The position numbers and the translations under genes were made by a program. Positions 1 through 64,000 of a DNA stretch of 64,000 nucleotides are shown piece after piece; position 1 is the first letter of the stretch; each line of letters opens with the position of its first letter. The notes beneath the pieces are model-generated. The model was not told where the DNA came from, searched no databases, and saw only the letters and a program-made list of their open reading frames with translations. This stretch comes from Comamonadaceae bacterium (GTDB lineage Bacteria > Pseudomonadota > Gammaproteobacteria > Burkholderiales > Burkholderiaceae_C). The stretch covers positions 62,001 through 126,000 of the forward strand of contig CANEXF010000005.1 of the NCBI GenBank assembly GCA_947443645.1, read 5' to 3'.

Positions 1-1256
1 TCGTCTGGCTTGGAAGCATTGCCCTCGATGTAAGGGCTCCATGGCTTGGCCTTGACCGGACCAGGCGTCTTCCACACCACGTTGAACTGGCCGTCGGCCT
101 TGATTTCGCCAATGAACACCGACTTGTGCAGGTGATGGTTCTTCTCGTCCATCTTGGAGACGATGCCGGACGGCGCATTGAAGGTCTGGCCGGCCATCGC
201 GGCGATGACCTTGTCTGTATCGGTGGACTTGGCTTTTTCAACGGCCTGCTTCCACATATTGATGCCGATGTAAGTCGCCTCCATCGGGTCGTTGGTCAAA
301 GGCTTGTCGGAACCGGGCAGCTTCTTGGCTTTTGCATAAGCGGACCACTTCTTGATGAACTCGGTGTTGGCCGGGCTCTTGATGCTCATGAAGTAGTTCC
401 AGGCGGCCAGGTGACCGACCAGCGGTTTGGTGTCCACGCCGCGCAGCTCTTCCTCGCCGACGGAGAAGGCAACGACTGGCACGTCCTTGGCTTTCAGGCC
501 TGCGTTGCCGAGTTCTTTGTAGAAAGGCACGTTGGAGTCGCCGTTGATGGTGGAGACCACCGCTGTCTTGCCGCCTTCGGAGAATTTCTTCACGTCAGCC
601 ACGATGGTCTGGTAGTCCGAGTGGCCAAACGGCGTGTATTTCTCGTCGATGTCCTTGTCGGCCACGCCCTTGCTTTTCAGGTAGGCGCGCAGAATCTTGT
701 TGGTGGTGCGTGGGTAGACATAGTCCGTGCCCAACAGCACCCAGCGCTTGGCGCCGCCGCCAGCCTTGCTCATCAGGTAATCAACAGCCGGAATGGCCTG
801 CTGGTTGGGTGCTGCACCGGTGTAAAACACGTTTTTAGAGAGTTCTTCACCCTCGTACTGCACGGGGTAGAACAGCAAGCCGTTCATTTCTTCGACCACT
901 GGCAACACCGACTTGCGGGACACCGATGTCCAGCAGCCGAAAATCACCGAAACCTTGTCCTGACCCAGCAGCTGCTTGGTTTTCTCAGCAAACAGCGGCC
1001 AGTTAGAAGCCGGGTCAACCACCACGGGCTCGAGCTTCTTGCCGAGCACGCCGCCCTTGGCATTGATCTCGTCAATTGCCATCAGCACGGTGTCTTTCAG
1101 AACGGTCTCGGAAATAGCCATGGTGCCCGACAGGCTGTGCAAGATACCGACCTTGATGGTGTCAGCCGCATGGGCTGGCAGGACGCTCAGGCCTGAGAGG
1201 GCGACAGCGGCGGTAAGCGCTTTAAGCGTAAAACGACGTGATTTCAGACTTTGCAT
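1..1256 (-). CDS. urtA: urea ABC transporter substrate-binding protein UrtA (3' end outside window)
   Basis: Periplasmic binding component of the high-affinity urea ABC transporter UrtABCDE. The reading frame opens at an ATG at 1256 on the minus strand and stays open to the window edge: about 418 codons are seen, close to the usual full length, so only a few residues are missing. The N-terminus MQSLKSRRFTLKALTAA with a cleavage region near AHA is a signal peptide. The mature part starts DTIKVGILHSLSGTMAISE and contains GCWTSVSRKSVLPV and LLFYPVQYEGEE, which I associate with UrtA rather than LivK. The rest of the urt operon would lie to the left, downstream on this strand. The 5' region holds a TTGCA-N6-TGCAA inverted repeat. 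Physiologically it pairs with the urease operon at 24.9 kb. The identification comes from sequence motifs. Confidence 0.93.
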   Translation of the reverse strand, partial: MQSLKSRRFTLKALTAAVALSGLSVLPAHAADTIKVGILHSLSGTMAISETVLKDTVLMAIDEINAKGGVLGKKLEPVVVDPASNWPLFAEKTKQLLGQDKVSVIFGCWTSVSRKSVLPVVEEMNGLLFYPVQYEGEELSKNVFYTGAAPNQQAIPAVDYLMSKAGGGAKRWVLLGTDYVYPRTTNKILRAYLKSKGVADKDIDEKYTPFGHSDYQTIVADVKKFSEGGKTAVVSTINGDSNVPFYKELGNAGLKAKDVPVVAFSVGEEELRGVDTKPLVGHLAAWNYFMSIKSPANTEFIKKWSAYAKAKKLPGSDKPLTNDPMEATYIGINMWKQAVEKAKSTDTDKVIAAMAGQTFNAPSGIVSKMDEKNHHLHKSVFIGEIKADGQFNVVWKTPGPVKAKPWSPYIEGNASKPD

Positions 1257-1488
1257 GGTTGCTTCTCCGTTAGGGTGGTGGTTTGCATCTCGCTGCAAGG
1301 GGACCCCATCCATGGCCTTTAAGCAGCGATGGTCCGATTCTGCGGAGCTCTGCCGCATTCGGAAATACGCCGGGTGGCGTATGCGGCGGCGCCGGGCAGT
1401 CAAAAAACAGGGGCTTGCGAGCCTGTCCGACAGACAAGCATCGTCACGGGGGCTAGGATCAATGGTTTTCCCTCACCAGGCTTTGAGC

Positions 1489-2562
1489 ATGCAAGCAACC
1501 CAAACACCTACGCTGGCCTACGCCGCGACCTCCCCTGCCGCAGCGCTGGCACCCTACGCGCTTGAACGCCGCGCGCCAGGCCAGCTCGATGTGGCAATGG
1601 ACATCCTTTACTGCGGTGTCTGCCACTCTGACCTGCATACAGCGCGCAATGAATGGGGCGGCACCATTTATCCGGTCGTGCCTGGCCACGAAATTGTGGG
1701 CCGCGTGACAGCCGTCGGCAGCCTCGTGACGAAGTTCAAGGTCGGCGACACCGTGGGCGTAGGCTGCATGGTCGACAGCTGCCAGCATTGCAAGCCCTGC
1801 ACCGACGGGCTGGAGCAGTACTGCGACAAGGGCTTTACAGGCACCTACAACGGCCCGGAACAGGGCAGCGGGGCCAACACCTATGGCGGCTATTCCAGCA
1901 GCATCGTGGTGCGCGAGTCCTTTGTGCTGCGCGTCTCGCATGGCGCGGCTGAACTGGCGGCTGTGGCGCCACTGCTGTGCGCCGGCATCACTACTTATTC
2001 GCCGCTGATGCAGTGGAAGGTCGGACCCGGTCACAAGGTGGGCATTGTCGGATTGGGCGGGCTGGGCCACATGGGCGTGAAGATTGCGGCAGCCATGGGC
2101 GCGCATGTGGTGCTGTTCACCACTTCGGCGGACAAACGCGCGGATGCGCTGCGCATGGGCGCCAGCGAAGTCGTGATCTCGAAAAACGCCGATGAAATGG
2201 CCGCGCATGCCGGCAGCTTTGACTTCATCCTCAACACCGTGGCGGCGCCCCATGACCTCGATGCCTTTTTGGTGCTGCTCAAGCTTGACGGCACCATGAC
2301 GCTGGTGGGTGCACCGGCCAGCCCGCACCCTTCGCCTGGCGTGTTCAACCTGATCATGAAGCGCCGCCGCCTGGCGGGCTCCCTGATTGGCGGCATCAAG
2401 GAAACACAGGAGATGCTGGATTTTTGTGCCGCGCACGGCATCGTCTCCGACATTGAAGTCATTCGCATGGCCGAGATCAACACCGCCTACGAGCGCATGC
2501 TCAAAAGCGACGTCAAATACCGCTTTGTGATCGACATGGCGACGCTCAAAGCCGGCGCCTGA
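1489..2562 (+). CDS. zinc-dependent alcohol dehydrogenase, NAD(P)-dependent (cinnamyl-alcohol dehydrogenase-like)
   Basis: Medium-chain dehydrogenase/reductase of 357 residues that would oxidise alcohols or reduce aldehydes with NAD(P). The catalytic-zinc region CGVCHSDLH is near residue 35 and PGHEIVG follows. The structural-zinc cluster CQHCKPCTDGLEQYC is near residue 100. The Rossmann motif GIVGLGGLGHMGVK is near residue 185. The layout matches the YahK/AdhC cinnamyl-alcohol dehydrogenase subfamily. I chose the ATG at 1489 because MQATQTPTLAYAA aligns with family N-termini. An in-frame ATG at 1462 with AGGA upstream is an alternative that adds nine residues. The frame is open much further upstream, which is only GC-rich read-through. 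It is divergent from urtA and looks monocistronic. The physiological substrate cannot be told from sequence. Confidence 0.9.
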   Translation: MQATQTPTLAYAATSPAAALAPYALERRAPGQLDVAMDILYCGVCHSDLHTARNEWGGTIYPVVPGHEIVGRVTAVGSLVTKFKVGDTVGVGCMVDSCQHCKPCTDGLEQYCDKGFTGTYNGPEQGSGANTYGGYSSSIVVRESFVLRVSHGAAELAAVAPLLCAGITTYSPLMQWKVGPGHKVGIVGLGGLGHMGVKIAAAMGAHVVLFTTSADKRADALRMGASEVVISKNADEMAAHAGSFDFILNTVAAPHDLDAFLVLLKLDGTMTLVGAPASPHPSPGVFNLIMKRRRLAGSLIGGIKETQEMLDFCAAHGIVSDIEVIRMAEINTAYERMLKSDVKYRFVIDMATLKAGA

Positions 2563-2687
2563 GCAAAAGCCGCGTGCGCTTGAATGGCTGGACCGACTGG
2601 ACTAAATATTGCCCTCCAGCATGAAAAATGCCAGAACGTCCCCATCTAGAGGGCTTGTCCACACATGAAAACAGTCAGAGGCCAACC

Positions 2688-3110
2688 ATGAACATGTGCA
2701 CGACCCAGCCCACCGCCATCAGGCATCCGGCCTTGGCAAGCCCTCAATGGCGCATGCTGTGGGCCGCGCTGCTGGTTTTAAGCGCAGCCGCAAGCTTTTT
2801 GGCCAGCAGCGCCCACGCCCAGACTGTGGCCACCGCCCCTTCTGCGCCAGCGCCAGTTCCATCCCCTGCCCCGTCAGCGCCGCCGATGCAGGTCAGCCCG
2901 GCGGCGCCTGCCGCGCCCAAATACGCGGCTCAGGATATTGACCGCGTGTTCGGTTTCATCGATGCCAACCGCGACGGCAAGATCAGCCGCGCAGAAGCAG
3001 CAGGCTTTCGCAATATTGCCAAACACTTTGATGCGGCCGATACCAACCACGACGATCTGCTGTCGCGCGAGGAATTTGAAAACGCCCTGAACGGCGGCAA
3101 GCCCCAATAA
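2688..3110 (+). CDS. exported EF-hand calcium-binding protein
   Basis: Small 140-residue protein with an N-terminal hydrophobic stretch (LWAALLVLSAAASF, ending SSAHAQ) that reads as a signal peptide. A proline/alanine-rich spacer follows at about residues 45-75. Two EF-hand loops come next: DANRDGKISRAE near residue 90 and DTNHDDLLSREE near residue 118. The first has the full D-x-N-x-D-G-x-I-x3-E pattern. The second has D instead of G at position 6 but keeps the ligand positions, so both may bind calcium. The start ATG at 2688 has AGAGG about 6 nt upstream. It probably acts in the periplasm as a calcium buffer or sensor; the function is unknown. Neighbours give no hint. Confidence 0.8.
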   Translation: MNMCTTQPTAIRHPALASPQWRMLWAALLVLSAAASFLASSAHAQTVATAPSAPAPVPSPAPSAPPMQVSPAAPAAPKYAAQDIDRVFGFIDANRDGKISRAEAAGFRNIAKHFDAADTNHDDLLSREEFENALNGGKPQ

Positions 3111-3221
3111 TCGCGCCGGCCGATGGCATGCTCAGGCGCCCACAAGCCCCTGGCCACGCTGCACATGCGTGGAACGCTATGATGAAGCGGCCTATGGCAA
3201 AGCTGTCACGCAGCCTTGTCC

Positions 3222-3269
3222 GCTATTTTATTTATAGCTGCCTGCGCCCGTGCAGCGAGCCCAAAAGGC
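3222..3269 (+). repeat. short interspersed repeat, copy 1 (TAGCTGCCTGCGCCCG type)
   Basis: GCTATTTTATTTATAGCTG followed by CCTGCGCCCG and an imperfect GC-rich tail. The same core, in either orientation, occurs near 12.1, 43.5, 52.85 and 63.4 kb, always in or at the edge of intergenic DNA. This copy sits just upstream of the helicase gene and covers its alternative GTG start at 3250. Confidence 0.65.
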
Positions 3270-3306
3270 TTTAAATACCTCAAACCTGAGCCCCAACTGT
3301 TCCGAC

Positions 3307-5751
3307 ATGCATGCCAGTCCCCTCGTCCAGCCGACTGACGAGCCCCCCTTGAAATACCTGGTTGCCGTCCGGGCGCTGTGCGAATTCACGGCCAAGTTCG
3401 GTGACCTGGACCTGCGCTTCACGCCCGCGCCGTCTGCGCAGGAAGGCATGGCTGGTCATGCCATGGTCGCGGCGCGGCGCGGCGACGACTACCAGAGCGA
3501 AGTCAGCCTCGAAGGCGAGTACAAGGAATTGCGCGTGCGCGGCCGGGCCGACGGCTATGACCCGACGCAAAACCAGCTCGAAGAAGTCAAAACCTTCAGA
3601 GGCGACTTGCACGCCATGGCCGACAACCGCCGGCAGCTGCATTGGGCCCAGCTCAAGATTTACGGCTGGCTGCTGTGCCAGGAAAAAGGTCTGGACGAGA
3701 TCAAGCTGGCACTGGTTTATTTTGATATCGCCAATCTCGAAGAAACGCCACTGACCGAGCAATTCAGCGCGGCCTCGCTGAAGGACTACTTTGAGGCGCA
3801 ATGCGAGCGCTTCCTGGTCTGGGCAAGGCAGGAGATGGCGCACCGCCTGGCACGCGACGCGGCCCTGACGGCGCTGGAGTTTCCACACGACAGCTTTCGC
3901 ACCGGACAGCGCGAGCTGGCAGAGGCCGTCTACAAAACCGCCACCGCGGGCAAATGCCTGATGGCGCAGGCCACCACAGGCATTGGTAAAACCATAGGCA
4001 CGGTTTTCCCGCTGCTCAAGGCAACGCCCAGGCAGCGGCTGGATAAACTGTTTTTTCTGGCCGCCAAAACCCCCGGGCGCAGACTCGCGCTGGACGCGCT
4101 GGAGCGCATCCAGCAAAGCGCCAGCGACCGCCTCGCAGCCCTGCCCTTACGGGTGCTGGAGCTGGTGGCGCGCGACAAAGCCTGCGAACACCCCGACAAG
4201 GCCTGCCACGGCGATGCCTGTCCGCTGGCAAAGGGCTTTTATGACCGTCTGCCGCACGCGCGCAGCGCGGCCGTGGCCTACGCCGCCGACGCCGGCATGC
4301 TGGACAAGGCAGCCTTGCGCGAAGTGGCGCTGACGCACCAGGTCTGTCCTTATTACCTGAGCCAGGACCTGGTGACCTGGTCCGACGTGGTGGTGGGCGA
4401 CTACAACTACTACTTTGACAGCAGCGCCCTGCTGCACAGCATGACGGCCAACAACCAGTGGCGCGTCAGCGTGCTGGTGGACGAAGCCCACAACATGATT
4501 GAGCGGGCGCGCAGCATGTATTCCGCGACGCTGGACCAGTCACGGCTGCAGCAGCTGCACGCACAGGCGCCAAAGGCCGTCAGGCCAGCGCTGGAGCGGC
4601 TGAACCGCCACTTCAACGAGCTGCACCAGGTGCAGCTGGAGAACTACCAGGTCTACGCCGAGCTGCCCGTGACCTTTCTCAAAGCGCTGCAGCAGGCCAT
4701 CACGACCATGACCGACTTTCTGGTGGCCAACCCGACGCGCGTGGATGGCGATCTGCAGGCGTTTTATTTTGATGCGCTGCACTTTTCACGCATGTCCGAA
4801 GTGTTTGGCGCGCACTCCATCTTTGACATCAGCTTGAACGATGAGGACCAGTCAGCAAGCAGCGCCATGCAGGGCGGCCAGGGCTGCGCCACACTGAATA
4901 TCCGCAACGTCGTGCCCGCGCCATTTCTTGCGCCGCGCTTTGCAGCAGCCCATTCGGTGGCCTTGTTTTCGGCCACGCTCAGCCCCCAGGACTTTTACCG
5001 CGAGACGCTGGGCATGCCGCAGAGCACCGCCTGGATTGACGTGCAATCGCCCTTCACGCACGAGCAGTTGCGGGTCTCGGCCATGAGCAACATCTCCACG
5101 CGCTACCAGCACCGTGAGCAGTCGCTGGCGCCCATGGCCGAGCTGATGGCGCAGCAGTACGAAGCAGTGCCGGGCAACTACCTGGTGTTTCTGAGCAGTT
5201 ACGACTACCTGCAAAAACTCTGCCAGTACTTCAGGCAGCGCTACCCGCGGGTCCCCACCTGGGAGCAAACTCGCCAGATGGACGAGGCCGGGCGCGAGCA
5301 GTTCCTCGCACGCTTCACGCTGAGCTCGCAAGGCATAGGTTTTGCAGTGCTGGGCGGCGCCTTTGCCGAGGGCGTGGACCTGCCGGGCAGCCGCTTGATA
5401 GGCGCATTCATTGCCACCCTGGGCTTGCCCCAGGTCAACCCGGTCAACGAAGAGATCAAGAAACGCCTGGCCGCGTATTTTGACAACGACGACGCCCAAG
5501 GCAGCCCGGAACCCGACAGGGCCTACAACTACACCTACCTTTATCCGGGCTTGCAAAAAGTGGTGCAGGCCGCTGGCCGCGTGATACGCACACAGTCTGA
5601 CCAGGGCGTGATCTATCTGATGGACGACCGCTTCACACGTGCCGAAGTCATGGACTTGCTGCCGCGCTGGTGGGCCGTTGAGCGGCTGTATGCAAGGCCT
5701 GCAATGGCCGGACGGTCCGGTCTGCCCATCAGGCATTCAACAGAGGTTTGA
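3307..5751 (+). CDS. PD-(D/E)XK nuclease / Rad3-DinG-type superfamily 2 DNA helicase fusion
   Basis: 814-residue protein. Residues about 40-190 resemble a Cas4/RecB-type PD-(D/E)XK nuclease: GRADGYD (D82) followed by LEEVKT (E93, K95), then QLHWAQLKIYG, a typical QxxxY-like helix. From about residue 210 a DinG/XPD-type helicase begins. Walker A is TTGIGKT (K228), with four cysteines at about 300-365 (CEHPDKACHGDACPL, then VCPYY) that suit a 4Fe-4S cluster. VDEAHN is Walker B, LFSATLSP is motif III-like, and QAAGRVIR near the C-terminus is motif VI. It would unwind, and perhaps cut, DNA during repair. I use the ATG at 3307 (MHASPLVQ). A GTG at 3250 would add 19 residues that come from a repeat element. 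The next gene follows almost directly. Confidence 0.87.
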   Translation: MHASPLVQPTDEPPLKYLVAVRALCEFTAKFGDLDLRFTPAPSAQEGMAGHAMVAARRGDDYQSEVSLEGEYKELRVRGRADGYDPTQNQLEEVKTFRGDLHAMADNRRQLHWAQLKIYGWLLCQEKGLDEIKLALVYFDIANLEETPLTEQFSAASLKDYFEAQCERFLVWARQEMAHRLARDAALTALEFPHDSFRTGQRELAEAVYKTATAGKCLMAQATTGIGKTIGTVFPLLKATPRQRLDKLFFLAAKTPGRRLALDALERIQQSASDRLAALPLRVLELVARDKACEHPDKACHGDACPLAKGFYDRLPHARSAAVAYAADAGMLDKAALREVALTHQVCPYYLSQDLVTWSDVVVGDYNYYFDSSALLHSMTANNQWRVSVLVDEAHNMIERARSMYSATLDQSRLQQLHAQAPKAVRPALERLNRHFNELHQVQLENYQVYAELPVTFLKALQQAITTMTDFLVANPTRVDGDLQAFYFDALHFSRMSEVFGAHSIFDISLNDEDQSASSAMQGGQGCATLNIRNVVPAPFLAPRFAAAHSVALFSATLSPQDFYRETLGMPQSTAWIDVQSPFTHEQLRVSAMSNISTRYQHREQSLAPMAELMAQQYEAVPGNYLVFLSSYDYLQKLCQYFRQRYPRVPTWEQTRQMDEAGREQFLARFTLSSQGIGFAVLGGAFAEGVDLPGSRLIGAFIATLGLPQVNPVNEEIKKRLAAYFDNDDAQGSPEPDRAYNYTYLYPGLQKVVQAAGRVIRTQSDQGVIYLMDDRFTRAEVMDLLPRWWAVERLYARPAMAGRSGLPIRHSTEV

Positions 5752-5756
5752 AAAGC

Positions 5757-6224
5757 ATGCAAATGAACTCACGCTGGCTTGCCACACTGCTTTCGGTACT
5801 GACGCTTTTCGCGGTGCTGCGCCTGCCCACGGCTGAGGCTGCAGATGCGCCACCAGCTGTGCAGGAACCAACGCAAACCAAAGTCCACCCATTGATAGGC
5901 AGCTGGAACTGGACAGCCTTCAAAGGCAGCTGCCAGGAGAGCTACCAGTACCGCGCCGATGGCAGCATGGTTAGCCGCAGCGGCGAGGCCCAGGCGCAGT
6001 GGACATACCGCGTCAGCCCGCTTCCCAGCGCCTTGGGGTTTTACAAAGTACTTGAAACCGCCACAGGAAACAACGGCAAGCGCGACTGCTACGGCGACCC
6101 GAGCGAGGAGACCGGAAGCGAACGCATCAAATTCATGCAGCTCAGCCCCTCGCTGCAGCGACTCATTGCCTGCAAGGCTGAATCACTGGCCGCCTGCTAT
6201 GGCCCGCTGGAGCGCACGCCCTGA
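5757..6224 (+). CDS. hypothetical exported protein
   Basis: 155-residue protein with a signal peptide (WLATLLSVLTLFAVLRL, then AEAA). The mature part has two tryptophans in GSWNWTAF and four cysteines (CQES, RDCYGD, IACKAES, AACYG), which could form disulfides in the periplasm. The HPLIGSWNW start recalls small lipocalin-like or extracytoplasmic proteins that begin with a G-x-W strand, but I do not recognise a named family. The ATG at 5757 is preceded by AGAGG at 5742-5746, and a second ATG lies two codons on. It follows the helicase stop within 6 nt, so it may be co-transcribed. It converges with the receiver gene, whose stop starts at the very next base. Confidence 0.65.
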   Translation: MQMNSRWLATLLSVLTLFAVLRLPTAEAADAPPAVQEPTQTKVHPLIGSWNWTAFKGSCQESYQYRADGSMVSRSGEAQAQWTYRVSPLPSALGFYKVLETATGNNGKRDCYGDPSEETGSERIKFMQLSPSLQRLIACKAESLAACYGPLERTP

Positions 6225-6611
6225 TCAGTGCAGCGCATCGCCCGGAGTGACCTGACTGCAGTAGTCAAGAAGCTGTTCGAGCTCATTGCACTTGTCGAAC
6301 ACCGCATCCGAACCCAGCTCGGCGCAGCGCCTGCGCACATCGGCCGTCGCGTAGTTGGTCAGGATCACCACTTTTTGTTCTGCGCGGCGTTTCTGGCAGG
6401 ATTTGAGTACGCCAAAGCCACTGCCTTCCTTGAGAAAAAGGTCAACGATGGCCAGTTGCCAGTCGCTCTTGTGCTCTGCCAGCCAGCGGCCGGCTTGGTC
6501 TTCAGTCTCGGCAAAGGCAATAACCTTGACCGGCGACACCTCTTCGAGCGTCGAGATCAGGTTCTCACGTATCGTCAAGCTGTCTTCAACAATATAGGTA
6601 ATAAGTGCCAT
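6225..6611 (-). CDS. stand-alone response-regulator receiver domain protein
   Basis: 128-residue CheY-like receiver with no output domain. Key residues are visible: acidic pair in YIVEDS near the N-terminus, phosphoacceptor Asp in AIVDLFL near residue 55, Thr in VILTN and Lys in AVFDK. The longer open frame upstream of 6611 contains no family sequence, so I start at ATG 6611 (MALITYIVEDS). No kinase is adjacent. It abuts the convergent exported-protein gene with no spacer. It may act as a phosphate sink or by protein-protein contact; the partner is unknown. Confidence 0.85.
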   Translation of the reverse strand: MALITYIVEDSLTIRENLISTLEEVSPVKVIAFAETEDQAGRWLAEHKSDWQLAIVDLFLKEGSGFGVLKSCQKRRAEQKVVILTNYATADVRRRCAELGSDAVFDKCNELEQLLDYCSQVTPGDALH

Positions 6612-6848
6612 GGAAAATTCACTGCCCTGGAGTTGGAGAGGAACAACTCTCAAATTAGCACAGTGACCAGTATTAAACGTAGCTTGAGGGCGGCCCGTCC
6701 TGTAGGAGAAAAGCCTATGTGGCCAACAGCTTCCGTGCAGCTCTTGCAAACAGCGGTATAAACACGGCAGCCAGAAAGGCGCAGCTGATGGCCTCTCTGG
6801 ACCTCGCAGTTCGCCATGGACGGCCTCAATCAAAGTCAAAGGAATTTC

Positions 6849-7319
6849 ATGCACTTACGTTTTCCCCGCTCGCTTGGACCAGCCGCCTTGGCGCTGTCAT
6901 TGATCACAGCCCAGATGCTTGCATCGGCCTGCTGGGCGCAAACCGATGCGGCCATCAGCGCTGCGAGCAAGGAAGCCGGTGCACTGGTCAGCAAAAGTGG
7001 CCTGGTCTACCGTTCGCTCAAAGACGGCGCCGGCGCCAGTCCACTGGCAGCCGACCGGGTCAAGGTCCACTACAAGGGCAGCTTTCCCGATGGACGTGAA
7101 TTCGACAGCTCCTACAAACGCAACGAGCCCACAGAATTCCCATTGAACCGCGTGATCCCGTGCTGGACCGAAGGCGTGCAATTGATGAAGGTGGGCGGCA
7201 AGGCCAAGCTGACCTGCCCTGCAGCCATTGCCTATGGCGAACGTGGCGCAGGCGGCGTGATACCGCCCAACGCCACCTTGCAGTTCGAGATCGAATTGCT
7301 GGCAATCAACGGCAAATAA
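6849..7319 (+). CDS. exported FKBP-type peptidyl-prolyl cis-trans isomerase
   Basis: 156 residues. An N-terminal signal peptide (LALSLITAQMLASACWAQ) directs it to the periplasm or outer membrane. A single FKBP domain follows: VKVHYKGSFPDGREFDSSY near residue 75, FPLNRVIPCWTEGVQLMKVGGK in the middle (given here as family context), and AYGERGAGGVIPPNATLQFEIEL at the end. This is the pattern of FkpA/Mip-type foldases but with a shorter N-terminal dimerisation part. The start ATG at 6849 follows AAGGA at the right distance. Role inferred: folding of exported proteins. It has no obvious operon partner; the next gene is convergent. Confidence 0.92.
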   Translation: MHLRFPRSLGPAALALSLITAQMLASACWAQTDAAISAASKEAGALVSKSGLVYRSLKDGAGASPLAADRVKVHYKGSFPDGREFDSSYKRNEPTEFPLNRVIPCWTEGVQLMKVGGKAKLTCPAAIAYGERGAGGVIPPNATLQFEIELLAINGK

Positions 7320-7379
7320 GCCAAGCCGCCGCGCGCGGGCAAAGACGCAGGACGAAAGGGCTGCGTCGCTTGCGGACGC

Positions 7380-8774
7380 TCAGGGCCCAACCTGCCAGCC
7401 GCCACCGAGCGCCTGGATCAAGGCCACGGCCGTCGTCTGCCGGTTGGCCATGGTCTGGCCCAGGGCAATGCGCGCATTGAGTGCGGTGGTCTGCGCGGTG
7501 ATGACCTCGGTATAACTGACCTGTCCGCTGCGGTAACGGTTAAGCAGCTGCTGCTCGACCTGGTCGGCCGCTTCGGAGGCCTGGCGGCTGAGCTGCTGCT
7601 GCACCAACAGCACCCGGGTCGCAGCCAACTGGTCTTCCACATCCCTGAAAGCCGCCAGCACCGCCTGCCGGTAAAGCGCGACAGCCTGCGCCCGGCCGGC
7701 TTGAGCGCCTTCGACGCGCGCATCAGTGGCGCCGGCATCAAACAGGACTTGCGCGGCCGACAAGCCTAGCGACCAGACTGTGCTGGACGCAGTAAACAAG
7801 TCGGCAACGCGGGTCGCTCCACTGCCCGCAGAAGCATTCAGACTGAAGCTGGGGTAATAAGCGCTTTTGGCCACGCCAATTTGCGCATTGGCAGCGGCCA
7901 CACGGCGCTCGGCCGCCGCGATATCTGGACGACGCTGCAGCAGCGTGGACGGCACGCTCACGGGCACTTCGGGCACGACGGGCGCCCAGTCGGTGATCGC
8001 AGCTATGCCGAAATTACCTGGTACCTCACCGATCAGCACCGCAATCGCGTGTTCAAACTGTGCACGCTGGCGTTGCAGGCCGGCTTGCTGGGCCTGGGCG
8101 TTGGCCAGCTGGGTTTGGGCCTGCAGCAAATCGGTCTTGGCGACGACGCCAGCGTTATAGCGGTTTTGCGTGATCTCCAGCGCCCGCGCGTAGCCGACCA
8201 GGGTGGTGGCCAGCAAACCCATTTGCGCGTCTTGCTGGCGCAGCGACAAATAGTTGATGGCCAGCGTGCCCTGCGCTGAAAGCTTGGCCGAGGCCAAGTC
8301 AGCAGCACTGGCGGCCGCGGTGGCCGAGGCACCATCAACCACCCGACCCAGGCGTCCCCAGACATCGGGTGCCCAGGCCGCTGCCAGGCCGAGCTGGTAA
8401 TTGCTGCCCGTCGTGGCGCCACTGTCAGAGCGGCTCACGCCGCCATTGAGCGACGCAGAAGGAAACAGCGCCGCCTGCTGCTGGCTGACCAGAGCGCGGG
8501 CCTGCGCATAAGCAGCGACGGCCGCCGCCACGTTCTGGTTGGACACCTCCACGCGTGCCGCCAGACCATTGAGCACCGGGTCAGCAAACAACTGCCACCA
8601 GGGGCCGCGCTCGAGGGCATCGGCAGGCGCTGCAGGCACCCAGCCTTCGGCTTCCTTGTAGGCCGCGGCGCCGGGCGTCGTGGGGCGCTGGTAATCGGGG
8701 CCGACCGCGCAGCCGGCGGCGAGCAGTATCAATGCAGCAAGCGTGACAAGGCGAAGCGAAAAATGTGTGTGCAT
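7380..8774 (-). CDS. outer-membrane efflux lipoprotein, NodT/OprM family
   Basis: 464-residue TolC-like channel subunit with lipobox LLAAGC (Cys22), so it should be lipid-anchored in the outer membrane. The start of the mature part, AVGPDYQRP, is the hallmark of NodT-type factors. Two repeats of the outer-membrane efflux domain are visible, each rich in Ala/Gln/Leu coiled helices (ALVSQQQAALFPS; AQIGVAKSAYYPSFSL). It is the last gene of the efflux operon, 8 nt after the second RND pump, and would form the exit duct for the pump. Confidence 0.95.
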   Translation of the reverse strand: MHTHFSLRLVTLAALILLAAGCAVGPDYQRPTTPGAAAYKEAEGWVPAAPADALERGPWWQLFADPVLNGLAARVEVSNQNVAAAVAAYAQARALVSQQQAALFPSASLNGGVSRSDSGATTGSNYQLGLAAAWAPDVWGRLGRVVDGASATAAASAADLASAKLSAQGTLAINYLSLRQQDAQMGLLATTLVGYARALEITQNRYNAGVVAKTDLLQAQTQLANAQAQQAGLQRQRAQFEHAIAVLIGEVPGNFGIAAITDWAPVVPEVPVSVPSTLLQRRPDIAAAERRVAAANAQIGVAKSAYYPSFSLNASAGSGATRVADLFTASSTVWSLGLSAAQVLFDAGATDARVEGAQAGRAQAVALYRQAVLAAFRDVEDQLAATRVLLVQQQLSRQASEAADQVEQQLLNRYRSGQVSYTEVITAQTTALNARIALGQTMANRQTTAVALIQALGGGWQVGP

Positions 8775-8782
8775 GGCAGGCT

Positions 8783-11700
8783 TTAGGGCAGTTGCAGCGG
8801 CGCAGCCGCGGTTGGCGCGCCGGTCAGGCGGCTCAGATGACGCTCGGTCGGGCTGCGTCGTCGCAGCTTGTCGAGCAAGACATAGACCACTGGCGTGGTC
8901 AGCAGCGTGAGCAACTGGCTGGCGATCAGGCCGCCAATGATGGCAATGCCCAGCGGACGGCGCAGCTCCGCGCCCTCGCCAAAGCCTATGGCCAAAGGCA
9001 GGGCGCCAAGTATCGCCGCCAGTGTGGTCATCAGAATCGGGCGAAAGCGCAGCAAGCAGGCCTCGCGCACCGCCTGGGCGGCCGACAGACCGCGCGCGCG
9101 CTCGGCTTCGATGGCGAAGTCGATGATCAATATCGCGTTTTTCTTGACAATGCCGATCAGCAGGAAAACACCGATCAAGGCAATCAGCGAGAACTCCAGC
9201 TTGAAGATCAGCAGCGCCAGCACAGCGCCAACGCCGGCCGATGGCAAGGTAGACAAGACCGTGATGGGGTGCACCAGGCTCTCGTAAAGAATGCCGAGCA
9301 GGATATAGATCACCACCAGCGCCGCCAGAATAAGCAAAGGCTGCTGGTTTTGCGACTCCTGCGCGCTGCGCGCCGTGCCCGCAAAGCTGCCGCGCACATT
9401 GTTGGGCATGCCGATATCGGCTTCGGCCTGCGCCACCGCCGCCTGGGCCTGCTGCAATGTAACGCCTTCAGCCAGGTTGTAGGACACCGTGGTGGAGAGT
9501 TCGCCATCCTCATGGCTGACGGAGGCGGCCGTGGCGTTTTCACTGAAGCGCGCAATCGCTGACAGCGGAACCATGGTGGTCGCCGAGGTGCTCAGCACCT
9601 GACCAGTGGACGGGTCGCGCGACGCCGGGTTGACGATATTGCTCACGCTGGAGGATGCCAGGCTGGTGCTCTGCGCCGTGAGCGCCAGCGCCTTGGCCGG
9701 CACATAAATGTCCTTGAGCGACTCCGGGCTGCGGATAAAGCGTGGCGCGACTTCCATGATCACGTGGTACTGGTTCAGGTCGCCGTAAATGGTGGCCACC
9801 TGACGCTGACCAAAGCCGTTGTAGAGCGCGTTGTCCACATCGCGGGAGCTGATGCCCAGGCGGGCGGCACTTTCCTTGTCCACCGTGACCATGGTCTCGA
9901 CGCCGTTTTCTTCCTGGTCGGTATCGACGTCGGTCAGCGCCGCCTGGCGCTTCATTTGCTCGGCCAGGCGTGTGGCCCACAAACTCAGATCAGCCGCGTT
10001 GTCGCCCTTGAGGGTGTACTGGTAGGTCGAGTTGGTCTGGCGCCCGCCACCGCGCAGGTCTTGCACAGTGTTGAGAAACAGCGACACACCCGTGACCTGC
10101 GCCAGTTGCGGACGCAACCGTGCAATCACCGCCTGGCCCGACACCGTGCGCTGGGCAACCGGCTTGAGGTTGATGAACATGAAGCCACCGCCCGAGCGGC
10201 CGCCGCCGGTAAAACCAACCACCGTGTCCACCGCCGGATCACGACGAATGATGTCAACTATCTGGCGCAGCTTGCCCTGCATGGCCTGAAATGAAATGCT
10301 CCTATCAGCGCGCAAACCGCCGTTGATCTGCCCGGTATCTTGCTGCGGGAAAAAGCCCTTGGGTGCCTTGACATAGAGGTAAACATTGAGCGCAACGACT
10401 GCCAGCAAAATCAGCATCACCAGCCCCTTGCTGCCCAGCGCCCAGTCCAGGCTGTGCTCGTAGCCGCGCAGCACGCGCCTGAAGGCGCGCTCAAAGCTGC
10501 GCGGAATAAAGCTCCAGCGCCCTGCTCGCCTGGCCTCGTCGCCGGCTTTGTGGGGCTTTAACAGCCAGGCACACATCATGGGGGTGGTGGTCAGCGAGAT
10601 CACCAGGGAGATCAGCACCGCCACAGACAGCGTCACGGCGAATTCCCGAAACAGCCGACCAACCTGCCCGGCCATGAACAGCAGCGGTATGAACACGGCC
10701 ACCAGCGACAAGCTGATCGACAACACGGTGAAGCCTACTTCGCGCGCGCCCAGCAAGGCGGCCTGCAAGCGGTCCATGCCGGCCTCAATGTGACGGCTGG
10801 TGTTCTCCAGCACCACAATGGCGTCATCGACCACAAAGCCGGTAGCCACCGTGAGCGCCATCAGACTCAGGTTATTCAGGCTAAAGCCCATCAGGTACAT
10901 CACGCCGAAAGTCCCCAGCAGCGACACCACGGTGGCCACCGCCGGAATCACCGTGGCACGCACACTGCGCAAGAATGCGCTGACCACCAGCACCACCAGT
11001 GCGATGGAGATCACCAGCGTGAGCTCGACCTCGTGCAGCGACGAGCGTATCGAGTTGGTGCTGTCCGAGGCCACCGCCAGCTGCATGTCCTGCGGCAGCT
11101 GCGCCTGAAGCTCAGGCAGCAGGGCCCGCACACCGTCGACGGTTTCAATCACATTGGCACCGGGCTGGCGCTTGACCAGCACAATCACGGCCGGCTCGCC
11201 ATTGAACAGGCCCAGCGTGTTGGTGTTTTCCGCGCCGTCGACCACCTCGGCCACATCACTGAGCCGAATCGCCGCACCATTGCGCCAGGCCACCACCAGA
11301 CCCAGATAGTCAGCGGCCTTGAGCCCGCCCGTCGCCGTGTTCGCACCGGAATAAATTTGCAGGCGCTGGCCATTGGCTTCAATCGCGCCTTTGGGGCGGT
11401 TGGCGTTCGAGGCCTGCAAAGCGGCGCGCACATCCTCCATGCTCACGCCGTATTGGTTGAGCGCAAACGGGATCAGCTCCACACGCACCGCAGGCAATGA
11501 ACCGCCGCCCAGCTCGACATCGCCCACACCCGGCACCTGCGAGATCTTTTGCTGCAGCAGGTTGGACACCTGGTCGTAAATCTGTCCCGGCGTGCGGACC
11601 TTGGAGGTGACCGCGAGAATCACCACCGGCGCATCGGCCGGGTTGGCCTTGCGGTAGGTCGGGTTGCTGCGCAGCGTGACCGGCAGGTCGCTGCGGGACG

Positions 11701-12040
11701 CGTTGATGGCGGCCTGCACTTCGCGGGCGGCCGCGTCGATTTTTCGGTTCAGGTCAAACTGCAGGCTGATACGGGTTGAGCCATTGCTGCTGAACGACGT
11801 CATCTCGTTGACGCCGGAGATCACGCCCAGACGCCGCTCCAGCGGCATGGCGACGCTGCTGGCCATGGTGTTGGGGCTGGCGCCAGGCAAGGTGGCACTG
11901 ACCGAGATGGTGGGAAAGTCCACCTGCGGCAGCGGCGACACCGGCAGCACAAAAAAAGCCCCCAAACCCGCCAGCGCCAGGCCAACCGTCAGCAGCACGG
12001 TCGCGACCGGTCTCCGAACAAAGGGCTCGGACAGGTTCAT
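8783..12040 (-). CDS. mdtC: RND multidrug efflux permease, MdtC-like
   Basis: 1085-residue inner-membrane proton/drug antiporter of the HAE1/MdtBC type. N-terminus MNLSEPFVRRPVATVLL is the first membrane helix. The proton-relay aspartates are in [13 protein letters not shown] (TM4). Porter-domain and funnel sequences lie in the two large periplasmic loops, and the C-terminal half ends with [12 protein letters not shown] and TPVVYVLLD. The ATG at 12040 is chosen because it matches the family N-terminus; an upstream in-frame codon at 12082 has no support. It lies 115 nt after the first pump gene, a gap that contains an interspersed repeat, and 8 nt before the outer-membrane gene. It would work as a heteromer with the MdtB-like pump. 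Confidence 0.95.
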   Translation of the reverse strand: MNLSEPFVRRPVATVLLTVGLALAGLGAFFVLPVSPLPQVDFPTISVSATLPGASPNTMASSVAMPLERRLGVISGVNEMTSFSSNGSTRISLQFDLNRKIDAAAREVQAAINASRSDLPVTLRSNPTYRKANPADAPVVILAVTSKVRTPGQIYDQVSNLLQQKISQVPGVGDVELGGGSLPAVRVELIPFALNQYGVSMEDVRAALQASNANRPKGAIEANGQRLQIYSGANTATGGLKAADYLGLVVAWRNGAAIRLSDVAEVVDGAENTNTLGLFNGEPAVIVLVKRQPGANVIETVDGVRALLPELQAQLPQDMQLAVASDSTNSIRSSLHEVELTLVISIALVVLVVSAFLRSVRATVIPAVATVVSLLGTFGVMYLMGFSLNNLSLMALTVATGFVVDDAIVVLENTSRHIEAGMDRLQAALLGAREVGFTVLSISLSLVAVFIPLLFMAGQVGRLFREFAVTLSVAVLISLVISLTTTPMMCAWLLKPHKAGDEARRAGRWSFIPRSFERAFRRVLRGYEHSLDWALGSKGLVMLILLAVVALNVYLYVKAPKGFFPQQDTGQINGGLRADRSISFQAMQGKLRQIVDIIRRDPAVDTVVGFTGGGRSGGGFMFINLKPVAQRTVSGQAVIARLRPQLAQVTGVSLFLNTVQDLRGGGRQTNSTYQYTLKGDNAADLSLWATRLAEQMKRQAALTDVDTDQEENGVETMVTVDKESAARLGISSRDVDNALYNGFGQRQVATIYGDLNQYHVIMEVAPRFIRSPESLKDIYVPAKALALTAQSTSLASSSVSNIVNPASRDPSTGQVLSTSATTMVPLSAIARFSENATAASVSHEDGELSTTVSYNLAEGVTLQQAQAAVAQAEADIGMPNNVRGSFAGTARSAQESQNQQPLLILAALVVIYILLGILYESLVHPITVLSTLPSAGVGAVLALLIFKLEFSLIALIGVFLLIGIVKKNAILIIDFAIEAERARGLSAAQAVREACLLRFRPILMTTLAAILGALPLAIGFGEGAELRRPLGIAIIGGLIASQLLTLLTTPVVYVLLDKLRRRSPTERHLSRLTGAPTAAAPLQLP

Positions 12041-12087
12041 GGCTGCAGGCCCGAGGGCAGCGCGGCCTGGCCGCCAGCGCAATTCAC

Positions 12088-12117
12088 TATCAATTCAATA
12101 GCTGCCAGCGCCCGCCC
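12088..12117 (+). repeat. short interspersed repeat, copy 2
   Basis: Core AATAGCTGCCAGCGCCCG, identical over TAGCTGCCAGCGCCCG to the copy near 52.85 kb. It lies inside the efflux operon between the two RND pump genes, so it must be part of the transcript. Confidence 0.6.
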
Positions 12118-12155
12118 AGATTGTGCAAACTGCATCAATGATGATGAGAAATAGA

Positions 12156-15100
12156 TCACTTCCGGCCCCGCAAACGCTGCGCCAGACGGTCAAAGCCAAG
12201 GTAGATCACCGGCGTCGTGAACAGCGTCAGGACCTGACTGACGATCAAGCCACCAAAAATCGCCAATCCCAGTGGCCGGCGCAGCTCTGCGCCTTCACCC
12301 CAACCCAGCATCAGGGGCACGGCCGCGAACAAGGCGGCGAAGGTGGTCATGAGTATGGGCCGAAAGCGCAGCAAGGCCGCCTGATGTATGGCTTCCTGCG
12401 CCGATTTGCCCTGGCTGCGCTCGGCATCTATGGCGAAGTCGATCATCATGATGGCGTTCTTTTTGACGATGCCTATCAGCAAGATGATGCCTATGATGCC
12501 GATCACGCCCAGGTCAGAGCCGCTGATCATGAGCGCCAGCAAGGCGCCGACACCGGCAGACGGCAGGGTCGAGAGAATCGTCAGCGGATGGATATAGCTT
12601 TCATACAGCACGCCCAGCACGATGTAGACACAGACCACCGCGGCCAGTATCAGCCACAGCTGGTTGGACAGAGAGGTCTGGTAAGCACCCGATGCGCCCA
12701 GAAAGGTCAGGCTCAGGCTTGCCGGCATGGCCAGGTCCTTGGCTGCGCGCTGAATATCGTCAACCGCCGCGCCAAGTGACACGCCGGTCGCAATATCAAA
12801 GCCCAACGTGCTTGCCGGAAACTGGTCCACATGCGTGACTTGCAAAGGCGCGGGACGCTCGCTGATGGTGGCCAGTGCCGACAAGGGCGTGGTTGAGCCA
12901 GAACCGGTTTTGAGCTGCAGGTTGCCAAGTGACAGCGGCGTTGCCAGCGAATCCGGCATGGCCTCCAGAATCACACGGTACTGGTTGGTCTCGGTGAAGA
13001 TGGTCGAGACGATGCGCTGCCCAAACGCGCTGTAAAGCGCATCGTCAATCGATGCTGTTGTGACGCCAAGGCGCGAGGCGGTGTCTCGGTCTACCGTGAT
13101 GTAGGCCGATGCGCCCGTGGCGCCCGCATCAGTTACAACGTGGCGCACGCTGGCCAGTTCACGCATGCGCTGCGCGAGCTTGCCAGCCCAGAGCACCACC
13201 ACAGCGTTGTCCGAACCTTCAAGCGAGACCCGGAACTGCGTCGGTCCGGTTTCGGCGTCAATCGTCAAGTCCTGCGTGGGCTGAAGGTAGAGCGTGACGC
13301 CAGCGATCTTGCCGGCGCGTTCAATCAACCGGTCCATGGTTTGCTGCTGGCTGCCAACGCGCGTGTGCTTGAGGTTGATCAGCATGCGGCCGGTGTGCAG
13401 CATGGTGTTGTTGGCAGCGTCCACGCCGACAAAGGAGCTCAGGCTGTCGACATCCGGGTCTTCGAGCAAAGCCGTTGCCGTGGCGCGCTGCAGCTCCGAC
13501 ATGCGCGCATAAGACACCGACTGCGCGGTCTCGACGCGGGCCTGCAACTGGCCGGTGTCCTGCACCGGAAACAGTCCTTTGGGGATCAGCACATACAGCA
13601 GCACCGTGAGCAGCAGCGTCGCCAGCGCTACCAGCAGCGTCAGGCCCTGGCGCTTGAGCACCCAGGTCAGCGACTGGTCGTAACGCATGATCACGTTGTC
13701 AAAAAATTGTTGCAGCCGCGCGCCTAGCGTGGTGGCGCGATCTCCAGTCCAGCCAGGGCCGCGGAACCGGCTTGGCCGGGCCGCAGGTGCAGCGGCCCCC
13801 TCGGCGGGGAGCGTGGGGGTAATCGAACGCCGCGAAGGGCCGCCCCAAGCAAGTTCAGCCCCCTCGGGGGGCAGCGAACCACGCGAAGCGGGGAGCGTGG
13901 GGGCTCTTTTTAACCAGCGCGCCGACATCATGGGCACCAGTGTGAGAGATACCACGGCCGAAATCAGTATCGTGATGGCCAGCGTGACGGCGAACTCACG
14001 GAACAGGCGCCCCAGGACGTCGCCCATGAAGAGCAGCGGAATCAGCACGGCGATCAGGGAAACCGTCAGGGAAATGATGGTAAAACCAATCTGGCTGGCC
14101 CCCTTGAGTGCGGCCGCCATCGGGTCTTCGCCCTCCTCGATGTAGCGCGAGATGTTTTCAATCATCACGATGGCGTCGTCGACCACAAAGCCGGTGGCAA
14201 TCGTCAGCGCCATCAGGCTGAGGTTGTTCAGGCTGTAGCCCAGCAGATACATGGCGCCGCAGGTGCCAATCAGCGACACAGGAACGGCCAGGCTGGCGAT
14301 CACGGTGGCGCGCAGGCTGTGCAAAAACGCAAAGATGACCAGCACCACCAACAGCACGGCAAGCAGCAGCTCAATCTCCACATGCAGCACAGACGCACGT
14401 ATGCCGGTGGTGCGATCGCTCAATATCTCCAGTTTGAGCGAACTGGGCAGGTCTGCCTGCAGGTCGGGCAGGCGCGCCTTGATCGCATCGACCGTCGCGA
14501 TCACATTGGCGCCCGGCTGGCGCTGCACATTCAGGATGATGGCGGGTTTGAGTTGTCGGCCGGCCGAGCCCGCGCAGCTGCCTGGCGCAGCCGACGCGCG
14601 CGCATCTGGCTGCGGGCAATCAACACCCGACGACCAGGCGGCGAGCTTGATGTTCTCCGCGCTGTCAACCACCTGGGCCACGTCGGCTACGCGAATCGCC
14701 GCGCCATTGCGATACGCAACAATCAGACCCTTGTAATCGCTGGCGGTCAGCAACTGGTCATTGGAATTGAGGGTGTACGCCCGTGCAGGACCGTCAATGC
14801 TGCCTTTGGCACTGTTGGCATTGGCGGCCGAAATCGCGGTCCGCAAGGCGTCAAGCGCCAGACCATAAGACGCCAGCGCACGGGTGTCAGCCTGAATGCG
14901 CACGGCAGGCCGCTGGCCGCCACTGAGCGAGACCAGACCCACACCATTGACCTGGCTTATTTTCAGCGCCAGCCGGGTATTGACAATGTTTTGCACCTCG
15001 GTGAGCGGCAGCACATCGGAGGTGATGGCCAGCGTGAGTACCGGCGCATCGGCCGGGTTGACCTTGGCGTAAACGGGTGGCGCGGGCAGATCGGCCGGCA

Positions 15101-15455
15101 ACAGCGAACCACCGGCATTGATGGCGGCCTGCACCTGTTGCTCGGCGACATCGAGCGTGAGACCCAGGCCAAACTGCAGGGTCACGATGGAAACACCCGC
15201 AGCGCTGGTCGAGCTCATGCGCTGCAAGCCGGCCATCTGACCGAACTGGCGCTCCAGAGGCGCCGTCACGGTCTGGGCCATGACTTCAGGGCTGGCGCCG
15301 GGGTAAAGCGTTTGAACCTGTATGGTCGGGTAGTCGACCTGTGGCAAGGCCGACAAGGGCACAAACTTCAAACCCATCAGGCCGGCCAGCACAATCGCCA
15401 GCATCAGCAGCGAGGTCGCAACCGGCCGCAGTATGAAGGGGCGCGAGGGACTCAT
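12156..15455 (-). CDS. mdtB: RND multidrug efflux permease, MdtB-like, with extra in-frame segments
   Basis: 1099-residue HAE1-type RND pump. N-terminus [18 protein letters not shown] matches MdtB; the TM4 aspartate pair is in [13 protein letters not shown]; the C-terminus has [12 protein letters not shown] and TPVIYLGFD. Two segments are absent from the usual family pattern. About 28 residues (14550-14640, containing [13 protein letters not shown]) interrupt the strand before [16 protein letters not shown]. About 55 residues (517-572, DNA 13741-13906) sit in the cytoplasmic loop after TM6 and derive from an interspersed repeat. Neither breaks the frame, so the pump is probably functional. 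The gene overlaps the membrane fusion protein gene by ATGA, giving translational coupling. Confidence 0.94.
13741..13906 (-). repeat. interspersed GC-rich repeat inserted in frame within mdtB (two sub-units)
   Basis: On the plus strand the unit CCCCCTCGG ... GGGAGCGTGGGGG appears twice (about 13793-13819 and 13858-13904), with a CGCCCCAAGCAAGTTCAGCC spacer. Read with the gene it gives [16 protein letters not shown] and [14 protein letters not shown] with no stop codon. A related copy lies at 23161-23226 inside the transporter-kinase gene. Confidence 0.75.
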
Positions 15456-16876
15456 GAGCCCTCGGCTTGCGAAGCGCGACGCCGGCGCTGTGGGCTGGAC
15501 GCATCAGCTGACGGTGCTTCTGGCGCAGAAGCGGCTTGGGCCGGTGCGCCATCCGGTCGCTGGCGCTTGCCCTTCATGCCTGCCCCGCCCGAGCCTGGGG
15601 CACGGGGCTGGTCGCCCGCCAGCGCCACGCGAGCACCGTCCTTGAGCCGATCAGCGCCTTCGGTGATCACGCGCTCGCCGGCCTGAAGCCCAGCGGCAAT
15701 CACGATTTTTTCGGCGCTGGCCTGACCGCGTGTGACAGACCTGAGCGAAACCGTGCGGTCGGCACTGAGCACATACACGTAATCGCCAGCGCCGCTTTGC
15801 CGCACGGCCGTGACCGGCACCAGCACAGCATTTTCAAGGGTTCTGACGACCAGCCGGATATTGACAAACTGGCTGGGGAAAAGCGCCAGCTCACGGTTGG
15901 CAAAACTCGCCTTGGCTTTGACAGTGCCAGTCTGCGTGTCAACCTGGTTGTCCAGCGACGCGAAGACCCCGGTGTCAAGCACGCTGGCGCGGGGGCGGTC
16001 CAGCGCGGTGACCTGCATCGCATTGCCAGCTGCTGCAAGCCGGGCCTTACCAGCCTTAGCAATCCCGCCAGCCCGGTCACTTTTACCGCCAACAGGCGTG
16101 CTTTTTTGCAGCTCACCCACCCGGTCCTGGGGAACAGCAAACACCACGTCAATCGGCGTGAGCTGCGTGATCAAGACCAGGCCATTGGCATCAGCGCTGC
16201 TGACCACATTACCCACATCAACCGTGCGCAGACCAACGCGACCGCCGATTGGCGCGACCACGCGGGTATAGCCCAGGTTCAGCCTGGCCGTGCCTTCCTG
16301 GGCCCGGTCTATCACCACACTGGCTTCCAGCTGCTTGACCAGTGCGCTCTGGGTGTCGACATCCTGCCGCGCAATCGAGTCCTGCTCGAGCAAGGTTTTG
16401 TAGCGCTGCAAGGTGACTTTTGCACTGTCGAGTTGCGCTTCATCGCGCTGACGCTGGCCAGAAGCCTGCATCAATGCCATTTCAAACTGGCGCGGGTCAA
16501 TCGTTGCCAGCAGATCGCCGGCGCGCACCAGCTGGCCTTCCTTGAAAAGCACCTTTTCCAGCACGCCGCTGACCTGAGGCCTGACCTTGACCGTCGCTTG
16601 AGGTGTCACAGTGCCGAGGGCATCCAGCACCACCGGCACACTGGCCCGCTCGGCCGTCGCCACGCCGACCGTGCTCACCGCCGGACCGCGCCCACCACCA
16701 GGGCCGCCAGGACCAGGCGTGGCGTCTGAGCGGTGCGTCAGATACCAGGCCAGGCCACCCAGCGCGCTCAAAAGCACGGCCGCCACCACCGCGCCGACCA
16801 AGGAGGCCTTGCGTGTCAGTGGTTTTCGGGGAGGGAACTCAGGGCTGGCGGGTGGCGTTTCGACTTGCGGATTCAT
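15452..16876 (-). CDS. mdtA: RND efflux membrane fusion protein, MdtA-like
   Basis: 474-residue periplasmic adaptor. The N-terminal anchor is [21 protein letters not shown] (residues 24-44), followed by a Gly/Pro-rich stretch. The barrel-sandwich/lipoyl halves are [24 protein letters not shown] and [21 protein letters not shown], separated by a coiled-coil hairpin of about residues 130-190. Beta-barrel and membrane-proximal domains follow. The tail is unusually long and low in complexity (Ala/Pro/Ser, then QRRRRASQ). It is the first gene of the four-gene operon, with an ATGA overlap into the MdtB-like pump. The start ATG at 16876 has no clear Shine-Dalgarno sequence; TTG at 16879 is directly upstream. 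The promoter should lie in 16877-17148. Confidence 0.94.
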
Positions 16877-17148
16877 CAATAGTCCTTTGGGTCCGGTTCG
16901 TACCAGTATTTTGGCCAGCTCGTGAGCGGTTTTCAGTGATCAGGCTGGTAGCGCATCGTGCGGCGCTGATTACGGGGTCCACTGGTCAGCGCCTGGTGCG
17001 GCAAGACGAAGGCCGCTCAGCGCTCAAACGTGTCACTAGTAACAATTTATTATCCCTGCAAGCCCGAGCAAGTCGGCCAAGGGCGCAAAGGCAGGACGTA
17101 AAAATCCCGTAAAGACAGCATGCGCCAATGTGGCATGCCGCCCGGCCT

Positions 17149-17640
17149 TCACTTCAGAGGAATCTTGATGGCCCGGTCAATCGCCACGGTCGCCACGCTG
17201 TTTTGTGGTGAGCCCTCGATCACGCGATCCGAATAGGTCAGGTAAACCAGGCTGTTGCGCGCCTTGTCAACCATACGGACAATGCGAATCTTTTTGAATA
17301 CCAGCGAAATACGTTCGCTGAACACCTCCTCCTGAAGTGGCAGCGGCTTGGCGAAAGAAATGGGACCGACCTGCTGGCAGGCAATCGAGGCTTCCGACAG
17401 ATCCTCGGCCAGGCCGACAGCACCCTTGATGCCGCCCGTCTTGGCACGCGACACATAACAGGTCACACCATTGACCTTGGGGTCGTCATGCGCCTCGACC
17501 ACAATTTTATGATCCGGTCCCAAAAATTTGAACACCGTGTCGACCTCGCCTATCTGCTCGGCGCCGGCACGGGACAACAGGAAAATCAGTCCCAAGGCCG
17601 CGAAAAATGACAAGGCGGATATTCCAGGGAATTTCTTCAT
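17149..17640 (-). CDS. creA: CreA family exported protein
   Basis: 163-residue protein with a signal peptide ([19 protein letters not shown]). The mature part contains [19 protein letters not shown] and [19 protein letters not shown], the signature of CreA (DUF1471-independent, one-domain family of unknown biochemical role). The two conserved cysteines (TCYV, IACQ) could form a disulfide in the periplasm. The ATG at 17640 is chosen over the longer open frame because the signal peptide begins there; AAAGAAA precedes it. It is divergent from dctA with a shared 124-nt promoter region. Confidence 0.9.
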
Positions 17641-17764
17641 GGGATTTCTTTCATTGAATGTGTCTGGAAATACAAAAAAATGGCTGTCTGCTCGCGGCCG
17701 GCCCGTGAATGGCCTATATTCATTACCCCAACTGATTTCTGCATCAAGCCGATGCCCGGACACC

Positions 17765-19099
17765 ATGACCACCAAAACCAAACTGCCACTTTACCGCTCA
17801 CTTTATGTTCAGGTGGTTTGCGCCGTCATCGCGGGTGTCGCGCTGGGCCATTTCTTCCCGGCATTGGGCGCCGACATGAAGCCATTGGGCGATGGCTTCA
17901 TCAAGCTGATCAAGATGATGATCGCACCCATCATTTTTTGCACGGTGGTGATCGGCATTGCCGGCATGGAAGACATGAAAAAAGTCGGCAAGACCGGCGG
18001 CCTGGCGCTTTTGTACTTTGAAGTCGTCAGCACTTTTGCGCTGATCATAGGCTTGGTGCTGGTCAACCTGTTCCAGCCCGGCGCGGGCATGAACATTGAT
18101 GCCTCGACGCTGGACACCAAGTCCATCGCCGCCTATACCGGCCCCGGAAAGCTGGTGGGCACCACAGACTTTATTCTCAACATCATTCCGACCACCGTCC
18201 TGGACGCGTTTGCCAAGGGTGAAATCCTGCAGGTGCTTTTGATTGCTGTGCTGTTTGGCTTTGCCCTGCACCGCTTTGGCGGACGCGGCACCATGGTTTT
18301 TGACTTCATTGAAAAAACCTCGCACGTGCTGTTCACCATTGTCGGCTTCATCATGAAACTGGCACCGATTGGCGCTTTTGGCGCGATGGCCTTCACCATT
18401 GGCAAGTACGGCGTGGGTTCGCTGTTTTCGCTGGGCAAGCTGATGGGCGCGTTTTACCTGACCTGCCTGATATTCATCTTCGTCGTGCTGGGGCTGATTG
18501 CACGCTTTCACGGTTTCAGCATCTGGAAATTCATCAAATACATCAAGGAAGAATTGCTCATCGTTCTGGGCACCTCCTCGTCTGAGTCGGTGCTGCCGCG
18601 CATGATGGAAAAAATGGAAAACCTGGGCGCCAAAAAGACCACGGTAGGCCTGGTCATTCCAACCGGCTATTCCTTCAACCTTGACGGCACCTCGATTTAT
18701 CTGACCATGGCCGCGGTATTCATTGCGCAGGCCACCAACACGCCAATGACACTGACGCAGGAGCTCACGCTTTTGGGTGTGTTGCTGCTGACCTCCAAGG
18801 GCGCAGCCGGCATCACCGGAAGCGGCTTTATCGTGCTGGCAGCGACCTTGTCAGCCGTAGGCACTGTGCCTGTCGCCGGCCTGGCGCTGATTCTGGGCAT
18901 AGACCGCTTCATGTCCGAGGCGCGCGCGCTGACCAATCTGATTGGCAACGGGGTCGCCACACTGGTGGTCGCCAAGTGGACCGATGAACTGGACATGAAA
19001 AGGCTGCACGCGGGTCTGAACAATGAAACCTGGGTGGAGGCCCAGGAACCCGAGGTGTTGCTCAACAAGAAGACCGAACATATGGCGGTCTCACCCTGA
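17765..19099 (+). CDS. dctA: C4-dicarboxylate:cation symporter DctA
   Basis: 444-residue inner-membrane transporter of the DAACS family for succinate, fumarate and malate (aspartate or orotate possible). Diagnostic stretches are the serine-rich reentrant loop [16 protein letters not shown] near residue 275, [20 protein letters not shown] near 305, and [20 protein letters not shown] near 345. The frame is open far upstream, but family homology begins at [17 protein letters not shown], so ATG 17765 is used. No strong Shine-Dalgarno is visible. An imperfect sigma-54-like TGGCTGTCTGCTCGC lies upstream (about 17681-17695), weak in the -12 element. A hairpin terminator follows the gene. Confidence 0.95.
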
Positions 19100-19137
19100 A
19101 CCCGGCTTGACCCGGTCACCAGGCGTCAGGCCTGGAC

Positions 19138-19168
19138 GAAAAAAAGGCCCTCTATTGAGGGCCTTTTT
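19138..19168. terminator. bidirectional intrinsic terminator between dctA and infA
   Basis: AAAAAAGGCCCTC-TATT-GAGGGCCTTTTT: 8-bp GC-rich stem flanked by A and T runs, so it can work on both strands between the two converging genes. Confidence 0.9.
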
Positions 19169-19186
19169 GGTGTGTGGAACGCGGTA

Positions 19187-19456
19187 TTAACGCGCGCCGC
19201 GCTGGGATGGTCCGGCGCCAGGTCCTGGTCCACGGCCAGCAATGTGGCGGAAAGTGATGCGGCCCTTGCTGAGGTCGTAAGGCGACAACTCGAGCGAGAC
19301 TTGATCGCCCGCCAGAATACGGATGTGGTTCTTGCGCATCTTGCCGGAGGTATAGGCCACCAGCTTGTGGCCGTTGTCCAGCGTGACGCGAAAACGTGAG
19401 TCGGGCAAGACTTCGTCTACCAGCCCGTGCATTTCAATCAGTTCTTCTTTAGCCAT
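19187..19456 (-). CDS. infA: translation initiation factor IF-1, C-terminally extended paralogue
   Basis: 89 residues; the S1/OB fold covers about residues 1-70 ([20 protein letters not shown], then [18 protein letters not shown] and [10 protein letters not shown]). Standard IF-1 has 72 residues; this one carries an extra basic tail [16 protein letters not shown]. Burkholderiales commonly have a second infA outside the ribosomal operon, and this copy, near a small conserved gene and with no ribosomal genes around, fits that. Start ATG 19456 has AAGGAG upstream. A terminator follows at 19138-19168. Confidence 0.92.
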
Positions 19457-19534
19457 GGTGTAACTCCTTGAGAATTTGAAAAAACTTGTCTGTAGCTTGT
19501 GTCAACTGGCCGGCCTTGCAAGGCCAGCCCGACG

Positions 19535-19771
19535 TCAGGCACAAGCAGGCAATGAACGGTCCTGAATCCAGCCCATCGCGTGCTCAGTAGCGTATTGGAC
19601 AGCAGCAGCGGCGCTGTCGAACAATCCGGAAAAGCGCATGACGCGATCATGGGTTGCGCTGCCGCTACCGGAACGGATGGAAACTGAAGCAGCATAACCG
19701 CCTGCGTCTTGGGGCTTGGCAAGTGGCGAAACCAGGTATTTGCCTACCGCTATATTTTGATGAAGAGTCAT
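19535..19771 (-). CDS. small conserved hypothetical protein
   Basis: 78 residues from ATG 19771 (MTLHQNIAVGKYLVSPLA). The sequence GYAASVSIRSGSGSATHDRVMRF and the alanine-rich ending with AVQYATEHAMGWI match a type of small protein I recall from Burkholderiales, often near cold-shock or IF-1 genes; I cannot name the family. The longer open frame to 19924 has no similar quality. It lies 78 nt upstream of infA on the same strand, so the two may share a transcript. Confidence 0.7.
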   Translation of the reverse strand: MTLHQNIAVGKYLVSPLAKPQDAGGYAASVSIRSGSGSATHDRVMRFSGLFDSAAAAVQYATEHAMGWIQDRSLPACA

Positions 19772-20135
19772 AAATGTCTGTGCCGGGCGGCCAATTCGTG
19801 GGTCCCAGCCTGAAAGTAACGAAAACAAAGAAAAGCAAACGGCTTGCGAGCAAGCCAACGGGTATTCGGTTTCTGCCATACACCCCTTCATAAAGGGTGA
19901 AATGGTTGAGCCTTGAGTGGGCACCGTTGGGGAAGTGCTCGCCGGGAAAATAGAACAGTGCTGCGGGGATCAGGGCTGTGTGGGCACTGAAAGCACTGGA
20001 GATTCGGGCTCTGAGAAGCGCCGCATTTGAGAAGGAAACCGCTGATAAAGAGGCTTCGTTATAAAACGCTGATGCGTTACCGAATCCACTATTGTACCCG
20101 CGCGCCTCAAACCCGGCTCCCCGTGGCTGCAAAGC
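19772..20135. other. 364-nt stretch without a supported gene
   Basis: Overlapping open frames here are not convincing. The only clear structure is a perfect hairpin GGCTTGC-GA-GCAAGCC at 19841-19856, which on the minus strand is followed by a T-rich run (GTTTGCTTTTCTTTGTTTTC). It may terminate the sensor/regulator operon or belong to the leader of the small gene. Confidence 0.5.
19821..19856 (-). terminator. possible intrinsic terminator downstream of the kinase/regulator operon
   Basis: Minus-strand hairpin GGCTTGCTCGCAAGCC (7-bp stem, 2-nt loop) followed by an interrupted T-rich tract. It is 280 nt past the response-regulator stop. The interrupted T run makes this tentative. Confidence 0.35.
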
Positions 20136-21200
20136 TCAGCCCTCAAACTGGGGATGCAGCTGCTTGATGCGGTTCATGGCCATGCCTGCAGCAGCGGTGC
20201 GCGTTTCAACCCCGAGCTTGACGTAAACCCGCTCCAGATGCTTTTTGACGGTGGCCGGACTGGCGCCCAGGATGTCTGCGATGTCGCGGTTGATCTTGCC
20301 CTTGACCACCCAGTACAGCACCTCGGCCTCCCTGGCCGTGAGCTTGAAGCTCAGGCTCATGGCCCGGGCAATCGCATCTTCAGAGGTCTCGCGCATCACA
20401 ATGAGCCAGTCACCGCCCTCGCCGGATTGCGCATCCCCCGTCTGTTGATGCAGCCGAAACGTCAGACGCCGCTGCCCTTGCTCGACCGACAAACGCGGCG
20501 GCTCAATCTGGCGTTCGGCGTCCGCCACATGTTGGCGCAACCATTGCAGCACAGGTTCCGGCGTTTGCGGGGCGGCCGTGCCGTAGTAGCGCATCAGCAA
20601 CTCGCGCGCCAGCGGCGTTTGCCAGATCAGCCGGCCCGCCCCTTCACCCTCCTGAGCAGTTTCCAAACGCACCGTGATGCTGGCATAGCCGAACGCATCC
20701 AGCGCATTGCGCGCCTGACCGGCTTGCCTGGCCTCTTGCCTGGCGCGTCGGGCCCCTTGCAGGTGAACCCCCATGCGGGCCATCACCTCCCTGGGCTTGA
20801 TGGGCTTGGTCACGTAGTCCACGCCACCGGCTTCCAGCGCGGCAACCAGATACTCGGTTTCGGTCAGGCCGGTCATGAAGACGATGGGAATATGCGCGGT
20901 CTCCGGCATGGCCTTCAGTCGTCTGGCAACTTCAAAGCCGTCCATACCCGGCATCATGGCGTCGAGCAGCACGATGTCGGGCAGCGCCTGCCTGGCACGC
21001 TGGAGTGCCGCCTCGCCACTGCTGGCCACCAGCACGGTGTAGCCTGACTCGTCAAGCGCGTCATGCAGCACCGACAGGTTGTCGGGCACGTCATCAACAA
21101 TCAGCACCACATCGCTGTTGGCACGGTCCAGGGTCTGGTTGAGCTTGTGATCCAGCCTGGGCTGATCATGACTTGCCGCTTCTTCAAGCATCTTGTGCAT
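20136..21200 (-). CDS. LuxR/NarL-type response regulator paired with the transporter-kinase
   Basis: 354 residues. Receiver domain about 30-145: VVLIVDDVPDN (acidic pocket), phosphoacceptor Asp80 in IVLLDAMMPGMDG, and Lys in DYVTKPIKP. The middle (about 165-280) looks PAS-like, with no known motif. The C-terminal helix-turn-helix (about 285-345) is of the LuxR class: LTAREAEVLYWVVKGKINRD and GASPATVKKHLERVYVKLGV. The start ATG at 21200 overlaps the end of the kinase gene by 17 nt, so the two are translationally coupled. It is expected to bind DNA and control genes linked to the kinase signal, plausibly the adjacent urease or urea-transport genes; that target is inference. Confidence 0.92.
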   Translation of the reverse strand: MHKMLEEAASHDQPRLDHKLNQTLDRANSDVVLIVDDVPDNLSVLHDALDESGYTVLVASSGEAALQRARQALPDIVLLDAMMPGMDGFEVARRLKAMPETAHIPIVFMTGLTETEYLVAALEAGGVDYVTKPIKPREVMARMGVHLQGARRARQEARQAGQARNALDAFGYASITVRLETAQEGEGAGRLIWQTPLARELLMRYYGTAAPQTPEPVLQWLRQHVADAERQIEPPRLSVEQGQRRLTFRLHQQTGDAQSGEGGDWLIVMRETSEDAIARAMSLSFKLTAREAEVLYWVVKGKINRDIADILGASPATVKKHLERVYVKLGVETRTAAAGMAMNRIKQLHPQFEG

Positions 21201-24200
21201 GCCGGGCCTCTGGGGGAGAGAGCTGCTGGCTCATGGTTTCAAACTGGAATTGCCTTGCCAGCACGCGCATCTGCTCGACAAAATCCCTGGTGGCGGGCTG
21301 CCGTTTTTCAATTTCTGCAAGTTTGTTCATGATGCCGCGGTAAAACCCAAGATTGACGACCTCCAGTAGCGCTGCCAGCTCGGATGGGTCGGGTAAAGCC
21401 GATGGCGTGCGCTCGGATAGGGCCAGTTCCGGCGTCTGTACCAGCTGGTCAAGCCAGGTCAAACCCAGACGCCGCTCCAGCCAGTCAAGCAATTCGCTGT
21501 GACGCACTGGTTTGAGAATGAAATCTTCGGGCCTGATGCCCACGTCATTGTCCAGCCCCTTGTCAAACGCATTGGCCGACACAATGGCCAGGTGCGTGTC
21601 CACGCATCCCATCCTGGATATGCGGCGCAGCGTCTCCCACCCGTCAATGCCAGGCATCGCCAGATCCATGAAGATCACGTCCGGCTGGTAGCCAGCGGCA
21701 AGCAGATCAAGGCAGTCGTGGCCGCTGGCAGCAACCCGTAACTCAAAGCCCATGGGTTGCAACAATTGCACCAGAAGCTCGCGATCGGGCTCCTCGTTGT
21801 CCACCACCAGAATCTTTCGACGCACACCTTCATAGCCGCGTGGCTGGCGCCTGGCGGTGCGGATGCTGGCGCCGTGGGCGGTGGCAGAGCTGTCATGGAG
21901 CTCCGGCAAAAACAGACGTATGCGAAACACTGAACCTTGGCCGGGTGTGCTCAGCACCGTCATCTCGCCGCCCATCAGATCAGTCAACATTTTGGCAATC
22001 GTCAAGCCCAGACCAGCGCCTGGCGTGCCCTCCGCACTTTGACCTGCCGTGGTGCCGCGCGCAAAGGGCTCAAAGATCTGCGCCAACTCTGAAGCGCTCA
22101 TGCCCGGACCGGTATCTTCAATATCGACGTAGGCCATTTCACGCGCATAGCGCAGTTTGAAAGTAACCTGCCCCTGGGCCGTGAACTTGATAGCATTTCC
22201 CAACAGGTTGATCAAAATCTGGCGCACGCGTTTTTCGTCGGCACGAACCAGTTCAGGCAGATTGCCGTTGGCCTCGAAGACAAAACGCAGTCCCTTGGCG
22301 GCGGCCTGCAGCTCAAACATGCTGGCCATTTCATGCACGCAATCGGCGAACTGCATGGGCCTGACCGTCAGGGTGAGCTTGCCGGCCTCGATGCGGGCAA
22401 TGTCCAGCGTGCCCTCGATCAACGACAGCAAATGCTCACCGCCACGCTTGATGACACTGACGGCCTGCTTGCGATGCGGCGGGATGCTGCTGTCCTCGCC
22501 CATAAGCTGCGCATAGCCCAGGATGCTGTTGAGTGGCGTGCGCAGCTCGTGGCTGATGGCGCTGATGTAGCGGCTTTTGGCCTGATTCGCCTGGTCGGCG
22601 GCATGGCGCGCCTGCTCTGCGTGAAGCTTGGCCTGCTGCAAGGCCTCATCCGTCTGGCGGTGTGACTCGATTTCACGCATCAACAAATGGGTCTGGCGAT
22701 TGGACTCTTCCTGCGCCACCTGACGGCTCTTGTGCGCCAGTACCAGCCACCAGGCGACCAACCCGGCGATCACCAGCAAGGCCATATAGGCCTTTATAAA
22801 ACCCGAACGCAAAGCGGCCTCCGAAGGCAGCAAGTCACCCAGCGCACCGATTTCCTGGTGATAGAGCAAGCCAAAGACGCTGGCCAGCAATGGCACGATG
22901 ACCAGCATCAGCAGCAAAAAATGACCCAGACCGGTATCCAGGTAGGGCCAGACACGCCGGGGCAACAACCAGCGCAAACTTGCCGACCACTGCGATGACA
23001 AGCTGGCGTGCGGCTTGCACAAGTCGCCGCAGCGCGCATCCAGCGTGCAGCAAAGCGAGCAGATCGGCCCCTGGTAAGCGGGGCAATGCGCCATGTCCGG
23101 GCCTTCGTAGTCGCGCTCGCAAATCACACAGCGCTGCAGAATCGCCCGATCTGCCGACGGGCCGCACCTGGGAGGAACAGCCCCCTCGGTGGGCAGCGAG
23201 GACACACCGTGCTGAGCGTGGGAGCCGTCATTCCTCGCGATGTAGTAACGGCCTTTGGTCGCCCAGGCGATCAAGGGCGCCGTCAGCAAAGCCGTGCCCA
23301 TGGCAATCAAGGCCGAAAAAGCCTGGGCCATTTCGCCATAAAGCCCCAGGTGCGCAGTCACCGACAGCAGGGAAGCCAGCGCCATGGCACCCACACCCAC
23401 CGGGTTGATGTCATAAAGGTGGGCACGCTTGAATTCAATCCCGGGTGGCGACAGGCCCAGAGGCTTGTTGATGACCAGATCCGCCACGACCGCCATCACC
23501 CAGGCAATCGCCACGTTGGAATACAGTCCGAGCACGTCGCCGAGCGCCTGGAACACATTCATCTCCATCAGCATGAAGGCGATCAAGGTGTTGAACACCA
23601 CCCAGACCACCCGGCCGGGATGGCTGTGCGTCAAGCGGGAAAAGAAGTTAGACCAGGCCAGTGAACCGGCATAGGCATTGGTCACATTGATCTTGAGCTG
23701 CGACAAGACGACAAACAGCGCGGTCGCCGCCACCGCCATACCGTAGTCAGGGAAGACATATTCATAAGCGGCGAGATACATCTGGTTCGGATCGACTGCG
23801 CGATCAGGCGGCACCATATTGGAAATCGCCAGATAAGCCAGCAGTGCACCACCGAGCATCTTGACTACGCCCAGCACCACCCAGCCGGGGCCACCGACCA
23901 GCACGCCAGCCCACCAGCGCCGGCTATTGGCTTTGGTCTGCACCGGCATGAAGCGCAAGTAGTCTGCTTGTTCGCCCATTTGAGTAATCAGCGCGATGCC
24001 GACCGTCAAAGCAGCACCAAACAAGTGCAAATCAAAGCCAGAGCCACTGCCTTTATCACCTGGATAGTGCGTAATTCCGACAAAAGCACCAGGATCGCGC
24101 ACAAAAACATAGACGAAGGGAACTACCAACATCACCAACCATAGCGGTTGTGTCCAGACTTGCAACCGACTGATCACAGAGACGCCGTGCGTGACCAGGG

Positions 24201-24759
24201 GAATCACCACCAGGGCACAAATGAGATAACCCCAACTTGGCGGAATACCCAGAGCCAGATCCAGCGCATAGGCCATCACTGCGGCTTCAAGCGCAAAGAA
24301 AATGAAGGTGAAAGAGGCGTAAATCAGCGAAGTGAGCGTCGAGCCGATGTAGCCAAAACCGGCGCCGCGGGTCAGCAAATCCATGTCCACGCCATAGCGC
24401 GCGGCATAAATACTGATGGGCAAACCCGCCAGAAAAATGATGAAGCCGGTGGCAACAATGGCCCAGAAAGCATTGGTAAAACCGTACTTCACCAGAAGCG
24501 TCGCACCCACGGCCTCCAGAATAAGAAACGAGGCGGCACCAAAAGCCGTGTTGGCAACACGCCATTCAGACCACTTTCTAAAACGCTGCGGCGCAAAGCG
24601 CAAGGCGTAGTCTTCCATGGTTTCGCTGGCAACCCAGCTGTTGTAGTCACGCCTGACCTTGATCACGCGCTGCACGGCGACCTCGCCGGTGACGCGCGCC
24701 TCTAGTGGCGCCGTATCGGCACCGCTGGGGTCTGGCGCAGGGTAAGCCGAAGTTTGCAT
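21184..24759 (-). CDS. NCS1 transporter-hybrid histidine kinase fusion (transceptor-type sensor)
   Basis: 1191 residues. Residues about 45-520 are a complete NCS1 (cytosine/purine permease) transporter: SEWRVANTAFGAASF, TRGAGFGYIGSTL, GEQADYLRFMP and KINVTNAYAGSLAWSN are typical. Then comes a repeat-derived linker (SSLPTEGAVPPR), a cysteine-rich cytoplasmic segment at 544-581 (CVICERD, AHCPAY, CSLCC, RCGDLC) that could bind zinc or an Fe-S centre, and two more membrane helices (about 600-680). A coiled-coil precedes the kinase H-box SHELRTPLN (His737); the ATPase has NLLGNAIKFT, DTGPGM and GLGLTIAKML. A receiver follows, with Asp1032 in FMDLAMPG. About 90 residues follow without motif. ATG 24759 is chosen where homology-like sequence begins (MQTSAYPAPD); no good ribosome-binding site is seen, and the frame is open to 25002. 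Divergent from ureA. Confidence 0.9.
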   Translation of the reverse strand: MQTSAYPAPDPSGADTAPLEARVTGEVAVQRVIKVRRDYNSWVASETMEDYALRFAPQRFRKWSEWRVANTAFGAASFLILEAVGATLLVKYGFTNAFWAIVATGFIIFLAGLPISIYAARYGVDMDLLTRGAGFGYIGSTLTSLIYASFTFIFFALEAAVMAYALDLALGIPPSWGYLICALVVIPLVTHGVSVISRLQVWTQPLWLVMLVVPFVYVFVRDPGAFVGITHYPGDKGSGSGFDLHLFGAALTVGIALITQMGEQADYLRFMPVQTKANSRRWWAGVLVGGPGWVVLGVVKMLGGALLAYLAISNMVPPDRAVDPNQMYLAAYEYVFPDYGMAVAATALFVVLSQLKINVTNAYAGSLAWSNFFSRLTHSHPGRVVWVVFNTLIAFMLMEMNVFQALGDVLGLYSNVAIAWVMAVVADLVINKPLGLSPPGIEFKRAHLYDINPVGVGAMALASLLSVTAHLGLYGEMAQAFSALIAMGTALLTAPLIAWATKGRYYIARNDGSHAQHGVSSLPTEGAVPPRCGPSADRAILQRCVICERDYEGPDMAHCPAYQGPICSLCCTLDARCGDLCKPHASLSSQWSASLRWLLPRRVWPYLDTGLGHFLLLMLVIVPLLASVFGLLYHQEIGALGDLLPSEAALRSGFIKAYMALLVIAGLVAWWLVLAHKSRQVAQEESNRQTHLLMREIESHRQTDEALQQAKLHAEQARHAADQANQAKSRYISAISHELRTPLNSILGYAQLMGEDSSIPPHRKQAVSVIKRGGEHLLSLIEGTLDIARIEAGKLTLTVRPMQFADCVHEMASMFELQAAAKGLRFVFEANGNLPELVRADEKRVRQILINLLGNAIKFTAQGQVTFKLRYAREMAYVDIEDTGPGMSASELAQIFEPFARGTTAGQSAEGTPGAGLGLTIAKMLTDLMGGEMTVLSTPGQGSVFRIRLFLPELHDSSATAHGASIRTARRQPRGYEGVRRKILVVDNEEPDRELLVQLLQPMGFELRVAASGHDCLDLLAAGYQPDVIFMDLAMPGIDGWETLRRISRMGCVDTHLAIVSANAFDKGLDNDVGIRPEDFILKPVRHSELLDWLERRLGLTWLDQLVQTPELALSERTPSALPDPSELAALLEVVNLGFYRGIMNKLAEIEKRQPATRDFVEQMRVLARQFQFETMSQQLSPPEARHAQDA
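23161..23226 (-). repeat. interspersed GC-rich repeat, in frame in the transporter-kinase linker
   Basis: Plus-strand CAGCCCCCTCGGTGGGCAGC followed by GAGGACACACC and GAGCGTGGGAGC. It matches the mdtB copies (CAGCCCCCTCGGGGGGCAGC ... GAGCGTGGGGGC). It is translated in the same frame as in mdtB, giving SLPTEGA versus SLPPEGA, and lies exactly between the transporter and the cysteine-rich segment. Confidence 0.7.
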
Positions 24760-24847
24760 ATGAAAAGGGGCATGGGGAAAGTGTCCCGGCTTGCGTGCAT
24801 GTTCCATGCCACGCCAGCGCCAGGGGCCGTGGAGGGCGTCCAGCGTG

Positions 24848-24863
24848 TGGCACCATTCTTGCA
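24848..24863 (+). promoter_or_regulatory. sigma-54 promoter of the urease operon
   Basis: TGGCACCATTCTTGCA: GG at 24849-24850 and GC at 24861-24862 separated by exactly 10 nt, matching the TGGCAC-N5-TTGCA consensus at every defined base. Transcription should start near 24874, giving a leader of about 37 nt before ureA at 24911. It implies NtrC-type activation under nitrogen limitation. I see no convincing NtrC box in the short region upstream. Confidence 0.85.
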
Positions 24864-24910
24864 CCCGCAAAAGCCTTATCAAGCAGCTAGCCTGCCCCCG
24901 AAAGAAGCCC

Positions 24911-25213
24911 ATGGAACTGACCCCCCGAGAAAAAGACAAGTTGCTCATTTTTACCGCCAGCCTGCTGGCGGAGCGGCGTATGGCGCGCGGTCTCAAGCTC
25001 AATTACCCCGAAGCCGTGGCACTCATCAGCGCGGCGGTGATGGAGGGCGCGCGCGACGGCAAGACTGTGGCGCAACTCATGAGCGAAGGTCGCACCGTGC
25101 TGACCAGCGCCGATGTGATGGACGGCATTGCAGAGCTGATTCCCGACATCCAGGTTGAAGCTACTTTCCCGGACGGCACCAAGCTCGTCACCGTGCATCA
25201 GCCCATTGTTTGA
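24911..25213 (+). CDS. ureA: urease gamma subunit
   Basis: 100-residue structural subunit of urease, the nickel enzyme that hydrolyses urea to ammonia and carbamate in the cytoplasm. [20 protein letters not shown] and [21 protein letters not shown] are typical, and the length equals the family standard. AAAGAAG precedes the ATG. First gene of the operon ureA-ureJ-ureB-ureC-ureE-ureF-ureG; expressed from the sigma-54 promoter at 24848-24863. Confidence 0.98.
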
Positions 25214-25250
25214 CACCTGCATCCGATTTAAAAATCAAGAGGAACACACC

Positions 25251-25853
25251 ATGCGAATGACCCATGTATTGAAGCGCCTGCTGATTGCGGCGACCGCGCT
25301 GCCGCTGGCGGCCATGGCACACAACGGGTTGGACAGCCATGCACACGCCGGCTTCTTGCTCGGCTTTATTCACCCGCTAACGGGCGCTGACCATCTGGCC
25401 GTCATGCTGGCTGTGGGGCTGTGGAGTGCACTGGCAGCGCGCCGCGCCGGCCCCGACATGCTCTGGGGACCACTTGCTTTTGCCGGCATGCTGCTGTTAG
25501 GTGCGGTCTTGGGCTTGCAGGGACTGCAGATTCCAGCCGTCGAACCCATGATTGCCGCATCTGTGCTGGTGACAGGCCTGCTGGTCATCACGCGCTGGCG
25601 CATTGCCGGCATCGCCGCAGCGCTGTTGGTCGGCGTGTTCGCGGTCTTCCATGGCCTCGCACATGGCGTTGAACTGGCGGGCAGCCCGCAAGCCGCGGCC
25701 TCGTTGGCGGGCATGCTCGCTGCGACCGCGCTGCTCCACGCCACAGGCCTGGGCCTGGGTTGGGCCTTGCGCAATGCCAACGTCTGGCTGACACGACTTG
25801 CCGGTGCGGGTGTTTCCGCGTTTGGCGCGACGCTGCTGACTCAGCTGAACTGA
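25251..25853 (+). CDS. ureJ: HupE/UreJ family nickel transporter-like protein
   Basis: 200-residue polytopic inner-membrane protein with a signal-like N-terminus ([15 protein letters not shown]). The family signature [16 protein letters not shown] is near residue 45 and [10 protein letters not shown] near 130; these His/Asp positions are thought to bind nickel in HupE/UreJ proteins. Six or seven hydrophobic helices are visible. Placed between ureA and ureB, it would supply nickel for urease. ATG 25251 has AAGAGGA upstream. Confidence 0.93.
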
Positions 25854-25866
25854 AAGCAAAATCATC

Positions 25867-26196
25867 ATGATTCCAGGCGAGATGATGACCGATGGGGCCG
25901 ACCACGTCCTCAACGCAGGCCGGCGCAGTATGACGCTGGTGGTGCAAAACACTTCTGACCGGCCGATACAAGTGGGCTCGCACTACCACTTTGCCGAAAC
26001 CAATGCGGCGCTCAGCTTTGAGCGCAGCGCGGCGCGCGGCATGCGGCTCAATATCGCCTCGGGCATGGCGGTGCGTTTTGAGCCTGGCCAGCAGCGCACG
26101 GTAGAACTCGTGGACTTCGCTGGCGATCGAATAATTTACGGCTTTCGTGGTCTGGTCAACGGGCCAGTCGACGCCAGCACCGAAGGGACAATTTAA
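25867..26196 (+). CDS. ureB: urease beta subunit
   Basis: 109-residue structural subunit. [25 protein letters not shown] and [18 protein letters not shown] are the family pattern. The length fits free-standing UreB. Its stop codon overlaps the ureC start by one base (TAATG), which couples translation of the two subunits. Confidence 0.98.
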
Positions 26197-27914
26197 TGGC
26201 AACGATTGGCAGACGCGCCTACGCTGAAATGTTTGGTCCCACCGTGGGCGACCGCTTGCGGCTAGCCGACACGGAGCTGATGGTCGAAGTAGAAGCCGAC
26301 TACACACTGCGCGCCGGCAGCTATGGCGAAGAGGTCAAGTTCGGCGGCGGAAAAACCATTCGCGACGGCATGGCACAGTCGCAACGCACCAGAGCACAAG
26401 GCGCTGTTGACTGCGTGATGACCAACGCGCTCATCATTGACCACTGGGGCATCGTCAAGGCCGACATCGGCCTGAAGGGCGGTCGCATCGTCGCCATTGG
26501 CAAGGCCGGCAACCCGGACGTGCAGCCGGGCGTCGACATCATCATTGGCCCAGGCACCGAAATCATCAGCTGCGAAGGCATGATAGTCACCGCAGGCGGC
26601 ATTGACTCGCACATACACTTTATCTGTCCGCAGCAAATCGAAGAGGCGCTGACCTCCGGCGTCACCACCATGATGGGCGGCGGCACCGGACCGGCCACCG
26701 GCACCTTTGCCACCACCTGCACGCCAGGGCCCTGGAACATTGAGCGCATGCTGCAGGCCGCCGACGGCTTTGCCATGAATCTGGGCTTTCTCGGCAAGGG
26801 CAATGCCAGCCTGCCCGGCGCACTGCATGAGCAGATCAACGCCGGTGTGATTGGCCTGAAGCTGCACGAAGACTGGGGCACCACGCCAGCGGCCATCAGC
26901 AACTGCCTGGATGTGGCTGATGAAACCGACACCCAGGTTGCGATTCACAGCGACACGCTCAATGAATCTGGCTTTGTCGAGAACACCATCGCCGCCACCA
27001 AGGGAAGGTCGCTCTGCGCCTTTCACACCGAAGGCGCCGGTGGCGGTCATGCGCCTGACATCTTGAAGGTCGTGGGTGAGGCCAACTTCCTGCCATCGTC
27101 CACCAACCCGACCATGCCCTATACCGTCAACACGCTGGACGAACATGTGGACATGTTGATGGTCTGCCACCACCTGGACGCCGGCATTGCCGAGGACCTG
27201 GCCTTTGCCGAGAGCCGCATACGCAAGGAAACAATTGCGGCAGAAGACGTGCTGCATGACCTGGGCGCGATCAGCATGATGAGCTCGGACAGCCAGGCCA
27301 TGGGACGTGTTGGCGAGATCATCATCCGCACCTGGCAGACGGCTCACAAGATGAAGCAGCAGCGCGGCAAGCTGCCCGGGGATACCGAGCGCAACGACAA
27401 CTTCCGCGTCAAACGCTACATCAGCAAATACACCATCAATCCGGCCATTGCACACGGCATCTCCCACGAAGTCGGCTCGATTGAAGTCGGCAAATGGGCT
27501 GACCTGGTGGTCTGGAAGCCGGCGTTTTTTGGCGTCAAGCCGTCCATCATCCTCAAGGGTGGCTTTATCGCCATGGCAGCCATGGGCGACCCGAATGCGT
27601 CCATCCCCACGCCGCAGCCCGTGCATTACCGGCCCATGTTTGGCGGCTTTGGCGGCGCCATCGCCAAAGGTTCGTTGACCTTTGTCTCGCAAGCCGGGCT
27701 CAACGCGGGCATTCTGGACAAGTTTGGCCTGGCCAAGACGCTCAGCGCCGTGAAAAACATACGCGGTGTGCGCAAACAGCACATGGTCCACAATCACTAC
27801 CTGCCCAAAATGGAGATCGACGCGCAAACCTATGCGGTGCGCGCCGACGGCCAGTTGCTGACCTGCGAGCCGGCAACCAGCCTGCCCATGACACAACGTT
27901 ATTTTCTTTTTTGA
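26196..27914 (+). CDS. ureC: urease alpha (catalytic) subunit
   Basis: 572-residue nickel amidohydrolase, full length. Active-site features are all present: HIH metal ligands in GGIDSHIHF, the carbamylated lysine in [12 protein letters not shown], His ligands in [10 protein letters not shown] and [13 protein letters not shown], the flap Cys-His in MVCHHLD, and the metal Asp in SSDSQAMGR. Requires UreD/E/F/G for nickel insertion; UreE, F and G follow, while UreD is not in this window. Confidence 0.99.
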
Positions 27915-27922
27915 TTGACTCA

Positions 27923-28528
27923 ATGCTGCAGGTTTCAAAACTCATTGCCCAAGGCGCAGGCCTGGCCCCGGTGCTGGTCAAACGCGCAGCCAGCGTGGAG
28001 CTTGATTGGGACGTGCGCCAGAAAAGCCGCTTTGATGCGACCGACTCTCTGGGTCGCCAGCTCGGCGTGTTCTTGCCGCGCGGCACGCTGGTGCGCGGCG
28101 GCGATATGCTGCTGGCCGAAGATGGCTCCATGGTCAAGGTGATCGCGGCCCCTCAGCTTGTGCTGCGCATCACGCATTGCACAGACCACGGCTCGCCGTT
28201 TGACCTGCTGCGCGCCGCCTACCATCTGGGCAATCGCCATGTGCCGATTGAGCTCAAGCCCGACCATCTGAAGATCGAACCCGACCACGTGCTGGCAGAC
28301 ATGCTGCGTGCCATGCATCTGATCGTGCGCGAAGTCAACGAAGCGTTTGAGCCAGAAGGCGGCGCCTACAGCGCGGGCGGGCATGCCCACGAGCATGCAG
28401 GCACTGCCAAGCCGGCATCCCAGCCAGCGCACGTGCATGGCCCCGACTGCAATCACGGCCACGACCATGCCCAGGCCAGCCAGCCGGTAGCGATTCAGAT
28501 CCATAAACACAAGCCGCACAGCCATTAA
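27923..28528 (+). CDS. ureE: urease accessory metallochaperone UreE
   Basis: 201 residues. The N-terminal peptide-binding domain is about 1-75 and the metal-binding domain about 80-150, including [24 protein letters not shown] with the conserved nickel-site histidine region. The tail is strongly histidine-rich ([29 protein letters not shown]), as in nickel-storing UreE proteins. I start at ATG 27923; a TTG at 27911 that overlaps the ureC stop is also in frame. It hands nickel to the UreDFG-apo-urease complex. Confidence 0.96.
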
Positions 28529-28538
28529 GGCGTCCTGC

Positions 28539-29258
28539 ATGTTTGAGCAAGCTGCCGGATCGGCACCCGCCCTGTCGGCAAGCAGCCTGATACAGCTGAT
28601 CTGGCTGGCCTCGCCAGCCTTGCCCGTGGGCGGATTTTCATACTCGGAAGGGCTTGAAACAGCCATAGAACGGGCGGGAGTAGCTACAGAAAGCATAGCA
28701 TCTGACTGGCTCGACGATCAACTCCATTTGACACTGGCGCGTGGCGACCTCGCCGTCATTGCGCAAGCGGTTCCGGCCTGGCGCCAAGGTCAGACCGGTG
28801 ATCTGGCGCGCATCAGGCAACTCAACGACTGGGTGCTGCAAACCAGGGAAACCAGCGAGCTACGGGCACAGGCCGAACAAATGGGACGCTCTCTGCTTGA
28901 ATGGCTGCGCAACCACGATGGCTCCGACGCTGCACGCATCGCCGCCTGCGCCGGCCTGCCGCCGACCTACCCGATCGCATTTGCGCTGGCGGCCTCACAG
29001 ACATCGGCAGGCGTGCGCGACTGCCTGCTGGCCTACGCCTTTGGCTGGGCAGAAAACATGATGCAGGCCGCGCTCAAGTCAGTGCCCCTGGGCCAGAGCG
29101 CTGGCCAGCGCATACTCGCCAGATTAAGCCGCGCCATCCCTGCGGCAGTCGAGCTGGCCATGCAACTGCCAGACGACGAGCGCCAGGCTTTTTCACCGAT
29201 GCTGGCCATTCTTTCTTCGCAACACGAAACCCAATATTCGAGGTTATTCAGATCATGA
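28539..29258 (+). CDS. ureF: urease accessory protein UreF
   Basis: 239-residue helical protein that forms the UreDFG activation complex. [16 protein letters not shown] near residue 26 is the family signature; further matches are [15 protein letters not shown], and [19 protein letters not shown] near residue 170. The codons for [13 protein letters not shown] (28659-28701) resemble one of the interspersed repeats, yet the protein length there equals that of other UreF proteins. The stop overlaps the start of a small open frame that leads to ureG. Confidence 0.96.
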
Positions 29259-29344
29259 TGGCAGTGCCGAACCGATTCAAACAAGATCACGCTCCATCGG
29301 GGCGAGGTGCAGCCGCCACGCCGGCAAACGCGGGGTCCGTATGA
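29255..29344 (+). other. 29-codon open frame bridging ureF and ureG
   Basis: ATG at 29255 overlaps the ureF stop (ATGA), and its own stop at 29342-29344 overlaps the ureG start (ATGA). It encodes [18 protein letters not shown] and an Ala-rich end. It may be a translational-coupling leader rather than a functional peptide; it has no recognisable similarity. Confidence 0.35.
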
Positions 29345-29997
29345 GCATGCACCATATCGCCAACCGAAGCAAAAAACTGCCTCCGCTCCGAGTCGGCATA
29401 GGCGGGCCCGTCGGCTCCGGCAAAACCACCTTGCTCGAAATGCTGTGCAAGGCCATGAAAGAAAAATACGATCTCGTGGCGATCACCAACGACATCTACA
29501 CCAAGGAAGACCAGCGCATCCTCACGGTGAGCGGCGCGCTGGACGCAGAGCGCATCATGGGCGTGGAAACCGGCGGCTGTCCGCACACAGCCATACGCGA
29601 GGACGCCTCGATCAACCTCGAAGCCATAGATCGCATGTTGGTGGATTTTCCGGATGCTGACGTGGTGTTTGTCGAGTCTGGCGGCGACAACCTGGCCGCG
29701 ACCTTCAGTCCCGAACTGAGCGACCTGACGATCTACGTGATTGATGTGGCGGCCGGAGAAAAAATCCCGCGCAAGGGCGGACCAGGCATCACCAAGAGTG
29801 ATCTGTTTGTCATCAACAAGACCGACCTCGCGCCCTACGTAGGCGCTGACCTGAAGGTGATGGAGGCTGACACCATTCGCATGCGCACCACAGCCAAGGG
29901 CCTCAAGCCTTTTGTCATGACCAACCTCAAAACCAACACCGGTTTGGCCGAAGTCGTTGCCTTCATTGAAACCAAAGGCATGCTGCAGGCGAGTTGA
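29341..29997 (+). CDS. ureG: urease accessory GTPase UreG
   Basis: 218-residue SIMIBI-class GTPase that powers nickel delivery to urease. P-loop [12 protein letters not shown] is near residue 22, the metal-binding CPH motif is in [12 protein letters not shown], the Walker B-like [11 protein letters not shown] is near 115, and the NKTD guanine-specificity motif is in [18 protein letters not shown] 29341 is used; a second ATG is two codons later. Last gene of the operon in the window; a tRNA follows. Confidence 0.98.
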
Positions 29998-30060
29998 GTG
30001 CCACTTTTTTTGTTGCCGCGTCCCGGCCAGCAGGCGCGCAGCGGTTAAACTACTGCCCAA

Positions 30061-30150
30061 GGAAGCGTGGCAGAGCGGTTGAATGCAGCAGTCTTGAAAA
30101 CTGCCGAGGATGTGAGTCCTCCGTGAGTTCGAATCTCACCGCTTCCGCCA
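30061..30150 (+). tRNA. tRNA-Ser (TGA anticodon)
   Basis: 90 nt with acceptor ends GGAAGCG/CGCTTCC, discriminator G and encoded CCA. Anticodon loop CTTGAAA gives TGA at 30095-30097. The long variable arm (CCGAGGATGTGAGTCCTCC region) and T loop GTTCGAATC are typical of serine tRNAs. Reads UCA codons. Confidence 0.97.
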
Positions 30151-30160
30151 GACAGATAAC

Positions 30161-30186
30161 AAAAACGGGCCTCACGGCCCGTTTTT
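30161..30186. terminator. intrinsic terminator after tRNA-Ser
   Basis: AAAAACGGGCC-TCAC-GGCCCGTTTTT: strong stem with flanking A and T runs; works on both strands and also separates the convergent amidase gene. Confidence 0.92.
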
Positions 30187-30219
30187 GTTGATCCGTCCAA
30201 TTTATACCCAACGCGGGAT

Positions 30220-31506
30220 TCAGCCCAGCAAGCGCTCGTGCACCCACTGCGCCACCGCCAGCAGGCGGTAATCGTCACCCCTGCGTCCCACCAATTGCAG
30301 GCCCACAGGCAGACCATGCCGGCCTGTCGCAAAGGGCAGATGCACGCAAGGCAGACCAAGCAGTGTCCAGCCGCGACAAAACAAGGGGTCACCAGTAGCG
30401 GCTATGCCGAGCGGCGCCTCACCGGTGCTGCTGGGCGCGATCAATACATCAAATTGGGCAAACATCGCGTCTGCGCTGAGCTGGGCAGCTGCGGTGATCG
30501 CGAGATTGGACGCATGCACCTGGCCTGAAATAGCCCGGCCTTCGTCCATCATCGCGCGCATAGGCTGGCTTAACAGCTCGCGATGCCGCACACGCTCATG
30601 GCTCAGAGCGCGTGACATCTCGTAGCTCATCACCGCCTTTTGCAGCACCACCAGATCAGGCAGATCTATAGGCCATGCGGCATCTTGCAGGATTGCAGCG
30701 AGTGGCGCCAACACTGTGCTGGCGCGCTCGAAGGCCTGCTGCGTATCCGCGTCAGCCTGCGACCAGTCGGGCGTGCGGCACAAGCCTATGCGCGGCGCAG
30801 CTAGCGCAGCAAGCGCGCCCAGCCTGGCATCGCCCGTCAGCACGGCGCCCAGCAAGGCCGCGTCGCGCACACTGCGCCCGAAGCTGCCAACAGTGTCCAA
30901 GGCTTCTGACAGGCTTTTGACGCCAGCGCGTGGCACCAGGCCCGCGCTGGGCTTGTAGCCGACCACGCCGCAGTACGCGGCCGGTCGCACAATCGAGCCA
31001 GCAGTCTGGGTACCCAGCGCAAGAGGCAGCATGTGATCAGCCACCGCGGCCGCAGACCCGCTTGATGACCCACCTGGCGTGTGCCTGAGGTCATGCGGGT
31101 TTCTGGTCGGCCCGGGATGAAAGTAGGCGAACTCGGTCGTCACCGTTTTACCCAGCACCAGGGCGCCGGCCTCACGACACAGCGCCACAGAAGCGGCGTC
31201 AGCCGCCGGCCGGTTCACGGCGTAGATCGGCGAGCCATAGGCCGTTGGCAAATCGACCGTATCAAACAGGTCTTTCACACCCAGCGGCAGGCCATGCAGC
31301 GGGCCGCGAACAGGACCGGCATCAAGCGCGCGGGCCTGCGCCAACACAGTGTCGGGCTCGATATGCACAAAGGCGTGGAGCTCGCCGTCGCGCTCTGAAA
31401 CGCGATCCAGGCAGGCGCGTGCCAGGTCGACCGCCAGAATCTCACGCCTGGCCAGCAGCTGAGCAGCGCGCCAGGCCTCAAGTTGGTTGAGTGGAATGTT
31501 GCTCAT
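30220..31506 (-). CDS. amidase signature family hydrolase
   Basis: 428-residue amidase-signature enzyme that would hydrolyse a carboxamide or carbamoyl-type bond and release ammonia or an amine. The catalytic Ser-cisSer-Lys triad region is visible: GLPLGVKDLFDT (Lys near 80), and TPGGSSSGSAAAVA (cis-Ser near 150), followed by GTQTAGSIVRPAAYCG with the nucleophile Ser. ATG 31506 is preferred because it overlaps the stop of the upstream M20 gene (ATGA). It is the last gene of the operon that includes the ABC transporter. The substrate is unknown. Confidence 0.9.
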   Translation of the reverse strand: MSNIPLNQLEAWRAAQLLARREILAVDLARACLDRVSERDGELHAFVHIEPDTVLAQARALDAGPVRGPLHGLPLGVKDLFDTVDLPTAYGSPIYAVNRPAADAASVALCREAGALVLGKTVTTEFAYFHPGPTRNPHDLRHTPGGSSSGSAAAVADHMLPLALGTQTAGSIVRPAAYCGVVGYKPSAGLVPRAGVKSLSEALDTVGSFGRSVRDAALLGAVLTGDARLGALAALAAPRIGLCRTPDWSQADADTQQAFERASTVLAPLAAILQDAAWPIDLPDLVVLQKAVMSYEMSRALSHERVRHRELLSQPMRAMMDEGRAISGQVHASNLAITAAAQLSADAMFAQFDVLIAPSSTGEAPLGIAATGDPLFCRGWTLLGLPCVHLPFATGRHGLPVGLQLVGRRGDDYRLLAVAQWVHERLLG

Positions 31507-32657
31507 GGGCTTGGCGCACACCAGTCGGTGATCAGGTCGGTGAACAAGACCTCTGCCTCACGTATGCGATCAACGCGGCAATACTCGTCGGTCTGGTGCG
31601 CCATCTCTGGCTGGCCCGGACCAAGAATAACGACAGGTGGCATGCCCAGGGGCAGGCGCAGCGCAGCTGCATCGGTGAAATACGAGACAGTGCGCTGCTC
31701 GGGCATGGCGCCGCTGCGCGCGGCACACAGCGCAAAGACGCGCTGCATCCAGGGATCTGTCGCAGGCGTGAAGACGCTGGCCACGTCAAGCAGCTTGCGC
31801 AACTCAATCTGCGAGCCGAGCACGCGGCACAGGCATTGCAGCACTTGGGCATGGTCCTGCCCCGCCACGGTTCGGATGTCTATGCCAAGCTCTGCCGCAT
31901 CAGGCACGGAGTTGATGTTCAGCCCACCTCGCGCAGTACCGACGTTGAGCGTGGGCGCGCCCATCAAGGGGTGCGCAGCAGTGTCAAATTCAAATTTCTC
32001 AAGCGCCAGCGCGGCACGCGCCATCTTGTAGACGGCGTTGTCACCACGCTCAGGCATGGAGCCGTGGGCAGTGACGCCTTTGGCTTCAGCCGCCAGCCAG
32101 AACGCGCCCTTGTGTCCAAGCAGCGGCAGGTTGCCCGTCGGTTCAGCGACGACCAGCGCACCCGCCGTACCCAGCAGCTCACGCGCCTGCGGCGACGAGG
32201 CCATCGCAAACGCGCCCTCGCAGCCGGTTTCTTCACCGGCTGTGATGATCAGGCTCAGGCCGGGACCATCGCGCAACTGCTGGGCGCAGGCGATTGCGGC
32301 ACTGGTGAATGCAGCCACACCGCTTTTCATGTCGCTGCTGCCGCGGCCATAAAGCAGGCCGTCAACAATTTCAGCGCCAAAGGGGTCGTGTTGCCATGCA
32401 GCGCCCCCCAGAGGAACAACGTCGACATGACCGGTAAAACACAGCGGCGCGCGCATGCCTGCGGAGCCGGGTCGGCCACCGATACGCGCGACCAGGCTGG
32501 TGCGGTGCGGCGCAAATTCATGCGTGCGACAGGAAAAGCCCGCGCTCGAAAGCAGGTCCGCCAAAATCTCAACGCAGCGGTCCTCATGTCCTGGCGGATT
32601 GACAGTATTGAGGCGCACCAGCGCCTGGGTCAGCGCAACCGGATCGGGTGTTGCCAT
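31503..32657 (-). CDS. M20 family metallohydrolase (ArgE/DapE-like)
   Basis: 384-residue two-zinc hydrolase of the acetylornithine deacetylase/succinyl-diaminopimelate desuccinylase type. Metal ligands are in CFTGHVDVVP (His, near 75), GRGSSDMKSG (bridging Asp), TAGEETGCEGAF (Glu catalytic plus ligand) and VVAEPTGN; a last His appears near the C-terminus in MAHQTDEYC. It could act on an N-acyl or N-carbamoyl amino acid. It sits between livF (13 nt) and the amidase (ATGA overlap), so transport and two hydrolytic steps are coupled. The exact substrate is not predictable. Confidence 0.9.
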   Translation of the reverse strand: MATPDPVALTQALVRLNTVNPPGHEDRCVEILADLLSSAGFSCRTHEFAPHRTSLVARIGGRPGSAGMRAPLCFTGHVDVVPLGGAAWQHDPFGAEIVDGLLYGRGSSDMKSGVAAFTSAAIACAQQLRDGPGLSLIITAGEETGCEGAFAMASSPQARELLGTAGALVVAEPTGNLPLLGHKGAFWLAAEAKGVTAHGSMPERGDNAVYKMARAALALEKFEFDTAAHPLMGAPTLNVGTARGGLNINSVPDAAELGIDIRTVAGQDHAQVLQCLCRVLGSQIELRKLLDVASVFTPATDPWMQRVFALCAARSGAMPEQRTVSYFTDAAALRLPLGMPPVVILGPGQPEMAHQTDEYCRVDRIREAEVLFTDLITDWCAPSP

Positions 32658-32670
32658 GAACTACTCCTGT

Positions 32671-33381
32671 TCAACCGAAGTACGCAGCGCGCACTTCTTC
32701 GTTGTCGTTCAATTGCTGGGCCGTGCCCTGGGCCACCAGACGGCCTTGCGACAGCACATAGCCGTGGTGCGCAATCGCCAGGGTCTGGCGCACGTTCTGC
32801 TCGACCAGCAGCACCGTGATGCCCAGGCGGTTGATATCGCGGATGATGCGGAAATTTTCTTTGACATACAGCGGTGACAAACCCAGCGAAGGCTCATCAA
32901 TGATCAACAGCTGGGGTTGCGCCATCAGGCCCCGGCCTATGGAGACCATGGCCTGCTCGCCGCCCGACATCGTACCGGCCAGCTGCAGACGCCGCTCTTT
33001 CAGGCGCGGGAACAGCGCATAGGTCTGCTCAATGCGGCGCGCCACCTCGCGCTCGTCGCGCTGCTGGTAGGCGCCAACACGCAGGTTTTCTTCAACCGTC
33101 ATTTTGGGGAAAACCTTGCGGCCTTCCGGTATGCAAGCGATACCGCTGGCAATCACCCGGTGCGTTGGCAGGCCGCTGATGGGCTGGCCGTTGAAACTGA
33201 TGCTGCCAGTATGCGCTGGCGTCAGCCCGAGAATCGAGCGTATCAACGTCGATTTGCCGGCACCATTGGCGCCCAGAATGCAGGTGATGGTGCCCTTGGC
33301 CACTGCCAGCGACACGCCGTGCAGCACGTCAACGCGGTCATAGGCGGTGTGTATGCCGTTGACGGTCAGAAGATCACTCAT
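32671..33381 (-). CDS. livF: branched-chain amino-acid-type ABC transporter ATP-binding protein LivF
   Basis: 236 residues. Walker A GANGAGKSTL near 38, signature MSGGEQAMVSIGRGL near 137, Walker B LLIIDEPSLGLSPL near 157, and a His switch region in QNVRQTLAIAHHGYV. One of two cytoplasmic ATPases of a HAAT-family importer. Overlaps livG by ATGA. Confidence 0.95.
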   Translation of the reverse strand: MSDLLTVNGIHTAYDRVDVLHGVSLAVAKGTITCILGANGAGKSTLIRSILGLTPAHTGSISFNGQPISGLPTHRVIASGIACIPEGRKVFPKMTVEENLRVGAYQQRDEREVARRIEQTYALFPRLKERRLQLAGTMSGGEQAMVSIGRGLMAQPQLLIIDEPSLGLSPLYVKENFRIIRDINRLGITVLLVEQNVRQTLAIAHHGYVLSQGRLVAQGTAQQLNDNEEVRAAYFG

Positions 33382-34163
33382 GCCGCAACCTCCTGACCCA
33401 GATAGGCCACCTGAACTTCAGGATCGCGCGTGATCTCATCAAAACTGCCTTCGGCGATTTTCTTGCCATAGTTGAGCACAACGCAACGCTGCGTGATGCG
33501 CTGTATCACGCCCATTTCATGTTCGATGATGACGACCGTGAAGGGCGACAACTGCGCCCGCACCTTGAGGATGTCGTCCATCAGCTCGCGCGTCTCGTCA
33601 TGCGTCATGCCGGCTGAAGGCTCGTCAAGCAGCACCAGACGCGGGTTGGAGATCAGCGCGCGGCAGACCTCGACCCGGCGCCTATCAATCATGCTCAGGC
33701 TGCCTGCCGGCTGCCACATCTTGGCGGCCATGCTGCTGCTGAAAGTCTGCAACAGCGCATGGACTTGCTCTACCGTCTGCTCGAACTGCGCACGCAGCGC
33801 CTTGCGCTGCAGCAAGTTGAAGATCAAGCCCTGGTTCAGGTGCTGGGTCTGACCTATGGCCACGTTGTCAAACACCGTCAGCGGCAAGGACAAGCGCGAG
33901 CGCTGAAAGGTTCTGGTCACGCCTGCGCGGTAAACAGCCTGTGGCGACTGGCGCGTCAACAGCTTGCCATCGAGCAAAACCTGGCCTGACGTGGCCGCGT
34001 AGAGTCCGGTGACAACGTTGAAAAATGTCGTCTTGCCTGAGCCGTTGGGGCCGAGCAAGCCAAGAATCTCGTGCTCGTTGACCACAAGGTCCAGCGCGTC
34101 GAGCGCGGTCACGCCGCCAAAGCGCATGGTCAGCGCGCGGGCTTCCAGCAGCGGCGCGCTCAT
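33378..34163 (-). CDS. livG: branched-chain amino-acid-type ABC transporter ATP-binding protein LivG
   Basis: 261 residues. Walker A GPNGSGKTTFFN near 38 and Walker B LVLLDEPSAGM near 165. The ABC signature is degenerate (AGSLSMIDRRRVEV in place of LSGGQ), which is common in LivG proteins. The C-terminal CVVLNYGKKIAEGSFDEI is typical. Overlaps both livF and livM by ATGA-type junctions. Confidence 0.95.
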   Translation of the reverse strand: MSAPLLEARALTMRFGGVTALDALDLVVNEHEILGLLGPNGSGKTTFFNVVTGLYAATSGQVLLDGKLLTRQSPQAVYRAGVTRTFQRSRLSLPLTVFDNVAIGQTQHLNQGLIFNLLQRKALRAQFEQTVEQVHALLQTFSSSMAAKMWQPAGSLSMIDRRRVEVCRALISNPRLVLLDEPSAGMTHDETRELMDDILKVRAQLSPFTVVIIEHEMGVIQRITQRCVVLNYGKKIAEGSFDEITRDPEVQVAYLGQEVAA

Positions 34164-35314
34164 GACTGCCTCCGACCGGGAAAATAGTTTCTGACGGTAC
34201 GCGGCACCAGGCCGTCAGGCCGGAAAAGCAAAATGAAAATCACCAGCAGCGCGTACAGCAGAAAACGGTATTCCTGAATAAACTGAAACTTTTCGGGCAG
34301 GATCAGCACAATCGTCGCAGCCGGCAAGATGCCCCAGGGATTGCCAATACCGCCGAGAATCAGAATCGACACCAGAATCAGCGAGTCAGCAAAGGTGAAG
34401 TTGTTGGGCGCCACATAGCTGGTCATCATTCCGTAGACCGCACCCGCCAACCCGGCCAGAAAGTTGCCAAAGGTGAAAGCCAGAATTTTCCAGCGCACGA
34501 TGGCGACGCCAAACACGGCTGCGGCAACCTCGTCTGTTCTGATCATGTCCATGGAAAGACCAATCCAGGAGCGCTCGACGCGCCGCACAAAGGCAAACGC
34601 CAACAGGCACAGCACCAGGCTAAGCAGCACGTAGTTGGCATAAAAGGATATCTCGACACCAGCGATTTCCAGCCCGTCATTGAGCTGCCAGCCGAACAGG
34701 TTCATGCCCGGGATGCGCAGGCCCTGCGGCCCGCCCAGCGTGTCATTGACCTCCAGAAAACTCTTGAACAAGATGCCAAAGGCAATCGTAACCAGTGCCG
34801 CGTAATGGCCGCGCGTGCGCAGGACCGGCCAGATCAGCAAGGAACCCAGCACGGCAGCGACTGCACCGCCTGCCAGCAACACCAACAGGTGCGAAAGCCC
34901 GGTGTGTGTGGCCAGCGTAGCCGCCGTGTAGCTGCCGATACCGAAAAATGCAGCTCCGGCAAAATTGACCAGACCGACATAGCCGAACTGAAGATTGAGC
35001 CCCAGGCAGACTACCGAGTAAAGCAGCACGGTCGCCAGCAGCAATAGTGCGAAATGCAGCTCATAAAAAGCCGCAACCAGCGCCAACACGCCCAGCGTGC
35101 AGCCCGCACCAAGCGTGACCGGAGATGCACTGGCGGCAGCACCCAGTGGCTCGGACCAATGCAGCTTGCGCAGGGCCAGCATCGCCAGCAAGGCCAGCAG
35201 CATCAAGCCACCGACTGCCAGCTGGCTTTCAGAATGCAGCAAGGCCCAGAGGTAAACAAAGACTGCAGCAATTACCGCAGACAAGAGTAGTTTGGGTTTC
35301 AAAAGACTGTCCAT
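34160..35314 (-). CDS. livM: branched-chain amino-acid-type ABC transporter permease LivM
   Basis: 384-residue inner-membrane permease with about ten hydrophobic helices. The family stretch LNLQFGYVGLVNFAGAAFFG is near residue 110, and GGIGNPWGILPAA near 330 is the conserved coupling region. The ATG at 35314 begins 1 nt after the livH stop (TGATATG); a GTG at 35329 overlapping livH would add five residues. Forms the membrane channel with LivH. Confidence 0.93.
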   Translation of the reverse strand: MDSLLKPKLLLSAVIAAVFVYLWALLHSESQLAVGGLMLLALLAMLALRKLHWSEPLGAAASASPVTLGAGCTLGVLALVAAFYELHFALLLLATVLLYSVVCLGLNLQFGYVGLVNFAGAAFFGIGSYTAATLATHTGLSHLLVLLAGGAVAAVLGSLLIWPVLRTRGHYAALVTIAFGILFKSFLEVNDTLGGPQGLRIPGMNLFGWQLNDGLEIAGVEISFYANYVLLSLVLCLLAFAFVRRVERSWIGLSMDMIRTDEVAAAVFGVAIVRWKILAFTFGNFLAGLAGAVYGMMTSYVAPNNFTFADSLILVSILILGGIGNPWGILPAATIVLILPEKFQFIQEYRFLLYALLVIFILLFRPDGLVPRTVRNYFPGRRQS

Positions 35315-35315
35315 A

Positions 35316-36251
35316 TCAGACGCGCTCACTGGAACGTTCAGCGATCAGCCCGGTAGGTCTCCAGGCCATCAGCAGGATCACCATCACGAATGCGAACACA
35401 TCCTTGTAAGCGCTGGGAATGGATGGCGTGATCATGGGCAGGGCCACTGCGCCGAACGTCTGCAGCGCGGCAAACAAAAATCCACCAAGAATGGCGCCGA
35501 GAAAATTGCCAAGCCCACCCAGAATAGCGGCCGAAAACCCGATCACGCCAAGAAGCAGACCGACACCGAAGTTGATCTCGTTGTAATAAAGACCGTTCAT
35601 CACGCCGGCCATCGCAGCCAGTGCCGAGCCGAGGCCAAAAGTAAACAGCACCACGCGCTGAAAATCAATGCCCATCACACGCGCCGTCTCACCGTCTTGA
35701 GCCACGGCGCGAATCGCCAGGCCCAGCTTGGTACGCGTGATCAGCATGTGCACGCCAACAATCGTCAGCAATCCAGCGACCAGCAGGATCAGGCTGTCAG
35801 CACGCAGCGACAGCGCGCCTAAATTCAAGGTGCTGTCAGGCAGAAGCCGCGGAAAAGGCTTGGGGTTGGAGCCGTTGGGGTAAAACAGACGCACTGCCTC
35901 GCGCAGTGCCAGACCAAACATCAGGGTCACCAGCAGCGTGTTCAGTGGCGGCGCGTTTTTCAGGGGCAACACCAGAAAACGGGCAACGAAAGCGCCGACC
36001 GCCGCCGTTACCGCCATCGAGCAGATCAGCATGGTCAACAACAGCAGCCACGGGTTGCTGATGCCTATCGACTGGGCGCCAATGTAGCTCACCAGCGCTG
36101 TGAACCCGCCCAGCATCAGCACGTCGCCATGCGAAAACTTGATCACGTCGAGCACGCCAAAAAACAGCGTGAAGCCGACCGCCACCATCGCGTAAATCAT
36201 GCCCAGCATCAGCGTGTTCAACAGATATTGACTGAAAACGTCAATGCTCAT
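35316..36251 (-). CDS. livH: branched-chain amino-acid-type ABC transporter permease LivH
   Basis: 311-residue permease. GMIYAMVAVGFTLFFGVLDVIKFSHGDVLMLGGF near the N-terminus is the LivH signature (cited by its ends: GMIYAMVAVG and FSHGDVLML). Eight hydrophobic helices follow, ending MITPSIPSAYKD and LMAWRPTGLIAER. It is 37 nt downstream of the binding-protein gene. Confidence 0.95.
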   Translation of the reverse strand: MSIDVFSQYLLNTLMLGMIYAMVAVGFTLFFGVLDVIKFSHGDVLMLGGFTALVSYIGAQSIGISNPWLLLLTMLICSMAVTAAVGAFVARFLVLPLKNAPPLNTLLVTLMFGLALREAVRLFYPNGSNPKPFPRLLPDSTLNLGALSLRADSLILLVAGLLTIVGVHMLITRTKLGLAIRAVAQDGETARVMGIDFQRVVLFTFGLGSALAAMAGVMNGLYYNEINFGVGLLLGVIGFSAAILGGLGNFLGAILGGFLFAALQTFGAVALPMITPSIPSAYKDVFAFVMVILLMAWRPTGLIAERSSERV

Positions 36252-36288
36252 AGTCCCCTACCCCCGGGCTGCGGCCTGCTCAGATGCA

Positions 36289-37464
36289 TCACTGGCCTGG
36301 AAGCTTGCGCTTTTTGCTGGCGTATTCGCTGTCTTCCCACAGCACCCATTTGTTGTCCTGCACCACGTACTTGGAAATCAGCGGCACGATGTTCTGCCTG
36401 TGGTCATCAAAGGTCACCTTGCCGATGATGGTGTCTGCGTTCTGGGTTGCGTTCAGCGCTTCACGCACTTTTTTGCGATCAGGTCCGACTTTTTCAATCG
36501 CATCCATGATCAGGGTGGCGGCAGAAAAAGCGAAGGGACCATAAGCCTCTGGTGGCTCGGCGTATTTAGCCTGGTTGTACTTGGCGATGAAATTCAAGCC
36601 ACCGGGCAGCTTTTCCCACGGTGCGCCTTCAATAAAGGACAAGGAGCCCTCTGCCAGATCCTTGCCCAATCCCTCATGGTAGGCCGCGGACTTGATGCCC
36701 GAAGTGCCCTCGAACACCGCCTTGATCCCCAGCTTGTCCATCTGGCTGCGAATGCGGATGCCTATGGGCGTCAAGCCACCAAAGTAGACAACATCAGGCT
36801 TGAGTTCCTTGACCTTGGTGAGCTCGGCGGTGAAATCCTGCTGGTCGGCGGTCACGCCAAACGTGCCGACAATCTGGCCACCAGACTTGGCCAGAAACTG
36901 GCTGAAGTACTTGTTATGGCCCTTGCCGTAGTCGGTGGTGTCGTGAATCACAGCCCACTTCTTGTAGCCCAGGCCGGTCATGAACTTGGCGGCCACCTCG
37001 TTCTGGTTGATCATGGTGCCGTTGACGCGGTGCACTTCCTTGTAGTCATTGCCGTAGGTGACTTCGGGCAGCACAGCACCCCAGACCACTGCAGGCATGC
37101 CAAAGCGGTGATAGACGTCCACGGTACTCATGGCGACAGCCGAGCAGTAATGCGTGACGCCAGCAATGATTGACTTATCGGCCGCGGCCTTGGTGGCGAC
37201 CTGCACCCCTACGTTGGGCTTGCACTCGTCGTCGAGCACCACCAGCTCGTATTTGTATTTGGACTTGGGGTCCTCGTTGCGCAGCTTGACCGCGAGGTCG
37301 GTGGAGTTTCGTCCACCGATACCGTTGGCAGCTACACCGCCGGTGAGCGGGCCGATGAAAGCGATCTTAACGGTGTCCTTGGCAACGGCCCATGTTGCAC
37401 AAAGCATCAGCGCGGCACATGCCGGCACGGCGATCAGGTTTCGGCGATGTTGAAAGCGGGTCAT
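36289..37464 (-). CDS. livK: branched-chain amino-acid/amide-type ABC transporter substrate-binding protein
   Basis: 391-residue periplasmic type I binding protein. The signal peptide is about 1-30 (NLIAVPACAALMLCATWAVA). The mature part starts DTVKIAFIGPLTGGVAANG and contains SIIAGVTHYCSAVAMSTVDV and VVYFGGLTPIGIRIRSQMD. The cysteine pair DECKPN/THYCSA suggests a disulfide. ATG 37464 has AGGAA 6-8 nt upstream; an in-frame codon at 37482 is less likely. Promoter: sigma-54 site at 37604-37620. The neighbouring hydrolases suggest an amide or N-acyl amino acid ligand rather than leucine. Confidence 0.92.
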   Translation of the reverse strand: MTRFQHRRNLIAVPACAALMLCATWAVAKDTVKIAFIGPLTGGVAANGIGGRNSTDLAVKLRNEDPKSKYKYELVVLDDECKPNVGVQVATKAAADKSIIAGVTHYCSAVAMSTVDVYHRFGMPAVVWGAVLPEVTYGNDYKEVHRVNGTMINQNEVAAKFMTGLGYKKWAVIHDTTDYGKGHNKYFSQFLAKSGGQIVGTFGVTADQQDFTAELTKVKELKPDVVYFGGLTPIGIRIRSQMDKLGIKAVFEGTSGIKSAAYHEGLGKDLAEGSLSFIEGAPWEKLPGGLNFIAKYNQAKYAEPPEAYGPFAFSAATLIMDAIEKVGPDRKKVREALNATQNADTIIGKVTFDDHRQNIVPLISKYVVQDNKWVLWEDSEYASKKRKLPGQ

Positions 37465-37603
37465 AGCGGGTTCCTGTGACAAGGGGTGACAAAGAAAGGC
37501 AGCAACTGAAGCCGGTAAGTGCCCGGCGCGGAAAAACCATTATCTGGGCGCCTTAGCGCTAACTTCATTCTGGTTTACGTGTACTCAATCCGCTTTATCT
37601 GGA

Positions 37604-37620
37604 TGCAAGTAGCATGCCAA
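37604..37620 (-). promoter_or_regulatory. sigma-54 promoter of the liv-M20-amidase operon
   Basis: Minus strand TTGGCATGCTACTTGCA: GG (37617-37618) and GC (37605-37606) separated by exactly 10 nt; only one base differs from TGGCAC-N5-TTGCA. Expected start near 37594, giving a leader of about 130 nt to livK at 37464. It implies nitrogen-limitation control shared with urease. Confidence 0.8.
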
Positions 37621-37665
37621 ATTCGGTAGGGGCGCACATCCGTCGCGAGGGGAGACGGGCGCGCT

Positions 37666-38298
37666 TTAGAACGTAGGCGGTGTGTTGATCCAGATGACGC
37701 GCGTCACCTCTGAGCCGGGGTTGCGATAGCTGTGCGCCAGCCTTGAAGGAAACGAGAATGAATCGCCCGGTCCAAGCGCGTGGCGCTTGTCATCAATATG
37801 CAGCTCCAGTTGGCCTTCAAGCACGTATCCGACCTCGTCACCATCGTGACTCATGGCACCCATGCTGGCACCGCCGGGCGCCACGATATGGATGTTGCCC
37901 TGCAGCAGGCTCCCCTTGCTGTTGGGTATCAGGCGTTCAAGCGTGACCCCAGCGGAATTCTCATTGCCTGCCGCCGAGATGCAGGGTCGCGCGCCCGCAC
38001 GGGCAATGAAATCCTGACCGTTCCAGTTCGGATCAAACAACGCACCAATATTCGTTTCGAGTTCAGAAACAATGCTGTGCAGCACGGTCAGTGGCGGCAG
38101 CAGCTTGTCGTTCTCGTATTTGGAGATCAGGCTGATGGATACGCCAATACGTTCGGCCAGTTGCTTGATCAGCAAACCCTTGACCAGACGCGCGTGCTTA
38201 AGCCGCGAACCAATGGCCATGGGCGAGGCTTGCGCAAGCGCAGCGCCTGAGGCAGGAGCCCGCCTCTTGAGTGGCTCAGAATTTGAAATAGGTTTCAT
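37666..38298 (-). CDS. XRE-family transcriptional regulator with C-terminal cupin domain
   Basis: 210 residues. The N-terminal helix-turn-helix (about 28-82) reads GSRLKHARLVKGLLIKQLAE, then GVSISLISKYENDKLLPPLTVL. The C-terminal cupin (about 135-205) contains MSHDGDEVGYVLEGQLELHI and PGDSFSFPSRLAHSYRNPG, which would bind a small effector or metal. ATG 38298 is chosen at the start of the family-like sequence. It lies immediately upstream of, and in the same direction as, the liv operon, so it likely regulates it; that is inference. Confidence 0.9.
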   Translation of the reverse strand: MKPISNSEPLKRRAPASGAALAQASPMAIGSRLKHARLVKGLLIKQLAERIGVSISLISKYENDKLLPPLTVLHSIVSELETNIGALFDPNWNGQDFIARAGARPCISAAGNENSAGVTLERLIPNSKGSLLQGNIHIVAPGGASMGAMSHDGDEVGYVLEGQLELHIDDKRHALGPGDSFSFPSRLAHSYRNPGSEVTRVIWINTPPTF

Positions 38299-38482
38299 TA
38301 AGAGAAAGTGACTTGAGCCAGAATAAACTTTACGCACCACAAAGGCAAGCCACCGCACCGCGAGCTCTCCGAGATGCACCAAAGCATTGCAAACCCTTGC
38401 TAAAAGCGGCGGCGATCTCGCCAGTTATGCCAGACCTGCCGCTCTTCAACGCAATTAGCCGGCCAGGCCAGGCATTAGCCTG

Positions 38483-38929
38483 CTAACCCGGAATTTCAGG
38501 CTCGACCAGCGTGGCAAGTTGCGCAAGAGACTGTTGCCACCCGAGATAGCACATCTCGAGCGGAATGATTTCAGGCAAGCCTTCTTGCACGATGTTGACA
38601 TCGGTGCCACAAGACACCTTTATCAAAGTCACCGTCACCTGCATCTCACCGGGAAGGTTCGGGTCGTCAAATTTGTCGGTGTAGCGAATTCGCTCATTTG
38701 GAACGAGCTCGAGATACTCACCGCCGAAAGATTGACTGTCGCCGCTGCTGAAATTTGTGAAGGACATTCTGAAAGTTCCACCAAGCCTGACCTCCATGTG
38801 CTGGACATGGCAGGTGAAACCGTAGGGCGGTATCCACTTTGCAAGGGCGCCAGGCTCCAGAAATGCACGATAGACACGCTCTGGCGGCGCGCACAGCACG
38901 CGATGCAGTCGGACGGTACCTGTAGGCAT
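38483..38929 (-). CDS. SRPBCC/AHSA1-type domain protein
   Basis: 148-residue START-like fold protein. Typical features are VRLHRVLCAPPERVYRAFLEPGALAKW at the start, MEVRLGGTFRMSF, and YLELVPNERIRYTDKF in the middle; the C-terminal helix is YLGWQQSLAQLATLVEPE. ATG 38929 has AGGAG 8-9 nt upstream. Such proteins bind hydrophobic ligands or act in stress or polyketide-like chemistry; no specific role is visible. Confidence 0.85.
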   Translation of the reverse strand: MPTGTVRLHRVLCAPPERVYRAFLEPGALAKWIPPYGFTCHVQHMEVRLGGTFRMSFTNFSSGDSQSFGGEYLELVPNERIRYTDKFDDPNLPGEMQVTVTLIKVSCGTDVNIVQEGLPEIIPLEMCYLGWQQSLAQLATLVEPEIPG

Positions 38930-39086
38930 AGTCAAATCTCCTGTAAGCGCGGGGGTTCAGCGGAAGATGAATATTAACGACCTTCTGTGCGCATTGGCGA
39001 AGCTGTAGCGCCAGGCACAGTGAAGAACGCGACAAGTTACAGCACCTGCTACTCCGGCCTTGTCAGGAAATTTCCGACCCGCCAAA

Positions 39087-39123
39087 TAAAAAAGGCCTCG
39101 AAACGATGTTTCGAAGCCTTTTT
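39087..39123. terminator. intrinsic terminator after the RNA-binding protein gene
   Basis: AAAAAAGGCCTCGAAAC-GAT-GTTTCGAAGCCTTTTT: long stem with one mismatch, A and T runs on both sides. On the minus strand it lies about 75 nt after the RRM gene. Confidence 0.88.
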
Positions 39124-39196
39124 GTGCTTTTCTTAGCGCGAGGCTAAGGAAGCTAGGGTGCAACGACATTACTGCCGTTAGCTGGGTTTGCAGGGC

Positions 39197-39616
39197 TTAG
39201 TAGCCGCCGCGACCGCCGCCAGCGCCGCCGCCGTAGCCGCCGCCACCGGAACGACCACCACCGCCGCCGCCGTAGCCGCCACCGCCGGAACGATCGCCAC
39301 CACCGCCGTAGCCGCCACCGCCAGAGCGATCGCCGCCGCCGAAGCCGCCGGTACGTGGAGGACGTGCCTCCATCGGACGGGCTTCGTTCACTGTGATGCT
39401 ACGACCACCAAGAGACTGACCGTTCATGCCGGCGATTGCGGCTTGAGCTTCAGCATCGCTGCCCATTTCGACGAAACCGAAGCCTTTTGAGCGGCCGGTA
39501 TCACGTTCCATCATGACTTTAGCGCTGGTGATGGATCCGAATTCGCCGAAAGACTGTTGCAGATCTTCGTCACGCACTGTGTACGGCAGGTTGCCGACGT
39601 AAAGTTTATTGCCCAT
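39197..39616 (-). CDS. glycine-rich RNA-binding protein (single RRM)
   Basis: 139 residues. The RRM (1-80) has RNP2 LYVGNL and RNP1 KGFGFVEM with the conserved aromatics. From residue 88 to the end there is a low-complexity tail of repeated GGGGYGGG/DRSGGGGYGG units, matching GCCGCCGCC-type repeats in the DNA. Such proteins in cyanobacteria and proteobacteria are often cold-induced RNA chaperones. A GAGG(AC)TCC-like Shine-Dalgarno sequence precedes ATG 39616. Confidence 0.95.
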   Translation of the reverse strand: MGNKLYVGNLPYTVRDEDLQQSFGEFGSITSAKVMMERDTGRSKGFGFVEMGSDAEAQAAIAGMNGQSLGGRSITVNEARPMEARPPRTGGFGGGDRSGGGGYGGGGDRSGGGGYGGGGGGRSGGGGYGGGAGGGRGGY

Positions 39617-40019
39617 AGAGGACTCCTAAAAAAACACATAAAACAAAAGCGATGGGGTCCCGAAAGCACAACAAACCCGAAAAGTACCTGCGTAGCACGC
39701 GAAACTGACCGATCACCTTAACCGTGCGGGTGTTTTCCACCAGCACTATCAGATTATGCGCCATGAAACGCCTGCATCGACATATTTCACGACATAAAGG
39801 ACGCTGATTCGCTAAATGATGCGACTTTTTTCATTCCAGCGACGAAAAGGCCAGTCTAAGCTCCTTGAGAGAGCCGTAATGAACTCCATCACGGCTTGAG
39901 CTGAGAAGTTCCGGGTACCAAAAGTCGCGGGTCTTCAATTTGAGCGCCGCTCAAGGGCCTGGATCACTTGACGCCATCCACGGGCAGGCAATCCTTGATG
40001 AGAAGTTGGTGCAACCAGC
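39617..40019. other. 403-nt intergenic region; likely promoter and leader of the RRM gene
   Basis: No gene-like frame. On the minus strand a CATAAT hexamer (about 39754-39759) could be a -10 element, giving a leader of more than 100 nt, as in cold-shock genes. The right half shows two short direct or inverted segments (GCCGTAATGAACTCCATCACGGC forms a stem at about 39872-39894). No convincing RNA family was recognised. Confidence 0.4.
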
Positions 40020-41183
40020 CTAAGTTTCTAGGGGCACAGCACCGGATACAGATAAAAGCATGTCGGTGAATGCAGAAAAAGCCCGATTCATGACTTCCGC
40101 CTTGTACGGATAAACGCTTGGTGAGTCGACGTCATGAATCCAGGCCGCGTTGTCTGCTTCAAAAAGAATTAACTTTCCGTCCTTTGACTCTGCGCAATCC
40201 AAGACCACATAGTCAAGGCCAATCTCCTCGGCAATTCGACTCAAACATCGACCATGTATCTTGAGGAAAACGGAATCGAAATCCCGCATGAATTTCGCCT
40301 CCTCATCACGCCTTGCCGAACTCAGCTCCATATGCGCAGAAATGTAGTGAACTATCCAGTTGTCCGAAATTGCCAGATGACAGACATAGGGGGTTTTATT
40401 TATCAAAACCAGTCTGAACTTTCTGAACAGGCCATCTTCTTTGCTGCAGTCAATGTACTCAGAGATGTAAAAGTATTCCGCGGGATTTTCTGACGAATAG
40501 CTTTCCAAATGCGCCTCACGCTCAATTTTGGCAAAGCCATCGCCTGCATGGGTATCGATCGGACGAATTAAAAATGGCAGTTTTTCTGCATGGATGAATT
40601 CAGCCGCAACTCTTTTTGTGTGTGGAATAAGCAGATCAGGAACGTCTTTCAGCAACTCATAGAGTTTGTCCCTCGAGCATCTGATGACGGCCTCGGAACT
40701 GTTTAGAAAAGGTCGTGGCCAGATCTTCCTTTTTTCTTCGATTTGCTTGAGCAGTGGAATGTTTTTGCTTGACTCACTTAAGGCCAGAATTGCCACGTCA
40801 TGTTCAGGAATTTCATCCCACGACTGGTTTGGACCTGTGACATAAAAAAAATCTAACTGCACATCCTGATTGAACAAAACAAAGTCCAGAGGAGCGTTGT
40901 CAACCATGTTGCCGGGGCCTGCGATGGCGAGCAAGCGAACTTTGGGTGATTCAGGACTGAGTAGCCGAAAGGTATTTCTGTGCTCAAGTGCCTTGTCCTG
41001 GATCTCTTGCGCGAACGCATCCATTTGCATACTTTGCAAAATGAAAAAAAGTCGCATGAACTTGTTCCCAGCGTCCATGTCGAGTTCAATTTCAGTCAAA
41101 AGATCTGGCAGTTCACCGGGCAATCGCCCCAGCAGTCCTCGAGACGACAGGATAGGAGTCAAGGCTTTGTCGGAAATTTTCAT
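40020..41183 (-). CDS. ATP-grasp domain protein of unknown function
   Basis: 387 residues. About 1-150 is an unassigned N-terminal domain. The ATP-grasp part (about 170-370) shows FLIRPIDTHAGDGFAKIE (phosphate-binding loop), YISEYIDCSKEDGLFRKFR, HLAISDNWIVHY, and LILFEADNAAW (Mg-binding acidic residues). I recall the HLAIS-x-W-x-VHY motif from ATP-grasp proteins that often carry TPR repeats; this one lacks TPRs. Such enzymes ligate a carboxylate to an amine or thiol using ATP. It starts 8 nt after the SerC-like gene (ATG 41183) and is visibly AT-richer than its neighbours. The product is unknown. Confidence 0.75.
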   Translation of the reverse strand: MKISDKALTPILSSRGLLGRLPGELPDLLTEIELDMDAGNKFMRLFFILQSMQMDAFAQEIQDKALEHRNTFRLLSPESPKVRLLAIAGPGNMVDNAPLDFVLFNQDVQLDFFYVTGPNQSWDEIPEHDVAILALSESSKNIPLLKQIEEKRKIWPRPFLNSSEAVIRCSRDKLYELLKDVPDLLIPHTKRVAAEFIHAEKLPFLIRPIDTHAGDGFAKIEREAHLESYSSENPAEYFYISEYIDCSKEDGLFRKFRLVLINKTPYVCHLAISDNWIVHYISAHMELSSARRDEEAKFMRDFDSVFLKIHGRCLSRIAEEIGLDYVVLDCAESKDGKLILFEADNAAWIHDVDSPSVYPYKAEVMNRAFSAFTDMLLSVSGAVPLET

Positions 41184-41191
41184 GCCTGACT

Positions 41192-42283
41192 TCAATGGGA
41201 CTTTTGAGCGAAATACTGAAGATACGCGGTCAAACAATCGACATCGTTTTCGGTTACCGCGTTGTAAAGGGATGCTCTTATCCCTCCAATGCTTCGATGT
41301 CCCTCAAGTCCCATAATGTTGTGATCTCTTGCCTCGGCAAAAAAGACCTCGTAGAACTGTTCGTCCTTGAGGTGGAAGGCGCAGTTCATTTTGGATCGGC
41401 ATGCCGGGCTTGCATATGGTTGATAGACACCACTGTTTGAATCGAGCGCTTCGTAAAGGTTTTGTGCCTTTCTGATATTTATTTCGTGCATTTTTTCGAG
41501 TCCTCCCACCTCATGAAGCAACCATCGCGTGACGAGCATCAAGGTGTAGATGGAGAAGACGGGCGGCGTGTTGTAAATGGACTTGGCCTTGATGTGCGTT
41601 CGATAGTCCATCAAGGTTGGCAGTTTCTCGGGCGCTGATTGGGCGAGTTCATCTTTGATGATCACCAGCGTTACGCCTGCTGGACCAAGGTTCTTTTGTG
41701 CATGTGCATAGATCAAATCAAATTTCTCAACATCTAAAGGCTGAGACAGCAGGTTTGAAGACATGTCGCAAATCAAGGGCACATTTTTGGACTCTGGAAT
41801 GTATTGAAACTCCAGGCCCTCAACTGTTTCATTCGACACGTAATGCAAGTAAGCACTGTCTGGGGCGATTTGCAGCTCGTATTGTTCTGGCAAATTACGG
41901 TAGCCACCCTCTGCGCCATCCCACAGTATCTTCACTGCGCCTTCAAAGCCAGCTTCTGGAGGGGCTTTCGCACTCCAATACCCCGTTTTCAAGTAGGTGG
42001 CCTCTAGCTTGCGGCCCCTCAAGAAGTTCATCGGAATCATTGAAAACTGAAGCGAGCTCCCACCTTGCAAAAACAGCACATGGTAGGCGTCGGGGATTTT
42101 CAACAGCTTTCGAATATTTGATTCAGCTTCGTCCAGGACGGATCGAAACCAGTCAGAGCGATGACTCATGCCAAGAATCGATACACCTGTTTCAGGGAGC
42201 TCCAAAATGGCTTGAGATGCTTGATGCAAGACCGTTGGAGCCAGCGCGCCAGGACCGCCTGAAAAGTTATGTTGTGGTGACAT
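41192..42283 (-). CDS. phosphoserine aminotransferase-like protein (SerC family)
   Basis: 363-residue PLP-dependent class V aminotransferase. HNFSGGPGALAPTVLHQA at the start, ETGVSILGMSHRSDWF near 35, PLP lysine in YAHAQKNLGPAG near 198, and GHRSIGGIRASLYNAV near the end are the SerC pattern, and the length fits. SerC makes 3-phosphoserine from 3-phosphohydroxypyruvate. It is paired with an ATP-grasp gene, not with gyrA/pheA as usual, and has lower GC, so it may be a second, specialised copy. I leave the symbol empty because housekeeping function is not shown. Confidence 0.85.
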   Translation of the reverse strand: MSPQHNFSGGPGALAPTVLHQASQAILELPETGVSILGMSHRSDWFRSVLDEAESNIRKLLKIPDAYHVLFLQGGSSLQFSMIPMNFLRGRKLEATYLKTGYWSAKAPPEAGFEGAVKILWDGAEGGYRNLPEQYELQIAPDSAYLHYVSNETVEGLEFQYIPESKNVPLICDMSSNLLSQPLDVEKFDLIYAHAQKNLGPAGVTLVIIKDELAQSAPEKLPTLMDYRTHIKAKSIYNTPPVFSIYTLMLVTRWLLHEVGGLEKMHEINIRKAQNLYEALDSNSGVYQPYASPACRSKMNCAFHLKDEQFYEVFFAEARDHNIMGLEGHRSIGGIRASLYNAVTENDVDCLTAYLQYFAQKSH

Positions 42284-42545
42284 TTAGCAAGAATTTTAGT
42301 TGGCCAAGGATTTCACTTCGCCCAGGATCCTCAAACTTGGCCAGGACTTGCCGACCATCCATGCGCCTTTCGAACTGGCCCTACCCTAAACGCGACGTGC
42401 TTGAGCTGCATAACCATGAAATAAAGAAGTCCTGCCGATAGAGGGCTTGTTTGGACTTTCAACGAATGAATGCGCTGCAGTTTTCAGTGCAGCTTGAAGC
42501 CCTTGGACAAGTGGCCACCTGCCAAGTTATGGCAAAGTGTGGCCT

Positions 42546-43448
42546 ATGAAATATCCCACCCTAGAAGACGCGATCGGCAAAACACCGCTGGTCGCATTGC
42601 AACGCATAGCCGCCAGTGAAAACATCAGCCGCAACAACGTCATTCTGGGCAAACTTGAAGGCAACAATCCAGCGGGTTCGGTCAAAGACAGACCAGCGCT
42701 GTCCATGATCCAGCGCGCTGAAGAGCGCGGCGACATCAAGCCTGGCGACACATTGATAGAGGCCACATCGGGCAACACCGGCATTGCACTGGCCATGGCT
42801 GCAGCCATCAAGGGATACCGCATGGTGTTGATCATGCCGGAAGACCTCTCGATTGAGCGGGCGCAGACCATGAAGGCGTTTGGCGCAGAACTGCTGCTCA
42901 CCCCAAAAAGCGGCGGCATGGAATACGCGCGCGATCTGGCCGAGCAGATGCAAAAAGACGGCAAGGGTCGGGTGCTGGACCAGTTCGCCAACCTGGACAA
43001 TCCACGCATCCACTACGAGACCACTGGCCCCGAAATATGGACAGATACGTCAGGCAAGGTGACACATTTTGTCAGTGCGATGGGCACCACGGGCACGATA
43101 ACCGGCGTATCGCGCTATCTGAAAGAGAAAAACCCAGCTATCCAGATCATTGGCGCGCAACCCAGTGAAGGCTCGCGCATTCCCGGCATCCGCAAATGGC
43201 CGCAAGCCTACATGCCGAAAATCTATGACGCCAGCGCGGTAGACGCGCTGGTGCTGGTCAGCCAGAACGACGCAGAAGACATGTGCCGGCGCCTGGCGCG
43301 AGAAGAAGGCATTTTTGCCGGCATTTCGGCCGCTGGCGCCTGCTGGGTTGCGCAGGAGATCGCAAAAACCGTAAGGGATGCGGTCATCGTCTTCATTGTT
43401 TGCGACCGTGGTGACCGCTACCTGTCAACCGGGGTGTTTCCGGCCTGA
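42546..43448 (+). CDS. cysM: cysteine synthase B
   Basis: 300-residue PLP enzyme that makes cysteine (or S-sulfocysteine) from O-acetylserine. IGKTPLVALQRI near the N-terminus, PLP lysine in NPAGSVKDRPA near residue 40, the substrate loop in EATSGNTGIALAMA, and phosphate-binding GTTGTITGVSRYL near 180 are all present. The pattern and length match CysM more than CysK. ATG 42546 is used; a GTG three codons upstream is possible. Monocistronic. Confidence 0.95.
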   Translation: MKYPTLEDAIGKTPLVALQRIAASENISRNNVILGKLEGNNPAGSVKDRPALSMIQRAEERGDIKPGDTLIEATSGNTGIALAMAAAIKGYRMVLIMPEDLSIERAQTMKAFGAELLLTPKSGGMEYARDLAEQMQKDGKGRVLDQFANLDNPRIHYETTGPEIWTDTSGKVTHFVSAMGTTGTITGVSRYLKEKNPAIQIIGAQPSEGSRIPGIRKWPQAYMPKIYDASAVDALVLVSQNDAEDMCRRLAREEGIFAGISAAGACWVAQEIAKTVRDAVIVFIVCDRGDRYLSTGVFPA

Positions 43449-43475
43449 TCCACTGAAAATTTCAGATTAAAAAGT

Positions 43476-43527
43476 GACGCCAGCGCATTACTGACGGGCG
43501 TAAGCAGCTATATAAATAGTAGCAATT
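43476..43527 (-). repeat. short interspersed repeat, copy 3
   Basis: Minus strand reads GCTACTATTTATATAGCTG then CTTACGCCCGTCAGTAATGC, the same architecture as the other copies. Intergenic between cysM and the Nudix gene. Confidence 0.65.
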
Positions 43528-43570
43528 GAACGGCCCGTGAACTGCTGCCTGTGCCAAACCGCTCCCACTC

Positions 43571-44101
43571 ATGACCCAGCATTTCAACTTTTGCCCCCAG
43601 TGCGCGACGCCGCTGGCGCTTCTCACCCAGCTCGAAGACAGTGGCGAGAAGGCACGCTGGCGCTGTCCGGCTTGCGATTACACACACTGGAACAATCCCA
43701 CGCCGGTGCTGGCCGCGGTGGTTGAATACCAGGGGCAAATCCTGCTGGCGCGCAACGCTGCCTGGTCTGGCCCCTTGTTTGCTTTGATCACGGGCTTCAT
43801 GGAAGCGGGTGAAACGCCGCAAGACGGCATAGCGCGCGAGATCAAGGAAGAAACCAGTCTGGACACGCACGCTCTGGACCTGATCGGCGTCTACGATTTC
43901 CAGCGAATGAACCAGATCATCATCGCCTACCACGCGGTATGCAGCGGCAACGTGCAGCTGTCGCCAGAACTGGTCGAGTACCGGCTTTATCCGCCCGATA
44001 AAGTCAAATGCTGGCCAGCCGGCACGGGTTATGCCCTGGCTGACTGGCTCAAGTCACGCGGCTATGCGCCTGAATTCATGGACTGGCCAAAAAAGGACTG
44101 A
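43571..44101 (+). CDS. Nudix hydrolase with N-terminal zinc ribbon
   Basis: 176 residues. A zinc ribbon (FCPQCATPL and WRCPACDYTHW) occupies about 1-42, as in NudC-like or ADP-ribose-type enzymes. The Nudix box is GFMEAGETPQDGIAREIKEETSL near residue 77 to 99; the catalytic REIKEE is intact, but the final conserved Gly is replaced by Ser. It would hydrolyse a nucleoside diphosphate linked to another moiety. ATG 43571 matches family starts. Followed by tusA. Confidence 0.9.
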   Translation: MTQHFNFCPQCATPLALLTQLEDSGEKARWRCPACDYTHWNNPTPVLAAVVEYQGQILLARNAAWSGPLFALITGFMEAGETPQDGIAREIKEETSLDTHALDLIGVYDFQRMNQIIIAYHAVCSGNVQLSPELVEYRLYPPDKVKCWPAGTGYALADWLKSRGYAPEFMDWPKKD

Positions 44102-44163
44102 AGCACGCGTTTCCAGGTGGGATTAAGGAATTGCTTAAAATCCACGTCAACCCAAGGACAAGC

Positions 44164-44391
44164 ATGAACATAGACAAAGAACTCGATACGCGCGGCTTGA
44201 ACTGTCCGTTGCCAATTTTGAAAGCCAAAAAAACACTCGCCGAAATGCAAAGTGGTCAGCTGCTGCGCGTCGTGTCTACGGATTCAGGTTCCAACCGTGA
44301 TTTTCAGGCCTTCGCCCGGCAGACCGGTAACGAGCTGGTCGAGCAATTGACGGCCGGTACTGACTTTATTCACGTACTCAAACGGCGCTAA
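44164..44391 (+). CDS. tusA: sulfur carrier protein TusA family
   Basis: 75 residues: DTRGLNCPLPILKAKKTLAEM near the N-terminus holds the CPxP motif whose Cys carries persulfide, followed by the RVVSTDSGSNRDF strand and a C-terminal FIHVLKRR strand. It relays sulfur for tRNA thiolation or sulfur metabolism. ATG 44164 is chosen; the open frame upstream has no family sequence. Confidence 0.93.
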   Translation: MNIDKELDTRGLNCPLPILKAKKTLAEMQSGQLLRVVSTDSGSNRDFQAFARQTGNELVEQLTAGTDFIHVLKRR

Positions 44392-44473
44392 AGCAAAGCA
44401 AGGCCAAACCAGCCCCTCCCCCCGGCTCAATCGCTGCAACAGTTGCTACAACTGTCCACCTGGCAGCGCTTGA

Positions 44474-45376
44474 TCAGTCCAGCTTGAGGTTGTTCAAATA
44501 CTGCCTGAAGTGCTCGCCAACTTCGGGGTGCTGCAATGCCAGCTCTACCGTTGCCTCCAGAAAACCGGCTTTGCTGCCGCAGTCGTAGCGCTTGCCCTGG
44601 TACTGAAAGGCATACACGCTTTCTTCGGCCATCAGACTGGCAATGCCATCTGTCAGCTGGATTTCCCCACCCACACCGCTGGACTGGCGGCGAATATGCT
44701 TGAACACAGCCGGCGTCAGTATGTAGCGGCCGGCCACGCCCATGCGTGAAGGCGCGAGTTCAGGCGCCGGTTTTTCAACCATGGTCCGGACTTTTATGAG
44801 CCGATTGCCAGGCGCGTCTGTAACGCTGTCTCCAGCCACAATGCCATAGCGCCGGGTTTGCTCAAGCGGCACCTCCTGCACAGCCAGCAGGGACTGCTGG
44901 AGTTCCCTGAACTGGTCTGCCATTTGCGCCAGCACAGCTTGTCCGCCAGTCGGTCCCACCATCAAGTCATCGGCCAGCAAGACCGCAAAAGCTTCGTTAC
45001 CCACCAGATGTTCGGCGCACAGCACTGCATGCCCCAGCCCCAGCGAGCGGGGCTGACGCACATATGAAAAGTCCATATCGTCGGCCTGCATGGACCTGAC
45101 CAGCGCCAGCAATTCGAACTTTTGGGCTACCTCCAGCTCGTTTTCAAGCTCGTAGGCCGTGTCGAAATGATCTTCTATGGCCCGTTTATTGCGTCCAGTG
45201 ACAAAAATCATATGCCGTATGCCTGCCGCATGCGCTTCTTCCACAGCGTACTGAATAAGCGGCTTGTCCACGACGGGCAGCATCTCCTTGGGCTGGGCTT
45301 TGGTGGCAGGTAGAAAGCGGGTTCCCAGGCCGGCAACGGGAAAGACAGCCTTGTTTAGATTCGTGGTTTTCTGCAT
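44474..45376 (-). CDS. galU: UTP-glucose-1-phosphate uridylyltransferase
   Basis: 300-residue nucleotidyltransferase that makes UDP-glucose for envelope polysaccharides. [24 protein letters not shown] is at residues about 9-32; active-site lysine and [10 protein letters not shown] near 235 are conserved. ATG 45376 ([16 protein letters not shown]) is chosen over the longer frame. Divergent from the degenerate dehydrogenase gene with about 140 nt between. Confidence 0.95.
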
Positions 45377-45518
45377 CGACTTGAGGGTTGGAAAAGCATA
45401 GAGTGGCGCTGAAGTGACCGAGGGTGCGTCAGACAGTAGCCCGACACAGCGACCTAAAAGCACGCAGCAAGAAGCAAGCGGAAGTCAGGGAACTGAAGAT
45501 CGACAAAAAGGTGAAACG

Positions 45519-46544
45519 TTGGACATCTTACTTCTAGACGCATTGATTCCCGAGGCCGTAGCCTGGCTCGAGACCAAGTACAGCGTGGAATACCGGCCCG
45601 AGCTCGCAGATGACCTGATTGCGCTGCGCAGTGCAGGCTACAAAACCAAAGCACTGGTCTTTCCGAGGCACACCGTGGTGACGCGCGAGTTACTCGACTT
45701 TTTGCCCAAGCTCAAGGCTGTGGCCCGCTTGCAGGCGGGTACTGACAACACCGACCTGGAAGCTTGCAAGGAAAGAAGCGTCAAGGTGATTCACGCCAGC
45801 AGCGCGGCCGTACGCTCCAACGCCGAATATCTGCTGAGCTGCCTGCTCTTGCTTTACCGCCGCGGCGTGGTGTCTGCGATGACGGGTCGACGCACGCACA
45901 GCGTGCAGATGGGGCGCGAGCTTTATGGCAGCACCGTGGGTATATTGGGCCTGGCGCCTACGGCCCACACACTGGCGGGCATGTTGAACAACCTCGGGGT
46001 GCGCCTGATTGGCTACGATCCCGCCATCCACCATACCGCGCCCATCTGGGAGCGTCTGCACATACAGCCCGTGACACTGCCGGAGCTGATGCGTCAAGCG
46101 CATGCGGTGTCGGTACAAATGCTTTACGCCAGCCGTTTCAAGGGCTTTGTGAGCGACAAGCTACTGGCGGACTGCAAACGCGGCCAGCTTTGGGTCGGCA
46201 TCAGCCGCAGCGAATTATTCAATCAGGGGGCGCTGGCCGAAGCACTTTGCGACGGCCGCATTGAGGCGTGCGTGCTCGACAGTGCCGACGCGAGTTTCAC
46301 GGGCGAAGGCTCGCCGCTCAAAGGCCTGAAAAACCTGTTCATCACGCCCCGCCTGAGCTCGTCCACCCGGGAGGCCAGGCTGCGCTCCAGCTGGTATGTG
46401 GCGCACCGCTTGCACGAAGCCATCTCCGGGCAAGGCAGTGGTCTGGACCAGCTGCCAGCCAGCGAACCCATGGACCTGGAACTTCCAGGTGCCAGCCTGC
46501 CTGAGCAGTGGAGCGAGACAGCGCATGGATCCGGTTCGCCCTAA
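45519..46544 (+). CDS. D-2-hydroxyacid dehydrogenase family protein with degenerate active site
   Basis: 341 residues from a TTG at 45519 with AAAAAGG 6-7 nt upstream (a GTG at 45414 would add 35 non-homologous residues). The overall fold follows the 2-hydroxyacid dehydrogenase pattern: LLDALIPEAVAWLE, ARLQAGTDNTDLEA, YGSTVGILGLA, GLKNLFITPRLSSST. But the dinucleotide motif reads GILGLAPTA instead of GxGxxG, the catalytic Glu site reads VLDSADASF, and the catalytic His in TPH is Arg (ITPRLS). Only the Arg in ISRSEL is retained. It is therefore likely not a dehydrogenase. Role unknown. Confidence 0.8.
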   Translation: MDILLLDALIPEAVAWLETKYSVEYRPELADDLIALRSAGYKTKALVFPRHTVVTRELLDFLPKLKAVARLQAGTDNTDLEACKERSVKVIHASSAAVRSNAEYLLSCLLLLYRRGVVSAMTGRRTHSVQMGRELYGSTVGILGLAPTAHTLAGMLNNLGVRLIGYDPAIHHTAPIWERLHIQPVTLPELMRQAHAVSVQMLYASRFKGFVSDKLLADCKRGQLWVGISRSELFNQGALAEALCDGRIEACVLDSADASFTGEGSPLKGLKNLFITPRLSSSTREARLRSSWYVAHRLHEAISGQGSGLDQLPASEPMDLELPGASLPEQWSETAHGSGSP

Positions 46545-46586
46545 GCCCGGCCTAGGATGCCCCTGCCAAGGGGGCTGGGGCCACGC

Positions 46587-49523
46587 TCAAGCCAAGCGGC
46601 TTAGCTGCACCCTGAGTTTTTCCAGCGTCGCGGTGTAGTCGCTCAAGCGCTTTTGCTCTTGCGCCAATACGGCAGGCGGCACTTTGCTGACAAATGCTTC
46701 GTTGGCGAGCTTGGCATTGACTTTGATGAGTTCACCTTCCAGGCGGGTGACTTCCTTGCCAAGACGGGCTTTCTCTGCGGCTACATCGACTTCCATGTGC
46801 AGGCACACCCGTGCCTCGCCGACCACAGCCACTGGCGCGGCTTGTGCGGCTGCAGCCCAGGAGGGATCGTCTTCAAATACCTTGACTTCGCTGAGCTTGG
46901 CCAATGACTTGAGCACGGGCGCAACGCCAGTCATGAAGGCGGTGTCGCCGACCACAAACAGCGGCAGCCGTGTTGCGGGCGACACATTCATTTCGCCGCG
47001 CAGGTTGCGGCAAGCGTCCACCAGGGTCTTGAGCTTGGCAACATGCGCTTCAGCTTTCTCGTCAATTTTTTCTGGCTGGCTTTTCGGGTAGGCCGCCTGG
47101 CCTATGTAAGCGGTCTTTTTGATGCCGGCAACCGGTGCGACTTTTTGCCACAGTTCTTCGGTGATGAAAGGAATCAGCGGATGGGCCAGCCGCAAGATGC
47201 CTTCGAGCGTGCGTATCAGCGTGCGACGCGTGGCGCGTTTTTGTGAATCGTTGCCGGTCTGGATCTGCACCTTGGCGATTTCCAGATACCAGTCGCAAAA
47301 TTCGTCCCAGACGAACTGGTAAATACTGCCGGCCACATTGTCCAGACGGTACTCGGCAAAGCCTTTTGCCACATCGGCTTCCACGCGTTGAAGCGTTGAC
47401 GAGATCCAGCGATCAGCCTGGGAGAAGCTCATGTAGTTGTGAAACTCGCCCGCAGGCGCGATCTCGCGTCCTGCTTCGTCCAAGCGTGCTGGCTGGCATT
47501 GGTCCTTGGTGTGCTCGGCCAGGCCGCAGTCCTGGCCTTCGCAGTTCATCAGGGTGAAGCGCGTGGCGTTCCAGAGCTTGTTGCAGAAGTTACGGTAGCC
47601 CTCGCAGCGCTTGCTGTCGAAGTTGATGCTGCGGCCCAGGCTGGCCAGTGATGCAAACGTGAAGCGCAAGGCATCGGCGCCATAGCCAGGAATACCCGCC
47701 GGGAATTCTTTTTCTGTGTTCTTGCGAACCTGCGGCGCGGTCTCGGGCTTGCGCAGACCTTGCGAGCGCTTGTCGAGCAGGGGCGCCAGCTCAATGCCGT
47801 CGATCAGATCCACCGGATCCAGCACATTGCCTTCGGACTTGCTCATCTTCTTGCCGTGCGAGTCCTTTACCAGGCCGTGGATGTACACGTGATGAAAGGG
47901 CACCTGACCGGTGAAATGCGTCGTCATCATGATCATCCGGGCAACCCAGAAGAAGATGATGTCGTAGCCTGTGACGAGCACGCTCGATGGCAAAAAGAGG
48001 TCGAGCTCTTTTGTTTTTTCAGGCCAGCCCAAGGACGAGAAGGGCACGAGAGCCGATGAGTACCAGGTGTCCAGCACGTCTTCATCACGCGTGAGTGTTT
48101 TGCCGGGTGCCTGTTTTTGTGCTTCTTCTTCATTGCAAGCGACATAGACCTTGCCGTCTTCGTCGTACCACGCCGGAATCTGATGGCCCCACCAGAGCTG
48201 GCGCGAGATACACCAGTCCTGGATGTTGTTCATCCACTGGTTGTAGGTGTTGACCCATTGCTCGGGCACAAACTTGACGGCACCGCTGTCGACCGCATCA
48301 ATGGCTTTTTGGGCAATGGATTTACCGGTTGGGTCCTTGTCCGAAACCTTGTTCATCGCCACAAACCATTGGTCGGTAAGCATGGGCTCAATCACCTGGC
48401 CGGTGCGTGCGCAGCGCGGCACCATGAGTTTGTGTTTTTTGACTTCAACCAGAAAGCCTTGCGCTTCGAGATCTGCGACTATGGCCTTTCGGGCAACGAA
48501 GCGGTCAAGCCCACGGTATTTTTCAGGCGCGGTGTCATTGATGGCCGCATCCAGCGTGAGCACGCCAATGACGGGCAGCTTGTGGCGCTGGCCAACGGCA
48601 TAGTCGTTTGTGTCGTGTGCTGGCGTGACTTTGACCACGCCGGTGCCAAAGGCCTTGTCCACATAGTCGTCGGCAATCACCGGAATGCACCGACCGCACA
48701 GCGGCAACACCACCTCTTTTCCAATCAACTGCAGGTAGCGTTCGTCTTCAGGATGAACCATCACCGCAACGTCGCCGAGCATGGTTTCGGGCCGTGTCGT
48801 GGCCACCGTCAACGAACCCGAACCATCAGCCAGAGGATAGCGGATATGCCACATGAAGCCGTCTTCTTCCTCGCTTTCAACTTCCAGATCACTGACGGCG
48901 GATTTGAGAACCGGATCCCAGTTGACCAGACGTTTTCCGCGGTAAATCAGGCCCTGCTCATACAGCTGCACAAAAGTCGAGGTGACCACCTTGGACATTT
49001 TCGGGTCCATCGTGAAGTACTCGTGTTTCCAGGACACCGAGTCGCCCATGCGGCGCATCTGGCGCGTGATGGTCGAGCCTGATTCTTCCTTCCATTCCCA
49101 CACCTTGGCGACAAAGTTCTTGCGGCCCAGGTCATGCCGGGTCTGGCCCGCACCCTGCAGCTGGCGCTCGACCACGATCTGGGTGGCAATGCCCGCATGG
49201 TCGGTGCCAGGCACCCACAGCGTGTTGTCGCCCTTCATGCGGTGGTAGCGCGTGAGCGAATCCATGATGGTCTGGTTGAACGCATGGCCCATGTGCAGCG
49301 TGCCGGTCACATTGGGCGGCGGCAGCTGCACGCAAAACGAGGGTTTGCTGGCATCCAGCGTCGGTTCATACTGCCCGCTTTGCTCCCACAACGGTCCCCA
49401 CTGGCTTTCAATCGCAGTAGGCTCGAATGACTTGGACAGACTGTCCAGCCCCGGCGTGGGTGGCGCCACTTTGGCGGCATCAGTAACGGGGGTGGCGGTC
49501 GTGGGGTTGGCAGCGTTGGTCAT
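46587..49523 (-). CDS. valS: valyl-tRNA synthetase
   Basis: 978-residue class Ia synthetase. The HIGH-type motif is [12 protein letters not shown] near residue 75, KMSKS in KKMSKSEGN near 565, and the editing domain has [10 protein letters not shown]. The C-terminal coiled-coil arm ([20 protein letters not shown] and [11 protein letters not shown]) is present. The N-terminus adds about 28 low-complexity residues ([14 protein letters not shown]). Essential gene; convergent with the previous gene. Confidence 0.98.
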
Positions 49524-49623
49524 GGAGCAATGAAAAGCGGCATCGAAGTGATGCCGCTACAGGTTGGATAGAACTGCGCTGATTTTATTCGACTGGCTCG
49601 CCCGAGCTGTTTATGGCGGCAAA

Positions 49624-50682
49624 TCAGATGCCCGCCGGCTTCTTCAACAAGAGCATGCGGTCCTGCGGCTGGAGTTCCAGGGTCTTGATGTCGCTACCAT
49701 GGAGCAGCGTCAGCCTGACGGGCGCGTCCGGCGCTGCGCGTGCCCAGAGCTTTTTATAAAAGCCCTCCAGCGAATGAACTTCGCTGCCGTCCACGGCCAG
49801 CACGATTTCGCCGGCTTGCAACCCGGCCTGCGCGGCCGGGCTGTCGTCACTGACCCGCACGATTTGAACCCGCCCGCCGTCGTCCTTGGATGTCAGCCCC
49901 AACCATGGCCTGCGGCTTTGGCGGCTGCTGCCAAATTGCTGCATCTCGGTCAATATGGGTTTAAGCAAGTCTGTCGGCACAAACATATTGCCAGGCTGGA
50001 GGCGGTTTTCGCCCATCACATCCATCACCAGCAGCGATCCTATGCCTATGAGTTCACCCCTCTGGTTGAACAATGGCGCGCCGCTGTGGTTGCCAGTGCC
50101 GGCAGTCACGGGCGGGCTGGTGAACAAGGCCGTGTCCAGGTGGTACTCCCAGCTTCCTGAAAAGGCGCGCTGGCTCACCAGTCTGGTCATGCTCACGTCA
50201 GAATCCTCGCCATCGGCCGTCGCGCCGGTGGCCACCATCAACGCTTCTCCGGGAACCAGGTCCTGCAGACTTCCGAGTTTCACCGGCAGCACGCCCTGCA
50301 GCGGCAGCAGCGACCTGAGCAGCCCAAAACCGGTGGCCAGGTCATAGGCCACAGCGGTGGCTGGCAATACCCGCTTGTCCTCGGTGATGATGTCGATCTG
50401 CTGGGCTTCGAGCATCAGGTAGCCTATGGTCAGGACCAGGCCGTCGGGTGCAATCACCACGCCCGAGCCGCTGCGGTTGAGGCCCAGCGTCTGGCTTGAG
50501 CGCGCGTCCTCAATCGCCTGCGTATGAACGCCGACAACCGCCGCATGGGCCAGGCGCATCGCGCTCAGCGTGGCGGGTGTGTCTGGGGGCGGGTCAGTCG
50601 CCGCATGGCAAGGCGTCAGCGCAGCCGCGGCGGGCAGCAGCATCGCGACGACAAGTAACCGCCACCAGGGTGAAGCACGCAT
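49624..50682 (-). CDS. S1C (DegP-like) serine protease homologue with PDZ domain, catalytic His missing
   Basis: 352 residues. Signal peptide about 1-28 (LLVVAMLLPAAAAL). The trypsin-like domain (about 40-250) has GSGVVIAPDGLVLTIGYLM where active proteases read TNxHV, so the catalytic His is absent; Asp may be in DLATGFGLLR and the Ser site is GNHSGAPLF rather than GNSGGPL. The PDZ domain (about 255-340) has RRPWLGLTSK and VSDDSPAAQAGLQAGEIVLAVDG. It may act as a periplasmic chaperone or peptide-binding protein. ATG 50682 follows GGAG by 8 nt. Confidence 0.87.
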   Translation of the reverse strand: MRASPWWRLLVVAMLLPAAAALTPCHAATDPPPDTPATLSAMRLAHAAVVGVHTQAIEDARSSQTLGLNRSGSGVVIAPDGLVLTIGYLMLEAQQIDIITEDKRVLPATAVAYDLATGFGLLRSLLPLQGVLPVKLGSLQDLVPGEALMVATGATADGEDSDVSMTRLVSQRAFSGSWEYHLDTALFTSPPVTAGTGNHSGAPLFNQRGELIGIGSLLVMDVMGENRLQPGNMFVPTDLLKPILTEMQQFGSSRQSRRPWLGLTSKDDGGRVQIVRVSDDSPAAQAGLQAGEIVLAVDGSEVHSLEGFYKKLWARAAPDAPVRLTLLHGSDIKTLELQPQDRMLLLKKPAGI

Positions 50683-50739
50683 GAGGAACTCCAGTGAACG
50701 CGGGTTGGACACATGTCGACGATGCACCTGTTTCAAGGG

Positions 50740-50958
50740 CTACGCAAGCGGGTCAAGAGAGTCAAGAGCGTCAAGGGGCTGCGCTGCGGCCGCTGCAACA
50801 CAGCTTTGCAACACGGCCGTGTCACCGAGCTGATTGGCCATGATAAGAATCAGTCTGGCATTGAGCAGCTCGGATTGCTCCCGGCTTAGACCCAGGTGGG
50901 CGTCCAGCAGGGATTCATAGAACGCATCCGCATCCTGAAAATTAAGCTCGGATTTCAT
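50740..50958 (-). CDS. DUF2783 family small protein
   Basis: 72 residues: DADAFYESLLDAHLGLSREQSELLNARLILIMANQLGD is the family pattern (DAFYESLLDAH and NARLILIMANQLGD cited). Genes of this family usually sit next to a flavin monooxygenase, as here, with an ATGA overlap. Function unknown; it may be an accessory subunit. Confidence 0.85.
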   Translation of the reverse strand: MKSELNFQDADAFYESLLDAHLGLSREQSELLNARLILIMANQLGDTAVLQSCVAAAAAQPLDALDSLDPLA

Positions 50959-52772
50959 GACACCTCCCCAAAAGTGACCGCCAAAGCCATCGCGGCGGCC
51001 TGCGCCAGCGACGCATCAATCGCCACGCCGGTCGCGGCGATGTAGCTGTCGGGTCTGAGCAGCGCCCAGCCCAGGGCCGGCGCCTGGCAAGTGGCCCGCA
51101 GCTGACCTTGTGGGTCGCTCACCTGTTCGCGCACGCCAGCTTGCGCACCCGCGGCGAGCACTTGCACGCAGCGCATGTCACGCGCAAGGCAAAGCGCCCT
51201 GAGGCGAGCCACAGCCCTGGGTGGCAAGGGCGCAAACACCAGCAGCAGCAAGCGCCCGCCAGCCCAGCGCAGCAGATCCATCAGGTCGCCCCGGCTGCCA
51301 TCAGCCCAGGTCAGGGCGACGTTTTGCGTGGCGCGGCCGCCTTCTGCCCGGCAGATGTCTGAGGAGGTATAGCTGTTGGGAACAGACATGCGGCCGGTGT
51401 TGACCAGTTGCCGCGCAAACACATACTGGCGCGCCAGGCTCAGGGCGGCGCTGCGAAACAGGCGCTCGGCGCCATCAGCGGGACGCAGGAAGCGCGTGGT
51501 GCGCCTCGTTACCACCGCGTTTTCATGCGCAGCCTGGTGCCGCTCCTGGTGGTAGCTGTCCAGCAACTGCGGCCCGGCGCGGCCCTGCAGCACGGCGGCC
51601 AGCTTCCAGGCCAGGTTGTCTGCATCCTGCACGCCAGAGTTACCGCCGCGCGCGCCAAAAGGGCTGACCACATGGGCCGCATCGCCGGCAAAAAACACCC
51701 GTCCATGGCGCAGCCTGTCCAGGTATTCGCTTTTGTAGGCGTAAGGGCCAACCCAGACAATCTCGCATTCGTCGGGGCCCAGCGCACGGCCAAACTGCAA
51801 CTTGAGCCTGTCGCGCACGGTCTCCTCGCGGCTGATGGCTTGCGGGTCGGCGTCTGGCGGCATCTGATAGTCAATGCGCCAGACGCCATCGGCCATCAGG
51901 TGTTGCCAGACGGCCCGATCTTCGTTGAACGGCGCCTCAATCCAGGTATGGCGCTCGGCTGGCGGCGGGTTTTTAAAGCGCACATCGGCAATACACCAGC
52001 GGTCAGCACCTTTTTTGGCAGTGACCGCGGCCTGGCACCAGGCGCGAAAAGGGCTGTGCGAACCAGTGCAGTCGACCACATGGTCGGCCTCCAGCTGATA
52101 GCTGCCGGCGGGCGTGTCCAAAGTCAGCGTGGCGAATTCGGCGTTTTGCGCAAAGGCCGTGATGCGGTGGCACCAGCGCAGCTCAGCCAGTCCCCCGGCT
52201 GCCGCTTGGCTTGAACCCGTCGCCAGCGTTTGCTCTGGCTGTCCTTGGACAGTCTCGGGGTGAACGGCGCCGCTCAATGCCTGGAGCTGCTCCACAAGAA
52301 AGCCCTCGATATAAAACTGCTGGATATTGATGAAAGGCGGCTGCTGGCTCAGGCGGTGGCTTTGCTGCCGGCTCAGGTCGAAAGAATAGACCTCGTCATT
52401 ACCGGCAAAGGTGCGGCCTACGCTCCACTGCACGCCCTTGTTGGCGATGCGTTGGTAAATTCCCAGACGCTTGAAAATCTCCAGGGTTTTCTGCGCATAG
52501 CAGATGCCGCGTGAGGATGCGCCCTTGACGCCAACCGTGTTGTCCTCATCGAGCAGCAGCACCTTGACGCCGTATTGCGCCAGCGCACAGGCCAGCGCCA
52601 AGCCGGTGATGCCGCCACCGGCAATCACCACCGCGTGGCGCTTGAGCTCGCCGCTGCGAATCTCGGCAGGCTCCACAAATGGGTAAACCGGCAAGTGGTA
52701 GCCCGTCCCCCCTGAAAACTCATAGCCGTTGGTAAAAGCCGGCTTGGCGTAGGTCTTGTCGGTCTCCAGCAT
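50955..52772 (-). CDS. FAD-dependent aromatic-ring monooxygenase (MhpA/TfdB-like)
   Basis: 605 residues. FAD/NAD motif VVIAGGGITGLALACALAQ near 48, DG-type motif in VVDCTGSHSPFR, and the GD motif FFAGDAAHVVSPFGARGGNSG near 360, with DADNLAWKLAAVL after. The C-terminal thioredoxin-like domain (about 470-600) is typical of phenol hydroxylase-type enzymes. It would hydroxylate a phenolic substrate with NAD(P)H and oxygen. Operon with the VOC protein upstream and DUF2783 downstream. Substrate unknown. Confidence 0.9.
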   Translation of the reverse strand: MLETDKTYAKPAFTNGYEFSGGTGYHLPVYPFVEPAEIRSGELKRHAVVIAGGGITGLALACALAQYGVKVLLLDEDNTVGVKGASSRGICYAQKTLEIFKRLGIYQRIANKGVQWSVGRTFAGNDEVYSFDLSRQQSHRLSQQPPFINIQQFYIEGFLVEQLQALSGAVHPETVQGQPEQTLATGSSQAAAGGLAELRWCHRITAFAQNAEFATLTLDTPAGSYQLEADHVVDCTGSHSPFRAWCQAAVTAKKGADRWCIADVRFKNPPPAERHTWIEAPFNEDRAVWQHLMADGVWRIDYQMPPDADPQAISREETVRDRLKLQFGRALGPDECEIVWVGPYAYKSEYLDRLRHGRVFFAGDAAHVVSPFGARGGNSGVQDADNLAWKLAAVLQGRAGPQLLDSYHQERHQAAHENAVVTRRTTRFLRPADGAERLFRSAALSLARQYVFARQLVNTGRMSVPNSYTSSDICRAEGGRATQNVALTWADGSRGDLMDLLRWAGGRLLLLVFAPLPPRAVARLRALCLARDMRCVQVLAAGAQAGVREQVSDPQGQLRATCQAPALGWALLRPDSYIAATGVAIDASLAQAAAMALAVTFGEVS

Positions 52773-52830
52773 GCGTGCGTGCTCCGGCGTGGGTTGTCAG
52801 GCTACTTATTCAGCGTCAAAGATGACTCCG

Positions 52831-52875
52831 ACGCCCTGATGGCGGGCGCTGGCAGCTACAAATAAAATAGCAACC
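52831..52875 (-). repeat. short interspersed repeat, copy 4
   Basis: Minus strand GTTGCTATTTTATTTGTAGC then TGCCAGCGCCCGCCATCAGG. Shares TAGCTGCCAGCGCCCG exactly with copy 2. It lies in the 112-nt gap between the VOC and monooxygenase genes. Confidence 0.7.
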
Positions 52876-52884
52876 AGCTTTATT

Positions 52885-53550
52885 TCAGGGTTTGGCAGAT
52901 GCTTTTTTGACGAACTCGGGTCTGTCGTTTTGTGCCGGCTTGAGCGCCTGCTCTGCCCTGCCCAGTGCCCGTTCTGCGCGCCATTGTTGCTTGCGCGCAG
53001 TCCAGTCGGCGAGCCTGGCATGGGCGCTTGTGCTTTCCTTTTGCATCTGGAATTCGTCAGCCAGTTGCGCCGTGAGTTCCAGCCGCACGCCATTCGGGTC
53101 AAAAAAGTAAATGCTTTTGAAAATGTGGTGGTCGGTCACGCCCAATACTTCCACGCCTTCGGCTTCGAGCCGCGCCTTCATGGATTGCAGATCGGCCTCG
53201 CTGTCCACCCGAAAAGAAATGTGGTTGACCCAGGCCGGCGTGTTGGGCGATGGCAAGGCCGCCACGTCGTCGCCCAGATCAAAAAATGCGATGAATGAAC
53301 CATCCTGGAGGCGAAAGAAAAAATGCGTATAAGGACAATACTCACCCGTGCTGGGCACGTAGTCACTCTGGATGATGTGGTAGAGCGGCAGGCCCAGGAT
53401 GTCCTCGTAAAAATGCCGGGTTTCTTCGGCATCGCGGGCGCGGTAAGCGTAATGGTGCAGCTGATGAATGGGCGCGGCTGGCGGCAGCCCCACGTCCTGC
53501 AGGCCCGCGCGTGTTTGGCTTGGGGGAGCTGATTTGGCAAGCGAAGTCAT
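52885..53550 (-). CDS. VOC (glyoxalase/extradiol dioxygenase) superfamily protein
   Basis: 221 residues. One VOC module about 35-165: IHQLHHYAYRARDAEETRHFYEDILGL at the start (metal His), CPYTHFFFRLQDGSFIAFFD, WVNHISFRVDSEADL (second His region) and FFDPNGVRLELT (metal Glu). A basic, alanine-rich C-terminal extension follows. ATG 53550 has AGGAGA about 9 nt upstream. Together with the flavin monooxygenase it suggests aromatic ring processing, but it could be a non-cleaving binding protein. Confidence 0.85.
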   Translation of the reverse strand: MTSLAKSAPPSQTRAGLQDVGLPPAAPIHQLHHYAYRARDAEETRHFYEDILGLPLYHIIQSDYVPSTGEYCPYTHFFFRLQDGSFIAFFDLGDDVAALPSPNTPAWVNHISFRVDSEADLQSMKARLEAEGVEVLGVTDHHIFKSIYFFDPNGVRLELTAQLADEFQMQKESTSAHARLADWTARKQQWRAERALGRAEQALKPAQNDRPEFVKKASAKP

Positions 53551-53911
53551 AGAGGCAAATCTCCTTGGCGCTGCGGACAAAAGCCGTTGGCAGCAGTGTT
53601 TACTTATCCGTCACCAATTCACTTTAACGTAACGCACACAAGCTGCCAAGCCCGCATTGGGCTGCTTTTTCGAGGGCGACAGCCCAGCCCCCCGACCCAC
53701 CTGTGCCCATTTGGAACACTATTTGGGATGCTATCCAGGACGCTTTTAGGTGGCTCCGGACCATAGCGATTTTCAATTTTTCAAATTAATTTCAAGTACT
53801 GGACGGCTGGCCACTATCGGATTAAGGTGTGGCCGTCTTCAACCTCAGGCTTGAAGCCACCCGTGATAGATGTCCATTTGTTTTGTTTGATCAAACCTCA
53901 AGGAGATTTCC
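53551..53911. promoter_or_regulatory. 361-nt divergent control region (VOC operon / rubrerythrin operon)
   Basis: No gene-like frame. It holds a perfect 12-bp palindrome GTTTGATCAAAC at 53885-53896 just before the rubrerythrin ribosome-binding site, and an AT-rich stretch with AAATTAATTT at about 53783-53792. It must contain both divergent promoters. Confidence 0.5.
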
Positions 53912-54334
53912 ATGGCCGCACTTAAAGGCTCCCGCACGGAAGAAAACCTCAAAGCTGCATTTGCTGGCGAATCCCAAGCCAATAGACGCTACCTGTATTT
54001 CGCCAACAAGGCTGATGTCGAAGGCCAGCCAGACGTTGCAGCGCTGTTTCGCTCCACCGCTGAAGGCGAAACCGGTCACGCGCACGGCCACCTGGAATGG
54101 CTGGAGCAATGCGGCGACCCGGCGACTGGTCTGCCTTTTGGCGCTACCCGCCAAAACCTGGCATCGGCCGTGGCCGGCGAGACCCATGAGTACACCGACA
54201 TGTACCCGGGCATGGCCAAAACCGCGCGCGATGAAGGCCATGACGAAGTGGCCGACTGGTTCGAGACGCTGGCCAAGGCAGAGCGCTCACATGCGAACCG
54301 ATACAGCAAGGCGCTGGCCGAACTGGTCGATTGA
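53912..54334 (+). CDS. rubrerythrin (diiron domain only)
   Basis: 140 residues. Four-helix ferritin-like diiron fold: [54 protein letters not shown] and [12 protein letters not shown] carry the Glu/His ligands. The C-terminal rubredoxin domain of classical rubrerythrin is absent, so electrons must come from a partner. Such proteins reduce hydrogen peroxide. ATG 53912 is preceded by AAGGAG. First gene of a three-gene set. Confidence 0.93.
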
Positions 54335-54355
54335 TTTTGATAAGTGAGGCAAGCC

Positions 54356-55705
54356 ATGGCAACAGAAGGGAATCTGCAAGCGCCCACCCGTCACGCAATT
54401 GACTGGAAAAATCCGGACTACTACAAGCAGGCGTCTGCATTTCACGAACTCGAACGCATCTTCGATATTTGCCATGGCTGCCGGCGCTGCGTCAGTTTGT
54501 GCGGGGCCTTTCCGACACTGTTTGACTTGGTCGACAACAGTCCTGGAGGTGAAGTTGTGGGTGTCGCGAGGCAGGACTACTGGAAGGTCGTGAACCAGTG
54601 CTATCTGTGCGACCTGTGCTACATGACCAAGTGCCCCTATGTGCCGCCGCACGAGTTCAACCTCGACTTCCCACACGCCATGCTGCGCGCCAAGGCCATC
54701 AAGTTCAAAAACGGCGATGTCGGTCTGGCTGAACGCTTCCTGGCCTCTACCGATGTGCATGGCCAGTTTGCCGGCATTCCGGTGGTGGTTCAGCTTGCCA
54801 ACGCGGTGAACAAAACCAAACCCGCGCGGGCCGTGATGGAAAAGGTATTAGGCGTGGACAAGACCGCCTGGTTGCCCGAGCTGGCGGCGCAAAAGTTTCG
54901 CGCAAGCGCGCAGGAGTCGCCGCCTCACGCCATCAAAGATGGGCTCAAGACACCTGGCAAGGTCGCGATTTTTTCGACCTGTTACATCAACTACAACGAA
55001 CCCGGCATTGGCCACGACCTGCTCAAGGTGCTGGACCATAACGAAGTGCCCTATGTGCTGGTTGAAAAAGAGAAATGCTGCGGCATGCCCAAACTGGAGC
55101 TTGGCGACCTCGATTCAGTCGATGCCAGCAGGCAGGCCAACATAGCGGTGCTGGTCAAATACGCACGGGACGGCTTTGCCATCCTGAGCGCGGTGCCCAG
55201 CTGCACGCTGATGTTCAAGCAGGAGATCCCGTTGATGTACCCGGACGATGCAGATGTGCAGCTGGTCAAGGAACACATGTGGGACCCGTTTGAATACCTG
55301 ATGGCGCGCAAACGCGATGGCCTGCTCAAGACCGAATTTCCCGTGCCGCTGGGCAAGATCAGCTATCAGATTCCCTGCCACGGCCGGGTCCAGAACATCG
55401 GCAAAAAAACCGAGGAAATGCTCAAAATGGTGCCAGGCACCAGTGTTCAAACCCATGAGCGCTGCTCAGGCCACGCCGGCACCTTTGGTGTGAAGGTGCC
55501 CTACCACCAGCAAGCCATGAAAATCGGCAAGCCGCTGTTCAAGGCCATGGCCGAACACCGGGATGGCGGCCCGCCGGATGTCATCAGCAGCGACTGTCCA
55601 CTGGGCGGCCACCATATCGCTCAGGGCTTTGCGGTCAACCAGCTGGGCTCCGTGCCGCAAGCCCATCCCCTGACGCTGATACGCACCGCCTACGGACTCA
55701 GCTAG
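54356..55705 (+). CDS. GlpC/HdrD-like Fe-S oxidoreductase
   Basis: 449 residues. Two ferredoxin-type 4Fe-4S motifs near the N-terminus: [11 protein letters not shown] and [13 protein letters not shown]. Two CCG-type domains follow, one with [12 protein letters not shown] and one with [11 protein letters not shown], as in heterodisulfide reductase and glycerol-3-phosphate dehydrogenase C subunits. ATG 54356 has GAGG upstream. Located 21 nt after the rubrerythrin gene, it is a plausible electron donor for it. Confidence 0.92.
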
Positions 55706-55721
55706 CGCCCAAGGAGCCGGC

Positions 55722-56312
55722 ATGAAGACCACAAAAAAGATCACGCGCGAATCGCTCATGACGCTGGAGGCCTACAGCAAGCAACGCAAAGCGCAGCAGC
55801 CGCAGATCATCGCGCACCGCAAGCTGCGCAGCGTGCGCCTGGGCGAACACATCAACGTGCAGTTTGAAAGCGAAACCAGCGTGCGCTATCAGATCCAGGA
55901 AATGCTGCGCATCGAGAAGATCTTCGATGAGGAAGGCATTGCGCAGGAAATTGCGGTCTATGCACCCTTGGTGCCGGACGGCAGCAACTGGAAAGCCACC
56001 GTGCTGCTGGAGTACCCCGATGTCAATGAACGCAAGCGCGAACTGGCCCGACTGATAGGTGTCGAGGACCGGCTGTTTATAGAGCTGGAGGGCTACCCCA
56101 GGGTGTACGCGATTGCTGACGAAGACATGGCCAGGGAGAACGACGAAAAAACCTCGGCGGTCCATTTCGTACGCTTTGAACTCAGCCCCGCCATGTGCGC
56201 GGCGGTCAAGGCCGGTGCCAGCGTCAAGCTTGGCTGCGACCACACCCATTACCCAGCACATGCCGTGATTTCAGCTGAAACCATGGCCTCTCTGGCGAGT
56301 GATCTCAGTTAA
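55722..56312 (+). CDS. DUF3501 family protein
   Basis: 196 residues. ITRESLMTLEAYSKQRKAQQ, RSVRLGEHINVQFES and VRYQIQEMLRIEKIFDEEGI near the start, and FVRFELSPAM and LGCDHTHYPAH near the end fit DUF3501. It is the third gene after rubrerythrin and the Fe-S protein, 16 nt from the latter. This three-gene order is, to my knowledge, conserved in proteobacteria but uncharacterised. Function unknown. Confidence 0.85.
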   Translation: MKTTKKITRESLMTLEAYSKQRKAQQPQIIAHRKLRSVRLGEHINVQFESETSVRYQIQEMLRIEKIFDEEGIAQEIAVYAPLVPDGSNWKATVLLEYPDVNERKRELARLIGVEDRLFIELEGYPRVYAIADEDMARENDEKTSAVHFVRFELSPAMCAAVKAGASVKLGCDHTHYPAHAVISAETMASLASDLS

Positions 56313-56324
56313 GCAAAAGCCCCC

Positions 56325-56353
56325 GCTGCCGAAGCGGTGAAAGAATCGGCAGC
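56325..56353. terminator. hairpin between converging operons
   Basis: GCTGCCGA-N13-TCGGCAGC: perfect 8-bp arms between the DUF3501 and Bug genes. It has no T run, so it may be a weak or Rho-assisted terminator. Confidence 0.45.
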
Positions 56354-56397
56354 TGCATCTAATCAAAGGGTCTGAGCGTACAGAGTCGCAAGCGGCT

Positions 56398-57420
56398 TCA
56401 GTCAGGCCGGATATTGAGCGCCTTAGCGATGGCACCAAAGCGTTTGCCATCGTCCTGATTGCTGCGCGCCAGATCGGCTGGCGTACCCGTCACCACCTCT
56501 GCGCCTAGCGCGGCTATGCGGTCACGGACCGGCTTGAGTTGCAAGGCTTTGTTGATCTCTTCATTGAGTCGAGCGATAACGTTGGCGGGTGTACCGGCTG
56601 GCGCGTAGATGCCATAAATGGTGCTGGCATCGAAATCCTTGAGTCCGGCTTCTTGCAGGGTCGGGACATCCGGAAACATGGACGACTTGCTGGCGTTCGC
56701 GATAGCCAGCAGCTTGAGTCGACCCGAGCGCACATGCTCGATGCTTGCGCCGGCGTCGAAGGTGTAGTCAAGTTGACCTGCCAGCAGGTCTTGCAGCGCT
56801 GGCGCTGTACCCTTGTAAGGCACATGCGTGGTGTTGACGCCAGCGTCACGCTTGAACATCTCGCCGGCCAGATGGGGCGACGAACCGTTGCCGGCCGAGC
56901 CGTAGGAATACTTGCCGGGACTGGCCTTGAGGTAACGGATAAATTCCTGGATATTGTTGGCGGGCACGCTGGGCTTTACAACCAGGAACAACAGTGCGCG
57001 AGCCGTGCCAGCAACTGGCATCAGATCCTTATTGGGATCAAAAGGTGTCTTTTCATAAACAGACGGAACAATGGCCATCAGGCTGCCTGGTGTGGCCAGC
57101 AGTGTGTAGCCGTCCGGGGCCGACTTGGCGACCAGATCGCCACCGATCAAGCCGCCGGCACCTGCCCGGTTGTCAATAAATATCTGCTGGCCAAGTGCTT
57201 CTTGGACAGGCACTGCAAGCGCACGTGCGATGGAATCCATGGCCGTACCGGGCGGCAGGTTGACCACCAGGCGAATGGGTTTAGTCGGCTGCCAGCGCAT
57301 GCTGACAGCCTGCGCCAGTGCACTGCCTGCGGACAGCACGGCACTGAAAGCCAGGCTGGCGAGGCCAAGACGGCCAAGCAGGCCGCGACGCTGTTGAATT
57401 GGGGTGGTGGTTCGCTTCAA
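56398..57420 (-). CDS. Bug/TctC family tripartite tricarboxylate transporter substrate-binding protein
   Basis: 340 residues. Signal peptide (about 1-37, ending SALAQA). The typical start is WQPTKPIRLVVNLPPGTAMDSIAR, followed by DNRAGAGGLIGGDLVAKSAPDGYTLL, HVPYKGTAPALQDLLAGQLDY and YGIYAPAGTPANVIARLN. No TctA/TctB membrane genes are near, as is common for these proteins in Burkholderiales. Likely binds the hydroxyacid metabolised by the next two genes. Confidence 0.95.
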   Translation of the reverse strand: MKRTTTPIQQRRGLLGRLGLASLAFSAVLSAGSALAQAVSMRWQPTKPIRLVVNLPPGTAMDSIARALAVPVQEALGQQIFIDNRAGAGGLIGGDLVAKSAPDGYTLLATPGSLMAIVPSVYEKTPFDPNKDLMPVAGTARALLFLVVKPSVPANNIQEFIRYLKASPGKYSYGSAGNGSSPHLAGEMFKRDAGVNTTHVPYKGTAPALQDLLAGQLDYTFDAGASIEHVRSGRLKLLAIANASKSSMFPDVPTLQEAGLKDFDASTIYGIYAPAGTPANVIARLNEEINKALQLKPVRDRIAALGAEVVTGTPADLARSNQDDGKRFGAIAKALNIRPD

Positions 57421-57444
57421 GTCAGTCTCCTCAGGTTGTTGTGA

Positions 57445-58209
57445 TCAATCGGCGTAACCGGGCAAATGCCGGTCCACCAGGCGGCGCAGGGCCTTCCAGT
57501 CAGGTATCAATGCAGTCTGCCGCTCCTGGGCCTCGAACTGGTCGCGCGTAAAACAGCACACCTTCGCGTCGATTTCAATTGGAGGCGTTGCAGCCGAGCA
57601 GGCGAGCAATTGCGCCTGGGCGCACAACAGCAGGTATTGCATGCGAGTGAAGGCGCCCTGTACGGTAGAAGATGCGACCGCCACGCCGTGATTGCGAAGG
57701 ATCAGGGTGTGGTGGTGCGGCGCCAGTGCTGCGGCAAGAAGGGCAGCCTCGTCCGGTCTCTCCTCAATGCCGTTGAAATGGAAATAGGAGATGCGATCAA
57801 AGAAGAAGGCGGCCTCCTGGTTAAGAAAGAGAAAGCCTTCCGGTCGCGCAGACAAAGCGATGCCAACAGGCGTGTGCAGGTGCAGCGTGACGTTGACATC
57901 AGGCCGTGTAGACAGGATGGCCGTGTGAATCGCAAAAGCCGCCGGATTGACATCGTCATCAAAAGATAACGCCCGCCCATTCAGGTCTATTTTGACCAGG
58001 CTGGAGGCCGTGACCTCGTCGAAGGTATGACCATGACGCTTGACCAGAAAGCACTCAGGCTGCCCTGGTACGCGGCAGGTGAAATGGTTGTAGATGGTGT
58101 CGTTCCAACCGAAATATGAGGCGGCGCGATAGGCGGCAGCCAGGTCGACGCGTGCAGCCCATTCGGCCGTGGTCAAGTCGTGGGCTGTCGGGATGTGTGA
58201 GGTAGTCAT
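57445..58209 (-). CDS. class II aldolase/adducin family protein
   Basis: 254 residues. WAARVDLAAAYRAASYFGWNDTIYNHFTCRVPG at the start, zinc ligands in LHLHTPVG (His-x-His near 105) and HTLILRNHGVAVAS (His near 170), and a substrate-binding Glu-type residue in the middle. It may cleave a hydroxy- or keto-acid or act as a decarboxylase. ATG 58209 overlaps the stop of the dehydrogenase gene (ATGA). Confidence 0.9.
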   Translation of the reverse strand: MTTSHIPTAHDLTTAEWAARVDLAAAYRAASYFGWNDTIYNHFTCRVPGQPECFLVKRHGHTFDEVTASSLVKIDLNGRALSFDDDVNPAAFAIHTAILSTRPDVNVTLHLHTPVGIALSARPEGFLFLNQEAAFFFDRISYFHFNGIEERPDEAALLAAALAPHHHTLILRNHGVAVASSTVQGAFTRMQYLLLCAQAQLLACSAATPPIEIDAKVCCFTRDQFEAQERQTALIPDWKALRRLVDRHLPGYAD

Positions 58210-59258
58210 GCTTGGCTTGTCTCCTGGTATGTGACGACTGGCTGGTCTTGCCAACGGTGAAGCCAGGCTTGGACAACCTGGGGGTTACGGATCATGGTTG
58301 GCAACTTCCCCTGCAGCAGGGCTTGCACATTGGCGATTGCTGCCGGGATGAGGGATTCATCTGCCTCGCGTGTGTGACCCACGCGGTGGGGCGTGAGGAT
58401 CAGGTTGGGACATTGCCACAGGGGCGAGTCCTTGCGCAGCGGCTCGACGGCAAACACATCGAGCGCGGCACCAGCCATGCGGCCGGTCTGCAGAGCTTCG
58501 GCAACAGCGAGTTCGTCCACGGTACTGCCCCGTGAGAGGTTCATGAAATAGGCAGAGGGCTTCATGCACGAAAGCTGCGCGCGCCCGACGATGGGCGGCG
58601 CGCCTGCTTCAGCGCCTGCCAGGACGCAGACCACATCGCTTGCGGCCATCAGTTCGTCGAGCTGCACGGACCGCGCATACGGCGGCAGGTCCGCTGGCGT
58701 GCCACGCCGGCTGTAAACGAGCAGTTGCACGCCCCAGCCTTGCAGCAGCGCCGCCGTCATGGCGGAGATGCGCCCCCAGCCCACCAGCCCGACGGTCTTT
58801 CCGACCAGTGATTGCGCCCTCAAAGGGTGGGGACGGGGCATATTCCGGCGCATGGCTTCGCGTGTGCCATCCAGGTCATGGACAAGGTGCAGCATCAGCA
58901 GCACCGCTGACTCCGCCATGCCTCGAAAGTTCTCCGATGTGCATGCATGCGCGACCAGCACGCTGCGTTGTGTGGCCGCTTCCAGGTCAATGCCCTCGGT
59001 TCCCGAAACACAAGACACCACACCGCGTAACTTCGGCGCGGCTTGCATGAAATCCGCGTTGATTGGCATGCTGCCATAGCCGACGACAACCTGTACATCT
59101 TGCAGCAAGGCAGCATTGCTCAGCAAGTCCTGGTGTGAGGCGAGCTGGCGATAACGATAGCCATGCGCTGCGAGCCAATCGCAGAGCCCGTTGAAGATGG
59201 GGTCAAGATGCGGCCAGGTGCTGCTGGCACAAACAGCTACGTCTATGGGATAAGGCAT
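58206..59258 (-). CDS. D-2-hydroxyacid dehydrogenase, NAD-binding
   Basis: 350 residues. The Rossmann motif is VGLVGWGRISAMTAALL near 160; catalytic residues are intact: Arg in NLSRGSTVDE near 240, Glu in DVFAVEPLRK near 270 and His in LTPHRVGHT near 295. It would oxidise a D-2-hydroxyacid or reduce a 2-keto acid. First gene of the operon with the aldolase and Bug protein; divergent from the LysR gene. Confidence 0.93.
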   Translation of the reverse strand: MPYPIDVAVCASSTWPHLDPIFNGLCDWLAAHGYRYRQLASHQDLLSNAALLQDVQVVVGYGSMPINADFMQAAPKLRGVVSCVSGTEGIDLEAATQRSVLVAHACTSENFRGMAESAVLLMLHLVHDLDGTREAMRRNMPRPHPLRAQSLVGKTVGLVGWGRISAMTAALLQGWGVQLLVYSRRGTPADLPPYARSVQLDELMAASDVVCVLAGAEAGAPPIVGRAQLSCMKPSAYFMNLSRGSTVDELAVAEALQTGRMAGAALDVFAVEPLRKDSPLWQCPNLILTPHRVGHTREADESLIPAAIANVQALLQGKLPTMIRNPQVVQAWLHRWQDQPVVTYQETSQA

Positions 59259-59287
59259 CAGGGGGTATCCAGAGCAGGCATATTCTG

Positions 59288-59306
59288 TGATTTGTTTTAC
59301 GAATCA
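59288..59306. promoter_or_regulatory. probable LysR operator, site 1
   Basis: TGATT-N9-AATCA inverted repeat (TGATTTGTTTTACGAATCA), 30 nt upstream of the dehydrogenase start. It matches the spacing of site 2 and contains the T-N11-A arrangement of LysR boxes. Confidence 0.65.
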
Positions 59307-59382
59307 GTTTGTGATGAAAAGGCAACTAGCGCTCAATCATCAGTCAAATCCTTTCGGTTGGGAAGCCTGATTGGCGTTTTCA

Positions 59383-59401
59383 TGATAGTCTTTTAGTATC
59401 A
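59383..59401. promoter_or_regulatory. probable LysR operator, site 2
   Basis: TGATA-N9-TATCA inverted repeat (TGATAGTCTTTTAGTATCA), 22 nt upstream of the LysR start. Same 19-bp length as site 1; the two centres are 95 bp apart, about nine helical turns, compatible with a looped tetramer. Confidence 0.7.
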
Positions 59402-59422
59402 CTTTTAGCAGCATCACTTATC

Positions 59423-60373
59423 ATGACTCTTCAACAGTTGCGTGACTTTCTGTATGTCGCTGACGTTGGCAGTTTTCGGGCTGCGGCGCGCCATCTGGGA
59501 GTTTCACAAGCGGGGCTGACGAACAGCATCAAGGCGCTGGAGACCTCGCTGGAAACCAGACTGTTTTTACGTACCGGACGCGGTGTGCAGCTCACACCAG
59601 CAGGTGAACGTCTGAGCCTGCGAGCACAGCTCATAGAAGCGGAATCGCAGCGCATTACCGCCGAACTCAAGCCGTTCAACCAAGACGATTCCGGCGAGGT
59701 CAGGATTGGTCTGTCGCAGACGGCAGCTTGCTTGCTGCTGACACCCGTGGTGCCGGATTTCCGCGCCCGCCACCCGTCTGCGCAGTTGCGTTTGTATGAA
59801 GGCTTGTACGAAAGGCTGGTCCCTTCGCTTTTACGCGGACAGCTGGACTTTGCCATCCTGTCGGTTTTTGGTACCGAAATCAGCAAGGAACTCACAGTCC
59901 GGCGACTGCTGCAGACCTCCATGGTCATCGTGGCGCGCCGCCACCATCCCAAGGCGCAGTCCCGGCGGCTGGCCGAACTGGAAGACCAGGCGTGGGTGTT
60001 CTCAGGCCCCGTCGGCGCGCCCGGAGCGACCGTCATGCGGCTGTTCGCCAATGCCGGACTGACACCGCCCAAGGCGGCGATCACATGTGAGACGCTGACA
60101 CAGGTGTCGGCTCTGCTGCTGTCCACCGACTATCTTGCTCTGCTGCCTCGCCTGGTGCTGGAGCATGGTCTTTTGCCGAATGAACTGGTTGAAATCAAGT
60201 TCTCAGATGCACTACTGCAATACGACTTGTGCCTGGTCCATCGCAGCACCGTGCCGCTGACGCCGCTAGCGGCGACGCTGGCCCGCATGTTGACTGCGTC
60301 CTTGACAAGCCTGCGAATCAAAAAACCTGATGGCACGCCAGAGCAGCCAACCAAGGCCAAAGCAGGCCAATAA
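59423..60373 (+). CDS. LysR family transcriptional regulator
   Basis: 316 residues. The winged helix-turn-helix is at the N-terminus (MTLQQLRDFLYVADVGSFR, AARHLGVSQAGLTNSIKALE, LFLRTGRGVQLTPAGERL). The effector-binding domain starts near 95 (EVRIGLSQTAACLLLTPVV). The C-terminus has a basic, lysine-rich tail. It is divergent from the dehydrogenase-aldolase-Bug operon, with two matching operators between, so it very probably controls that operon and itself. Confidence 0.95.
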   Translation: MTLQQLRDFLYVADVGSFRAAARHLGVSQAGLTNSIKALETSLETRLFLRTGRGVQLTPAGERLSLRAQLIEAESQRITAELKPFNQDDSGEVRIGLSQTAACLLLTPVVPDFRARHPSAQLRLYEGLYERLVPSLLRGQLDFAILSVFGTEISKELTVRRLLQTSMVIVARRHHPKAQSRRLAELEDQAWVFSGPVGAPGATVMRLFANAGLTPPKAAITCETLTQVSALLLSTDYLALLPRLVLEHGLLPNELVEIKFSDALLQYDLCLVHRSTVPLTPLAATLARMLTASLTSLRIKKPDGTPEQPTKAKAGQ

Positions 60374-60486
60374 AGCACCATTTTCCGCCGGGCTTTATCG
60401 CCCCGTCCATACTGACCCGATGGGCCAACAGCCCATGCAGTTTGCCAATGGGTACTGGATAATCGATTGAATACTGGATACGCAAC

Positions 60487-61263
60487 ATGCTTTTTCTCCT
60501 CTCGCCCGCCAAGTCACTTGACTACGACACACCGCCCCACCTTGCCAAGCACACACAGCCGCTGTTCACACGCCAGTCGGCCGCGCTGATTGAGGTACTC
60601 AAAGCCAAGACACCACAGCAAATCAGCACCTTGATGAAGCTGTCGGATACCCTGTCGGGGCTCAATGTGGCGCGCTACCAGGTCTGGTCCAGCAAGTTCA
60701 GCGACAAAAATTCCAAGCAGGCCGTGCTGGCTTTTAACGGCGATGTCTACGAAGGGCTGGATGCCAAAACCCTGTCCGAGCCGCAGCTTGCCTGGGCGCA
60801 AGACCATTTGTGCATTCTGAGCGGCCTGTACGGCGTGCTCAGGCCGCTCGACTGGATGCAGCCCTACCGTCTGGAAATGGGCACGGCGCTGGTCACAGAA
60901 CAGGGCAAAAACCTGTACCAATTTTGGGGCTCCCAAATTGCCGACTACCTCAACCAGCGCGCGGCAGCTGACATCTCGCCGGTCGTCGTCAACCTGGCCA
61001 GCGAAGAGTATTTCAAAGCGGTGGACCTCAAGGCACTCAAGGCCCGCGTGGTGTGCTGCGTATTTGAAGACTTCAAGGGCGGCAAGTACAAGATCATCAG
61101 CTTTCATGCCAAGCGCGCTCGCGGCCTGATGGTGCGCCACGCCATTGAAAACAAGCTGACCAGCGTCAAAAAGCTCGAAGGTTTTAACGCAGAAGGCTAT
61201 GCGTTTGATGCCGCGGCATCGGCGCCTGACCGTCTGGTATTCCGGCGCAAGCAGGGTCTGTGA
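60487..61263 (+). CDS. yaaA: peroxide stress protein YaaA
   Basis: 258 residues. MLFLLSPAKSLDYDTPP at the start, FNGDVYEGLDAKTLS, HLCILSGLYGVLRPLDWMQPYRLEMGT in the middle and FKGGKYKIISFHAKRARGLM near the end match YaaA (DUF328). It protects DNA and proteins during peroxide stress by limiting free iron. Full length. Confidence 0.97.
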   Translation: MLFLLSPAKSLDYDTPPHLAKHTQPLFTRQSAALIEVLKAKTPQQISTLMKLSDTLSGLNVARYQVWSSKFSDKNSKQAVLAFNGDVYEGLDAKTLSEPQLAWAQDHLCILSGLYGVLRPLDWMQPYRLEMGTALVTEQGKNLYQFWGSQIADYLNQRAAADISPVVVNLASEEYFKAVDLKALKARVVCCVFEDFKGGKYKIISFHAKRARGLMVRHAIENKLTSVKKLEGFNAEGYAFDAAASAPDRLVFRRKQGL

Positions 61264-61319
61264 CTGCCGGCCGGCTTGGCGTGTGAATCACCAAGGCGCG
61301 GGCTTAAAGAGCAATCGGC

Positions 61320-61544
61320 CTATGGCTTGGGCGAGCGGTCAATCTGCTGCAACTGCCGTTTGCGCTTGCTCTTGTTTTTTGACTCGGGCTCGGGCGGCGC
61401 ATCACGCAAAGCCTGCTGCTCTCGCTGACGTAACTGGTCTTTTTTGGTTGCGCGTTTCTTGTCGAGAAAATACTTGATCAACCGGCCAACACCAAAGCTG
61501 AGGGACGCGCTGACAAGCAGAAAAATGATGCTCGAAGTTTCCAT
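61320..61544 (-). CDS. small predicted membrane protein
   Basis: 74 residues: one N-terminal membrane segment (IIFLLVSASLSFGVGRLI) followed by a highly basic cytoplasmic tail (DKKRATKKDQLRQREQQ, KNKSKRKRQLQQ). I recall similar short proteins in Comamonadaceae but know no family name. It lies 28 nt downstream of hemW on the same strand. Confidence 0.65.
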   Translation of the reverse strand: METSSIIFLLVSASLSFGVGRLIKYFLDKKRATKKDQLRQREQQALRDAPPEPESKNKSKRKRQLQQIDRSPKP

Positions 61545-61572
61545 GTGGATTTTGGGTGCGTGTCGCCAGCGC

Positions 61573-62751
61573 CTAGAGAAACAGCGCCTGCAGGTCGTTT
61601 AAGAAATCAAAGCCGCGCTCAGTTGGCTTGGCTCGGACAAAGTCACGCGCTATCAAACCCTTGCGCTCGGCCTCTTCAAGCCCTTGCGCAATGGCCGTGA
61701 AAGGCAGGCCGGTCTTGTCGGAAAAATCCTGCAGTTTGAAACCTTCTTTCAAACGCAAGGCGTTGAGCATGAACTCAAACGGCAGATCGGCCCGGCTGAC
61801 TTCGGTTTCCTGTGTGACGGCATCGCCCAGCAAGGCTTTTTCCATATAGAGCTTGGGCTCGCGGTAACGCACTTGACGCACCACGCGATGGGCAAAACTG
61901 AGCTTGCTGTGTGCGCCCGCACCTATGCCCAGGTAATCACCAAACTGCCAGTAATTGAGGTTGTGAAAGCAGCGGTGCCCAGGCTTGGCGTAGGCAGACA
62001 CTTCATAGCGCTGCAAACCCGCGCCTTCGGTGAGCTCGGTGAGCTTGTCAAGCATGGCGTAGGCCATGTCTTCCTCGGGAACAACAGGCGGGAATTTGGC
62101 GAAATAGGTATTTGGCTCAATCGTCAGGTGGTAAATCGAAATGTGCGGCGGCGACAGCGACAAGGCCTGGCGCATGTCCTGCTCCAAATTTTCGAGCGTC
62201 TGGCCTGGCAGCGCATACATGATGTCAAGGTTAAAGGTGTCAAAGGCCTGTGCGGCCTCTTCAACCGCAGCGATGGCCTGGGCACGGTCATGGACTCGAC
62301 CCAGGGCCTTTAGATGGCGGTCGTCAAAACTCTGCACGCCTATCGAAAGCCGCGTCACACCGGCACTGCGAAAGGCCTTGAACCGGTCTTTTTCAAAGGT
62401 GCCGGGATTGGCTTCCAGTGTGATCTCGCAATCGGGCGTCAATTTGAGCCGGGCGCGGATATCGGCCAACAGCCGGTCAATCGCCTGCGGTGAAAAAAGA
62501 CTGGGTGTGCCGCCACCAATGAAGATGCTGTGCACCGTGCGGCCCCAGATCAAGGGCAGCGAAGCCTCCAGATCAGCCACCAGCGCGTCGATGTAGCGCT
62601 GCTCGGGCATGTCGGCCGAGACTTCATGGGAGTTGAAGTCGCAGTACGGGCATTTTTTGATGCACCAGGGCAAATGCACATAGAGCGACAAGGGCGGCAG
62701 GCTGCTCAGTTGCAGCGTACCGCTGCGCATGTAGTGCTGAATGTCCTGCAT
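61573..62751 (-). CDS. hemW: radical SAM heme chaperone HemW
   Basis: 392 residues. The radical SAM cluster motif CIKKCPYCDF (CxxxCxxC) is near residue 33, GGGTPSLFSPQAI near 75 and RLSIGVQSFDD near 135; the C-terminal HemN-like domain follows. The protein is related to coproporphyrinogen oxidase HemN but binds and transfers heme. ATG 62751 shares one base with the rdgB stop (TGATG); an in-frame TTG at 62760 is less likely. Confidence 0.95.
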   Translation of the reverse strand: MQDIQHYMRSGTLQLSSLPPLSLYVHLPWCIKKCPYCDFNSHEVSADMPEQRYIDALVADLEASLPLIWGRTVHSIFIGGGTPSLFSPQAIDRLLADIRARLKLTPDCEITLEANPGTFEKDRFKAFRSAGVTRLSIGVQSFDDRHLKALGRVHDRAQAIAAVEEAAQAFDTFNLDIMYALPGQTLENLEQDMRQALSLSPPHISIYHLTIEPNTYFAKFPPVVPEEDMAYAMLDKLTELTEGAGLQRYEVSAYAKPGHRCFHNLNYWQFGDYLGIGAGAHSKLSFAHRVVRQVRYREPKLYMEKALLGDAVTQETEVSRADLPFEFMLNALRLKEGFKLQDFSDKTGLPFTAIAQGLEEAERKGLIARDFVRAKPTERGFDFLNDLQALFL

Positions 62752-63350
62752 CAGAGCCAACGCTCCTGCATCAGCGCGACCATCTGGCGCGCGGCTTGAC
62801 CGCGATGGCTGTTGGCATTTTTAACCTCCACCGGCAGTTGCGCAAAGGTCTTGCCAAACGCCGGTATGTACATCACCGGATCAAAGCCAAAGCCATTGCT
62901 GCCAACGGGTTCGCGGGTGATTTCGCCAGACACGCGGCCGCAGGCAATCAGCGGCTCGGGGTCATCGGCAGAACGCACCGCGACCAGGGTGCTGACCAGC
63001 GCGGCTCGGCGGTTATCCAGATTGGCCATCTGCTCAAGCAAGGCCTTGACGTTGTTGTCGTCACCCTTGGCATAGCCAAACTGGGTGGCATAGAACGCCG
63101 TGTCCACACCAGGCAAGCCACCGAAGGCGTCTACGCACAGACCGGCATCGTCAGCCAGCGCAGGCAAGCCACTCAGACGCGACGCATGGCGGGCTTTGGC
63201 CAGCGCGTTTTCGACAAAGGTGCGAAACGGCTCCTCGGCCTCCGGAATGCCCAACTCAGACTGGCGCAGCAGTTGCACGCCCAGCGGCGCCAGCATGGCT
63301 TGCAGCTCGGCGAGCTTGCCTTGATTGTTCGATGCCAATACGATTTTCAT
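62751..63350 (-). CDS. rdgB: XTP/dITP diphosphatase RdgB
   Basis: 199-residue Ham1-type pyrophosphatase that removes deaminated purine nucleotides (XTP, dITP) from the pool. ASNNQGKLAELQ near the N-terminus, ADDAGLCVDAFGG near 66 and GSNGFGFDPVMY near 150 are the key motifs. In the operon rph-rdgB-hemW with 1-nt overlap into hemW. Confidence 0.97.
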   Translation of the reverse strand: MKIVLASNNQGKLAELQAMLAPLGVQLLRQSELGIPEAEEPFRTFVENALAKARHASRLSGLPALADDAGLCVDAFGGLPGVDTAFYATQFGYAKGDDNNVKALLEQMANLDNRRAALVSTLVAVRSADDPEPLIACGRVSGEITREPVGSNGFGFDPVMYIPAFGKTFAQLPVEVKNANSHRGQAARQMVALMQERWL

Positions 63351-63360
63351 GATGGAAAAT

Positions 63361-63408
63361 GCTTTTAGCGCCCTGAATACGGGCGCAAGCAGCTATTATT
63401 TTGAGAGC
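63361..63408 (-). repeat. short interspersed repeat, copy 5 (best formed)
   Basis: Minus strand ATAATAGCTGCTTGCGCCCG then TATTCAGGGCGCTAAAAGC. The GCGCCC...GGGCGC arms form an inverted repeat. It overlaps the end of rph, contributing its stop codon, and fills the gap to rdgB. Confidence 0.75.
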
Positions 63409-64000
63409 GACTGCTGCTGCAGCAAGACCAGTTCCTTGATGCCTTTTTCGGCCAGAACCAGCAGCAAATCCATTTCCTGGCGCGAAAAAGCGGCGCCCTC
63501 TGCCGTACCCTGCACTTCGACAAAGTTGCCGGCGCCCGTCATGACAACGTTCATGTCGGTGCCTGCAGCCGAGTCCTCTATGTATTCAAGGTCCAGCAGT
63601 GGCGTGCCCTGAACGATACCGACCGAGATCGCGGCGACATGGTCAAGAATCGGAGATTCGGTGAGCTTGCCCTCGGCCAACAGCCGGTTAACCGCATCCT
63701 GGGCCGCGATGAACGCGCCGGTAATGCTGGCCGTTCGGGTACCGCCGTCAGCCTGAAGCACGTCGCAATCGAGGTAAATCGTGCGTTCACCGAGCTTTTT
63801 CAGGTCAAACACCGAGCGCATGGAGCGGCCAATCAGGCGCTGGATCTCCTGGGTACGCCCGCTTTGCTTGCCGCGCGCAGCTTCCCGGTCGCTGCGTGTG
63901 TGCGTGGCGCGTGGCAGCATGCCGTATTCAGCCGTTACCCAGCCTTCGCCACTGCCTTTTTTGTGGCCCGGAACCTTCTCTTCGACAGAAGCCGTGCAAA
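63396..64000 (-). CDS. rph: ribonuclease PH (5' end outside window)
   Basis: About 201 codons of the 3' part are in the window, out of roughly 240. Visible motifs: [76 protein letters not shown] (cited by IGRSMRSV and [16 protein letters not shown]) and [16 protein letters not shown]. The enzyme trims tRNA 3' ends phosphorolytically. The frame continues past the apparent internal ATG at 63920 to the window edge, so that is not the start. It is the first visible gene of the rph-rdgB-hemW operon. Confidence 0.96.

Follow-up and report, generated by a model that had tools for sequence, protein, structure and literature searches.

The window (the whole analysed stretch of DNA, 64,000 nucleotides) encodes a transporter fused to a hybrid histidine kinase which, with its partner regulator, probably forms a two-component system: the transporter part would act as a transceptor for urea or short amides, and the regulator would drive uptake genes. 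We know of no earlier urea-sensing two-component system and no NCS1 transceptor, and this would be the first of each if the reading is true. Few transporter-kinases have been characterised, and the fused kinase described here is widespread and uses another transporter class. The features are collected in Table 1.

Table 1. Features of the transporter-kinase system in the window (coordinates in window positions).
Feature	Position	Strand	Basis or remark
NCS1 transporter, eight-cysteine segment, helix pair, HisKA/HATPase and REC hybrid kinase (P0001), 1191 aa	21184..24759	-	
NCS1/LeuT-fold transporter domain, residues about 28-510	23230..24678	-	profiles, AlphaFold2 model, fold matches
Eight-cysteine segment, residues about 541-584	23008..23139	-	sequence, model
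Helix pair read as transmembrane hairpin, residues about 610-690, from cysteine segment to kinase	22690..22932	-	helices from model; membrane placement is a reading of the sequence
HisKA, residues 727-793, phospho-acceptor H737	22381..22581	-	Pfam
HATPase_c, residues 841-951	21907..22239	-	Pfam
Receiver (Response_reg), residues 983-1093, D1032	21481..21813	-	Pfam
Partner response regulator, REC and LuxR/GerE, 354 aa	20136..21200	-	Pfam
Sigma54-like -24/-12 element TGGCATGGAACATGCA, 9/11, facing kinase gene	24796..24811	-	lines up with elements of relatives
Sigma54-like -24/-12 element TGGCACCATTCTTGCA, 11/11, facing ureA	24848..24863	+	
Divergent urease cluster ureA-ureJ/hupE-ureB-ureC-ureE-ureF-ureG	24911..29997	+	ureC by PF00449; order and names after relative L163
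Palindrome TACGCC-N4-GGCGTA, candidate regulator site, about 110 bp before urtA start	1366..1381	+	
urtA (urea ABC transporter binding protein), likely regulated gene	1..1256	-	ATG at 1256, no stop before the window's edge

The preliminary description of this DNA had proposed a transporter joined to a hybrid kinase, and this was borne out by a single frame, Pfam kinase and receiver domains, and remote NCS1 profile and fold matches. The frame of P0001 runs uninterrupted from 24759 to 21184 without a frameshift, on the minus strand, which the preliminary description had not specified; an alternative, longer TTG start at 25002 would cross ureA. A search for the same layout in other genomes (best 80 genome loci) placed 81 of 81 transporter copies within a frame of 1144 aa or longer. 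Because such a frame recurs around all these copies, the fusion is not an artefact, and separate polypeptides or a missed frameshift are ruled out by this recurrence together with the intact frame.

P0001 has the parts of a hybrid histidine kinase, namely HisKA with its histidine, HATPase_c, and a receiver with its aspartate, and H737 and D1032 lie where they had been placed before. The tail behind the receiver contains one histidine (1187), near its end, and no Pfam match to an HPt domain; P0001 as a whole had no PAS match. The partner combines a receiver with a GerE helix-turn-helix, as in NarL/LuxR-type regulators, and its gene, as proposed earlier, overlaps the kinase gene, starting 17 nt inside it. 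A ribosome-site pattern search gave no match.

The assignment of the transporter domain required several approaches. PF02133 did not match P0001 even at E<=10, and the NCBIfam cytosine permease model NF008241 matched residues 49-233 with E 9.4e-5, far below the model cut-off. One kinase-free relative (43-45% identity) passed the PF02133 cut-off (31.7 vs 23.5 bits), the sole case among 36 members scanned, and TIGR00800 (ncs1) matched a more distant relative (about 29% identity) with E 2.5e-16, below cut-off. A profile aligned with E. coli CodB at E 2.6e-4 and a probability of only 42%, and hardly aligned with AllW (E 0.15). Searches of PDB sequences by phmmer and profile gave 0 matches. The AlphaFold2 model of residues 1-720 (pLDDT 68.8, pTM 0.62) had CodB (E 9e-5) and then Mhp1 (E 4.6e-4) as top Foldseek matches, with Z 18.9 for CodB (292 residues, 4.0 A) and Z 18.7 for Mhp1 (334 residues, 5.2 A), although other LeuT-fold families tied with these two within Z 1. 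SSS structures (NIS, SGLT) were also among the Foldseek matches, and fold alone does not separate SSS from NCS1.

An SSS/SLC5 identity was not supported. PutP aligned at E 0.59, and the SSS model was found neither in P0001 (Pfam, E<=10) nor in the list of 17 families obtained from 36 relatives; the Amt model was likewise absent from the Pfam matches of P0001 and these relatives. The relationship of the transporter domain to NCS1 is remote but consistent in sequence and fold, with P0001 itself below curated cut-offs. CodB and Mhp1 (7qoa, 2jln) share remote sequence similarity with P0001 and are its best fold matches; P0001 differs from them in falling below the PF02133 and NCBIfam cut-offs, in its C-terminal cysteine segment and in its urea/amide context. 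The invariant K356 of P0001 lies at or next to what we take to be the TM8 sodium ligands of CodB, with an alignment uncertain by about one residue.

P0001 would work like CbrA and CrbS but, judged by its transporter domain, is not an SLC5/STAC kinase; the comparison with these two, made in the preliminary description, holds as a working analogy. Like CbrA, CrbS and RpuS, P0001 has a transporter fused to a histidine kinase. It differs from them in having an NCS1 rather than SLC5 transporter, a cysteine segment and helix pair where they have STAC, a urea/amide gene context, and a module that also occurs with GGDEF-EAL. The stretch between transporter and kinase, with eight cysteines and a predicted helix pair, had no Pfam match (Pfam may hold no STAC model). 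According to the sections cited here, CrbS and RpuS are hybrid kinases with LuxR-type regulators whose targets include the transporters actP and mctP, and CbrA carries a lysine in its Na2 site (PMC13022988, PMC9100948, PMC5715377, PMC7096432). Ks-Amt5, the ammonium sensor kinase of Kuenenia, also uses the fold of an uptake transporter as sensory module for a nitrogen compound, but has the Amt fold and responds to ammonium (PMC5764959, in the part cited). The ammonia sensor GrtK has a different, PilS-like sensor domain, as described in the cited part of PMC12918730, and was set aside. A literature search on NCS1 fusions and urea sensing found unrelated kinases and mostly electrode sensors.

The divergent urease cluster, to which the preliminary description had not pointed, is a functional clue to the ligand, and across genomes the system is statistically linked to urea/amide genes. 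Urease, fmdA, or urtA plus urtB lay within 10.5 kb in 121 of 140 non-identical transporter rows, and urea/amide context was present in 106 of the 115 rows with at least 7.5 kb of upstream sequence. As a control, 20 regions of 19 kb were placed arbitrarily in fusion-bearing genomes, and none of the 20 carried such markers. The set of 140 excludes loci with only 1.5-kb flanks (L082-L133, L167-L199, L220-L244), duplicates as judged by residues 101-300 of the aligned piece, any piece shorter than 400 aa, and matches scoring below 150 bits (L214, about 29% identity, and L166, about 23%). Neighbours of family members were urease, urea/amide ABC transporters, formamidase and amidase. The nine rows without this context despite enough flank were L026, L032, the first copy of L061, L134, L138, the second copy of L143, L145, L146 and L160; L138, L145 and L146 carry other output parts. 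Formamidase-urtABCDE operons (fmdA, fmdB) and the urea transporter ("UTS") loci of Klebsiella (PMC13209695, PMC13060141, as cited) adjoin the fused kinase, which in the one Klebsiella plasmid region examined is divergent from urtABCDE-formamidase. In the main texts of these two papers, searches found no mention of a two-component system, histidine kinase or response regulator. For a urtABCDE operon, the cited part of PMC13296017 reports a hybrid kinase and a LuxR regulator as neighbours, without terming the kinase a transporter.

We also followed gene partners on a tree of 70 rows, obtained after near-copy removal and rooted with L214, an outgroup on a very long branch. The urease label changed 7 times and the formamidase label 12 times, with 6 and 8 changes forced by well-supported branches; some changes are rows labelled "none" owing to short flanks. 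The partner has been exchanged several times on this tree without leaving the urea/amide genes.

Kinase-free relatives, 43-55% identical, offer a comparison of transport and signalling residue by residue. Their nine rows form one clade in the tree; L245-L250 were added to the rows for their kinase-free copies. One group lies in urease operons in 5 of 5 cases (four from one family and an Acinetobacter plasmid). In 4 of 4 cases its sister clade heads fmdA-fmdB-amiE operons, divergent from a fused copy and in the usual place of urtABCDE. Neighbourhoods were read for 7 of 10 matches of kinase-free length, that is, all except G943, G945 and a 383-aa piece in G949. The alignments do not include L161, for which two frames were obtained. 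In TM1 the two forms split cleanly: position 82 is E in 132 of 132 fused copies, preceded by L, M or I, whereas in 9 of 9 kinase-free copies position 81 is D, followed by F or Q. With the nine kinase-free rows being one clade, this split may reflect a single event.

These comparisons bear on whether the fused domain also transports. That it still moves urea or amide while signalling, as CbrA does with histidine (PMC7096432, in the part cited), is possible but, in our view, less likely than not: the polar core residues D125, D127, Q260, E263, Q264, D266, Q354, K356, N358 and N361 are identical in 132 fused and 9 kinase-free copies, but the split between E82 and D81 looks as if one form had lost or changed transport, and Ks-Amt5 binds ammonium without moving it, according to the cited part of PMC5764959.

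The cysteines of P0001 are residues 544, 547, 559, 567, 570, 571, 577 and 581, in a segment with a treble-clef-like order of strands and helices that lies in a low-confidence part of the AlphaFold2 model. The eight cysteines reported earlier (544-581) are present, but they were not added by the fusion, since kinase-free relatives share four of them without exception and the formamidase-linked ones retain all eight. The segment is probably a structural metal site. It is unlikely that the eight cysteines themselves report metal or redox state (for instance nickel, which urease needs), or that the signal is the nitrogen state of the cell, with the transporter domain as a mere anchor. In favour of such a role, every one of the 132 fused copies has all eight, but the transporter-core residues are equally invariant, and systems adjoining formamidase, an enzyme that is not known to need nickel, carry the same cysteines. 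The kinase-free copies in urease operons keep only four.

The putative site of the regulator is a 16-bp palindrome, TACGTCA-N2-TGACGTA, with the form TACGCCA-N2-TGGCGTA in the urease-linked clade. TACGT-N6-ACGTA occurred in 19 of 30 urtA-kinase intergenic regions, and in 30 shuffled sets no 5-bp dyad occurred in more than 3. With at most two mismatches the palindrome preceded 21 of the 30 fusions linked to formamidase and 6 of the 8 linked to urt genes, compared to 10 of 595 background windows; it was absent at up to three mismatches from 9 of the 30 and 2 of the 8, and the first form was absent at up to two mismatches from 70 of 74 urease-linked fusions. In the window, the first consensus gave one match (3 mismatches), no more than chance, and in the whole own genome 27 places at up to three mismatches, fewer than the backward control (143). 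The window site was recognised as the clade variant only after the urease-clade scan. As the variant pattern at up to three mismatches gave 4 matches in the window against 2.3 expected, the case for this site comes from its symmetry, from its location ahead of urtA and from a cross-genome test.

In that test, every fusion-positive genome of the family (15 of 15) and one of the 15 fusion-negative genomes had the clade variant before urtA (Fisher p 2e-7). The positive cases include genomes with urtA on a different contig or at a distance of 67 kb, 245 kb or 2.5 Mb. The variant consensus had first come to light in members of the family tested, namely 11 loci plus the window, and at least 3 of the 15 positive genomes (G403, G410, G553) had a urtA site seen in the earlier urease-clade scan; excluding them, the count is 12 of 12. 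The 31 test genomes were chosen before their upstream regions were read, and the 16 negatives were picked for completeness and do not cover all urease-bearing negatives. The regulator was found in 5 of the 5 fusion-positive genomes searched (of 15). Among the 16 fusion-negative genomes, also searched, the exception G430 was the sole one with a full-length match (52%, adjoining its urease); in genomes with more than 98 first-look candidates, scoring covered the best 98.

There is a precedent in CrbR, a LuxR-type regulator paired with a transporter-kinase: it depends on an imperfect inverted repeat, as reported in the cited part of PMC5715377. It is distinctly unlikely that the palindrome serves a different regulator and simply accompanies the operons. 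The site is putative, and at up to three mismatches it is missing from 11 of the 38 fusions linked to formamidase or urt genes; however, in the family test it preceded urtA, at unlinked loci too, only together with the fusion or, in G430, with a regulator match without kinase, and the urease-linked and amide-linked clades have different half-sites.

The preliminary description had suggested a purine, hydantoin or related compound as ligand, which the neighbourhoods did not bear out: purine/hydantoin genes were listed in 0 of 13 annotated neighbourhoods of members with at least 44% identity, other loci having been scanned for urea/amide markers only. L166 (23% identity, outside the counts) adjoins xanthine-dehydrogenase-like genes, so other branches may see purines. 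A sensor of nucleobase, hydantoin or allantoin, although in line with L166 and with the resemblance to CodB and Mhp1 in fold and remotely in sequence, is therefore very improbable in view of the 121 rows with urea/amide neighbours and the 13 neighbourhoods.

Sigma54-like elements (at least 9/11 of the consensus) faced ureA in 57 of 67 and the kinase gene in 61 of 67 urease-linked regions, compared to 35 of 670 shuffles; for the kinase-facing element of the window, the scan reported another, tied 9/11 match. An NtrC-site pattern had 2 matches in the window against 4.2 expected, none of them at the ureA or kinase promoters, and the window has no palindrome at up to four mismatches between kinase and ureA. 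A sigma54-like promoter, as at ureA here, would not normally be activated by a LuxR-type regulator alone. In Pseudomonas stutzeri, formamide and acetamide use rose in an ntrC mutant (PMC8443478, in the part cited), which would count against the favoured reading if that strain carries the fused kinase.

In the urea/short-amide transceptor system that we favour, the conserved sigma54-like elements suggest that nitrogen limitation would lead to transcription of the kinase-regulator operon. Judging by the gene neighbourhoods, the NCS1 domain would bind a ligand outside the cell, either urea or a small amide akin to it (formamide, acetamide). A conformational change of the transporter might then pass through the cytosolic cysteine segment and the helix pair or coiled coil to HisKA, and H737 would serve to phosphorylate the regulator. 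Because no HPt domain was found, we assign the C-terminal receiver (D1032) a tuning role in phosphorylation. The regulator may act at the palindrome upstream of urtABCDE, as the controlled comparison suggests, or in relatives upstream of formamidase operons or operons of the kinase-free transporter, and more of the sensed compound would be taken up. We infer ligand binding, kinase activity and DNA binding of the system. The reading predicts a regulon and operator for urea/amide scavenging, to which the papers cited here assign no local signal, also for the plasmid-borne Klebsiella loci of urea uptake.

The transporter-cysteine module is joined to hybrid kinases in most members, and otherwise to short kinases, one PAS kinase and one GGDEF-EAL enzyme, the latter in a relative that ends in PAS-GGDEF-EAL. 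Judged by these sequences, the module is portable. We think it somewhat more likely than not that NCS1 domain, metal-binding-like cysteine segment and helix pair constitute a new receptor class, a portable sensor of urea and short amides, whose kinase form would control uptake through the LuxR-type regulator and the 16-bp operator.

Among viral contigs, 0 of 5 pattern matches encode a relative. Relatives of the transporter part were found in 111 of 200 genomes sampled from the window's family and in 52 of 398 sampled across its phylum. A set of 584 matching stretches was confirmed against the whole of P0001, a number that may include plain kinases, and 521 plasmid records contain a transporter relative over at least 80% of its length.

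Neither a frameshift nor a split into separate polypeptides was found in the gene for P0001, the transporter-hybrid kinase of the window, and the kinase frame is intact over its full length. The protein matches the Pfam models for HisKA, HATPase_c and receiver domains, and H737, D1032 and the eight cysteines lie where the preliminary description had placed them. The genome collection contains at least 584 stretches whose products are related to P0001 taken as a whole. The best 80 of these were kept, and all of them carry the fusion, so that the domain order recurs in other genomes. At the level of the window's family, 111 of 200 genomes have a relative of the transporter part; the figure is 18 of 369 at class level and 52 of 398 at phylum level. 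Such relatives also occur in 537 plasmid records (342 from Klebsiella); 521 plasmid records covered at least 80% of the query. The transporter-kinase system is real and widespread. An in-frame TGA interrupts the transporter of one family member (G424:C1:4456404-4458098). Two records of 379 and 329 kb labeled "Acinetobacter phage MD-2021a" (CAKLQF020000001.1, CAKLQH020000001.1), which perhaps contain plasmid or chromosome sequence, encode, at 87% identity, the transporter that elsewhere lies in a urease operon.

Features in the window and in the related locus L145
Feature	Positions	Strand	Remarks
Transporter-hybrid kinase gene (P0001)	24759 to 21184	minus	single unbroken frame, 1191 aa
Regulator gene	21200-20136	minus	REC and GerE domains; start 17 nt within kinase gene
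Urease cluster ureA-ureJ-ureB-ureC-ureE-ureF-ureG	24911-29997	plus	upstream of kinase gene, divergent
Candidate operator	1366-1381		upstream of urtA, whose start is at 1256
NCS1-Cys module with PAS-GGDEF-EAL in the kinase's place	L145 7852-11520

The assignment of the transporter to NCS1 held as a remote relationship, although P0001 had no match to PF02133 even at E ≤ 10. The NCBIfam cytosine permease model matched P0001 (E = 9.4e-5) and the ncs1 model one distant relative (E = 2.5e-16), both below cut-off. The only one of 36 family-alignment members to pass the PF02133 cut-off was a kinase-free relative with 43-45% identity. The family profile aligned with CodB (E = 2.6e-4, probability 42%) and not with PutP. 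CodB and Mhp1 were the top matches of the structure model (pLDDT 68.8) among solved structures, with other LeuT-fold families close behind. We therefore call the P0001 transporter a remote NCS1 relative.

Of the 80 best loci, 69 contained urease genes. The remaining 11 comprised 7 with less than 2.5 kb of upstream sequence, 2 with urt genes (L029, and L061 with urtA only) and 2 with neither (L026, L032). In the window, the identity of ureC was also supported by PF00449, and the urease gene order is that annotated in the relative L163. More distant members were divergent from urtABCDE-fmdA-fmdB(-amiE) or stood at the end of a urease cluster. Altogether, urease, formamidase or urt genes lay within 10.5 kb in 121 of 140 non-identical rows, and in 106 of the 115 rows with at least 7.5 kb upstream, compared with 0 of 20 arbitrarily placed control regions. 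Partner labels switched often on a tree of 70 rows, with some switches due to rows with short flanks, which implies exchange of partners within the set of urea/amide genes; the tree does not exclude a single inherited association. The most telling context clue comes from the kinase-free copies. Five lie inside urease operons (L148, L159, L248, L249, L250), and four head fmdA-fmdB-amiE operons (L135, L245, L246, L247), each divergent from a fused copy and in the place that urtABCDE occupies elsewhere. In the remote cousin L214, a gene read as a nitrilase-like amidase comes next.

When 5-bp dyads were counted without bias in 30 intergenic regions between urtA and the kinase gene, TACGT-N6-ACGTA appeared in 19; in 30 shuffled sets, the count for any dyad was at most 3. 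With up to 2 mismatches, TACGTCA-N2-TGACGTA preceded 21/30 formamidase-linked, 6/8 urt-linked, 4/74 urease-linked and 1/19 context-free fusions, against a background of 10/595 windows of the same loci, some of which may be true sites. Among kinase-free copies, it preceded 4/4 formamidase-linked (at sites common to the fused neighbors) and 0/5 urease-linked ones. The urease-linked clade has the variant TACGCCA-N2-TGGCGTA, which with at most 1 mismatch stands before urtA in the window and in 11 of the 12 loci holding urtA. The twelfth, L061, has the TACGTCA-N2-TGACGTA form, and its urtA goes with a second, amide-type copy. Degenerate variant sites (≤3 mismatches) occurred between kinase and ureA in 34/67 loci versus 11/1340 shuffles; the window has none there.

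The site was also compared across 31 genomes of the family. Fifteen of them carry the fusion and 16 do not; one of the 16 lacks a urtA match. The site stood before urtA in 15/15 fusion-positive and 1/15 fusion-negative genomes (p = 2e-7); at least three positives (G403, G410, G553) were already among the loci behind the variant consensus, and without them the count is 12/12. The regulator was found in all 5 of the 15 positives that were searched. Among the 16 negatives, a full-length regulator match was seen solely in the exceptional genome, G430, the others reaching receiver length at most. In G430, the regulator gene (L314 4783-5859) lies alone beside ureA with no adjoining kinase, no transporter match was found in the genome, and the operator before urtA is kept; the locus is a natural regulator-only derivative. 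The site thus appears to follow the regulator, even when a long distance separates urtA from the kinase gene.

On the strength of the operator comparison and the kinase-free copies, the best explanation for the system is a two-component system that acts as a urea/short-amide transceptor and has a predicted operator. Sigma54-like elements were found in urease-linked loci toward ureA (57/67) and the kinase (61/67; shuffles 35/670), and in formamidase/urt-linked loci toward the kinase (14/28) and urtA (1/28; shuffles 19/280). Passages of PMC5491218 describe ureA, ureC and urt genes of Burkholderia cenocepacia as NtrC-dependent and its urease cluster as sigma54-dependent too. Nitrogen limitation would set the level of the sensor, and urea or amide its output. 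The system would work in the same way as known transporter-kinases; its transporter class, linker and predicted regulon are new. Searches of open-licence papers listed none that describes a kinase fused to an NCS1 transporter or a comparable two-component system that senses urea; passages of PMC13296017 name, as annotation, a hybrid kinase together with a LuxR regulator next to a urtABCDE operon.

The eight cysteines, aligned, are invariant in 132 fused copies. They had been described as added, which is not the case: Cys 544, 547, 567 and 570 are invariant also in the nine kinase-free copies, so the segment is part of the transporter family rather than a product of fusion. Among the kinase-free copies, Cys 559, 571, 577 and 581 are retained by the four formamidase-linked ones alone. 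In the model, of low confidence here, the layout is C-x2-C ... C-x2-C with intervening strands and a helix after them, an arrangement that we read as resembling a treble-clef metal site. In L145 the transporter-Cys module leads into PAS-GGDEF-EAL, in L146 into PAS-PAS-HisKA-HATPase-REC, and in L138, L151 and L152 into kinases with the receiver unmatched. The L145 fusion adjoins ORFs reading like a CbbR-type regulator and form II RuBisCO.

K356 and the other checked polar core residues are identical across all 141 fused and kinase-free copies. In the alignment with CodB, which is uncertain by about one residue at TM8, K356 falls at or beside the positions of the CodB sodium ligands. Fused copies have E82, versus D81 plus F/Q82 in kinase-free ones, with zero exceptions. 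A lysine occupies the Na2 site in CbrA, according to a passage of PMC13022988, and K356 may by analogy play its role.

Other neighborhoods were also observed. Window positions 30220-37482 hold amidase-like, M20 peptidase-like and HAAT-type ABC transporter genes, followed by a gene for a cupin/XRE-like regulator, which translations suggest to be a second amide/amino-acid scavenging locus. On a Klebsiella IncF plasmid (L158 9989-13369), the fused kinase is divergent from urtABCDE-formamidase, with heat-shock genes near. On a Streptomyces plasmid, L166 (3926-5917; 23% identity) encodes an NCS1-like protein ending in an SCP2 sterol-binding domain, flanked by a 2-nitroimidazole nitrohydrolase gene on one side and xanthine-dehydrogenase-like genes on the other.
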